Shown here: positions 1 to 39,334 of the stretch, piece by piece
Position numbering within the stretch: position 1 is the first letter of the stretch
Layout: each line of letters begins with the position of its first letter
Made by a program: the position numbers and the translations under genes
The notes under the pieces: model-generated
Database searches by the model: none
What the model saw: only the letters and a program-made list of their open reading frames with translations
What the model was told of the DNA's origin: nothing
NCBI GenBank assembly: GCA_021806005.1
Contig: JAJZDM010000025.1
Span: 1-39,334, forward strand
Length of the DNA: 39,334 nucleotides
Origin: Acidobacteriota bacterium
GTDB lineage: Bacteria; Acidobacteriota; Terriglobia; Terriglobales; Acidobacteriaceae
Reading direction: 5' to 3'

Positions 1-66
1 GTATGGAAATCGCAAACCACGCGATTCCCACACTCCCACAACCTCGACGACTACGGGTTTATACCC

Positions 67-291
67 TCAACCCCAGCGCATATGGGGTACGCATCCTGAG
101 GGCAAGGTCAGAAATTGGCTTACTGAAAAGTACTCGATTAGGCGGCGGCGGCCGATCTTAAGGCTTGCCAGCTGACCGCTGGCAATCAGATAATCAACAG
201 AGCGGGTAGAAATACCGAGTGCAGACGCACACTCTTCCCTACTCAAAAGTAATGGTGCGACGCGGATTTGGGACTTAGGTGAGTTGCTCAT
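67..291 (-). CDS. Excisionase-like helix-turn-helix protein (copy 1)
   Basis: Predicted 75-residue DNA-binding protein. The core, with LLLSREECASALGIS followed by TRSVDYLIASGQLASLKIG, is a MerR/excisionase-type winged helix (HTH_17), as used by excisionases and small regulators of integrative elements. A longer reading to 390 exists. The ATG at 291 is preferred because it aligns with the start of the paralogue at 1729 (MSNSPKSQ against MTESPNPT) and both then sit exactly 63 bp from the same upstream motif. The ribosome site is weak. The two copies share the stretch DYLIASGQLASLKIG and differ at the C-terminus. No integrase is next to it, so a role in excision is inference; autoregulation through the upstream motif is equally possible. 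Confidence 0.7.
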   Translation of the reverse strand: MSNSPKSQIRVAPLLLSREECASALGISTRSVDYLIASGQLASLKIGRRRLIEYFSVSQFLTLPSGCVPHMRWG

Positions 292-353
292 AGTGCCCAC
301 CGTAAAGGGGTACGAGCCATGTGTGAAGTCGTACTGGAAGCCTCCATAACGGA

Positions 354-376
354 GGTGTATCCACTTGGTTAACCTA
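354..376 (-). promoter_or_regulatory. 23-bp motif upstream of HTH gene, copy 1
   Basis: This 23-bp block matches the block at 1792-1814 at 22 of 23 positions. On the plus strand it contains ACTTGGTTAACCTA, with the dyad GGTTAACC. Its lower edge lies 63 bp from the start codon at 291, the same distance as in copy 2, while the sequence between motif and gene is mostly diverged. That pattern suggests a conserved operator or promoter. Confidence 0.6.
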
Positions 377-553
377 CTTTGTATTTCCAACCCTCAAAAC
401 TTCAACCAAACTCGCATTATTCTTTGCTGCGTTGACTCGCACTATCGAGCAGCCGAGCGCATCCAGGCGCAGAAATCGAGTTTGGTTGGGTGCCTGTGAC
501 GTGTTTCTCATCGGGCGTTTCACCGCAGCCGAAAATGTATTTGTCGCATCCAT
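374..553 (-). CDS. Small unassigned ORF (59 aa)
   Basis: A possible 59-residue protein (MDATNTFSAAVKRPMRNTSQ at its start). The only positive evidence is an AAGGAGG sequence about 10 bases before the ATG at 553. The frame is open to 604 but that longer start has no ribosome site. It ends inside the 23-bp motif upstream of the first HTH gene. No family is recognised and no membrane segment or cysteine pattern is visible. An overlapping ORF on the plus strand (432-635) is equally open. Treat as a weak prediction. Confidence 0.25.
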   Translation of the reverse strand: MDATNTFSAAVKRPMRNTSQAPNQTRFLRLDALGCSIVRVNAAKNNASLVEVLRVGNTK

Positions 554-717
554 TGAGAGCGCTTCCTCCTTCCCGACAGCCATCATCTGCGGACCCGCAG
601 TCATAGCGAACGATGGGACGCTTTCAAACCGGTGATGCAGCGCCCCAACCGATGGAGCCTAGCCTCGCGTGCGAAGTATGATTGCGGCACTCTGGATTGA
701 CCCCCTTTGATGGTCTG

Positions 718-747
718 AACGGGCCCCGCCTGAAGGCGGGGCCCGTT
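718..747. terminator. Perfect 13-bp hairpin, terminator-like
   Basis: The arms AACGGGCCCCGCC (718-730) and GGCGGGGCCCGTT (735-747) are perfect inverted repeats around a TGAA loop. CCCTTGTTTTGG follows, a weak T-rich tract. It lies about 60 bp before the IS21-like relic, just inside sequence resembling an IS21 left end. It could be an intrinsic terminator shielding the element from outside transcription. Confidence 0.5.
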
Positions 748-807
748 CCCTTGTTTTGGGGTCTCAATCCCGGCAACGAGGACGGCTTGGCGATACGGAG
801 GGGCAGG

Positions 808-1365
808 ATGGAGCTATACGAGCAGGTCCGGCGGGGGTACGAGCATGGGGCCGGGACGATCCGCGCGGTAGCGCGGAGATTGGGAGTCCATCGGCGGGAG
901 GTGCGTCGGGCTTTGGCTGGCGCAGTGCCTGCAGAGCGGAAGAAGTTGGAACGTGAACGTCCGAAGTTGGCTGTGGCGCTGCCGTTCATCGAGGCGATTC
1001 TGGAAGCTGGCCGTTAGGCGCCGCACAGGCGGCGGCACAGCGCACGGCGCGTCTGGATCCGGCTGCGGCAGCAGAAGTCGGAAGTGGCCGTTGCCGAGTC
1101 CACGGTGCGCGAGTATGTGCGCCGGCGGAAGCATGCGACGGACTGCTGGGACGGGAGGTCTTCGTTGCCCAGCGCTGCAAGTTCGGCGGCGAGACGCAGG
1201 TGGACTGGCACGAGATCTAGGCCGAGTTTCACCCCACGGACGAAGACCTGTCCGCAGGGGCCCCGAAGTTGGACGGCCAGGTGCGCAAGGTCCACATCTT
1301 CGGCATGCGCTCGATGGCCTCGGGCGTGGCTTTTCGCCGGGCCTATCCGCAGGCTGAACCGTCCA
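808..1365 (+). pseudogene. istA: IS21-family transposase (IstA-like) relic
   Basis: The N-terminal part of an IS21-type transposase. It starts at ATG 808 after GGAGGGG, with MELYEQVRRGYEHGAGTIRA and then RLGVHRREVRRALAGAVP, a typical IstA helix-turn-helix. An in-frame TAG at 1015-1017 interrupts it; the same frame then continues with VAVAESTVREYVRRRK, so the break is a point nonsense change. After about 1140 the frame shifts and reads LLGREVFVAQ and GGETQVDWHEI, then another TAG, then VHIFGMRSMASGVAFRRAYP. The family then has a long catalytic region and an IstB partner, both absent here. At least two stops and one frameshift make it non-functional. The left end probably begins near 680, with GCGGCACTCTGGATTGACCC. 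Confidence 0.8.
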
Positions 1366-1530
1366 GACAGAATCCTCAACTACCGCCGCACCAAAGTGCG
1401 GCTGGGTGTGGCCGCGGCGGTCAAAGGCAACATCGGAACCCTGATGCGCCGCGGACGGAACTATCGCAACCTGAACTACCTGCTCCTCAAAGCGCAGCGC
1501 TTGGTGGCATTGAGGATTCAGTTGGCCTGA
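1366..1530 (+). pseudogene. C-terminal fragment of a second transposase (ISL3-like)
   Basis: Immediately after the IS21-like homology ends, the frame reads RILNYRRTKVRLGVAAAVKG and then LMRRGRNYRNLNYLLLKAQR. This resembles the C-terminal end of ISL3-type transposases, which carry a similar GNI-LxRRGRGYxNLxYLLLKAQR pattern. Only about 50 residues remain. The abrupt join at about 1365 indicates a deletion or insertion that fused two unrelated IS relics. Family assignment is from memory of the motif, hence the moderate confidence. Confidence 0.5.
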
Positions 1531-1729
1531 GATGGTGATTTCGCCGACTCAACTGCGCCATGCTAACGCAGCGAACGAGACGGCGGCTACCAATTTTAAG
1601 GCTCGCTAATTGGCCGCTGGCGATCAAGTAATCAACGGTCCGCAGAGAAATTCCGAGTGTAGCGGCACACTCGTTCCTGCTGATAAGTATTGGTTGGATG
1701 TGGCTTGTGGGGTTAGGTGATTCGGTCAT
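1487..1729 (-). CDS. Excisionase-like helix-turn-helix protein (copy 2)
   Basis: Paralogue of the gene at 67-291 with the same HTH_17 core (LISRNECAATLGIS and RTVDYLIASGQLASLKIG). ATG 1729 is chosen over the open extension to 1747 because it aligns with copy 1 and keeps the 63-bp distance to the shared upstream motif. The last 15 or so residues are read through the opposite strand of the ISL3-like relic, so the original C-terminus was probably replaced when the transposase remnants arrived. Whether the protein still folds is unknown; the DNA-binding core is intact. Confidence 0.6.
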   Translation of the reverse strand: MTESPNPTSHIQPILISRNECAATLGISLRTVDYLIASGQLASLKIGSRRLVRCVSMAQLSRRNHHLRPTESSMPPSAAL

Positions 1730-1791
1730 GCTGCTGACGCTAAACAAGACCGTGCCAGAAGGGCAGCTACACTAGCAGACTTTGAATCGCC

Positions 1792-1814
1792 GGTGTATAC
1801 ACTTGGTTAACCTA
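1792..1814 (-). promoter_or_regulatory. 23-bp motif upstream of HTH gene, copy 2
   Basis: Second copy of the motif at 354-376, differing at one base. Here the left part is a perfect 10-bp palindrome, GTGTATACAC, followed by TTGGTTAACC, which contains a second palindrome. It lies 63 bp from the start codon at 1729. It is a likely operator for the HTH proteins; TATACA on the minus strand could also serve as a -10 element. Confidence 0.6.
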
Positions 1815-2043
1815 ACTTTAACAACGAAGGTGCTGCAGGGTTATGGAGTTCAGAGCCGGACGGGTGATGGAGCCGTCTTGCTGGCTTGGAGCCTGGTCGA
1901 ACCATCCCGAAGCGCGGATGGGGGTGAAAGCGAGGCAACTTTGGATGCGATGGGGCATTTTGCAGACAAGGCCATGCCCGACAGGTTTCGCGCTCGCAGG
2001 GATCCATTGAGTGATCAGACTTGCATATGAGTTATGCGGCAAG
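1815..2043. other. Stretch without a recognised gene
   Basis: About 230 bases between the second HTH motif and the IS1380-like relic. Short open frames exist on both strands but none has a ribosome site together with recognisable protein content. I see no repeat or RNA structure here. Confidence 0.4.
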
Positions 2044-2364
2044 TTATCCACCCGTGGCTTCCAGTGCGGCGGCGATGTGAAGAAAGTCGCTCTGCCACGG
2101 GAACAACTGCGGTAAGTGCGCCACGATGCGCCGCACCGAAGCCACCATGCGTGTGCCCGGCTTCAGCAGTTGCTCGCGCAGCATCCACACCTGTGCCCGC
2201 GCCAGCGAGGTCAGGGCCGCCGCGAGGCGAATCTCCTGCATCTGCAGATAGGCCGCGGTGGCCATCAGCCCACCCAGTTGATTGGCCCAGAAGCGCTTGC
2301 AACTGGTGCGGTTCAGGTCGAGCGCCTTCAACTCCTTGATTCGGTCCTCGACATCGCCGCTCAA
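2044..2364 (-). pseudogene. IS1380-family transposase C-terminal relic
   Basis: The frame encodes DVEDRIKELKALDLNRTSCK and then FWANQLGGLMATAAYLQMQE, VRRIVAHLPQLFPWQSDFLH. This is the C-terminal end of an IS1380-type (DDE group 1) transposase, whose family ends with RIKELK..LDRTSC..F.AN.FR.L...AAY and a SVRR...LP pattern. The upstream catalytic part is missing: the region above 2364 has no matching reading. Only about 106 of the usual 400-plus residues remain. Confidence 0.7.
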
Positions 2365-2439
2365 GCATGTCCTCCTTCGCGAGGAGCACTTACTCGAATC
2401 GCCCTTTTAGCGCCGCTCGATCATGCAAGTGGCGCCGCC

Positions 2440-2496
2440 CCGTGTTGGCCTTGGCGCAAGGAACCCGGAAGGCGACTGAAGCCAAGGCCAACACGG
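2440..2496. repeat. 16-bp perfect inverted repeat
   Basis: CCGTGTTGGCCTTGGC (2440-2455) is repeated as its exact reverse complement at 2481-2496, with 25 bases between. No T-tract follows on either side, so it is not a standard terminator. It sits just beyond the broken IS1380-like relic and could be a pair of IS ends brought together, or a stable hairpin. It does not fit an integron attC consensus. Confidence 0.6.
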
Positions 2497-2538
2497 AAAG
2501 ACAAATAACTTGCCTTCAGGGTGGGTAGACGGTGTAAA

Positions 2539-2560
2539 AGTGCCACCAAAGTGCCACCAA
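2539..2560. repeat. Tandem 11-bp repeats next to tRNA 3' end
   Basis: AGTGCCACCAA occurs twice head to tail (2539-2549 and 2550-2560), about 70 bp beyond the tRNA-Arg CCA end. Short tandem repeats of this kind next to a tRNA 3' end are typical arm-type binding sites of tyrosine integrases in attachment sites. The integrase gene itself is not in the window. Confidence 0.5.
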
Positions 2561-2627
2561 AGGCTCTCCATCGAAACGGGAGGAATCGGGGGTTGGTGAT
2601 TAAACCCTTGTATTTATTGGAGTTTAT

Positions 2628-2704
2628 TGGTGGCCCGGGCAGGAGTCCAACCTGCGACCTTCGCGTTAGGAGTGCGCTGCTCTATGCAACTGAGCTACCG
2701 GGCC
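2628..2704 (-). tRNA. tRNA-Arg (anticodon CCU), with odd elbow bases
   Basis: The reverse complement folds as a 77-nt cloverleaf: acceptor GGCCCGG pairing with CCGGGCC, A73, encoded CCA; D arm GCTC/GAGC with a 9-nt loop; anticodon loop CTCCTAA; variable AGGTC; T stem GCAGG/CCTGC. Three features are unusual. The D loop has G18 followed by C19 instead of G19, and the T loop reads TTGGACT, so position 56 is G instead of C: the two changes are complementary and would keep a 19-56 pair in inverted form. The anticodon stem has mismatches at 27-43 (G/A) and 31-39 (A/C). It may be a functional variant or a decaying gene at an island boundary. Confidence 0.85.
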
Positions 2705-2855
2705 GGATGAAACGACGGCGTGGGGTGGGAGGCTGCAGGGTGGACCGCGAGGATCGACCATGAGGCCTGTTCCTAGTGTATCGCGGGAGTGGGAGCAGCA
2801 ATGGAGACAATGAAGTTTATTGGGCCGGGCCCGGTATGGAGGTAGAATCGAAGCT

Positions 2856-3833
2856 GTGCCAAAGTACTCCGTTGTCGTGCCATTCCACAACGAAGAGGAG
2901 AACGTCACCAAGCTCTATGACCGCGTAAAAGGCGTCATGGAGCAGGTGGGCTCCAGCTTTGAGCTGGTTTTTGTCGACGATGGCTCGCGCGACCGCACCT
3001 GCCGCATGCTGGAAGAGATTGCGGCCGTGGATTCGCGGGTGATGCTGATCAAGCTCCGGCGGAACTTTGGCCAGACGTCGGCGCTGGCGGCAGGGTTCGA
3101 CCACGCATCGGGCGAGTACATCCTGGCCATGGACGGGGATCTGCAGCACGATCCGGCCGAGATTCCCATGTTTCTGGCCAAGCTCGAAGAGGGCTACGAC
3201 GTGGTGAGTGGATGGAGGGCGAACCGGGCCGACAGCATGATGCTGCGCAGGGTGCCCTCCCGGATAGCCAACTGGATGATGGCCAGGCTCTCCGGGGTGA
3301 ACATCCACGACTTCGGCACGACGTTCAAGGCCTATCGCAGAGACGTGATCCACAATATCCCTCTCTATGGAGAGATGCATCGGTTTATCCCGGCGCTGGC
3401 AAGCTGGTTCGGAGCCAGTATCTGCGAGGTGGCGATCTCCAATCCAGCGCGGCAGTCGGGAAAGAGCCACTACGGGATTTCGCGTACCTTCCGGGTGTTC
3501 TTCGATCTGCTGACCGTTCGGTTTCTTTTGAAGTACATGACGCGGCCGCTGCACTTTTTTGGATCGCTGGGAGCGCTGAGCGTCCTCTCCGGTGGAGGGA
3601 TGGCGATGTGGCTGCTACTGCACAAGCTAATCTCCGGGCACAACGTGATGGACGAACATGCGCCGATGTTTACCATGGCGGCGGTGTTGATCCTGGCCGG
3701 GATCCAGCTGATCGGGGTGGGGTTGCTGGGCGAGCTGCAGGTGCGCCACTTCTTTACCCAGTCGCAAAATACCCCCTATGCGGTGGACCGTATCGTGCGC
3801 TATCGCTCTTCGGAAGAGAGACTGATGCACTGA
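2856..3833 (+). CDS. GT2 glycosyltransferase, dolichyl-phosphate-mannose-synthase-like
   Basis: Predicted to transfer a sugar from a nucleotide donor to a polyprenyl phosphate at the inner membrane (ArnC/GtrB/DPM1-like group). The N-terminal GT-A domain shows VVVPFHNEEENV, ELVFVDDGSRD and the metal-site region LAMDGDLQHDP, followed by FGTTFKAYRRDV. Two hydrophobic segments lie near the C-terminus (around FFGSLGALSVLSGGG and FTMAAVLILAGIQLIGVGLL), the usual layout for these enzymes. Length is about 325 residues, normal for the family. GTG 2856 is preferred: GGAGGT lies 12 bases before it and the protein then begins at the fold; the frame is open from ATG 2820. It stands alone between the tRNA and the two-component genes. 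Acceptor and sugar cannot be told. A relic of the same C-terminal end occurs at 29442-29606. Confidence 0.88.
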   Translation: MPKYSVVVPFHNEEENVTKLYDRVKGVMEQVGSSFELVFVDDGSRDRTCRMLEEIAAVDSRVMLIKLRRNFGQTSALAAGFDHASGEYILAMDGDLQHDPAEIPMFLAKLEEGYDVVSGWRANRADSMMLRRVPSRIANWMMARLSGVNIHDFGTTFKAYRRDVIHNIPLYGEMHRFIPALASWFGASICEVAISNPARQSGKSHYGISRTFRVFFDLLTVRFLLKYMTRPLHFFGSLGALSVLSGGGMAMWLLLHKLISGHNVMDEHAPMFTMAAVLILAGIQLIGVGLLGELQVRHFFTQSQNTPYAVDRIVRYRSSEERLMH

Positions 3834-4344
3834 AGACTGGTTGTGGAGGGCTTTGACTGACCATCAAGGTTGGCCGGAAGCCCGGCTGCATCGCTGCTAC
3901 CATCTTCCCAGGGAGCCGCGATAGAGCCAGAAGGCATCCATGCACCCGGTTCAACGTCGATCGCCCGCGCCGCACGTGAGATGTGGCCCGAGCGCGGAGC
4001 CCGCTGGCTGCCGAGAACAGGCGAACCGGTTTGCATCCGAATGGACGCCTAAGTCCTGGTGCTGCGCGAAGGCCGCGCTTGCCGGTGCGGTCTTCGACAC
4101 CCATCGCTGGGATCGGCTTGATTCAAGCGCCTGCGCCCACTATGCTGATTGGCATTGCTCAACATTTTGGGTGACGCCTGGGTATGGCTGGAGCATCGCT
4201 GGGGCATGGCAGGGGCAGCGCTTTGCGAAGCCGTAAACTCCGCATCCCTGCAGATGCAAAGCTGGATTCTCAGGGGTCGCCCAATGGTTCCCGCGCACGA
4301 TACAAATGTCTTGTGCCCAAGCCGCTGATGAGAGGCCGATTCGG
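3834..4344. other. Non-coding stretch upstream of the kinase
   Basis: About 510 bases without a convincing gene. Short frames on both strands lack ribosome sites and recognisable content. A weak sigma-54-like sequence (TGGCAGGGGCAGCGCT, 4207-4222) has GG and GC ten bases apart but a poor -12 half. I would not rely on it. Confidence 0.4.
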
Positions 4345-5493
4345 ATGCCCAACGGAAGAATTTCCACTGCGACGATTCCATTTGTGAAGATCTCCTGGAG
4401 AGAGTGGCACCGAGCGGCGGGGTTGGCGGGAGCGATAGCTGCCGTCGCACTTCTGCATTACGATACGCCCACGACCGATATCTGGGTGCATCCACTCCTG
4501 GAGCAGGCCTACTACATTCCCATTCTCCTCGCGGCGCTTTGGTTCGGTTGGAGGGGTGGGCTGGCGGCGGCCTGTCTCTCCGGGATGTCCTATATTCCTC
4601 ACATCATGATGGCCTGGAGCTTTGACCCTGAGTACCGGGCCGCCCAATACATTCAGATTGGAATGTTCTTCGCGATCGCAACCCTGACCGGCATTCTGGC
4701 CGACCACGAGCGTGCCCAACGGAAGAAGGTGGAAGAGACTGCCACGACACTCACTGAGGTCTACACACAGCTTCAGAAATCCATGGAGCAACTCCGTCGC
4801 GCGGACCGGCTTTCGGCTCTGGGGGAGCTCTCTGCGGGCCTGGCCCACGAAGTTCGTAACCCGCTTGGCTCGATCGAGGGCGCGGTTCAGATTCTTGGCC
4901 GCCACGATCTGGCCGAAGAGACACGGCAGGAGTTCGAGGAGATGGCATCGCGCGAGATCGCGCGGCTGAAGGGTTTGGTTACGCACTTCCTGGAGTTCGC
5001 ACGGCCCCAAACTCCGCGGGTCGTAGCGTCCGATGCAGGCCTTCTGCTTCAATCAGTAGCGAAGCTCGCCGCTGAGACCGCCAGGATGGCGAAAGTCGAG
5101 ATCGTCGTCGAGTCTGCTGCAACGGGGCCTTCGATTTTGATGGATCCGGAACAGATGCGGCAGGTTCTCCTCAATCTGACAATCAACGCAACGCAGGCGA
5201 TGCCGAAGGGCGGTAAAATCAGATTACGCGCAGTTCAGGACGACGAGTCGGTCCGGATCGAAGTTGAGGATGAAGGAGTGGGCATCTCGCCAGAAAACGT
5301 GGAGCGAGTCTTTGATCCTTTCTACACTACTCGGAGCGACGGAACCGGACTTGGTCTTCCAATTGCATATCGGATCGTGAGCCAGCATGGCGGGCACATC
5401 GCCGCATGGAAAAACCCAGAACGCGGCATGACGTTCGTCGTGACACTGCCCTTCACCGTCTCTGGCGTCGAAGCAGCTTCCAAAGGACACTAG
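4345..5493 (+). CDS. Membrane sensor histidine kinase, NtrB-like
   Basis: Predicted sensor kinase that phosphorylates the NtrC-type regulator encoded immediately downstream. Residues 25-115 contain about three or four hydrophobic segments with short loops and no large periplasmic domain. A coiled region (120-150) leads to the phosphoacceptor helix, LGELSAGLAHEVRNPLGSIE, with His168. The ATPase domain has the N box NLTINATQAMP, the G1 box DEGVGISPENVERVFDPF and a G2 box GTGLGLPIAYRIV. Length 382 residues. ATG 4345 is chosen over an open frame to 4306 because AGAGG lies nine bases before it. The stop codon directly abuts the ATG of the regulator. The signal is unknown; the position beside Cus-like efflux and cytochrome genes suggests metal or redox stress, which is inference. 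Confidence 0.9.
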   Translation: MPNGRISTATIPFVKISWREWHRAAGLAGAIAAVALLHYDTPTTDIWVHPLLEQAYYIPILLAALWFGWRGGLAAACLSGMSYIPHIMMAWSFDPEYRAAQYIQIGMFFAIATLTGILADHERAQRKKVEETATTLTEVYTQLQKSMEQLRRADRLSALGELSAGLAHEVRNPLGSIEGAVQILGRHDLAEETRQEFEEMASREIARLKGLVTHFLEFARPQTPRVVASDAGLLLQSVAKLAAETARMAKVEIVVESAATGPSILMDPEQMRQVLLNLTINATQAMPKGGKIRLRAVQDDESVRIEVEDEGVGISPENVERVFDPFYTTRSDGTGLGLPIAYRIVSQHGGHIAAWKNPERGMTFVVTLPFTVSGVEAASKGH

Positions 5494-6897
5494 ATGGCGA
5501 ACGAAAACATCCTCGTAGTCGATGACGATCTCAGCCAGAGACGACTGATCGAGTTCTGGCTGAAGGAAGAAGGCTATTCCGTCCTAGCTGCATCCGATTG
5601 CAACACTGGGCTGCAGGCGTTCACCGATGCATCGCCCGCGCTGGTGGTTACCGACATCCGAATGCCAGGTCTCAGCGGCCTGGATCTTCTGGGCCGCATC
5701 AAGGCCATCAATCCCGACACGCCCGTCATTCTGATCACCGCGTTTGGAGCGGTTGGCGACGCCGTTGCCGCTATGAAGCTGGGAGCAGCCGACTATGTGT
5801 TGAAGCCCCTGAATCCCGAGGAACTGAAGGTAAACGTTCAGCGAGCCCTGGAACACCAGCAACTGCTGAACGAAAACCGCTATCTGCGCGATTTCAGTTC
5901 CACCGCCTTTCGGTTTGAGAATCTGGTCGCGGGTTCGAAACGGATGCACCATGTCTTCAGTCTTGCGGCGCAGGTTGCGCGACGCGACTCAACCGTTCTG
6001 GTGACGGGGGAGTCCGGAACAGGCAAAGAGTTGATTGCGAAAGCGATCCACCAGAACAGTCTCAGGGCGGCGAAGCCGTTCATCACGGTGAATTGCGGGG
6101 CTATTCCCGAGAATCTGATCGAGTCGGAGCTGTTCGGCCACCGCAAAGGATCGTTCACAGGAGCCATCGCCGACCGCATCGGGAAGTTCGAATCCGCTAA
6201 CGAGGGTACCGTCTTTCTCGATGAGATCGGCGAACTTCCCGTCAATCTCCAGGTTCGGCTGCTGCGCGTCATTCAAGAACGCGAGATCGATAAGATCGGT
6301 TTTCCAAAGCCCATTCCAGTGAACGTGCGCATCATCGCGGCGACCAATCGGGACCTCCGTATGCTGATTGAAGACGGTCACTTTCGCGAGGACTTGTTTT
6401 ACCGGTTGAGCGTTGTGACCGTCGAACTGCCACCGCTGCGGGAGCGACGCGAGGATATTCCTCTACTGTTCACGCATTTTCTGAAGAAACACTGTAGGCG
6501 CTACAAGTTGCCGATGCCATCCATCAACGAGGATGTCCTGGAGTTCCTGACGCATTACGACTGGCCGGGCAATGTGAGGGAACTGGAGAACGTGGTGGAG
6601 CATGCTGTCGTGCTTGGCACTTCGGAGATAATTCATATCGAGGACCTGCCAGCTCCGATCCGCCAGGCAACGTCCAGAGTGTCCTCGATAAGTCTGAAGC
6701 TGCCCGATGAAGGTATCGATCTCGAGCAAGTGGAAAAGGAGATTCTGCTACAGGCACTCGAGAAGTTCCAATGGAACCAGACGAAAGCGTCTCGCTACCT
6801 GAATATCAGCCGCAAGACGCTCATCTACAGGATGGAGAAGTTCTCTCTGATGCCGCCTGCGTCCACCACGCCGCATATCAACGACGAAGGTGATTGA
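5494..6897 (+). CDS. NtrC-family sigma-54-dependent response regulator
   Basis: Predicted enhancer-binding activator of sigma-54 RNA polymerase, 467 residues, full length. The receiver domain (1-120) has the acidic pair DDD near residue 10, phosphoacceptor Asp54 in VVTDIRMPG and Lys104 in VLKPLN. The AAA+ domain (about 140-380) carries Walker A GESGTGKE (172-179), the sigma-54 contact loop as GSFTGA (219-224, Ser for the usual Ala), Walker B FLDEIGE (241-247) and an R-finger region in ATNRDL. A Fis-type helix-turn-helix closes the protein: NQTKASRYLNISRKTLIYRM. It is the partner of the upstream kinase. Sigma-54-type promoters and repeated dyads elsewhere in this window are candidate targets. 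Confidence 0.95.
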   Translation: MANENILVVDDDLSQRRLIEFWLKEEGYSVLAASDCNTGLQAFTDASPALVVTDIRMPGLSGLDLLGRIKAINPDTPVILITAFGAVGDAVAAMKLGAADYVLKPLNPEELKVNVQRALEHQQLLNENRYLRDFSSTAFRFENLVAGSKRMHHVFSLAAQVARRDSTVLVTGESGTGKELIAKAIHQNSLRAAKPFITVNCGAIPENLIESELFGHRKGSFTGAIADRIGKFESANEGTVFLDEIGELPVNLQVRLLRVIQEREIDKIGFPKPIPVNVRIIAATNRDLRMLIEDGHFREDLFYRLSVVTVELPPLRERREDIPLLFTHFLKKHCRRYKLPMPSINEDVLEFLTHYDWPGNVRELENVVEHAVVLGTSEIIHIEDLPAPIRQATSRVSSISLKLPDEGIDLEQVEKEILLQALEKFQWNQTKASRYLNISRKTLIYRMEKFSLMPPASTTPHINDEGD

Positions 6898-7453
6898 GTT
6901 TCTGGGAGTAGCGCCATCCCGATCATGGGATGCGAGTTATGGGGATTACCTTTCATTCACATCTTGTCAGGCCGGCCGAGCCACGACCTGCGGCTCATCT
7001 TCGGTCTCCTGAAGCGAGAAGAGCTTGATCGTCTCGCCGCTCACGTGTCCGTTGATCTGGAGATGCTCCCCGGCGGAGTGCGCATGGTTTCGTGCTTCGC
7101 AGCGGGCATATAGAGCCACTTAACTGCCACCAGAGCATAACTGGCGTGTTGCCCGCCGCATGTCTGCACGTTGAACGTGTCGGTCTCTTCGGCTTCATTG
7201 GCACTCTGTCAAACATGGAGTGACCGGTGATTTCAGCCAAAAGGTCGGACCGCTGCGTTCGCCTGCGATAACCAGGGAACCGCCAAGGCGGAGAGAAGTG
7301 CAAGGGGACGGGGAGAAGCTTTTCCATGGAAGTCCGCTGAAGTGACAGAAATCCGTGAACACTGCGTCTGAACCAGACGCAGTGGCGAAACGGGAGAGCA
7401 ACCCAAATTGCCGGGATCGGCCATGGTATCTGACCGATCCGGTCTGCCTCTTG
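6898..7453. other. Intergenic stretch between convergent genes, possible gene remnant
   Basis: About 555 bases between the regulator and the end of the minus-strand set. On the minus strand a 50-codon frame (7119 to 6967, GTG start, containing AGEHLQINGHVSGETIKLFS) looks protein-like, but an in-frame stop lies just above it and no ribosome site is clear. I read it as a possible broken gene of unknown kind. A hairpin at 7361-7383 is listed separately. Nothing else was recognised. Confidence 0.35.
7361..7383 (-). terminator. 10-bp hairpin downstream of the TPR gene
   Basis: ACTGCGTCTG (7361-7370) and CAGACGCAGT (7374-7383) form a perfect stem with a 3-base loop, about 70 bases beyond the stop of the last minus-strand gene. 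The following minus-strand sequence is only weakly T-rich, so it may be a weak terminator or an RNA-stabilising hairpin at the end of the transcript. Confidence 0.4.
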
Positions 7454-8104
7454 CTACCGGACGGCCTGGGTTCCTGCTGATCGAGCCATTTCACCCTGGA
7501 CCTGCTGGACGAGGTGCTCCACCTTCTCGCGATCCGGGTAGCCGGGGTCCTCAGAGAGCAGCTTCTGCCACCATTGGAGCGCGGCGTTGTCGTGATGCTT
7601 GCCTTGCCACTCCACAACGCCCATGTTGAATAGCGTCTGAGGATGGTTTGGCTGGTATCGAAGCGACATGTGGTACTCGCGAATTGCTCCATCCGCGTCG
7701 CCTGAGTACCAGATTGCTGTTCCCATATCCGTCCTGACGTCGACATCTCCAGGCCGGATCTTCAGCAGCCTTTGGTAGTACTGCACCGCCTTGCCATATT
7801 CGTGATTGTCGTAGTAGGTGTCGCCAATTTCGGTAAGCAGGTCAGGATCGTTGGGCGTGTCTTTGAGACGATCCAGCAGGGGCTGGACACTGGTCTCGAT
7901 GGATGAGCGTGACTCAGATGTCGGCCTTGATCCGATGTTTTGACTGCTCGTCAGCGAGCCAGCGGATGCTGTTGGTGAGGAAGTGCCTCGGAACAGGTAT
8001 CCAAGGAGTGCACCTGACAGCAAAATGGCGATTACAAACATCCAAGTCTGAAGTTGCAGATTGTTGGATGTATTGCGAGAAGGATTGCGAGAAGGTGCGT
8101 CCAT
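7454..8104 (-). CDS. Membrane-anchored TPR protein (NrfG/CcmH-like repeats)
   Basis: About 216 residues. One N-terminal membrane segment (about 21-38, TWMFVIAILLSGALLGYLF) is followed by a Ser/Thr-rich linker and then three or so tetratricopeptide repeats between about 80 and 190, for example LLTEIGDTYYDNHEYGKAVQ and TLFNMGVVEWQGKHHDNAAL. The arrangement resembles the NrfG / CcmH C-terminal domain, which helps apocytochrome handling, but many envelope scaffolds look alike. ATG 8104 is preferred over 8116 because GGAG lies eight bases before it. It is the last gene of the minus-strand set that includes cus-like genes. A role in holding envelope proteins together is inference. Confidence 0.7.
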   Translation of the reverse strand: MDAPSRNPSRNTSNNLQLQTWMFVIAILLSGALLGYLFRGTSSPTASAGSLTSSQNIGSRPTSESRSSIETSVQPLLDRLKDTPNDPDLLTEIGDTYYDNHEYGKAVQYYQRLLKIRPGDVDVRTDMGTAIWYSGDADGAIREYHMSLRYQPNHPQTLFNMGVVEWQGKHHDNAALQWWQKLLSEDPGYPDREKVEHLVQQVQGEMARSAGTQAVR

Positions 8105-8274
8105 TTCTATCTCCATTGACCGGAAGGATCCGGGTAGGCATGCGGTTCCGTAGGATTCTCAGAGCCGTATCCGTTAGCAGGTTGAAGCGAGTCATGCTTT
8201 TCCGTGTATGGCCGGTTGCATTTGCGTGCGTGTTGAGGACGGTGTTTTCGAATGTGGAGCGAAGGGTTCCCTTG

Positions 8275-8811
8275 TTACTGTTGAAGGCCCTCCGATAGCA
8301 AGATCACGTCATGCGTCGAGACGAAGAGATTGTGCCCAACTTGCTTGTGCGGTATCTCGACCAGCGCGCAGGTGTTGACTGCCGTTGCCAGAAGCCTGGT
8401 CTCAAAAGGCATGGGTCCATTGCACTCACCACAGACCATTTGCCCTTTCTGCGCATAGTTATGGTCTCTGGCTCGATAACACGCTCTGCAACTCACAAGC
8501 GAGACGTGGATGACGCTGCCCTGAGTGCGTTCCACCATGAAACGCACATTCTTTCTGGAGCGGTTGAGTTGAAACAGATGCAACTGCATCGGCGTCAATG
8601 TGGCTGTGTCCAGATGAAGATCCTGACCGGGCTTAAGGACGTAGACGGCGACGTCGCTCTTTTGTGGCCTGGAGATGCGATATTCCTGGATGACGGAAGC
8701 TGCAATGACAAGAGCCAGAAAACCGGCTACCGTCCACATGGGCCAGACCTCTCTCCATCCGTAGGCGCGCGAGGTCGTGGATGGCCTGATCTTAACGTGT
8801 TGATGGCCCAT
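8275..8811 (-). CDS. DUF2318-family Cys-rich membrane protein
   Basis: 178 residues with one N-terminal membrane segment (about 23-41) and a periplasm-facing domain resembling DUF2318. The pattern is VRFMVERTQGSVIHVSLVSC, then CRACYRARDHNY, then MVCGEC and finally NTC: Cys108, Cys111, Cys127, Cys130 and Cys148. The DUF2318 signature is V.F......G.IRVA.DACDVCY...GY...G..MVC..CG, so the match is good. The family occurs with periplasmic iron and copper uptake systems and probably binds metal through the two CxxC pairs. GGAGGG precedes ATG 8811 by six bases. It follows the lytic transglycosylase gene in the same orientation. Metal and function are not proven by sequence. Confidence 0.75.
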   Translation of the reverse strand: MGHQHVKIRPSTTSRAYGWREVWPMWTVAGFLALVIAASVIQEYRISRPQKSDVAVYVLKPGQDLHLDTATLTPMQLHLFQLNRSRKNVRFMVERTQGSVIHVSLVSCRACYRARDHNYAQKGQMVCGECNGPMPFETRLLATAVNTCALVEIPHKQVGHNLFVSTHDVILLSEGLQQ

Positions 8812-8917
8812 CTAGAACCCTCCATTCCCGGCAAGAGTTATCGGCCCGTTCACGCTGTCGCCACTGCGAGGCCGTAGCTGCTTTCGGAAGTTGACCCGTC
8901 TCGTCATAGACTGCAAT

Positions 8918-9739
8918 TTATCTGCCCATTGTTGGGTGCATAGCCAGCAGAGAGAGGGCCTTGCTCGTCAAGCGACTCTGTTTGGGTCCGTCAAGCCGGG
9001 TCGAAGCAGCCAGCACCGCCGGAACATAGCCCTGAGTTTCAGCAGGGAGAGCAGGCGCCGCAGCCAAAAAGCCGCCTGCCCCGGTTCGTGCCAGAGCCTG
9101 TTGGACGGTCTGCTCGCCTGAGTTGTATGCAGCCAATGCCAGCGACCAATCATGAAACTCGGCATGAAGGTCACGCAGATAGGTTGCTGCCGCACGGGTC
9201 GATTTCACGACATCAAGGCGCTCGTCCCTCCGTGCATCTACCTTCAAGCCGTAGCGCCGCGCGGTATCCGGCATGAGCTGCCATAAACCACGTGCGCCCC
9301 GGGGAGAGAGAGCGGCAGGATCACCTCCGCTTTCTACGACGGCAACGGCTGCCAGTTCTGTCGGTACTCCTGTCTGGCTCAGGATTGGATCCAGGAGAGG
9401 TCGTAAGCGTTCGACCCGCTCGATGCGGGTCCGCATGCCATGGAAGGGCAATGCAATAAACCCCGCTATTGCTCCCGGTTCAGCGAGAGTCGGCTCCGTG
9501 GAGACTCCTGATTGGGGCTGAGCGGCACGGTCAAGGGTTCTGGATGCCGCGCCGGTGAGGTCTGCCTCGTAGACAGCAAATGGATCATTATTGCCAGCGA
9601 TCAGGGCATGGCTGTTACTCTCCTGCCCCAAGGTGGTCGTCGAAGGGAGAGCAAACACCAGCACACACAGAACCCCGAGCCAGACCTGCTGAGCCTTGCT
9701 CCGCCATCGGGTAAGCAGCAAGGAGATCTGCCGATTCAT
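8918..9739 (-). CDS. Lytic transglycosylase (SLT domain) coupled to cusA
   Basis: Predicted periplasmic enzyme that cleaves peptidoglycan glycan strands. Residues 1-40 hold a signal peptide or anchor (VWLGVLCVLVFALPSTTTLG). The catalytic domain (about 105-270) shows the family motifs: ELAAVAVVESGGDPAALSPR with catalytic Glu136, GARGLWQLMPDTARRYG, and ALAAYNSGEQTV. ATG 9739 overlaps the stop codon of the CusA-like gene as ATGA, implying translational coupling; longer upstream frames run inside cusA and are rejected. A muramidase of this type is usually tied to secretion systems or to inserting envelope machines. Here it may open the wall for the tripartite Cus complex, which is inference. Confidence 0.88.
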   Translation of the reverse strand: MNRQISLLLTRWRSKAQQVWLGVLCVLVFALPSTTTLGQESNSHALIAGNNDPFAVYEADLTGAASRTLDRAAQPQSGVSTEPTLAEPGAIAGFIALPFHGMRTRIERVERLRPLLDPILSQTGVPTELAAVAVVESGGDPAALSPRGARGLWQLMPDTARRYGLKVDARRDERLDVVKSTRAAATYLRDLHAEFHDWSLALAAYNSGEQTVQQALARTGAGGFLAAAPALPAETQGYVPAVLAASTRLDGPKQSRLTSKALSLLAMHPTMGR

Positions 9740-12700
9740 TGAACTGACTCCGAGGGAGCAGGACCTGTTCCCGTTGCGGGTGTCGGCCCGTCTCCGGAGC
9801 CATGCCTCATCTGCCACCCACGCCACATCTCGTAGATCACCGGGATCACGATCAGAGTGAGAATGGTCGAGGTGACCATACCGCCGACCATCGGGGCGGC
9901 GATGCGCTTCATGACATCGGCTCCGGTGCCGTGGCTCCACATAATGGGAAGCAGGCCGGCGATGATTGCGGTAACGGTCATCATCTTGGGGCGAACCCGC
10001 ATTACGGCGCCTTCCATAATGGCGTCGTACAAGTCGCGCCGCGTGAGCATGCTCGATTCAGCCCGGCGCCGATCGTAGACCTCGTCGAGATATACGATCA
10101 TGACCACGCCGGTTTCAGCAGCCACGCCTGCCAGAGCGATGAAACCGACCCACACCGCTACGCTGGTGTTGTAGTGGAGCAGATACAACAGCCAAAACCC
10201 TCCGATGAGTGCAAAGGGAAGGGAAAGCATGACGATTGTGGTCTTGGCCAGAGAGTGAAAGTTCGTGTAGAGCAGGACAACGATGATCAGCAGCGTGAGA
10301 GGAATCACGTACTTGAGAGTCTGCTTGGCGTGCTGCATGTACTCCCATTGACCGCTCCAGGTGAGGTAGTACCCTGGCGGGAGTTTGACCTTCTGATTGA
10401 CGGTCTGCATCGCCTGATGAACATAGGTGCCGATGTCCACGCCTGCTACATCCACATAGACGTAGCCCACTGGAACGGCGCCTTCGGTCTTGATGACGGG
10501 AGGTCCCATTGTGATCCGGATATCTGCGAGCTGCGTGAGAGGCACCTGTGCTCCGCCCGGCGTTGCCACCAGCACCCGATCGAGAGCCTGGGGATCGGTT
10601 CGGAAATCGCGCAGATACCGTACGTCCACGGGATAACGCTCGCGGCCTTCGATGGTGGTGCTGATGCTGGTACCGCCGATAGCGGTTTCGATGACATCTT
10701 CGACGTCTGCTACCGTAAGGCCATAGCGAGCAATAGCGTCGCGGTTGATCTTGAAGTCAAGATAGTATCCGCTGGCTGCGCGCTCCGCGTAGACATTCCG
10801 GCTGCCGGGAAGATTGCGCAGCGCGTCCTCGATCTGTTCTCCGATCGTCTGGATGACGCCCAGATCAGGCCCGAAGACCTTGATTCCGATGGGTGTCCGG
10901 ATGCCGGTGGAAAGCATGTCGGTTCGTCCCTTGATGGGCATCGTCCAGGAGTTGGAGACTCCTGGGATGTGAATCGCCGCATCCATCTGGCTGATCAGTT
11001 TGTCCGGGGTCATGCCTTTAGGCCACTGAGCCTCCGGCTTCAGAACGATCGTGGCTTCGCCCATTTCGAGCGGGGCCGGATCGGTGGAGGTGCGCGCCCG
11101 GCCTCCTTTACCGAAGACGGAGAGCACTTCAGGGAACTGCTTGATGATCTTGTCCTCAAGCTGTGTAACCTGGGTGGTCTCGGTAATCGACTGCCCGGGA
11201 AGCCCGCTGGGCATATAAAGCAGGCTGCCTTCGTACAAAGGTGGCATGAACTCCGATCCGAGACGGCGTATGGGAAGAACTGTAACTACCAAGGCGGTGA
11301 GAGCCAGCAGGATCACCGTTTTGGGGAACTTCAACGCCAGGTGCACAAATGGCTTGTACACCCGGATCAGGAAACGGTTCACCGGGTTCTTGTGTTCGGG
11401 CGCTATCCTGCCGCGAATGAAGAGCGTCATCAGCACCGGAACCAGGGTCACGGAGAGCAGCGAGGCAAAGAGCATCGAAAACGTCTTCGTGTAGGCGAGC
11501 GGCTTGAAGAGCCGTCCCTCCTGCGCCTGGAGAGAAAAGACCGGAATGAACGACACGGCAATAATGAGCAAGGAGAAGAACAGCGGTTTACCGACCTCTT
11601 TGGCGGCCGCGAGAATGACCTGGTTGCGGTCCTCCTTTTTCCCTCCTGCCTCCCACCTTTCGAGGTGCTTGTGGGCGTTCTCGATCATCACGATCGCGCC
11701 ATCGACCATGGCTCCGATGGCGATGGCGATGCCGCTGAGCGACATGATGTTCGAGTTCAAATGGATGTAATACATCGCGATAAACATCATGAGAATCGCG
11801 ACAGGAAGCGTCAGGATGGCGACCAGCGCGCTGCGCACATGGAAGAGGAAGATGAGGCAGACGATGCTGACGATGATCATCTCCTCGATCAGTTTCTCCC
11901 TGAGAGTGGCGATGGAATCGAGGATCAGCTCCGAGCGGTCGTAGACCGGTACGATGTTCACTCCCTTGGGAAGGGAACTCGCGATCTGGGCCATCTTCTG
12001 CTTGACTCTGTCTATGAGCGCCAGTGCGTTTTCTCCATAGCGCGCGACGACGATGCCCCCGGCAACCTGTCCTTCGCCATTGAGCTCAGCCATGCCGCGT
12101 CGCATGTCCGGACCGAGATGGACATCCGCCACGTCGCGCAGGTAGATGGGCGTGCCGTCGCCGTTGGTGCCGACGACCACCTTTTGCAGATCGGCGACAG
12201 ACTGGATATACCCGAGCCCCCGCACCATGTACTCGCGGCCGGTATATTCCACAACTCGTCCTCCCACATCGTTGTTGCTCTGGCGGATGGCCTCGATGAC
12301 GCGATTGATGGGGAGATGATAAGCCAGCAGCGTGTCAGGGTTGATGTCCACCTGATACTGCTTCACAAAGCCGCCGATTCCAGCCACTTCGGAGACTCCC
12401 GGCACACTGGCGACCGCATAACGCACGGTCCAGTCCTGGAGACTTCGCAACTGAGCAAGATCGTGCCGGCCGGTCTTGTCCACCAGAGCGTACATGTATA
12501 CCCAGCCGACACCGGTCGCGTCCGGTCCCAGCGTGGGCGTGACACCCGCTGGAAGATTACCGCGGACACCCTGCATGTATTCGACGATGCGCGAACGTGC
12601 CCAATAGAGATCGGTGTTGTCGTCGAAGATGACGTAAACGAATGAGAGTCCGAAGAAGGAGTACCCGCGTACGACCTTGACGTGAGGCGCGGAGATCAAC

Positions 12701-12915
12701 GCCGTAACAATGGGATAGGTCACCTGGTCTTCTACCAGGTCGGGGCTCCGCCCCTCCCACTCCGTAAACACGATCACCTGCTTGTCGGAGAGGTCCGGGA
12801 TGGCGTCAAGCGGCGTATGTTTGAGCGCCCAGATACCCCAGACAACAACAAAGATCAACCCGAGGAAGATGAAGAACCTGTTCCTGTTGCTCCAATCGAT
12901 AACCTTCTCAATCAT
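9736..12915 (-). CDS. cusA: CusA/CzcA-type heavy-metal RND efflux pump
   Basis: Inner-membrane proton-driven pump of the HME-RND group, 1059 residues, full length. The first membrane helix is followed by LDAIPDLSDKQVIVFTEWEG, the family hallmark. The proton-relay helix contains IAIAIGAMVDGAIVMIENAH. Residues matching the three CusA methionines that bind Cu(I)/Ag(I) are present: SLLYMPSGLPGQS, TDPAPLEMGEATIVL and GRTDMLSTGIRTPIGIK. This favours monovalent copper/silver over zinc/cobalt specificity. Its ATG overlaps the stop of the NosL-like gene (ATGA) and its stop overlaps the transglycosylase start. With the CusB- and CusC-like genes upstream it forms a complete tripartite exporter. Regulation may come from a sigma-54-type promoter at 17562-17577. 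Confidence 0.93.
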   Translation of the reverse strand: MIEKVIDWSNRNRFFIFLGLIFVVVWGIWALKHTPLDAIPDLSDKQVIVFTEWEGRSPDLVEDQVTYPIVTALISAPHVKVVRGYSFFGLSFVYVIFDDNTDLYWARSRIVEYMQGVRGNLPAGVTPTLGPDATGVGWVYMYALVDKTGRHDLAQLRSLQDWTVRYAVASVPGVSEVAGIGGFVKQYQVDINPDTLLAYHLPINRVIEAIRQSNNDVGGRVVEYTGREYMVRGLGYIQSVADLQKVVVGTNGDGTPIYLRDVADVHLGPDMRRGMAELNGEGQVAGGIVVARYGENALALIDRVKQKMAQIASSLPKGVNIVPVYDRSELILDSIATLREKLIEEMIIVSIVCLIFLFHVRSALVAILTLPVAILMMFIAMYYIHLNSNIMSLSGIAIAIGAMVDGAIVMIENAHKHLERWEAGGKKEDRNQVILAAAKEVGKPLFFSLLIIAVSFIPVFSLQAQEGRLFKPLAYTKTFSMLFASLLSVTLVPVLMTLFIRGRIAPEHKNPVNRFLIRVYKPFVHLALKFPKTVILLALTALVVTVLPIRRLGSEFMPPLYEGSLLYMPSGLPGQSITETTQVTQLEDKIIKQFPEVLSVFGKGGRARTSTDPAPLEMGEATIVLKPEAQWPKGMTPDKLISQMDAAIHIPGVSNSWTMPIKGRTDMLSTGIRTPIGIKVFGPDLGVIQTIGEQIEDALRNLPGSRNVYAERAASGYYLDFKINRDAIARYGLTVADVEDVIETAIGGTSISTTIEGRERYPVDVRYLRDFRTDPQALDRVLVATPGGAQVPLTQLADIRITMGPPVIKTEGAVPVGYVYVDVAGVDIGTYVHQAMQTVNQKVKLPPGYYLTWSGQWEYMQHAKQTLKYVIPLTLLIIVVLLYTNFHSLAKTTIVMLSLPFALIGGFWLLYLLHYNTSVAVWVGFIALAGVAAETGVVMIVYLDEVYDRRRAESSMLTRRDLYDAIMEGAVMRVRPKMMTVTAIIAGLLPIMWSHGTGADVMKRIAAPMVGGMVTSTILTLIVIPVIYEMWRGWQMRHGSGDGPTPATGTGPAPSESVQ

Positions 12916-13445
12916 GGCCTTTGCACCGTTCCGGTTGTCATTGTGGATTCTGCCTGCAGGTCGGCGAGACGCTTCAGTGTGCCGCCGTGCAGAGCGCTGA
13001 AGGCGCGTGCGTGTTGCTCACTCAAAAATGCCAGCACGCTTGGAGAGCAGCGGTCGAAGGTGCGAACGTAGACCGACCCCCTGCCGCGATACTGGACAGC
13101 CGGCGCCATGCGCATGCAGAGGTTCACATTGCTGCTCTCAACAAACCATGCGCGCTCCGGATCGATGAGCTTGCCGGTGTCAAAGGCCGCGACCTTTCTG
13201 ATGGTGATCGGCATGCCCGTCTGTTGCGCCTCGATGATGGCGCACCGAACACAGCAGGTCTCGTACTTCTTCCCCCCGATCGTGACCAGTGCGCGGGTCT
13301 GCGGATGGATCTCTCGGCCCGAAAAGGGACAGACCCTGGAGCTTCTCTGGAGGGCGAAGTGCCATGCGCCGCCCAGAAAGGCCAGGACTGCGAAGAGGCA
13401 GATTGTGACTGCGATGCTAGCTCTTGTTCGCATGACGCTCCTCAT
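12912..13445 (-). CDS. NosL-like Cys/Met-rich envelope protein inside the cus set
   Basis: 177 residues with an N-terminal signal anchor (about 10-30). The remainder resembles NosL, a copper-delivery lipoprotein: CPFSGREIH at 39, the cluster ETCCVRC (Cys64, 65, 68), AAFDTGKLIDPERAWFVESS, then VNLCMRMAPAV (Cys110, Met111, Met113), and finally FLSEQHARAFSALHGGTLKR, which matches the NosL ending (A..F...HGG..L.F). No lipobox is clear. It lies between cusB and cusA, with ATGA overlaps on both sides; AGGAG before a second ATG at 13433 makes that an alternative start. I infer a periplasmic Cu(I) carrier that loads the pump, a job done by CusF in E. coli. Cys and Met content supports soft-metal binding. 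Confidence 0.7.
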   Translation of the reverse strand: MRSVMRTRASIAVTICLFAVLAFLGGAWHFALQRSSRVCPFSGREIHPQTRALVTIGGKKYETCCVRCAIIEAQQTGMPITIRKVAAFDTGKLIDPERAWFVESSNVNLCMRMAPAVQYRGRGSVYVRTFDRCSPSVLAFLSEQHARAFSALHGGTLKRLADLQAESTMTTGTVQRP

Positions 13446-14722
13446 TGCTTTTTGCCCATGTCCATTCCGGGCATGGATGCCATCATCTGTTGCATGGCGG
13501 CGCCCAGGCGGCTCTCGGAATCGATGAGGAAGTTACCCGAAGCTACGATCTTTTCCCCAGGCTGAAGGCCGGCCAATACAATCGTCTGACCGTCGAACTG
13601 GTCCCCTATCTTGATCTCTCGTGGCTCGAAGTAGCCATTCGGCTTGGCGACAAATGCCACCTGACGCGTCCCTGAATTGAGCACGGCCTCGCTGGGCACA
13701 AGAGTATTCATGCCATAGTCGACGTTGAGCCGCACGTCGGCATACATATCCGGTTTCAGTTCATACCCTGGATTGGGAAACTCAAGGCGAACCTTGATGG
13801 TCCGGGTCTTCGGGTCCAGGGTTGGATAGACGTAGGTGACCTTGCCGCGCCACGTCTTCCCGGGCTCATACGTCAATTGCATCTGGGCGGACTGGCCCAC
13901 ATGGACAAATGGCGCCTCGTACTCAAAGATGTCTACGTAGACCCAGATCGTGGAGAGATCGGCGATATCGTAGAGGTCGGTCTCCGGGGTCACATAGGTC
14001 TGCTCGAAGGCATTCCGGGTCATCACAAAGCCATCGATGGGAGAATAGAGCGTCATGTCACGCTGAGCCTTGCCGCTGGAATCCAGGTTGTGAATCTGAG
14101 CGTCGCTGATATCCCACAGGCGCAGGCGGTCACGGGTTGCGCTCAGCAGGGAGTCCGCTCCGGAGGACACGTCGGTATACGGCGTTCTGGATAGATACTC
14201 CTGACCTTTGCGAGCGATCAGGTACTCCTCTTCGGTGGAGACCAGATCCGGACTGTAGAGAGTGAACAGCGGCTGTCCTTTCTTGACGAGTTTGCCGATG
14301 GAGTCGAGGTCAACCTTGCTGATCCAGCCTGCGACCTTGACGTGCACACGCGAGATCTTTTCGTCGTCCATCTGAACCAGTCCCACGGTATTGATGGTCC
14401 TCTGCATGTGAGCGCGGCGGACGGTGGCGTAGGTTACCCCGATCTTCTGTTGCGTGGCCGGATCGAGGATAACGGTGCCCGGCGCCATATTCTGCATCTG
14501 CGCAGCCTGGTCGGAGGAGTTCCCGGACATATCCATGCCAGGCATGTTGGCCATGTTCGTTGGGGTTGCGGATGCCTGCTGCGCTGCTGCTGCCGCGACC
14601 TGCTCTCGCGCCGCCTCTTTGCGCGCCGCGTACCAGTACGCCGATCCGCCTCCAACCAGGATTCCGGTGATCAGCAATGCGGCTCCGAGGGCCAGCGCGC
14701 GTTTCATCAAAGTGAGTGTCAT
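13442..14722 (-). CDS. cusB: CusB-type periplasmic adaptor (membrane fusion protein)
   Basis: 426 residues. An N-terminal membrane anchor (about 7-33) is followed by a Met-rich stretch (NMANMPGMDMSG), then the lipoyl/hairpin/barrel order of RND adaptors: VAGWISKVDLDSIGKLVKKG, LFTLYSPDLVSTEEEYLIAR, GFVMTRNAFEQTYVTPETDL and the membrane-proximal part near AGLQPGEKIVASGNFLIDSE. A second Met-rich tail (MMASMPGMDMGKKQ) ends the protein. In E. coli CusB the N-terminal Met residues bind Cu(I)/Ag(I); the doubled Met motifs here point the same way. GGAG lies six bases before ATG 14722. The stop overlaps the NosL-like start, and the gene lies 12 bp from the CusC-like gene. Confidence 0.92.
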   Translation of the reverse strand: MTLTLMKRALALGAALLITGILVGGGSAYWYAARKEAAREQVAAAAAQQASATPTNMANMPGMDMSGNSSDQAAQMQNMAPGTVILDPATQQKIGVTYATVRRAHMQRTINTVGLVQMDDEKISRVHVKVAGWISKVDLDSIGKLVKKGQPLFTLYSPDLVSTEEEYLIARKGQEYLSRTPYTDVSSGADSLLSATRDRLRLWDISDAQIHNLDSSGKAQRDMTLYSPIDGFVMTRNAFEQTYVTPETDLYDIADLSTIWVYVDIFEYEAPFVHVGQSAQMQLTYEPGKTWRGKVTYVYPTLDPKTRTIKVRLEFPNPGYELKPDMYADVRLNVDYGMNTLVPSEAVLNSGTRQVAFVAKPNGYFEPREIKIGDQFDGQTIVLAGLQPGEKIVASGNFLIDSESRLGAAMQQMMASMPGMDMGKKQ

Positions 14723-14734
14723 GGCGACTCCTTT

Positions 14735-16090
14735 CTATTCCGTCAAGTCGGTATTGACCAGCGGCTCCAGACGGGCCAGCGCGGTCTCGAAGTTGCTGAG
14801 TTCCTGGTAGTAGTCCACCTCGTAGCCGAGCACATAGGTAAAGTTGTCAAGCATGGACAGAAAGTCCACCTTGCCCACTTCGTACGAGGACATGGAAGAT
14901 TCAAGGGCCAGGGATGATTGGGGGACGATCGCCTTGGAGTAGAGATTCATCAGGTCCCGCGACGCTGTTGCCGCAAGGTACTGTTGCTTGATTGCGAAGT
15001 TGACCTGCGTCATCCGCCCATCGAGTTCATGGCGCGCGGCATTAAGGCCGTGGCTGGCCTGGATGACGCTTTGACGCTGCTTGCTTCTGAAAAAGATCGG
15101 TATGTTCACGCCCACCATGACGCCGTGCATATCCCGCATGTCCGGGCGCTGCTCATAACTGTAGGTCACGCCAAAGTCCGGTTCGTAGGACTTTTGAGCA
15201 AGATCGACGGCAAACTGGCTGCTTTCAACCATCCGCTTGTCACGCTCGAGACCAGGGTCGTTGTTGTGCGCCATGGTGTAGAGCTCGTCCAGGGAGAGTT
15301 GAAAGATGGCGGGTTTCACTGCTGCCGGTGGCGGCAGTGGCGATTCAGGATCCCGATTCAGCAGCGTGTTGAGCTGCACACGCGCCGTATCCTCCTGCTG
15401 CCGCAGGATGATCAGCTTTTGATCGATTCGGGAGACCTCTATCTGCGCCCTCAAAACATCCTGCTGGATACCTTTGCCCACTCGGTAACGCGCCTCGGCG
15501 ATGTCTTCCAGCTTTTGGAGCAAGTCCTTGTTCTTTTGCGTAATGTCAATTGCCTTGGCGTCGTAAAAGTAGACGTAGTAGGCTGCCTTGACCTCTGACA
15601 CCACCTGGCGCGCAGTCTGTTGATACTCCCAGCGTCCGGCTTCCGCCTCACGGTCGGCCACCTTCCCCCGTAGTCCCAACTTTCCCGGGAAGGGCAGAGC
15701 CTGGCTTACCGTCAGGCCGCGGTAGCTGGATGGATCACCCGTCTGCACGCTGAAGGGAGTGATGTTTCCCATCCAACCGCCATAGACCACCGGATCCGGC
15801 AGCGACCTCGCCTGTGGGGCGCGGGCGCGCTGCGCCAGGAACTGTTCAGCGGCGGCCTTGATCGCAGGATTGTGAGCAAGAGCGATGCCAACCAACTCCT
15901 GCAGTGTCACCGGAGAGCCCTGAAGGATCTGAACGGCGGGCACGGGAAGCTGTAGCCGGGCAGGAGGGAGGGCCGCACCCTGTATGCCGGCGTCAGGAGC
16001 GGAAGAGCTTGCCTGCGCGCTTGCCGTGAGGGCGCAAGAGGTCAGGATGCCAGCGATGAGCCATTGTCGATACGGATTGTGACTGTTCAT
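14735..16090 (-). CDS. cusC: CusC/TolC-type outer-membrane channel
   Basis: 451 residues, signal peptide at the N-terminus (WLIAGILTSCALTASAQASS), then the doubled outer-membrane efflux domain: LQELVGIALAHNPAIKAAAE starts the first and LYTMAHNNDPGLERDKRMVE the second. Long helices with heptad-like spacing follow each. It lacks an obvious lipobox at a clean position. It would provide the exit duct for the CusA/CusB pump. ATG 16090 shares its A with the TGA of the upstream gene (TGATG), so translation is probably coupled. A GTG one codon upstream is possible but unnecessary. Confidence 0.9.
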   Translation of the reverse strand: MNSHNPYRQWLIAGILTSCALTASAQASSSAPDAGIQGAALPPARLQLPVPAVQILQGSPVTLQELVGIALAHNPAIKAAAEQFLAQRARAPQARSLPDPVVYGGWMGNITPFSVQTGDPSSYRGLTVSQALPFPGKLGLRGKVADREAEAGRWEYQQTARQVVSEVKAAYYVYFYDAKAIDITQKNKDLLQKLEDIAEARYRVGKGIQQDVLRAQIEVSRIDQKLIILRQQEDTARVQLNTLLNRDPESPLPPPAAVKPAIFQLSLDELYTMAHNNDPGLERDKRMVESSQFAVDLAQKSYEPDFGVTYSYEQRPDMRDMHGVMVGVNIPIFFRSKQRQSVIQASHGLNAARHELDGRMTQVNFAIKQQYLAATASRDLMNLYSKAIVPQSSLALESSMSSYEVGKVDFLSMLDNFTYVLGYEVDYYQELSNFETALARLEPLVNTDLTE

Positions 16091-16935
16091 CACTTCTCTC
16101 TTATCTCCGCGCCTTGCGGATTCGATCCCTGCGCCACCCCCAAAGAGGAATCCTTGTCGCTGGGATGGACAGATGCGGTGCCGGGCGCAACCACCGGGAG
16201 GCTCAGGTTGTGCCCGTAGATCGCGTCCGATGCGCTGTCAAAGAGGGCTTGGGTAAGGGGTGCTTTGAGATCAAAGGTGTAGGTGTCGCGGTAGCCGAAG
16301 AGGAAGAGGTGGTACGGATCCGGGTTGGATAAGGTCTGAAGATCGGCCCAACGCCAGGTTCTGCTGTCTTCCTTCGATGGTGTCACGTAGTCGATTCCGT
16401 CCTGGCGAAAGCGCAATACGCCGTTCGTGCCTCCGGTCAGGGACCGATGATGTGCCGGGATGGCCGCAATCGCTGATGCCTCGGAGTCAGGAACGGAGCT
16501 TTGTAGCGGCCGAGCAACGCCGTCCGCGAATGTAGCGGCCACGGAGGCGGGGATGGCGTTGGTCAGGTCGAACTCGTAGCGCCGCTCACCGGGCCGATGG
16601 AGACTCCGGTTCACATAGGTCTTGATGACCATGCGGTGCGGGGCAACAAGAGCGGTGCGAATGGCGACTGAAGGCCAACTCTGGCTGCGGCCGTTGTCCG
16701 ACCGGAACGTGATGCCTCCGACATTGACGGTGAGGGTGCCGTGAATTCCGGTTCGGAGAGGCATCCGCCGCTCTCGCGCTGGTGTCTCCCATCGCCCTGG
16801 AAGGGTGTTTCCGTTGTTCTCCGCGGCGTGCTTCTGTTCCGCCGTCTGGGCCGAAGAGGGAAGTCCTGAAACAGCTATCGCGGTGAGCAGTGCGAATGCA
16901 ATCCAGCGGCTTCGCGTCCAATGTATGGAAAGCAT
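16090..16935 (-). CDS. Secreted protein with two related PH-like repeats
   Basis: 281 residues, signal peptide (about 1-30, ending near GLPSSAQ). I do not recognise a named family, but the mature part contains two similar segments. The first (about 64-124) runs HGTLTVNVGGITFRS, then SWPSVAI, VIKTY and YEFDL. The second (about 171-223) runs NGVLRFRQDGIDYVTP, then WRWADLQ, FLFGY and YTFDL. The order of short beta strands, a central Trp and a closing YxFDL resembles bacterial PH-like domains. TTGGAG precedes ATG 16935. It is coupled to cusC by overlap (TGATG) and so belongs to the efflux operon. A role in assembling or protecting the envelope complex is conjecture. Confidence 0.65.
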   Translation of the reverse strand: MLSIHWTRSRWIAFALLTAIAVSGLPSSAQTAEQKHAAENNGNTLPGRWETPARERRMPLRTGIHGTLTVNVGGITFRSDNGRSQSWPSVAIRTALVAPHRMVIKTYVNRSLHRPGERRYEFDLTNAIPASVAATFADGVARPLQSSVPDSEASAIAAIPAHHRSLTGGTNGVLRFRQDGIDYVTPSKEDSRTWRWADLQTLSNPDPYHLFLFGYRDTYTFDLKAPLTQALFDSASDAIYGHNLSLPVVAPGTASVHPSDKDSSLGVAQGSNPQGAEIREK

Positions 16936-17056
16936 AGGTGTAGTCTCCAAGTGTGTTGTGCTTTCTCCACTTGCGGGAGATGAAGATGTGAGGGATGGAA
17001 TGTGAGTATGGGCGGCCCCGCTAACGCATGCTAAAGGTCAGCAGAGCGAGAAAGCA

Positions 17057-17452
17057 TCACAGGAGAAACGTGCACAGGGAGGCCTGCGAGCGCCGGAGAC
17101 TTCGCGCCTGGGTGTGCGCGGCTCTCACGCCGAGAGATCCGACAGCGGGGGCACGAAAGACTGCAAGATCCTTGCGAGGAACTGCAATGCTGTACGGTTT
17201 CTCCTGCGCCCTCCGGGGAGGGACGGCAGCCAGGTAATGGCTTTGCAGCTTGCAGCAGTTTGCGGGAACGCTCTTCGCCTCGCGATGATCGGCGGCTGTT
17301 CTTGACGGTGTGACCGCCATCGCCGAACCGGGGGCCCCTCCGCAGCACGCCATGGCGTGAGCAGATGGACTGCATGGAACCGAGGCGAGCACTGGAGCAG
17401 CCAAAAGGGCTATCAACAAGATGCCGGTAACGAGTTTGGCGAGATACTTCAC
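17057..17452 (-). CDS. Small Cys-rich secreted protein, first gene of the cus set
   Basis: About 131 residues. A strong signal peptide (VKYLAKLVTGILLIALLAAP) is followed by an early Cys-rich part: Cys27, the pair Cys36-Cys37 in HAMACCGGAP, and the pair Cys66-Cys67 in PANCCKLQSH. The C-terminal half is basic and without clear structure. The GTG at 17452 is preferred because the signal peptide then starts at residue 1; a TTG at 17482 is the only earlier option. The paired Cys plus nearby Met/His suggest soft-metal binding, but no family is recognised. It opens the minus-strand set and lies about 100 bases below a candidate sigma-54 promoter. Confidence 0.55.
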   Translation of the reverse strand: MKYLAKLVTGILLIALLAAPVLASVPCSPSAHAMACCGGAPGSAMAVTPSRTAADHREAKSVPANCCKLQSHYLAAVPPRRAQEKPYSIAVPRKDLAVFRAPAVGSLGVRAAHTQARSLRRSQASLCTFLL

Positions 17453-17561
17453 CGTGCGCTCATCTTCCTGCTTTTGAATCAAGGCGGCCTGGGACCCGGA
17501 TCATCCCTGCGCCGTCCTGGCTGGAACGCCGAGGACTAGCCGCAGCCACATCTCTCTACAG

Positions 17562-17577
17562 AGCAATCGAGGGGCCG
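17562..17577 (-). promoter_or_regulatory. Candidate sigma-54 promoter of the cus set
   Basis: The minus strand reads CGGCCCCTCGATTGCT. GG and GC are ten bases apart as sigma-54 requires, the -12 half TTGCT matches fully and the -24 half CGGCCC matches at four of six positions. The predicted start site near 17551 gives a leader of about 100 bases to GTG 17452. A degenerate dyad-like sequence (around 17663-17680) lies about 120 bp upstream. Confidence 0.5.
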
Positions 17578-17944
17578 TTCCCACTGAGAGAACGAACTCC
17601 TGACACTCTTCGATGGAGCGTGTTACGGGCCGCAGCATTTTCATTGATCATGGGTATCCCGAAGCAGGCTTGCGGCCGCGTAATCATTGGGGGAAAACGC
17701 CGAGAACTGTCGAGGCTTCCCTCTGCACCAACACTGAAAATGCTGTAAGCCTCTTCAGGGAGAAAATGCCTTGAAAAGAGCATGAAGCTTGGAAAACGAA
17801 ACGCTGGGAGAAATGGTTGGCTGTTGCGCCGTGCCGGAATAGGTGCAATTGGGGCAGTGATTGGCTCATATCGGGCAGCAGGCTCCGTGAAAGGTGAGGC
17901 GAGGGCAGGATGGGACGCAGACGTGAGCCGGGGGCGGGCGAGTG
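17578..17944. other. Intergenic stretch between the cus set and the porin gene
   Basis: About 370 bases. No convincing gene on either strand. It holds the region upstream of the cus promoter, including the partly symmetric sequence AGCAGGCTTGCGGCCGCG (17664-17681 region), which could be a diverged activator site. Nothing else was recognised. Confidence 0.4.
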
Positions 17945-19282
17945 TTAGAAAAAGAGACTCGTCTGTACCGTAAACGTGAGGGCGGAGGGAGACTTCGGGG
18001 TGACGGCCGGTCCATTGACGTAGCTGAGGCCGAGGCCGATATACGTTCCGGGAGCCAGATGCAGCGTATAGCTGCCGGTAACCGAGTTCGAAGAGCGCGA
18101 ATAGGACTTGCCTGCAGCGGCAAGGTTATGGAGGTCATCCTGACTGAAGGCTGTATAGGACGCCACGATGGAGGCGAAATCCGCAGGTCGGTTGTGAAAG
18201 GGCGCTTCATCATAGATGCGCGCCTCATCATATAGCCGGTAGATATTGAGATCGGCTGGAACCACCATCGCCGAGCCGCCAATGTAGATGCCACGACCGG
18301 GGTTGGCTTGTTCCGGCTGCCACACTTGGTGATCGGCAAGCAGATAGCCGGAGTAGTTGCCGCTTCTTTTGAGGCCGGTGCGGAGGCTGGTGTAAGGCGT
18401 GTTGTTCACGATGTATCCGGCACGGTACCATTCCTGCAGCTTGCCGGCTTCCGCAGGACGGTTGATGCCGACCTCGCCGATGAGAACCAGTTTGTCGCCG
18501 TGCGGCAGGAAGCGGAGGCCTACGGCGTCGCGCTTCAAGGCATCCTGCTCTGAGCCGGGTTGTGAGGAACGCTGTGCTGCTGCTTTGAGATAGGCGCCAG
18601 AATGCCAGCGATATTTGAATGTAACCGCGGGAGCGGTAAGCGGAGAATAGGAGATACCGACCTCATAGGGCAATACAGCGTAGACACCCTGCGCGCCAGA
18701 GGCGACCTGGCCGCCGACCTGGAGACCGATGAACTGGAAGTCGGTTGCGATGTATCCGAACTGGAGTTCCGCCCGGTCTTCAGCGAATTCCTTGTAGACG
18801 TACAGATTGCAGATGGCCCATGCCGTAGGTTGTGCCTGATCCCAACTGCCCTGCTGCAAGTGTCCATTGATGTTCAACTGCGCCCCCCGCAGCCCAAACT
18901 GGCGAAGGTCGGCAGTGAGAACGGGATTGATGGAGTACGCTCCAAACGGTCGTTGGCCGATGTAGGTCTGTGCGTCCGCGGCCGCTGGGGGAGCGAGGGT
19001 GTTCTGGATGTAGTCTGCATCGGCCTCCATACGAAACAGCAGACCATGACGAAAGAGGACGGTGCGGATGGGTGTGTCCAGGCCTAGAATGGAATCGCTG
19101 AAGAGTGGGTCACTGGCGGCTGCGCCTTTGAGGTTGAGGTCCTCGATGGAGCGCGGGAGTGGTGGGCTGGCTGGTTCCGGAGTGGTGGGTTGCGGACTCT
19201 GAGCCATTGCGTTGAGTGGGAGCAGAATGCAAAGGAAGAGGAGTCGGAGACACTGAGTTCTGTCTCGACAAGCGCTGATCAT
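17945..19282 (-). CDS. OprB-like carbohydrate-selective porin
   Basis: 445 residues with a signal peptide (CLRLLFLCILLPLNAMAQ). The mature part alternates short polar and aromatic beta strands and ends in the typical C-terminal Phe (TFTVQTSLFF), as outer-membrane barrels do. Motifs such as FGAYSINPVLTADLRQFGLR, LNINGHLQQGSW and ELQFGYIATDFQFIGLQVGG fit the OprB family. ATG 19282 is chosen because the signal peptide begins there; the frame is open to 19330. It is separated from the cus set by 490 bp and may have its own promoter (19472-19487). OprB members take up sugars in some bacteria, but in acidobacteria the substrate is not known. Confidence 0.75.
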   Translation of the reverse strand: MISACRDRTQCLRLLFLCILLPLNAMAQSPQPTTPEPASPPLPRSIEDLNLKGAAASDPLFSDSILGLDTPIRTVLFRHGLLFRMEADADYIQNTLAPPAAADAQTYIGQRPFGAYSINPVLTADLRQFGLRGAQLNINGHLQQGSWDQAQPTAWAICNLYVYKEFAEDRAELQFGYIATDFQFIGLQVGGQVASGAQGVYAVLPYEVGISYSPLTAPAVTFKYRWHSGAYLKAAAQRSSQPGSEQDALKRDAVGLRFLPHGDKLVLIGEVGINRPAEAGKLQEWYRAGYIVNNTPYTSLRTGLKRSGNYSGYLLADHQVWQPEQANPGRGIYIGGSAMVVPADLNIYRLYDEARIYDEAPFHNRPADFASIVASYTAFSQDDLHNLAAAGKSYSRSSNSVTGSYTLHLAPGTYIGLGLSYVNGPAVTPKSPSALTFTVQTSLFF

Positions 19283-19471
19283 GAATTGGCCTTCTGGGCC
19301 GGCGTGAGCACGGAGGGGTATCCGCCGCAAGACACTGCCAGCCTGCGCGAGGGGTCATCCGTCGCGGTTGGTGCGATTATTTGAATCCCTATGCCAAGGC
19401 CGCAGGCCTGTGCGAATGAAGGCTGACGAACTTCTTTGCAGGTTGGAGTATTCGTCAGGCGGGCAACCGAA

Positions 19472-19487
19472 TGCACGAAGCGTCCCT
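19472..19487 (-). promoter_or_regulatory. Weak sigma-54-like site upstream of the porin gene
   Basis: The minus strand reads AGGGACGCTTCGTGCA, with GG and GC ten bases apart and a GTGCA -12 half. The -24 half AGGGAC has two mismatches to TGGCAC. It lies about 190 bp above the porin start. The rest of 19283-19784 holds no convincing gene: open frames on both strands lack recognisable content. No repeat dyad like those at 20425, 22343 and 23257 was seen here. Confidence 0.25.
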
Positions 19488-19784
19488 GGAGGTGTGGCGA
19501 GCGTGCGACATGGTATATGGATTGGCTTACCGTCGGCACGGCGAGCGCGAGGGAAATGAAGCGGAGGCGTCGACGGATCGATGAAATAGCCGCGGAGATA
19601 GCCGGGATGCTCCAACGGGACAAGAAAAGGCTTCCCTCGAACGATCCGTCCTCAACCGTGTTGAGTGGTGAATCGGTCAAGAGATCTGCATCCCCTGAAC
19701 TCTCGTTGGCGCGTCCAGCGTCTTCGGCTCGGGCGTTCGATCTGTGCTGTTCGCCGCATGTGGGGCGCACAGCACAGATCCGTA

Positions 19785-20153
19785 CTACATAGGCATGCTG
19801 GACCCATCGTGCATGGTGGCAGCGTTGGACTCAGCCACTGAGGTGACGGTGACGGTGTTGCCCTTGACGCTGCCCGAGACCTTCACATGCTTTGCGGCGA
19901 ATGGCGCAATGGTTTGAGGGTTGCCTGCGAGCAAATAGACTTTGTTTCCCACGACAAGCGCGTAGCCAGCGCCGCCTTTTAAGCATTTGGCGACGCATTC
20001 GGCGTTGCTCTTGCTCGTTTTCATATGCGTCCTGCCGCACATGGAGTCGCTGATGACGCCTTCGATGGACCGGGTTGCGGCATGAGCCTGCCGAATTACA
20101 GGAATCATAATGGCGACCAACAGGGTGGCGCTGAAGATCTGTGTCCTTCTCAC
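19785..20153 (-). CDS. Small secreted DUF5818-like protein
   Basis: 122 residues with a signal peptide (FSATLLVAIMIPVIRQAHA). The mature part matches a family common in acidobacteria: SIEGVISDSMCGRTHMKTSK, then NAECVAKCLKGGAGYALVVG, a strand NKVYLLAGNPQTIAPFAAKH and VKVSGSVKGNTVTVTSVAES. The three Cys are conserved in that family, which I know as DUF5818; its function is unknown and the fold is probably a small beta barrel. GTG 20153 follows AGGGAGA and starts the signal peptide, so the open extension to 20264 is rejected. It is transcribed on its own, about 160 bases below a very good sigma-54 promoter candidate. Confidence 0.75.
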   Translation of the reverse strand: MRRTQIFSATLLVAIMIPVIRQAHAATRSIEGVISDSMCGRTHMKTSKSNAECVAKCLKGGAGYALVVGNKVYLLAGNPQTIAPFAAKHVKVSGSVKGNTVTVTSVAESNAATMHDGSSMPM

Positions 20154-20322
20154 GGAGTTCTCCCTTGAAGTTGAAGTGAATGTCAGAAAATGTTCGAGAT
20201 ACCGTTGCCTCGACGGAAGGAGTGCTGACCCTTGTCGGAACCTGCAACCGATAAAGCTCGCCAACCGCCGATACGCTGGAAGATCAACTTGCAGATATCC
20301 GTTTCTCTTCCTGCTTAATCTG

Positions 20323-20341
20323 TTGGCAAGTTGGTTGCCAA
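20323..20341 (-). promoter_or_regulatory. Sigma-54 promoter candidate in a palindrome
   Basis: TTGGCAAGTTGGTTGCCAA is symmetric except at its centre. On the minus strand it contains TGGCAACCAACTTGC: TGGCA, GG and GC ten bases apart, and a perfect TTGC. By symmetry the plus strand also matches (TGGCAAGTTGGTTGC), though no plus-strand gene follows. The predicted minus start site near 20314 lies about 160 bases above GTG 20153. The dyad at 20425-20459 is centred about 128 bp upstream of it. Confidence 0.6.
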
Positions 20342-20424
20342 AGTTCCGCTGAACGAGTCAAGCCCGTAAATCACGCATTTACACGCGTAGACGATCTTCA
20401 AGTGTTGAGAAAGCAGACCTGGAA

Positions 20425-20459
20425 GCCGCATATCAGGCACCTTCTGGCGCATTTCGGGT
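20425..20459. promoter_or_regulatory. Dyad site A, candidate enhancer site
   Basis: Left arm GCCGCATATCAGGCA and right arm TGGCGCATTTCGGGT flank five bases. It aligns with sites B (22343-22377) and C (23257-23291) with the same arm and spacer lengths. Internal symmetry is the weakest of the three (8 of 15). The remaining 20460-20677 contains no recognised gene. Confidence 0.4.
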
Positions 20460-20677
20460 GAGGTTCCGGCGGCACGTAGGCAAGGCTGGCAACCCGATCG
20501 ACTGGTGTTTGCGGCCGAATAGCTGCGCGCCAGGGAGGCACCCTTTCGTAGTAACGACGGAGTCTTTGAGCGACGGGATGCCTTCTCTGCGATCCAGCCA
20601 AGCCTCCGTAACCTGAATGGTGGATGACCAAGCCGTTTGCACCGAAGTTCAGGCGCTGATGGCCTGGCCAGGGCTCG

Positions 20678-21946
20678 TCAATTCCTGCGCTTCAGTGCAT
20701 GTTTCAGTGCGCTCTCCAGCGCCGCTTTCTGCGCGGTGTATGCTTCCGACTCGAGCGTTCCGGAAGCCCGCTTACGCTCCAATGTGAACAGGTCCTCTTT
20801 CAGTCCGCTTAGCATGCTGGCGCCTGATTCCTCAGGCATCTCCGGGGAGGCAAAATGAGGCGCGCCTGGCATAACGGGAATGGACACGCCTTCAGCGCCA
20901 AAAGTCCCAGGCGCTGCGGAGGGCGTTCGCAGAAGAACGCCTGCAGCGACGGCACAGAACAGCGCCAGGCTACCCAGCAGCCACCACTTGTATTTGCTGA
21001 TTGGGTCTGGCCCGCCGGTTCCGGCCCCAAGGCCTTCTCCAGGCTGACTAGCGGATTCGGCCGTTGTCTGGCCGCCCTGTGCGTCCTGCGGCATGGAGCC
21101 TTCTCCAGAGACGGTGAATGCGAGAGTCTGGCCGGGAACGAGGTTGCGGGCCAGGAAGGTCTGTACGGCGGGATCGCCCGGCGCGGGTTGGAACTGCGAG
21201 TTTCCAGCAGCCGTAAAGCTCATGCTCTTCGGCAAGAGTACGCCGAGACTCTGCGTGGGCATCGAAACCTGAGGATGGAACGCGAAGCCGTTGCCGTTGT
21301 ACGGGACCGTGTACTCGATGCCTATGAGGGTGTCCTTGCCTGCCTCATCGGGCTGGATGGGAAGGCTGAAGGTATAACGCCCCTTGGGACCGTTGGCATG
21401 GAGGGTAACGCTCGTGGGCAGGCCGTTGGGTTGTTCGGCTGCTGCTCCCTTGATGGTCGCTTCGGGAGGAAGAACAATCGTAAAGGTATGCCGGCTCCAC
21501 TGCGTGCGTGGCGGCGAACTCGTATTTTGGATAAAGTAGCGCTGGGTGACATGGAGTTGTCCGTTACCGGACTCCAACTCAAAGATGTCAGCTTCGACGG
21601 AAACTTCTTTGATTCTGGTGGCCACATCGTAGACCGCAACATCCCCTGCCGCATCGCCCTGTGCTGCGGCGATGAAATAACCAACGCCCTGGTGCATGAC
21701 GCGAACCAGGTAGGGACCGCCGGCCGGTTCCTTCAGGGAATAGCGGCCCTGAGCATCCGTTTTGGCGGGAGCGGCTTCACTCATGCCGGTTTGTCCATCC
21801 ACCAGGACAACCAGATCGCCCGCAGCCGGCTTTCCCGTGGTTTTATCGGTGACCGTACCGGTTACCGAACCTGACTGCGCCGCAGCCCCGGCAACGAGGA
21901 GGCAGAGAGTTGCACAGCTTGCGAAAGATGACTTGATCGGCTTCAT
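20678..21946 (-). CDS. Secreted carboxypeptidase-regulatory-like domain protein, membrane-anchored
   Basis: 422 residues. A signal peptide (SFASCATLCLLVAGAAAQSG) leads into a CarboxypepD_reg beta domain (SVTGTVTDKTTGKPAAGDLV to about residue 100), a second beta-rich region (about 110-300), a Gly/Ser/Gln-rich linker, one membrane helix (YKWWLLGSLALFCAVAAGVL) and a short cytoplasmic tail. The tail ends with ERKRASGTLESEAYTAQKAA, a helical pattern shared with CcmI-type and NrfG-linked proteins that I associate with cytochrome c maturation loci in acidobacteria. ATG 21946 begins the signal peptide; the frame is open to 21973. The function is not known. A dyad site (22343-22377) lies upstream. Confidence 0.75.
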   Translation of the reverse strand: MKPIKSSFASCATLCLLVAGAAAQSGSVTGTVTDKTTGKPAAGDLVVLVDGQTGMSEAAPAKTDAQGRYSLKEPAGGPYLVRVMHQGVGYFIAAAQGDAAGDVAVYDVATRIKEVSVEADIFELESGNGQLHVTQRYFIQNTSSPPRTQWSRHTFTIVLPPEATIKGAAAEQPNGLPTSVTLHANGPKGRYTFSLPIQPDEAGKDTLIGIEYTVPYNGNGFAFHPQVSMPTQSLGVLLPKSMSFTAAGNSQFQPAPGDPAVQTFLARNLVPGQTLAFTVSGEGSMPQDAQGGQTTAESASQPGEGLGAGTGGPDPISKYKWWLLGSLALFCAVAAGVLLRTPSAAPGTFGAEGVSIPVMPGAPHFASPEMPEESGASMLSGLKEDLFTLERKRASGTLESEAYTAQKAALESALKHALKRRN

Positions 21947-22009
21947 GTTTGCGATGGAATCCTTCCTGGTCACTCCATTTGGCGGTTCTGGGCTGGTTCA
22001 CTCGACGCG

Positions 22010-22215
22010 CTACACTACGGCCGGCAGCAAGATGTCGTGTTCAAGCGGCAACCGCTGCGCGCCACGATTCTGAGCGGGATAGATACCGGCGTGGTGCTCT
22101 ACGGTCAGGTTACGCAGGTCGTCGTAGAGTTGCTGTTTGTGCTGCCAGGCGCCGGAGATACTCCTGTGGCGAGGAGCAGGAGTAGAGCCATCGTGACCAA
22201 ACGTGGCCAAGACAT
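22010..22215 (-). pseudogene. Frameshifted small CcmI-like membrane protein
   Basis: From ATG 22215 the first frame encodes MSWPRLVTMALLLLLATG, a membrane helix, and then loses protein character. One base over, the reading AWQHKQQLYDDLRNLTVEHH and AGIYP appears, which resembles the start of CcmI-like cytochrome c biogenesis proteins (YDxLRxLxxEHxxGxY). It then ends at a TAG at 22010-22012. A single frameshift between helix and soluble part explains it. It is short (about 65 codons) even before breakage. A sigma-54-like match inside it (22176-22190) is probably chance. Confidence 0.45.
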
Positions 22216-22342
22216 AAAGGCCTCTCTGCCGGTGTCTTATGGCACGCGGCGTACCAAAGCGATTTGATCGATGCACAGGCCAGGAAGACCACGCAGATCA
22301 CGGCGATGTGTGTCCTCCACCAACCCCGCAGCGGATGCAGCA

Positions 22343-22377
22343 GGCGCAAATCAGGCATCGCCTGCCGCATTTAGGGC
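22343..22377. promoter_or_regulatory. Dyad site B, candidate enhancer site
   Basis: Left arm GGCGCAAATCAGGCA and right arm TGCCGCATTTAGGGC flank five bases. The core half-sites AAATNNGGCA and TGCCNNATTT are exact. It lies about 380 bp above the start of the carboxypeptidase-regulatory gene; no strong promoter is seen between them. Confidence 0.5.
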
Positions 22378-22769
22378 AGGACGGCGCAGCGAGTTGCGGG
22401 TGAAAGGTGGAGGGAGAGTTGCGCAGGACCCCCCCTGCATCGATAGAAGTTGATCTATGGCACAAGCTGCCGAAGCGAAGGGAACGGTTGAGTATGTTCG
22501 CGGGCATACTCCCGAGGGAGAGCCTTTGACCAGGACATCGATTGTCGCGGAGCCCCGGAGCCACACAGTGAGTTTGACCCGTTGCCGCGGGAGTTGGAAC
22601 TGCCGCGTTGGATGAGTAGGGTCTCTCTCAAGAAGATCCCCCGGGGTTCGCCGGACTCGATGCCGCTGACCCGGCCCCCTGAAGCAACCACAGCCGCCCT
22701 CGAGAGATCGGTCGCAGCGATTGGAAGGATCCAGGAGCATCTGGGCGGCCCGGCCGTACATGCTGACCG
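22378..22769. other. Stretch without a recognised gene
   Basis: About 390 bases upstream of the IS701 relic. Frames on both strands are open for 60-130 codons but show no known motif, no ribosome site and unusual composition. It may be more decayed mobile DNA. Confidence 0.35.
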
Positions 22770-23050
22770 AGATCGTCGCAAAGAGGCGGGGCGGGGGAGG
22801 CGAGCGGTCGTCAAGCCGGTAATCGCGCTCGACCAGATTGACCCGCTATGGGAGAAGGGCCTCGAACGCGGTGCCGTGCTGACCGGCGCCGCTTACGGCA
22901 ACGATCACTGCTTTTGAGGAGAACTGGAGAGGCTGGACCTAGCGTACCCTGCTGGCATCGAATCCTTGAATTCTGTTGAAAGACAGAGTTGTGGTCCGGG
23001 AAGCTGCCAGACCCATTGTGTATGCCAGACTGCAGTTCCGCGGCTTAAGG
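22770..23050 (+). pseudogene. IS701-family transposase relic
   Basis: The plus-strand reading DRDRRKEAGRGRR then VVKPVIALDQI, GAVLTGAAYGNDHCF and, after an in-frame TGA, GELERLDLAYPAGI matches the catalytic centre of IS701-type transposases (D.ARRKKA...KP.IALDQI ... V.LADAGYG....FR..L..LGL.Y.VGI). Downstream, in a shifted frame, TELWSGKLP resembles the family's T-V-W...G..P segment. Stop and frameshift show it is dead. It lies directly upstream of the dyad and promoter of the cytochrome pair. Confidence 0.7.
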
Positions 23051-23256
23051 TGCTTCACCGGTTGCTTCGACACCTTTCCAGAAGCTCCCAAACCTGCCCC
23101 AAAGGATGTCGCGATCGAGCATTCGTTCGTGGCCGCCTCGGGTAGCGACCGGCGACTCACGCATCGAGGCCAACTGCCGCGCGGGGAGATATGCAGGGAC
23201 GTGACGTAGCGTTCGAAACGGGAGCTGTTCAAAAGGCGGTGGCGATAACCGACCTC

Positions 23257-23291
23257 GCCTCAAATAGGGCATGGATTGCCTCATTTGAGGC
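23257..23291. promoter_or_regulatory. Dyad site C, candidate enhancer site
   Basis: GCCTCAAATAGGGCA (23257-23271) and TGCCTCATTTGAGGC (23277-23291) are inverted repeats with 13 of 15 matches, including a perfect 9-bp outer part (GCCTCAAAT / ATTTGAGGC), around TGGAT. Its centre is about 117 bp upstream of the start site predicted from the sigma-54 promoter at 23365-23380, a normal spacing for an NtrC-type activator site. Confidence 0.6.
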
Positions 23292-23364
23292 AGCATCTTC
23301 ACCTGCACGCCTAGCCAAGGCGCTGTTTTGTACGCGCCCAGCTACGTTTTTCGTTTCGGATGTT

Positions 23365-23380
23365 TGGCACACGAAGTGCT
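23365..23380 (+). promoter_or_regulatory. Sigma-54 promoter candidate of the cytochrome pair
   Basis: TGGCACACGAAGTGCT matches TGGCAC-N5-TTGCW with a single mismatch (GTGC for TTGC) and has GG and GC ten bases apart. The predicted start site near 23391 lies about 64 bases before GTG 23455. Orientation, spacing and the dyad upstream all fit the cytochrome-porin gene. Confidence 0.6.
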
Positions 23381-23454
23381 CCTGATGATGGCAAAGTGTC
23401 CGCCAAGGGATAACACGCCAAGACTCTGCCTGAAACGCGGACAAGGAGCATATC

Positions 23455-24756
23455 GTGATTGTGCGAAGCCATCTCGTTTCTATCTTCTGTGCCACCGGAG
23501 CATTGGTGGCGGTTCTTATGCCGCGCCAGGCAGCCGCTGTTCCACAGTATGCCCGCAGGTTTGGCATTACCTGTTACGCCTGCCACACCATTCCGCCTGT
23601 GTTGAACGAACAGGGCTACATGTTTCAGAAGCTTGGACATCATCTACCGCCTGCCCTGGAAGTATCCAGACCCGTCGAGCGGATTATCGATCTTGTCCGG
23701 AAGGAACGCGAATGGACGATAGCCAATAACGCGTCGTTCGCGGTATCAGATTTCAGCTATCAAGCGCAGAAGAACACGCAGCAGGGACAAGGGTCGACCT
23801 CCACATCTGCCATCGAGGTAGGCGCGTGGAACGCGTACTTTGGCGGATGGCTTCCAGATACAAACTTCTTCTACTACTCGGAGTTTGACATTGTCACAAA
23901 CGGCGTGACGAGTCCGAACATGCCAAACGCGCATATTGGGTACGTAGGCGGCACGGCCAGGAACAGCTGGTACGGCATTGTGGGGCGCGAGCATCTTGAG
24001 GTGTCGGAAGGAACTCGTGCTTCAGAGGTGTACAGCCTTCTACCGAACTCTCCTCTGATCTTTGAGAATCAGGGCCCCACGAATTTTATCCTCGATCAGT
24101 CTCCGGTCGGCGCCGCGGTTGGGTATACCTGGGCCTCGTCGATGTACAAGCGCATTGCGAGCGTCAACATGAAGGTGACCGACGGCGACAACGCGGATGG
24201 AAGTGAAATTCTCGGAACTTCGAGCAAGAACGGCAAAGACATCTGGGCCGATGCCGACTTCTGGTATGCGCCGGAGAGTGGCGTGAGCGTTATCACTTAT
24301 CAGGGAAAGAAGAGTCAGATTCAGAACCTGGGACTCGCCAATCAGTTCACCTACAACGCCCGCATACGGCGCGAAGGCGCATTCGCCAACTACATGATCG
24401 GGCGCGACAAGGTGGACCTGTTGGGCGGATACCTGCATGGAGACGACGACTGGCAGGATCCGACAACCCAGGCACCGGGGACGTATCTGACCAACGGCGG
24501 ATTTGGTGAAGCGGATTACTACATCTGGCGGGGGTTGGCGCTGGCGTCCCGGTATGACCGTCTGAGGCAGGATGTGACTGGAGGGCTGCATCCGACCACC
24601 CTTGAGCAGTGGCAGGTAGGCGCAGAAAAGGCGTTTACCCCAATGGGCAACGTCGTGGGACGTATTGCAGGGGGGAACTCCCACGGCGTGGACCCGGTAG
24701 CCCTGACCGGCAGCGCCAGTCGGACCATTGAGGCGGATATTCAATTCAATTTCTAG
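23455..24756 (+). CDS. Fused monoheme cytochrome / outer-membrane barrel (Cyc2-like layout)
   Basis: 433 residues. A signal peptide (ending near RQAAA) is followed at once by one heme c site, TCYACH (Cys40, Cys43, His44), within VPQYARRFGITCYACHTIPP and VLNEQGYMFQKLGHH. The rest, about 360 residues, has alternating beta strands and ends in ADIQFNF with C-terminal Phe, as outer-membrane barrels do. The order N-terminal heme, then barrel, and the pattern CxxCH...P.LN..G..F...G match fused cytochrome-porins such as Cyc2, which move electrons across the outer membrane during iron oxidation. GTG 23455 follows AAGGAG by six bases. A diheme cytochrome gene follows 21 bp later. Electron donor and direction are unknown; sequence similarity to true Cyc2 beyond the layout has not been measured. 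Confidence 0.75.
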   Translation: MIVRSHLVSIFCATGALVAVLMPRQAAAVPQYARRFGITCYACHTIPPVLNEQGYMFQKLGHHLPPALEVSRPVERIIDLVRKEREWTIANNASFAVSDFSYQAQKNTQQGQGSTSTSAIEVGAWNAYFGGWLPDTNFFYYSEFDIVTNGVTSPNMPNAHIGYVGGTARNSWYGIVGREHLEVSEGTRASEVYSLLPNSPLIFENQGPTNFILDQSPVGAAVGYTWASSMYKRIASVNMKVTDGDNADGSEILGTSSKNGKDIWADADFWYAPESGVSVITYQGKKSQIQNLGLANQFTYNARIRREGAFANYMIGRDKVDLLGGYLHGDDDWQDPTTQAPGTYLTNGGFGEADYYIWRGLALASRYDRLRQDVTGGLHPTTLEQWQVGAEKAFTPMGNVVGRIAGGNSHGVDPVALTGSASRTIEADIQFNF

Positions 24757-24777
24757 CGGAACCAACGAGGAGTAAGC

Positions 24778-25389
24778 ATGATGAACCAGAATGTTCTATG
24801 GCGTGTTCTTTTGACAGCTTCCTTGAGCGCGCTTTTGGCAGGAGCTACTTCAGCCGTCGCCCAGGTTGGGACCCACGAAGACAATGTGAAACTTGATGTC
24901 GGGTCTTACCCGGTCGACATTCAACACGGCTACAAGTTGTTTGCGAGCAAATGCTCAGAATGCCACAGCCTGACCCCCAGCCTGAAACAATCACGTTCAG
25001 CTGAAGGATGGGCACAGGAGGTCCGTCGGATGCAGGCGATGGCGAGTTCTCACATCAACGACAGGGAAGCCCACCTGATCACCAATTTCCTTGTCTACGT
25101 GGATGTTCATAGGAGTGCTGCCGCGGGCGATACGGCAAGCGGCGGAGCCGGAGGTTCTCCTGAGCAGGCAGGAAAACAGACGTTCGATTCGTATGGCTGC
25201 TCGTCCTGTCATTCTGTGGGCGGCGCCGGCAATACAAGTGCCCCACTGGACGGAATCGGAAGCAAGGAGACGGCCGATGCGTTGAAGAAGCTGATCACCT
25301 CGCCGCCCTCCGAGAGTTCAATGCCCGCAATGGATGTGCCGGCCAAGGACCTGAATAACTTGGTTGCCTACCTGCTCTCGCTGAAGTGA
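24778..25389 (+). CDS. Periplasmic diheme cytochrome c
   Basis: 203 residues with a signal peptide (LLTASLSALLAGATSAVAQV). Two heme c sites lie about 80 residues apart: KCSECH (Cys59, Cys62, His63) and GCSSCH (Cys141, Cys144, His145). The second half is a class I cytochrome c fold with a candidate axial Met in SSMPAMDVP and the closing helix DLNNLVAYLLSLK; the first half has lost much of the fold. A Gly/Ser-rich linker joins them. GAGGAG precedes ATG 24778. It lies 21 bp after the cytochrome-porin and is probably its periplasmic electron partner. No terminal oxidase or quinone oxidoreductase partner is in the window. Confidence 0.88.
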   Translation: MMNQNVLWRVLLTASLSALLAGATSAVAQVGTHEDNVKLDVGSYPVDIQHGYKLFASKCSECHSLTPSLKQSRSAEGWAQEVRRMQAMASSHINDREAHLITNFLVYVDVHRSAAAGDTASGGAGGSPEQAGKQTFDSYGCSSCHSVGGAGNTSAPLDGIGSKETADALKKLITSPPSESSMPAMDVPAKDLNNLVAYLLSLK

Positions 25390-25619
25390 GAGCAGGGAAT
25401 GGGAGTGAATGAGCGTTGCTTTATTGGGCGCGCCCCTAATGCATAGGATGCAGAGCCGCGGGGTTGAATGATGACGCTTCAAGGCGGCGCTCGGAGGTTC
25501 AGCGGACGAACTGCAGGTTCGACGTTCGATCGTTGCACTCCCCGGATTGTTGCTTCTGGCCCACCCCCCCCGCGGTGAGCCAGGAGCAATTCATATCCCT
25601 GGCAAGCCCGGTCCATCAG

Positions 25620-25925
25620 GATGTAGCATTTGGCTCCTCGCAAGTTGGGGCCACGCGGCGCCTTGCACGTTGCGGGGGAGTACAGCGCTGAGCGCTGCCG
25701 GTTCTACTTCGAGTAGAGCTCGTCCCAGGATCAGCGCCCACCCCGGGCACTCGTCCGGTACGATCCGTTCCGCGCCCTTCCATCCAGGTTGCTTCAGCCC
25801 GTTCAGGATACTGGTACATCTCACCGCGCCTTCCTTGACGCCCTCGGCCACCGTCAGGATCTCCCGCTAGCCGCTTGGAAAGCGGCCAAGGGCCAGCGGG
25901 ACGGCGACGTTCTTCATCGATCCAA
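25620..25925 (-). pseudogene. IS256-family transposase relic
   Basis: On the minus strand MKNVAVPLALGRFPSG, then a stop, then REILTVAEGVKEGAVRCTSI and LNGLKQPGWKGAERIVPDEC match the IS256/mutator catalytic region (YREVLGVAEG.KED...W..FLR.LK.RGL.GV.L...D.C.GL). A shifted frame continues with DELYSK and NRQRSALYS, resembling E.Y....WQRC.VHFYRNV. Stops and frameshift show it is dead. Its ends were not found. Confidence 0.6.
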
Positions 25926-26633
25926 ACCACCGGCCGGAAGCCTCCGCCTGACGCCCTCCACCTCTTCTGCTCTCTTCACGGCGGGTTCTATCGCTCGCTC
26001 GTAGGGGTATGGCATTTTCGGTGTTGATGGGTTCCTCTACACCTGCACCGAAACTGCCTTAGCGCTCCCGCTGGTTGTACCGACCTGCCGAGTCCCAGAC
26101 AAATTCCGAGATGCCAAAGAGATCGTACGTATCTCGCCCTCCTGGCTGACGGAGTTGTTCCTGATTCTGGCGTGGAACCTCGCGGCCATATCTTGCCAAC
26201 AGGTTCCGGATCGTCGCCTGGTTTCCGCCAAGCCGCTGGAGAGCTTCAGCGGCGAATTCGCGGCCAAGGCGTTCGAATGGCATCCCGGGCACGAACCCGA
26301 ACCAGACGCCAAGGCCTCAGGAGGGCACAGGCATCACGGAGGACCGGCCAGGTGAAGGCTTTCGCTCCATGGCGGCATCGACCCATGGACGGTCATCGCT
26401 TCTGTCAGGCTGCGGAGTGTGGGGTGGATGTCGGTTTCTCCTGCAATCACGATGTCGAAGGCAGCGGCGAGCCGGTGGCGCGGACTCGTATCCTCAAGGA
26501 ATCTCCGTCCGGCAGTTGCCATGTTTCGAATCCAATTGTTATTATTCCTTAGCTTTAGTTTCCATGTCGCATGTTTCATCCGAAATTCGATTGGCTTTGC
26601 AGGACCGAGTTTTACCCAAAGAGGATCCCGATT
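25926..26633. other. Stretch without a recognised gene before the SIS gene
   Basis: About 700 bases. A minus-strand frame near 26059-26312 reads FERLGREFAAEALQRLGGNQ and NLLARYGREVPRQNQEQLRQ, which looks protein-like, but I cannot place it and its start is unclear. The plus-strand frames have no ribosome site. It may belong to the same decayed mobile region as the IS256 relic. Confidence 0.35.
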
Positions 26634-27815
26634 GTGACATCTCTGCAGAGTTTTGTGGCATTGCCGGAAGAAGAGCAGACGGCCCGTGGCCTGTTGTTTA
26701 CTCCGAAGGAGATTGCGCAGCAACCGGCCACCTGGAAGACGACACTGAAGATCTTCGAGGAGAATCAGCAGCGGATCAGCGATTTTCTGGATCGGGTTGG
26801 AGTTCGCGCGACTCTGGAGCAACGGCCGATGGTGATGCTGATCGGAGCGGGAACCTCTGACTATATTGGTCACGCCCTGGAGCTTCTGCTGCGCCGCAGA
26901 TGGGGTTGTGAGGTGCTGACGGTCGCAAGCACCAAACTGCTGCCCAATCTCACGGACTATGTGGTTCCGGGAAGAAGATACCTTTGGATCTCCTTCTCCC
27001 GGTCTGGCGACTCTCCGGAAGGGGTTGCGGTGCTGGAGCAGGCGCTTGAGCAGTGCCCGGAGGTGGCGCACCTGATTGTGACGTGCAACGCGCAGGCGCG
27101 GATGTCAGAGATCTGCAGAGGATCAGAACGTGCCTGCGTGGTGGTGCTGGATGACGCGGTGAACGATCGCAGCCTGGCCATGACGAGTTCGTTTACGAAC
27201 ATGGTGTTGATGGGGCAATGCCTGGCCAACGTCTGGTCGCTGGCGGAGTACGCGGAGGTGGTGGAACTGCTGGTGGGCGCGGGGCAGCGCATGTTGCAGC
27301 ATGCAGCCGAGCACGCGGAGCGTATCGCCGCCAAGGGGTTTACGCGAGTGTGTTTCGTCGGAGGGGGAGCGCTGGCGAGCGTGGCGAAGGAGTCCTCGCT
27401 GAAGGTTCTTGAGATGACCGCCGGCCAGGTGCAGACGATGTCGGAGACGGTGCTGGGGCTGCGCCATGGGCCGATGGCGGCGCTGGATACGCAAACGCTC
27501 TTTGTCTGTTTTGCATCGGGAGATGAGCGGCGCGCCAGGTACGATCGCGATCTGCTGGGTGAGATCGGCCGCAAGAAGATTGCAGCCGAGACGGTTGCGC
27601 TGGGGACGGAGGCGACGCGGTTGGAGATCGCTCCCTACTGCGACTCGTATCTCTCGATTGATGCCGCAATCGACGATGCATATCGCCCGGTAGTGGACGT
27701 GATCTTCGGGCAGATGCTTGGCTTGTACTTTTCCGTGGCGCATCACCTGAAGCCGGATTCGCCCAGTCCGGGCGGTGTGATCCATCGCGTTGTGCAGAAG
27801 TTCGGAATCTATTAG
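26634..27815 (+). CDS. agaS: SIS-domain sugar isomerase (AgaS-like)
   Basis: 393 residues with two SIS (sugar isomerase) domains. The first has MVMLIGAGTSDYIGHALELL and LWISFSRSGDSPEGVAVLEQ, the second VCFVGGGALASVAKESSLKV and then TMSETVLGLRHGPMAALDTQ. This matches AgaS, a deaminase/isomerase acting on amino-sugar phosphates in N-acetylgalactosamine or galactosamine use; the length is as expected. GTG 26634 is preferred: AAAGAGG lies about nine bases before it, and the upstream frame to ATG 26571 has no ribosome site. No other aga genes are nearby; the next gene is a metal-dependent hydrolase. The exact substrate is not decided by sequence. Confidence 0.82.
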   Translation: MTSLQSFVALPEEEQTARGLLFTPKEIAQQPATWKTTLKIFEENQQRISDFLDRVGVRATLEQRPMVMLIGAGTSDYIGHALELLLRRRWGCEVLTVASTKLLPNLTDYVVPGRRYLWISFSRSGDSPEGVAVLEQALEQCPEVAHLIVTCNAQARMSEICRGSERACVVVLDDAVNDRSLAMTSSFTNMVLMGQCLANVWSLAEYAEVVELLVGAGQRMLQHAAEHAERIAAKGFTRVCFVGGGALASVAKESSLKVLEMTAGQVQTMSETVLGLRHGPMAALDTQTLFVCFASGDERRARYDRDLLGEIGRKKIAAETVALGTEATRLEIAPYCDSYLSIDAAIDDAYRPVVDVIFGQMLGLYFSVAHHLKPDSPSPGGVIHRVVQKFGIY

Positions 27816-28168
27816 CCATGCGGAGCGCTCTTCGGTGGCATTTTGCGAAGAGAAAGCCGGGGCTGGCTGCGGGGATCTACGCTAAGTGCTCGGCGCATCC
27901 TTGGGTGCTGCAGGCGGCAGAAGATGGATCACTTCTATTGGTAAAGGCGACCAGCAACCCGGTGAACCAGTTTGGCGGCAACACAGGCATACGGCCAGGG
28001 GATTCTCGCGGACTGGTGCAGACGCATGCCCGCTGATTTGCGCATCTGCCAGGGCAGGAGCGATTGCGAAGTCTGCCAGGGAAGGCGCGGCGTTCCAACG
28101 GGACGATTTCGAGGGATTCGCATCTCCAATTGTTCTGAGTGGATTGTCTGCGAAAGATAATATAACGA

Positions 28169-28187
28169 TGTATTAAAAAATAGTACA
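28169..28187. promoter_or_regulatory. AT-rich dyad, candidate operator/promoter
   Basis: TGTATTAAAAAATAGTACA is a dyad with 6 of 7 arm matches (TGTATTA / TAGTACA) around five A. It lies in an AT-rich patch (TAATATAACGATG precedes it), unlike the GC-rich surroundings, about 112 bases before the amidohydrolase start. It may bind a GntR/BlaI-type repressor. The rest of 27816-28298 holds no gene. Confidence 0.4.
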
Positions 28188-28298
28188 CAGTTTCGTTTTA
28201 TGATGGCTTTCAGATGAAGATGGAGGACGCGCAGCTTCATAATGGGAAGCGATTCCGGCAGCGCCGGGATGCCGGATGGGGATGCAAGGAGGCGAAAG

Positions 28299-29366
28299 AT
28301 GCCGGAACAAGATGCACAGGATAAGTTCATTGCGATGGTCTCAGCGAAGGCGAACGTTACCTTGCCGCTGAGCGAGTTTGATCCGCAGTGCATGTTGCGG
28401 CTGGAGCCACACGAGATACTGCGCCCCAGGTTTCCGGCGATCGATTATCACAATCACCTGGACGCCCAGGAACCGAAGCGAGTGCTTGAGGTCATGGATG
28501 CCTGCGGCATTGAGCACGTGGTGAACATCACCATGAAGGTTGGGGATGAGGCGCTGGCGATGATGAAGCGATACAGGGACGTGGACGCCTCGCGGTTCTC
28601 AACCATCGGCTGGATGGATTGGACCGGAGTGGATGGCGACTTCGATGCGTTCCTTGCGGCCAGCCTGGAACGGCTGGATCGACTGGTGGAACAGGGCGCG
28701 GCAGGGTTCAAGATCTGGAAGGACCTGGGGCTCTCCGTACGTGACGCAAGCGGGCAACTGCTGCGCGTGGATGATGAGAGGCTGGCGCCGGTGTTTGAAA
28801 GAGCCGCGGAGCTTGATATCCCCGTGATGGTGCATATTGGCGACCCTGAGGCGTTCTTTCTGCCGATCGATGGGAACAACGAGCGTTACGAAGAACTTGC
28901 GGCGCATCCTGACTGGAGTTTCCATGGCAGCCAGTACGGCAAGAGCGATCTGCTGGAGCAGCGGGATCGCGTCTTTCGGCGGCATCCCAACACGACCTTT
29001 GTTGCGGCGCATATCGCTGAGAACAGCGAGGATCTGCAGCGCGTATCCGCGATGCTGGAGGCGTGCCCGAATGTTTTGGTGGATATCAGTGCACGCGCGT
29101 CTGAGTTGGGGCGGCAGCCCTACAGCGCGCGAAGGTTCTTCCTGCGTTTTGCGGAGAGGATTCTCTTCGGAAGCGATCTTGTGCCGGAGGTCGAGATGTA
29201 TCGGCTCTATTATCGCTTTCTGGAGACAGACGATGAGTACTTTGATTATCCGACGCATGCATCCGGGCAGGGCCGCTGGAAGATTTATGGCCTGAACCTT
29301 CCGGAGGATGTACTGCGCAAGGTGTACCGCGAGAATGCCCTTCGACTCTTGCCTGGCCTGAGGTGA
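28299..29366 (+). CDS. Metal-dependent amidohydrolase (amidohydrolase-2-like)
   Basis: 355 residues. The TIM-barrel metal-site order is visible: AIDYHNHLD (HxH), then AAGFKIWKDLGL with a Lys, VMVHIGDPEAFF, FVAAHIAENSEDL and ERILFGSDLVPE with the closing Asp. This is the pattern of the amidohydrolase-2 family of decarboxylases and hydrolases. Substrate is unknown. AAGGAGG lies six bases before ATG 28299, so the longer frame from 28242 is rejected. It is downstream of agaS in the same orientation but separated by about 480 bp with its own AT-rich control region, so co-transcription is uncertain. Confidence 0.8.
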   Translation: MPEQDAQDKFIAMVSAKANVTLPLSEFDPQCMLRLEPHEILRPRFPAIDYHNHLDAQEPKRVLEVMDACGIEHVVNITMKVGDEALAMMKRYRDVDASRFSTIGWMDWTGVDGDFDAFLAASLERLDRLVEQGAAGFKIWKDLGLSVRDASGQLLRVDDERLAPVFERAAELDIPVMVHIGDPEAFFLPIDGNNERYEELAAHPDWSFHGSQYGKSDLLEQRDRVFRRHPNTTFVAAHIAENSEDLQRVSAMLEACPNVLVDISARASELGRQPYSARRFFLRFAERILFGSDLVPEVEMYRLYYRFLETDDEYFDYPTHASGQGRWKIYGLNLPEDVLRKVYRENALRLLPGLR

Positions 29367-29441
29367 AGGGAGGCGAAGACGGATGTGGAACGCTCCGGAG
29401 ACGCTAGCCGGGGAGGCGGATGAACCTGCGCCTGATGCCGG

Positions 29442-29606
29442 GTCTTCGGGGTGGGGCGGCCGGGTGCACCAAAGGTGCGGTGCTTCTTTGCCCAATCGCA
29501 GCCTATCCCCTATGCGGCGGGCCGCATCCTGCGCTATTGTTCTTCGGAAGAGGGTTTGAGACGCTGGATGGCCCTGGCTTTGCCGCAGAGCGATCGCGTG
29601 GAGTGA
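29442..29606 (+). pseudogene. Relic of a GT2 glycosyltransferase C-terminus
   Basis: The frame ending at TGA 29604-29606 reads VFGVGRPGAPKVRCFFAQSQ and PIPYAAGRILRYCSSEEGLR. It aligns with the last 40 residues of the GT2 protein at 2856-3833 (GVGLLGELQVRHFFTQSQ, TPYAVDRIVRYRSSEERL), with about two-thirds identity over the final 28 residues. Nothing of the catalytic domain remains upstream. It overlaps the region just before the quinone oxidoreductase start. Confidence 0.7.
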
Positions 29607-29611
29607 GAACG

Positions 29612-30577
29612 ATGAAAGCCATACAGATCAGCAAGACCGGCGGGCCGGAGGTGATGGAACTGGTCGATCTGCCCGTGCCCAGACCGGCAGCGGGACAGGT
29701 CCTGGTGAAGATTGAAGCCTCCGGCGTGAACTTTATCGACACCTATCTGCGTGAGGGACGGTATCCGGCGGAGCTGCCGTTTATTCCCGGGCAGGAGGCT
29801 GCCGGAACAGTGGTGGAGACGGGCGCAGGCGTAAGCGGGTTTGCGGTGGGCGATCGCGTGGCGTGGAATGGATCTCGCGGAACCTACGCCGAGTTCGCCT
29901 GTGCCCCAGCGGCGGCGCTATTGAAGATTCCTGCCGGAATGAGCAGCGTGCAGGCGGCCGCCTGCCTGTTGCAGGGGCTGACGGCGCACTATCTGGCCCA
30001 CGATACGCACGCGATTCAGGCCGGAGAGACGGTGCTGATCCATGCCGGCGCCGGTGGTGTGGGGCTGCTGTTGACGCAGATGGCCAGACGGCGGGGAGGA
30101 CGGGTGCTGACGACAGTCTCTTCGCAACAGAAGGCGGAACTGTCCCGCGCCGCCGGGGCCGACAAGGTGATTTTGTACACCGTGGAGAGCTTCGTGGAGG
30201 AGGTCAGGCGGCAGACGGATGGAGATGGCCTGCCGGTGGTCTATGACTCGGTGGGGAAGACGACCTTTGAGGATTCGCTGCGGTGTTTGCGACCGCGCGG
30301 GTTGCTGGTGCTGTTTGGAGCGTCGAGTGGGGCTGTCCCGGCGCTGGATCCGATCCGGCTGATGGCGGGGTCACTCTACCTGACCCGGCCGACGCTGAAG
30401 GACTACGTCCGCACCCGCGATGAACTGGAGCGGCGGGCCGAGGATGTCTTTGGCTGGATGGCCGGCGGCGAGCTGAAGGTGCGGGTAGGGGCGACGTACC
30501 GGCTGGCAGAGGCGGCGCAGGCGCATATCGATCTTGCTGCACGGAGGACCTCGGGGAAGGTGCTGCTGATGATGTAG
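29612..30577 (+). CDS. qor: NADPH:quinone oxidoreductase (zinc-independent MDR family)
   Basis: 321 residues of the medium-chain dehydrogenase/reductase superfamily. The N-terminal GroES-like part holds EASGVNFIDTYLREGRYP and FIPGQEAAGTVVETGAGVSG. The Rossmann part has the nucleotide motif LIHAGAGGVGLLLTQMA and a typical VVYDSVGKTTFEDSLRCLRP. The cysteine and histidine ligands of zinc alcohol dehydrogenases are absent, which places it with QorA-type quinone reductases acting on quinones or enones with NADPH. ATG 29612 is chosen; the frame is open from 29420 but that part is the GT2 relic read in another frame. The ribosome site is weak. Confidence 0.88.
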   Translation: MKAIQISKTGGPEVMELVDLPVPRPAAGQVLVKIEASGVNFIDTYLREGRYPAELPFIPGQEAAGTVVETGAGVSGFAVGDRVAWNGSRGTYAEFACAPAAALLKIPAGMSSVQAAACLLQGLTAHYLAHDTHAIQAGETVLIHAGAGGVGLLLTQMARRRGGRVLTTVSSQQKAELSRAAGADKVILYTVESFVEEVRRQTDGDGLPVVYDSVGKTTFEDSLRCLRPRGLLVLFGASSGAVPALDPIRLMAGSLYLTRPTLKDYVRTRDELERRAEDVFGWMAGGELKVRVGATYRLAEAAQAHIDLAARRTSGKVLLMM

Positions 30578-30794
30578 AGCCGGGGCGGCGGGTGATCGAC
30601 GTTGCCCAGAGCCTCCCCTGCGTGATGGCTTACACTGGAGAGAAGCCAGGTTATCTGCCATCGTCTCCGAATCCCGGCCGGGATCGTCGTCCCCTGTGGG
30701 GTGCGCCGATTGCGCGGTTGCGGCCCAGGGGCAGCGCGGCCCTGGCTTTGTTCGAGCAACTCGCCTGATGTCTGTGCATTGCTGGCGTCCACAG
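30578..30794. other. Stretch before the cobalamin riboswitch
   Basis: About 215 bases without a recognised gene. A promoter for the riboswitch transcript must lie here or just above; no clear -35/-10 pair was picked out by eye. Confidence 0.35.
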
Positions 30795-30985
30795 CAGTGC
30801 GTTAACCTTAGTTCTGCTAGCGCAAAGGAATGTTCGGGAAGCGCGGTGAGACTCCGCCACTGCCCCGCAACTGTGATGCGCGCGCCTCGGCCCTACCGCT
30901 CGCCCTTGAGCAGCGCCTGGACCAGGTGAGGCCAGCCCAGAGCCGCCCACGGATCGTCCAAAGGACATCGGGAAGGGCGTATCTC
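30795..30985 (+). ncRNA. Cobalamin riboswitch
   Basis: The conserved adenosylcobalamin-sensing core is visible: GCGCAAAGGAATG, then GGGAAGCGCGGTGAGACTCC, GCCACTGCCCCGCAACTGTG (the B12 box region), and further along AGGCCAGCCCAGAGCCGCC and a closing CATCGGGAAGG. The order and spacing match the class. It lies about 100 bases before a TonB-dependent receptor gene, so high B12 should lower receptor synthesis. The exact ends are approximate. Confidence 0.85.
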
Positions 30986-31085
30986 TTGAAGTGAAGAGCT
31001 GACCTTGAAATCGCGCCAGTCAGGAGACCGGTTCCTCTGTGGTTGTGCCTACCACGCCTCCGTAGGGGGGGCGGAGGAGATGAGT

Positions 31086-33590
31086 ATGCGTTTTTCTGTG
31101 GGTCCTACCTGGTTGGGTAACGGACACTTCCAGCGCGCCAGCCTGGCCCGGCGCGCCGCCTTCACACTGCTGACCGTTGCTCTTCTTTCTACCGTCGCGC
31201 AGGCTGTGGTGGTTCGCGGACATGTGACGGATGCACTGGGAAAGCCGGTTCCGGGCAGCCTGGTGCGGCTGATACAGGACCACAAGGTGGTCGCCATGGA
31301 TTATGCGGACGCCAAGGGCGCCTTTGAGATTCGGTACGCCGAGGCGGGACGGTTTACCCTGGTCGGCACGGCAGGGGGCTATCTGCCCGCGGTGGGCATG
31401 GAGATCTACGGCGGCGCAACCGATGTGGTGCAGCAGGATGTGGTGTTGTCCTCCAACACCGTGCGCCAGGACGTTACGGTGAGCGCGACCGGGATCCCGA
31501 CGCCGTTGCCGCAGCTTACCTCCCCGGTGAGCGTGATTCCGCGGGAGGCGTTCTCCATGCAACCCGACCTGATCGACGCGATGCGCCAGGTTCCGGGTGT
31601 GTTCATGGTGCAGACCGGGCAGATGGGCGGCGTGACCAGCCTGTTTCTGCGCGGAGGCAGTTCTACGGCGAACATGGTGATGGTGGATGGCACGCCGGCC
31701 GATGACGTGGGAGGAACGTTCGACTTTGGAACGGTGAGTTCGGCGGCGGTGGGCAGCGTGACGGTGGTGCGCGGGCCGGATTCGGCGATGTATGGAACCG
31801 ATGCCGGCGCCGGCGTGATCACGCTGGATACCCCGAAGGGAACCACGGCCGAACCGCTGCTGGACTATGAGGGCGATGCAGGCGATCTGTGGACTTATCG
31901 CAACCAGGTTTCGCTGGGCGGGGTGATCCAGGGGCTGGATTACTACACCGCGTTCTCACGCCTGGATACCTCCAACGCGCTGCCGCTGGACGAGTACCAC
32001 ACGGAGACCGAGGCGGCCAACATCGGCTACAACTTTGCGGGCACCACCCAACTACGCTTCACGCTGCGCAACGCGGATTCCGTGCAGGGTGTGCCGGGCG
32101 CCTGGGACTTCCAGGGTGTCTCTCAGAGCAACCGGCAGGCCGACCAGGATCTCTTTGCGAGCATGACGGCGGAGAACTGGTACAAGGGCAGGTGGCACAA
32201 CCTGGTGCGCTACGCGATCGCCCGCAAGCGGGAACAGGAGCAGGAGTTCGCCGCCGGCGGAAACTACCTGACCTACGATCCGGGAGCGTACGGGCCGGGC
32301 AACGTGGGCAATGTGGTGACGATTCGCGGAGCCAACGGATACACCGCGACCGGCCAGGTACAGCTCTTTACGGGCAACAACTATGACCAGGACAGCAACC
32401 TCGACGAAGTGTACTACCAGTCGGATTACAGCTCTTCGCCGCACATGGTGGGGCTCTTCGGCTTCCGCTATGACAATGAACGGGGCTCGTTCAACGACTA
32501 CGATCCCAGCTATGACTATGTGGAACACGAGTCCTTGCACCGCCCGAACTTCGAGTTCAACCTGCAGTTCCAGGGCGAGTTCTGGCATCGCCTGTTTTAT
32601 TCTGCCGGAGGCGCGGTGGAGAAGAACCACCTGTTTGGCATCGCCGGGACGCCGAGGATCGGCCTGACGTATGTTCCCGTACGGCCGGCGCACACCCTGT
32701 TTCACGGAACGCGGCTGAGGGCCAACGTGGCGACCGGCGTGCAGGAACCGACGCTGGCCGTCCAGTTTGAAAGCCTCTACACGCAACTGCTGGCGGCGGG
32801 GGATACAACCGATATTGCGCTTTATCACATTACGCCGCAGGGGCCCGAGGACTCCCGTACCTATGATGTGGGCGTGGACCAGAGCATCTTTGGCGAGGCG
32901 CTGGTGCTGAAGGTGGGTTACTACCACAACATGTTCAACAACCAGTTGGAGGGGGTTGATGCCCAAGCTCTGGACCAGTACTTTGGCTTGAATATCAATC
33001 CCGGCGTCGGGCTGTATGAGGCGTATGTGAACTCCCTGGCCTACAGCGCCCAGGGAGCGGAGGCGGAGTTGATATGGCAGCCGCAGCCGCACTTTCTGTT
33101 CCGCGCAGGCTACACCTACATGGATGGGAGGGTGCTGCAGTCGTTCTCTTCCGATGCCGTGGCGGCGCTGCAGGGAACACCAACGGAGAACCCGAACCTG
33201 CCGGGGATTCCCATCGGCGCCCTGAGCCCCCTTGTGGGGGCGCGTCCGTTCCGCAGAGCGCCGAACTTCGGCTCCTTTAGCGCGGAGTACACACATCGCC
33301 GCATGATCGTTGCCCTGGATGGCGCCGTGGCCAGCCGTAGTGACGACTCCACCTTCCTGGAGAATGAGGATCTGAACGGCGGCAATACGCTTCTGCTGCC
33401 CAACCGAAACCTGGACTTCGGGTACACCAAGCTGGACATGAACATGAACTTTCAACTGAAGCGGGGGTTCTTTTACTTCGCCCAGTTCGACAACCTGCTC
33501 AACGACCAGCATATTGGCCCGATTGGGTACCCGTCGCTGCCGCTTACGTTCCGTACCGGGCTGGAGCTTCGGCTGGGGGGCAAACAGTAG
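31086..33590 (+). CDS. btuB: TonB-dependent receptor, likely for cobalamin (BtuB role)
   Basis: 834 residues. A signal peptide (AFTLLTVALLSTVAQA) is followed by a carboxypeptidase-regulatory-like domain (VVRGHVTDALGKPVPGSLVR), the plug (QDVTVSATGIPTPLPQLTSP and LIDAMRQVPGVFMVQTGQMG, then FLRGGSSTANMVMVDG) and a 22-strand barrel that ends in a TonB-receptor C-terminus (FFYFAQFDNLLNDQHIGP and FRTGLELRLGGKQ). The cobalamin riboswitch upstream makes cobalamin or a cobinamide the likely ligand. ATG 31086 lies eight bases after GGAGG; ATG 31080 is too close to it. The N-terminal beta domain is common in Bacteroidetes and acidobacterial receptors and absent from E. coli BtuB. No BtuCDF-like genes are in the window. 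Confidence 0.88.
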   Translation: MRFSVGPTWLGNGHFQRASLARRAAFTLLTVALLSTVAQAVVVRGHVTDALGKPVPGSLVRLIQDHKVVAMDYADAKGAFEIRYAEAGRFTLVGTAGGYLPAVGMEIYGGATDVVQQDVVLSSNTVRQDVTVSATGIPTPLPQLTSPVSVIPREAFSMQPDLIDAMRQVPGVFMVQTGQMGGVTSLFLRGGSSTANMVMVDGTPADDVGGTFDFGTVSSAAVGSVTVVRGPDSAMYGTDAGAGVITLDTPKGTTAEPLLDYEGDAGDLWTYRNQVSLGGVIQGLDYYTAFSRLDTSNALPLDEYHTETEAANIGYNFAGTTQLRFTLRNADSVQGVPGAWDFQGVSQSNRQADQDLFASMTAENWYKGRWHNLVRYAIARKREQEQEFAAGGNYLTYDPGAYGPGNVGNVVTIRGANGYTATGQVQLFTGNNYDQDSNLDEVYYQSDYSSSPHMVGLFGFRYDNERGSFNDYDPSYDYVEHESLHRPNFEFNLQFQGEFWHRLFYSAGGAVEKNHLFGIAGTPRIGLTYVPVRPAHTLFHGTRLRANVATGVQEPTLAVQFESLYTQLLAAGDTTDIALYHITPQGPEDSRTYDVGVDQSIFGEALVLKVGYYHNMFNNQLEGVDAQALDQYFGLNINPGVGLYEAYVNSLAYSAQGAEAELIWQPQPHFLFRAGYTYMDGRVLQSFSSDAVAALQGTPTENPNLPGIPIGALSPLVGARPFRRAPNFGSFSAEYTHRRMIVALDGAVASRSDDSTFLENEDLNGGNTLLLPNRNLDFGYTKLDMNMNFQLKRGFFYFAQFDNLLNDQHIGPIGYPSLPLTFRTGLELRLGGKQ

Positions 33591-33968
33591 GGTGCCCCGG
33601 CAGGCGCCGGGCCGGGAAGAGGACGAGATCTCAAGGAGGGATCTCCGGCGGTGCATAAATGTCACCGGATCAATGCCATTCTCGCCGGCGGAGGGTGACG
33701 TCTCCGGCATCTCAATTTTTCATGACGGGTCATCGCATCTTTTTCCCCGGGGTTGGGTTTTCCGGATGGGGGTGCGAAGTGGCGTCTTCTTCCTGCCCCG
33801 GCAGGCCAGCCTGCCAGGACCCCGGGTTTTTGGGAGGGGAGACGCAGTTCGATACCGGGGCCCGGCGTTGCACTACAGGAAAGATGCTCTATGGATTAGG
33901 ATTACCCCGGGGCCCGGTTGCCATCCAGCATCGGAGAATACCGTCTAACTGAGTTGGAGGAAGAGGAA
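33591..33968. other. Intergenic stretch after the receptor gene
   Basis: About 380 bases, rich in GC hairpin potential, with no convincing gene. A terminator-like hairpin at 33800-33831 is listed separately. Confidence 0.4.
33800..33831 (+). terminator. Weak terminator-like hairpin
   Basis: GGCAGG (33800-33805) pairs with CCTGCC (33810-33815), followed by AGGACCCCGGG and a GTTTTT tract ending at 33831. Overlapping alternative stems exist (CCTGCC at 33792-33797). It could end the receptor transcript but the T-tract is offset from the stem. Confidence 0.3.
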
Positions 33969-34913
33969 ATGTCCAGGAACCTATACAGAAAAGCCTTACC
34001 CGTCTTGCTGGCCGGGGTTGCGGTTGTGGCTCCGTCCTTGTATGCCCAGGGAATTCCCAATGAAGCCCTGCTTCCCACCACGGCGACGATAACGGTGGAA
34101 GCCAAGACCCTGGTCCCGTTGGATCCAAAGAAGCTTAGGCTTGAAGTGGGACGCGATGTGATTCCGATCCGTTCGGTCACGCCCATCCCTCCTCCGGCCA
34201 CGCAACTGGCGATTCTGATCGACGATGGTCTGCGGGGGTCGTTCGACAACCAACTCTCCGACCTGGCGCAGTTCATCGAGCAACTGCCGCCGGGCGTCCA
34301 GGTGCTGCTGGGGTACATGCGCAACGGCATCGTGCTTGGCATGCACACTTTTTCCGCAGATCACCAGGCGGTGGTCGCCTCGATGCGCATTCCGATTGAG
34401 ATTGCGGGTGTGGATGCGAGCCCGTATTTCACCCTTTCGAACTTCGTGAAGCAGTGGCCGTCGAATTCTCCGGGCCCACGGTTTGTTCTGATGATTACCA
34501 ACGGGATCGATCCGTACAACGGCTCAACCTCGATCATGAATCAGGACAGCCCCTATGTGCAGTCGGCACAGGATGATGCGCAGCGGGCCGGCGTGGCGGT
34601 GTACTCGATCTACTGGGGCCAGAGCTGGCCGCGGCGGGCGTTTGGAAGTCTGAGCGGTCAGAGCTACCTGGCCCAGGTTGGCGATGCCACCGGAGCCGCG
34701 TCCTACAACATTGGAACCATCACGCCGCCGGATCTTACGCCTTACCTGAAGCAGTTCAAGCAGGCGGTAGCGAACAGCTACCTGATCCAGTTTGACCTGC
34801 CAGCGGAGAAGGTAAAACCGGACACGCTGATTCACATCCGGCTCACGACCAGTCAGCACGGTATCAAGCTGCATGTGCCGAATAATGTGCATCCTGGGGT
34901 GAATCTGGACTAA
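33969..34913 (+). CDS. Secreted VWFA-related protein
   Basis: 314 residues, signal peptide (RKALPVLLAGVAVVAPSLYA). The mature part is a von Willebrand A-like domain of the type common and highly paralogous in acidobacteria: LAILIDDGLRGSFDNQLSDL stands where the DxSxS metal site would be, then FIEQLPPGVQVLLGYMRNG, RFVLMITNGIDPYNG and AGVAVYSIYWG. The metal motif is degenerate (DDGLRGS), so metal binding is doubtful. A beta-rich C-terminus follows. GAGGAAGAGG precedes ATG 33969; the frame from 33918 is rejected. The function of these proteins is unknown; adhesion or envelope assembly is usual speculation. Confidence 0.8.
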   Translation: MSRNLYRKALPVLLAGVAVVAPSLYAQGIPNEALLPTTATITVEAKTLVPLDPKKLRLEVGRDVIPIRSVTPIPPPATQLAILIDDGLRGSFDNQLSDLAQFIEQLPPGVQVLLGYMRNGIVLGMHTFSADHQAVVASMRIPIEIAGVDASPYFTLSNFVKQWPSNSPGPRFVLMITNGIDPYNGSTSIMNQDSPYVQSAQDDAQRAGVAVYSIYWGQSWPRRAFGSLSGQSYLAQVGDATGAASYNIGTITPPDLTPYLKQFKQAVANSYLIQFDLPAEKVKPDTLIHIRLTTSQHGIKLHVPNNVHPGVNLD

Positions 34914-34948
34914 ACGGGGCAGGCGTAAAGGACGGGTTGGTCATTTTG

Positions 34949-35075
34949 AGGTTCGGCTGCAAGCCGGGGCTTCGCCCCTCAGGCTCTTGCGAGGATTCGG
35001 GCGCTCTCTCCCGGGGAGGGCGCCGCGGAGTTCCGGAGAGCGGGGGTGGGGAGAACGGCCAGGCCGAACCTTTTT
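34949..35075 (+). terminator. Large nested hairpin structure ending in a T-tract
   Basis: AGGTTCGGC (34949-34957) pairs perfectly with GCCGAACCT (35063-35071), and TTTTCTTTG continues the T-tract. Inside lie smaller hairpins, for example GGGGCTTCGCCCC and GGCGC paired with GGCGCC around CTCTCCCGGGGAG. The final stem plus T-tract fits an intrinsic terminator after the VWFA gene; the large internal part suggests a structured RNA. Confidence 0.45.
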
Positions 35076-35156
35076 CTTTGTATTTTTGCAGGGTCGCCGG
35101 TGGGACCGGGTGATTCCTTAATCTGAAAACTGTACCATGGAGCAGGAACGAGGTGT

Positions 35157-37592
35157 ATGAACGAGGGACGTTGGGTTCTGTTGATTGCGAGTGAGGTGGG
35201 TGGGACCGATTCGGTCTCAGACCGCGCGATGGAGCGTTTGGTGGAGGCCATTGCGGCGGAGGGGTATGAGGTGGTGAGGACTTCGACGCCCGAGGATGGG
35301 TTGTCGCTGGTCACCTCCGATCCATCGCACAGCGCGATTCTGCTGGACTGGGATCTGGAGGGGGAGAACCAGTTCGATGAGCGCGTCGCATTGAAGATCC
35401 TGCGAGCCGTCCGCCGGCGCAACAAGAAGATTCCTATCTTTCTGATCGCCGACCGGACGCTGGTGAGCGAACTGCCGCTGGAGGTGGTCAAGCAGGTGCA
35501 TGAGTACATCCACCTGTTTGGCGATACGCCGGCGTTCATTGCCAACCGCGTAGACTTTGCGGTGGAGCGGTACCACGAGCAGTTGTTGCCGCCCTACTTC
35601 CGGGAGTTGAAGAAGTACACCGACCAGGGAGCCTACTCCTGGGATGCGCCGGGGCACATGGGCGGAGTGGCCTACCTGAAGCATCCGGTGGGCATGGAGT
35701 TTCACAAGTTCTTCGGTGAAAATATCATGCGCTCGGACCTGGGCATCTCTACCTCTCCGCTGGGTTCGTGGCTGGATCACCTGGGGCCTCCGGGAGAGAG
35801 CGAGCGCAACGCGGCGCGGATCTTTGGCGCAGACTGGACGTTTTATGTGCTGGGGGGATCTTCGGCGTCCAACCAGATTGTGGGCCACGGGGTGATTGCG
35901 CAGGACGACATGGTGCTGGCGGATGCGAACTGCCACAAGTCGATCAGCCACTCGCTGACGGTTACGGGCGCACGGCCGGTGTACTTCAAGCCGACGCGCA
36001 ACGGCTACGGGATGATCGGTCTGGTGCCGCTCAAGCGCTTCAGCCCGGAGAACGTGCAGGCGCTGATCGACCGCAGTCCTTTTACGGCGGGGGCGCGCTC
36101 CAGAATGCCGACCTATGCGGTGGTGACCAACTCCACATATGACGGGCTGTGCTACAACGTGAACCGGGTGGTGGAGGAGCTCTCCAAGAGCGTGCCGCGG
36201 GTGCACTTTGATGAGGCGTGGTACGCCTATGCGAAGTTCCACGAGATCTATCGGGGGCGCTATGCGATGGGTGTGCAGGACGAGATGCCGAACCGGCCGG
36301 TGATCTTCTCGACGCAGTCCACGCACAAGATGCTGGCGGCGTTCTCGATGGCCTCCATGGTGCATGTGAAGCTGAGCTCGCGGGCGCCGCTGGATTACGA
36401 CCAGTTCAACGAAGCGTTCATGATGCACGGCAGCACCTCACCCTTCTATCCGCTGATTGCGTCGATTGACGTGGCGGCGGCGATGATGGATGATCCGGCG
36501 GGTCCGACGCTGATGAGCGAGACGCTGCAGGACGCCATCAGCTTCCGCAAGGCGATGTCGTCGATTGCGCACCGGCTGCGCAAGGCTGAGCAGGGGTGGT
36601 TCTTCCGTCTCTACCAGCCGGAGTACGTCTTTGATCCGCTGGATGGGAAGACGTATCTGCTGGAGGAGGCGGCCGATGGGCTACTGACCAACCAATCCAG
36701 CGCGTGGACGCTGAAGCCGGGAGAGGAGTGGCACGGTTACCAGGACGAGGATATCGCCGACGACTACTGCATGCTGGATCCCACCAAGGTGACGATTCTT
36801 GCGCCCGGAGTGAATGCTCAGGGGGTCTTTGCCGACTGGGGGATTCCAGCCGCGATTCTGACCGAGTTTCTGGATGGCCGGCGAGTGGAGATTGCGCGGA
36901 CGGGAGACTACACCGTGCTGGTGCTGTTCTCCGTGGGCACCAGCAAAGGCAAGTGGGGCGCGCTGCTGGAGAACCTCTTCGAGTTCAAGCGACTCTACGA
37001 CAGCGAGGCGCCGCTGGAAGAGGCGCTGCCGGAGCTGGTGATGAAGTATCCGGCGCGTTACCGCAACGTGACGCTGAAGGAGCTGAGCGACGAGATGCAC
37101 TCGGTGATGCAGCAACTGAATCTCCCGGTGCTGGTGAATGCAGCCGCCGACGAGGACTTTGATCCGGTGCTGACGCCGGCCCAGACCTACCAGAAGCTGC
37201 TGCGCGGTGAGACCGAGAAGGTGCGTTTTGCCGAGATGGCCGGCAGGATCGCCGCGGTGATGCTGGTGCCGTATCCGCCGGGCATTCCGATGTCGATGCC
37301 GGGCGAGCGGCTGGGCAGCGCAGAGAGCCCGGTGATCAAGCTGATTCTGGCCATGGAGGAGTTTGGCAAGCGGTTTCCCGGGTTTGAGCGCGAGACGCAC
37401 GGCATCGAGGTGGATGAGAACGGAGATTACTGGATGCGCGCGGTGATCGAGACGGGGAGCGTGCGAAGGAATGGCCGCAAGCAGAAGGGGCCGAGTTCGG
37501 CGCCTCCGGTGAAGCGGCGCAAGAAGAGCCTGCCCGGCGATGATGGTCCGCCAGGTCCGGGCACGCCCATCCGGATCTCACCCGAGCGGTAG
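35157..37592 (+). CDS. Orn/Lys/Arg decarboxylase (PLP-dependent, AdiA-like)
   Basis: 811 residues, fold type I PLP enzyme that removes CO2 from a basic amino acid to make a polyamine or agmatine. The N-terminal wing domain (1-130) is receiver-like, with AILLDWDLEGENQFDERVAL. The catalytic core begins near YSWDAPGHMGGVAYLKHPVG; the cofactor is held through HFDEAWYAYAKFHEIYRG and FSTQSTHKMLAAFSMASMVH, where Lys391 is the expected Schiff-base lysine. The C-terminal domain ends around LVPYPPGIPMSMPGERLG, followed by a basic, Pro-rich tail not usual for AdiA. GAGGTGT precedes ATG 35157. Arginine is the most likely substrate by overall resemblance but lysine cannot be excluded. A GMC-type oxidoreductase gene follows 114 bp later. 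Confidence 0.9.
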   Translation: MNEGRWVLLIASEVGGTDSVSDRAMERLVEAIAAEGYEVVRTSTPEDGLSLVTSDPSHSAILLDWDLEGENQFDERVALKILRAVRRRNKKIPIFLIADRTLVSELPLEVVKQVHEYIHLFGDTPAFIANRVDFAVERYHEQLLPPYFRELKKYTDQGAYSWDAPGHMGGVAYLKHPVGMEFHKFFGENIMRSDLGISTSPLGSWLDHLGPPGESERNAARIFGADWTFYVLGGSSASNQIVGHGVIAQDDMVLADANCHKSISHSLTVTGARPVYFKPTRNGYGMIGLVPLKRFSPENVQALIDRSPFTAGARSRMPTYAVVTNSTYDGLCYNVNRVVEELSKSVPRVHFDEAWYAYAKFHEIYRGRYAMGVQDEMPNRPVIFSTQSTHKMLAAFSMASMVHVKLSSRAPLDYDQFNEAFMMHGSTSPFYPLIASIDVAAAMMDDPAGPTLMSETLQDAISFRKAMSSIAHRLRKAEQGWFFRLYQPEYVFDPLDGKTYLLEEAADGLLTNQSSAWTLKPGEEWHGYQDEDIADDYCMLDPTKVTILAPGVNAQGVFADWGIPAAILTEFLDGRRVEIARTGDYTVLVLFSVGTSKGKWGALLENLFEFKRLYDSEAPLEEALPELVMKYPARYRNVTLKELSDEMHSVMQQLNLPVLVNAAADEDFDPVLTPAQTYQKLLRGETEKVRFAEMAGRIAAVMLVPYPPGIPMSMPGERLGSAESPVIKLILAMEEFGKRFPGFERETHGIEVDENGDYWMRAVIETGSVRRNGRKQKGPSSAPPVKRRKKSLPGDDGPPGPGTPIRISPER

Positions 37593-37706
37593 CCGCTCCA
37601 GAGTGGGCTGAGCGGGTCCGACGGCAGGAGTTGGGCTTCGCCCTGTGGACTGCGCCGGGGCGAAGGTATTTCTCCCTGATGCCGGGCTGCTGCAAGGAGA
37701 GGCTGC

Positions 37707-39323
37707 ATGGAGATCGATCTTGCGACCGTGGAGGCTCCGGGAGAGGCGGTTCGCGCGCAGGTCTGCGTGATCGGAGCGGGGATCGCCGGGCTGGCGCTGG
37801 CGCGAAGGCTGGCACTGAGCGGTGTGGATGTGGTGGTGCTGGAGGCCGGTGGACTTTGTCTTGAGGCCGGCGGGCAGGCGATCTTCGCCGCTGCCGAGCT
37901 GCGGGGGCATTTGAATGTAGGCACCATCGAGGGACGCTTCCGGGTCTTTGGCGGCTCGTCGCTGCGCTGGGGCGGCCAGGTGCTCTCTCTGGGCGGCGGG
38001 ACGGCCTGGCCGGTGGGTGCTCAGGAGTTGGCCCCCTATGCGAGCGAGGCGGAGGGCCTGCTGGAGGTGGGGGAGCTTCCGTTTGATGCGGCTGGGTTCT
38101 TCGCGGCGATTGGGAGGTCTGAACCGCGGCTGCTGAGCGGGCTGCGCGAGGTGGACGCGAGGGTCTCCAAGTGGATGGCCTTTCCGAGGCGGAATCTGGC
38201 TGCTTCACTGGGCAGGGACGTGGTGGAGCGTGCCCGGGTATACCTGCACGCGCAGGTGGTGGAGCTGCGACTGGGTTCGGGAGCCGGGCGCGGAGGCGCC
38301 CTGGCAGGTGACCGGGGCCGGGTTGGGGTGGTGGTGGTGAAGACGCCGGCGGGAGCGCTGGTGCGGTTTGAGGCCCTGGAGGTGGTACTGGCGGCCGGTA
38401 CGGTGGAGACGGCGCGGCTACTGCTGGCGTCGCGCTCTGTGGCTGAAGAGGGGGTTGGCAATGCGCACGGCCAGGTGGGGAGAAACTTCCATGATCATCT
38501 GACGCTGACGGCAGCCACGCTGACCGGCGAGGCGCGGGCGCGGGTGGCGGCAGAGCTGAGGCCCTGGGTGTTCTTTGCCGGGGTGAGCGATATGCGGGGT
38601 GGAACGCTGCACAGCATGAAGCTGGAAGCGTCGCGGGAGCTACGGGAGCGGCTGGATCTGAATCCAATTCTGGCTCATATTGCGATTGAGGAGCCGGAGG
38701 GATCGGGGATTGCGGTGGTGCGGGAGATGCTGACCTCGGTGCAGCGGGGTGAGGCCGGCCGGGCACTGACCGCGTATGCGCTGAAGATCCCCGGGGCGAT
38801 GCTGGACGGCGCCCGGCTGGTGCTGGGAGCGAAGCTGCAAAATCGGAGGTTTCTCTCCAGGAAAGCGGTGTTATCGCTGCAGTTCAACCTGGCGCAGGAT
38901 GCTCCGTCCGCCTCCCGGATCACGCTGGGACGCGAGCTGGATCCGTTTGGCGTGCCGCAGGCGGTGGTGGACTGGCGGGTGAGCGGGCACGAGATGGACT
39001 CGATACGGCGCTATGCGGCGCATCTTCGGGAGCAGTTTGAGGTGATGGGGCTCGCGGGCGTGCAGTGGGCCAGGGGCGTGTTGGACGGAGATGTGCCGAT
39101 GGACGGCCTTGAAGATGCCCGCCACGCCATGGGAGGCGCCTGCATGGGGGACGATCCGCGCAGCAGCGTGGTGGATGGAGAGATGCGGGTGCACGGGGTG
39201 GAGAATCTGTCCATTGCCAGCGCAGCGACGTTTCCGGATGGAAGTCCGCAATTGCCCACACTGACGATGATGGCTCTGGCGCTGCGGCTGGCGGAGAGGA
39301 TCCAGACGCGGCTTGCCGGGTGA
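37707..39323 (+). CDS. GMC-type FAD-dependent oxidoreductase
   Basis: 538 residues. The FAD-binding Rossmann motif CVIGAGIAGLALARRLALSG starts near residue 20, followed by VVVLEAGG. FGGSSLRWGGQVLSLGGGTA matches the second GMC signature region. A second nucleotide stretch, VVLAAGTVETARLLLASRSV, lies mid-protein. The C-terminal block carries the catalytic His473 in ARHAMGGACMGDDPRSSVVD and VENLSIASAATFPDGSPQLP. In most GMC enzymes the second active-site residue (Asn or His) comes just before PT; here it is Leu516 in PQLPT. AAGGAG precedes ATG 37707. It follows the decarboxylase gene and ends just before the window edge. The substrate, probably an alcohol or sugar, is unknown. Confidence 0.8.
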   Translation: MEIDLATVEAPGEAVRAQVCVIGAGIAGLALARRLALSGVDVVVLEAGGLCLEAGGQAIFAAAELRGHLNVGTIEGRFRVFGGSSLRWGGQVLSLGGGTAWPVGAQELAPYASEAEGLLEVGELPFDAAGFFAAIGRSEPRLLSGLREVDARVSKWMAFPRRNLAASLGRDVVERARVYLHAQVVELRLGSGAGRGGALAGDRGRVGVVVVKTPAGALVRFEALEVVLAAGTVETARLLLASRSVAEEGVGNAHGQVGRNFHDHLTLTAATLTGEARARVAAELRPWVFFAGVSDMRGGTLHSMKLEASRELRERLDLNPILAHIAIEEPEGSGIAVVREMLTSVQRGEAGRALTAYALKIPGAMLDGARLVLGAKLQNRRFLSRKAVLSLQFNLAQDAPSASRITLGRELDPFGVPQAVVDWRVSGHEMDSIRRYAAHLREQFEVMGLAGVQWARGVLDGDVPMDGLEDARHAMGGACMGDDPRSSVVDGEMRVHGVENLSIASAATFPDGSPQLPTLTMMALALRLAERIQTRLAG

Positions 39324-39334
39324 GAGTTGCGGCG

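Follow-up and report, generated by a model that had tools for sequence, protein, structure and literature searches.

Enhancers built from tandem activator sites are already known for sigma-54 promoters. In the NtrC enhancer of glnA, tandem sites stand some 90 and 140 bp before the sigma-54 start, and activation is by looping; helical phasing has been demonstrated for activation loops, though not for glnALG (PMC7408454, in part). The elements described here resemble it in placing tandem sites upstream of a sigma-54 start, and differ from it in that the glnA enhancer distance can rise to 1000 bp or more (PMC7408454, in part), whereas in this regulon it stays within a few bp. NmpR of Myxococcus xanthus is an NtrC-like response regulator with two dyad sites per sigma-54 promoter, as is the case here; the promoter-proximal site is necessary in the NmpR system and is the better conserved one here (PMC11841059, in part). 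The targets are likewise comparable, being oxygen utilization genes for NmpR and haem and metal genes here. The two differ in their sites, which are GCGCA-N5-TGCGC for NmpR, where 14-15 bp between sites is preferred (PMC11841059, in part), and TGCC-N8-GGCA here, where 5 bp separate the 16-bp units.

Among the open-licence PMC papers listed for sigma-54 or RpoN in Acidobacteria, no title or opening of an abstract announces an acidobacterial sigma-54 enhancer, and Acidobacteria are not mentioned in the main text of a sigma-54 survey (PMC12316311). The partial literature listings contain no paper naming the motif or regulon described below.

Here we describe three elements, A, B and C, in a stretch of 39,334 nucleotides from a bacterium of the Acidobacteriaceae (contig JAJZDM010000025.1 of assembly GCA_021806005.1), referred to below as the window. 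They are very probably real sigma-54 enhancers, standing before haem-protein and metal-envelope genes, and a two-component regulator is their probable cognate partner. Related genomes suggest that these dyads may activate a small group of cytochrome and metal-handling genes, controlled by the two-component regulator encoded nearby.

The three sites and their architecture

A reading of the window from its sequence alone (the sequence-only reading) had placed three copies of one dyad at 20425-20459 (A), 22343-22377 (B) and 23257-23291 (C), and all three are present there. The arm motif AAATNNGGCA-N5-TGCCNNATTT, which that reading had reported as exact in B, is exact in C as well; it has two matches in the window (B and C), against none in 100 shuffles. 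The pairing of 13 of 15 arm bases given for C also stands, the arms being 87% complementary. Site A is the third and weakest, deviating at 3 of the 18 positions of the flanked motif. With up to three mismatches this 18-position motif has three matches in the window, against 0.02 expected, and three places in the 4.16-Mb genome, all of them A, B and C. Since the backwards control of the same motif reaches two places in the genome, the score alone is insufficient to establish site A; the 22-position motif gives three genome places and its backwards control none. The sequence-only reading had named, as an outcome that would speak against it, a dyad occurring as often inside genes or far from sigma-54 promoters; as far as this can be computed the reading stands, all three places in the genome being inside this cluster. 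A chance repeat is ruled out by the shuffles, the window expectation and the whole-genome search, together with a search of 398 genomes described below.

Each 15-bp arm is a palindrome in its own right (TGCC-N8-GGCA). What had been called one 35-bp dyad is accordingly better described as two tandem dimer sites, lying next to each other at 21 bp. Element A (20424-20460, minus strand) has its proximal 16-bp unit at 20424-20439 and its distal unit at 20445-20460, 21 bp from centre to centre; element B (22342-22378, minus strand) has them at 22342-22357 and 22363-22378, respectively, and element C (23256-23292, plus strand) has the distal unit at 23256-23271 and the proximal one at 23277-23292. 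A promoter-oriented logo of 21 dyads (the 19 strong ones described below and one each from L206 and L215) shows two palindromic units, one on either side of the dyad centre and each with its own centre 10.5 bp away from it. The proximal unit, TGCC[GT]GATTTG[CA]GGCA, is better conserved than the distal one, and its GCC and GGC are near-invariant (19 to 21 of 21 at each of the six positions). In the distal unit the inner half, AAATGCGGCA, is strong and the outer part looser, and the spacer between the units prefers GGAGG. Read plainly, the sequence suggests a pair of Fis-type dimer sites spaced at 21 bp. The NtrC enhancer of glnA is unlike this element in site sequence and in spacing.

As foldable 35-bp inverted repeats with a 5-base loop, present in three copies inside 2.9 kb, the dyads might be taken for mobile-element ends, REP-like repeats or transcript hairpins. 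We regard this as extremely improbable, because the dyad has no copies scattered through the genome, its conservation is oriented to the promoter, A, B and C are absent from the terminator-like sites of the window, and no Rfam family was found at them at the gathering threshold. A hairpin, a terminator or a known RNA is unsupported by the terminator-like sites and by Rfam.

Distance to sigma-54-like promoters

The genome carries an RpoN gene (PF04552 above the cut-off, at G000:C82). By weighted score, a sigma-54-like -24/-12 element was assigned to A (TGGCAACCAACTTGCC, 20325-20340, minus strand), to B (TGGTACGCCGCGTGCC, 22241-22256, minus strand) and to C (TGGCACACGAAGTGCT, 23365-23380, plus strand). 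Taking the predicted start as the first T of TGG plus 24, and the distance as that from the dyad centre to this start, we obtained 126, 128 and 115 bp, respectively. The sequence-only reading had given 128 bp for A and 117 bp for C, which is near to the values by the present convention, and had counted two sites at enhancer distance; this holds for A and C, but B qualifies as well. All three sites have further, mostly weaker sigma-54-like matches nearby in a loose scan, those of B being at 72, 102 and 194 bp. The DNA around A aligns with positions 9405-9558 of locus L184 of the related genome G425 (74% over 157 bp), where TGGCAATCAACTTGCC stands at the same distance as the sigma-54-like element of A. 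The element of B is identical in L173 of genome G200 (128 bp) and in L184 of G425 (129 bp).

The spacing was assessed over 331 kb in total, made up of the window and of 16 loci from G200, G294, G146 and G425. Of the 19 dyads scoring at least 25, 17 have a sigma-54-like start at 113-131 bp from their centre; this cut-off, like the sigma-54 score and the position weights, was made by us and chosen after the scores were known. Random positions have such a start in 426 of 34,000 cases (1.25%). The remaining two strong dyads have weaker elements at 115 bp (L181) and 127 bp (L183), giving 19 of 19 when weaker ones are included. Most distances are 125-130 bp and a few 115-116 bp. The dyad matrix ignores the promoter, so the result is not circular; several of the promoters are orthologous, so the 19 strong dyads are not independent. 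Palindromic activator sites in pairs upstream of a -24/-12 element, as in a sigma-54 enhancer, are what was found.

Long dyads are typical of many repressors, and the elements could accordingly bind a repressor or a regulator unrelated to sigma-54, with the sigma-54-like sequences nearby by chance. A gene that looks CRP/FNR-like by eye ends beside the L088 site, L088 being the one locus named Acidobacteriaceae among the 80 loci listed from an all-genome scan (at least 114 stretches). Nevertheless, the fixed distance to sigma-54-like elements under the stricter cut-off (17 of 19 dyads, against the 1.25% of random positions), together with the asymmetry between proximal and distal units relative to the promoter, makes such a regulator very unlikely, and argues for sigma-54 enhancers.

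The candidate regulator and its relatives

The proposed activator is an NtrC-family response regulator (5494-6897, plus strand), encoded directly after a sensor histidine kinase (4306-5493, plus strand; HisKA and HATPase_c by Pfam). Its receiver, sigma-54 interaction AAA+ and HTH_8 domains are all above the Pfam cut-offs, as in an NtrC-type protein, and its best relatives of solved structure are NtrC-family regulators and ZraR. It also has Walker motifs and a receiver aspartate motif. It reads GSFTGA at 219, the exact GAFTGA being absent; GSFTGA may still serve as the sigma-54 contact loop. In a hydropathy scan no segment of the kinase exceeded the chosen cut-off.

The 22-position motif, with up to three mismatches, was searched in 398 genomes drawn from the family and matched in 15. 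Ten of these have a single place, which is the chance level (the backwards control has 14 places in 12 genomes), and five have two or more (G000 three, G146 two, G200 three, G294 three and G425 four). Relatives of the regulator at E up to 1e-160 occur in 16 of 398 genomes, a draw assumed to be the same as that for the dyad, and relatives at least 83% identical in G000, G425, G200, G294, G278 and G146. All five multi-dyad genomes are within these six (Fisher p 7e-11), and none of the 392 genomes without so close a relative is multi-dyad. G278 (regulator 84%) has one dyad in a 10.8-kb contig, missed by the pattern search and barely above the score cut-off, 126 bp from a sigma-54-like site. Among 12 loci with regulator homologues of 58-73%, a weak dyad stands at 124-128 bp in five, and L208, L209, L218 and L219 have none. 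Three genomes (G029, G013 and G039) keep the cytochrome gene, have no regulator match at E 1e-160, and show no place with up to four mismatches in the fetched stretches. The proposal that these are sigma-54 enhancers served by the regulator at 5494-6897 is strengthened by the relatives, which retain the dyad, the sigma-54-like promoter and this regulator together. Wide conservation of the exact dyad was considered separately and rejected: with up to two mismatches, the dyad has a single place in each of five other genomes out of 80, much as the control has five places in four genomes, and of the 80 loci listed from the all-genome scan L088 alone bears the family name.

From this co-occurrence we infer that the regulator at 5494-6897 would be the protein that binds. 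Its gene is found together with pump and cytochrome genes in several genomes, so co-occurrence is no proof of the identity of the binder. The genomes examined have 29-141 activator candidates each at an unscored first look, and similar units stand before other promoter-like sites; with so many possible paralogues, another one could bind A, B and C, the protein at 5494-6897 being a mere neighbour. In favour of this also counts ISRKTLIYRMEK in the region of the recognition helix, shared without change by 18 of 19 aligned homologues (the window among them) with identities as low as 66%; in three of these 18 the preceding N is replaced by S, and the L218 homologue (59%) differs. NISRKTLIYRMEK varies in the same homologues, with S for N in three and a different sequence in L218. 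An activator encoded elsewhere is nevertheless improbable in our judgement, given that multi-copy dyads are present in five of the six genomes having a close regulator relative and absent from the 392 others. In addition, tblastn of the regulator found a single such protein in the window, one each in the dyad regions fetched from G200, G294 and G146, and one on the four G425 contigs carrying dyads, and no second activator in any of these. Moreover, in G200 and G425 a dyad stands before the kinase-regulator operon itself, flanked by this operon at 157-158 bp and, in the other direction, by a gene of 114 aa at 127 bp; the dyad scan found none upstream of that operon in the window.

We therefore consider it likely, with good confidence, that A, B and C are sigma-54 enhancers of one small regulon, each binding two dimers of an NtrC-type regulator, most likely that at 5494-6897. 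A signal would act on the kinase (4306-5493) and the regulator would become phosphorylated. Its dimers would then pair on the enhancer, whose units are 21 bp or two helical turns apart, and form an active AAA+ ring which, through looping of the DNA, would open the promoter held by the sigma-54 polymerase 115-128 bp away. The products of the regulon would be, as it seems, envelope redox and metal-handling proteins.

Genes behind the predicted promoters

Downstream of A lies a small protein frame (19785-20264, minus strand, start codon uncertain), for which Pfam and NCBIfam gave no match. Its homologues in L176 of G294 and L184 of G425 are likewise preceded by a dyad.

In G425 the same promoter as that of B is followed by a small gene, ccmF, a ccmH-like frame, a ccmI-like frame and a gene for a CarboxypepD-domain protein; in G200 it is followed by the start of the small gene only and then by the same gene order. 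CcmF and CcmH were named by Pfam in G200, while ccmI-like is a label by position, Pfam giving no match. Behind promoter B of the window there is a junction (21989-22215, minus strand) at which the beginning of the small gene runs directly into the ccmI-like tail: 24 codons (22215-22144) match the former and 22144-21989 matches the latter, and the window has no match to ccmF above chance. The next gene (20678-21973, minus strand) encodes a protein with a CarboxypepD_reg domain, identified by domain match, whose homologue comes after the ccm genes in G200 and G425. As read from these matches, the cytochrome-maturation genes are partly deleted behind promoter B in the window; the genome is a draft, and the junction may instead be an assembly fault.

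Behind C is a gene for an apparently exported protein of 433 aa with one CXXCH haem motif (23455-24756, plus strand), Cyc2-like by a near match of motif. Cyc2 proteins are recognized by AXPXFAR[Q/K][T/Y], CXXCH, PXL and a length of at least 365 aa, with a fused 16-strand porin (PMC8406198, in part). A dyad of G200 precedes a gene for a protein of 441 aa (L171:9710-11035) that has the exact motif of that source (AVPSFARQT) as well as CXXCH and PXL. The protein of the window agrees in CXXCH, PXL and length, and its AVPQYARRF is outside the strict motif (PMC8406198, in part); we treat it as a near match only and keep it outside Cyc2. Pfam gave no match for it, a search of solved structures returned one match only, at chance level, and its AlphaFold2 model has a pLDDT of 28, from an alignment of 7 sequences. 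The next gene downstream (24778-25389, plus strand) encodes a c-type cytochrome (Cytochrome_CBB3 by Pfam).

A dyad of G425 precedes a multihaem cytochrome gene, and one of G294 the first gene of the pump operon there. In the window a CusA/CzcA-family RND pump gene (9736-12915, minus strand) belongs to a neighbouring operon, upstream of which is a degenerate fourth dyad (17842-17876, minus strand) with no sigma-54-like element above the 12.2 cut-off at 60-260 bp. Weak dyads in L173 and L184 have such an element at 137 and 138 bp. Here or in relatives, the dyads precede genes for haem proteins and for cytochrome maturation, a gene for a CusA/CzcA-type pump, and the operon of the sensor and regulator.

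Related units and possible helical phasing in the family

Before other sigma-54-like sites of the fetched loci, single or paired units stand at about 94, 105, 116, 127, 138 and 148 bp. A search of 100 family genomes for a unit with a promoter gave 53 matches, against 12 for the control. After three matches that were sources of the motif had been dropped, the remaining 50, some of which share a promoter, have a period of 10.9 (p 2e-4). A second sample, transcribed by hand, comprised 36 units near sigma-54-like sites in the fetched loci (score about 12 or more, at 90-152 bp) and gave R 0.79 (p 2e-4); many of these units are orthologous, one comes from a dyad used to build the motif, and some promoters of G146 occur in the first sample too. 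In 29 further family matches, counted after removal of one duplicate sequence (G206 being the same as G272), p was 0.29, and 0.65 for the 25 without motif sources; in 84 matches from other families of the class it was 0.97. About half of the class matches are due to chance: by hand count the scans of the class returned 65 and 63 matches, and their controls 35 and 39 places. Because the last two samples failed to confirm the phasing, near-fixed spacing between enhancer and promoter is claimed for this regulon, and phasing in the family is only a lead. Units with an A/T core, sorted by hand, were compared with the presence of the regulator by Fisher's test and occur in 4 of 6 carriers and 2 of 94 others, G000 and G146 being motif-source genomes.

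It is possible, if rather doubtful, that a group of paralogous NtrC-type activators in the family share the unit TGCC-N8-GGCA, in one or two and sometimes three copies 21-22 bp apart, at helically phased steps from sigma-54 promoters (the distances of about 94, 105, 116, 127, 138 and 148 bp given above). Such enhancers would be stereospecific and rigid instead of tolerating varied distances, and their specificity would lie in the unit core and the spacing.

For uncultured-type Acidobacteria, the elements supply a site open to testing and a candidate for its regulator, together with a candidate regulon that covers haem proteins, the maturation of cytochromes and the efflux of metals. The near-constant distance between enhancer and promoter would make this a clean case in which to study helical phasing in sigma-54 activation.

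Genes and elements of the window

Behind promoter B, the sigma-54-like element at 22241-22256 (-), the window carries a junction (21989-22215) without ccmF and the ccmH-like gene when compared with G200 and G425, two family genomes that have a close relative of the NtrC-type regulator and several dyads; only parts of the ccmI-like frame and of the operon's first gene are left here. Close to the head of the pump operon lies a small frame with a CC pair (17057-17482), for which no family match above the cut-off was found. A cobalamin riboswitch exceeding its Rfam cut-off (30796-31051) is placed at the start of gene 31005-33590, which encodes a TonB receptor plug domain.

Overlapping dyads in related genomes

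In four loci, overlapping dyad matches exactly 21 bp apart were found upstream of one promoter: L180 (16672/16693), L215 (9682/9661), L206 (9173/9194) and L171 (6299/6320). This offset suggests three tandem units at each, some partners in these pairs being dyads from which the motif was derived. In locus L088 (Acidobacteriaceae bacterium Centralia_MAG_86), a gene (25-540) that by eye looks CRP/FNR-like ends directly ahead of the dyad at 598-624.

Dyads between two sigma-54-like sites

Sigma-54-like sites flank the dyads of L213 (4752-4784; 137/138 bp), L179 (6392-6424; 138/117 bp) and L171 (12624-12656; 130/116 bp) on either side, at matching distances, as if a single enhancer served divergent promoters.
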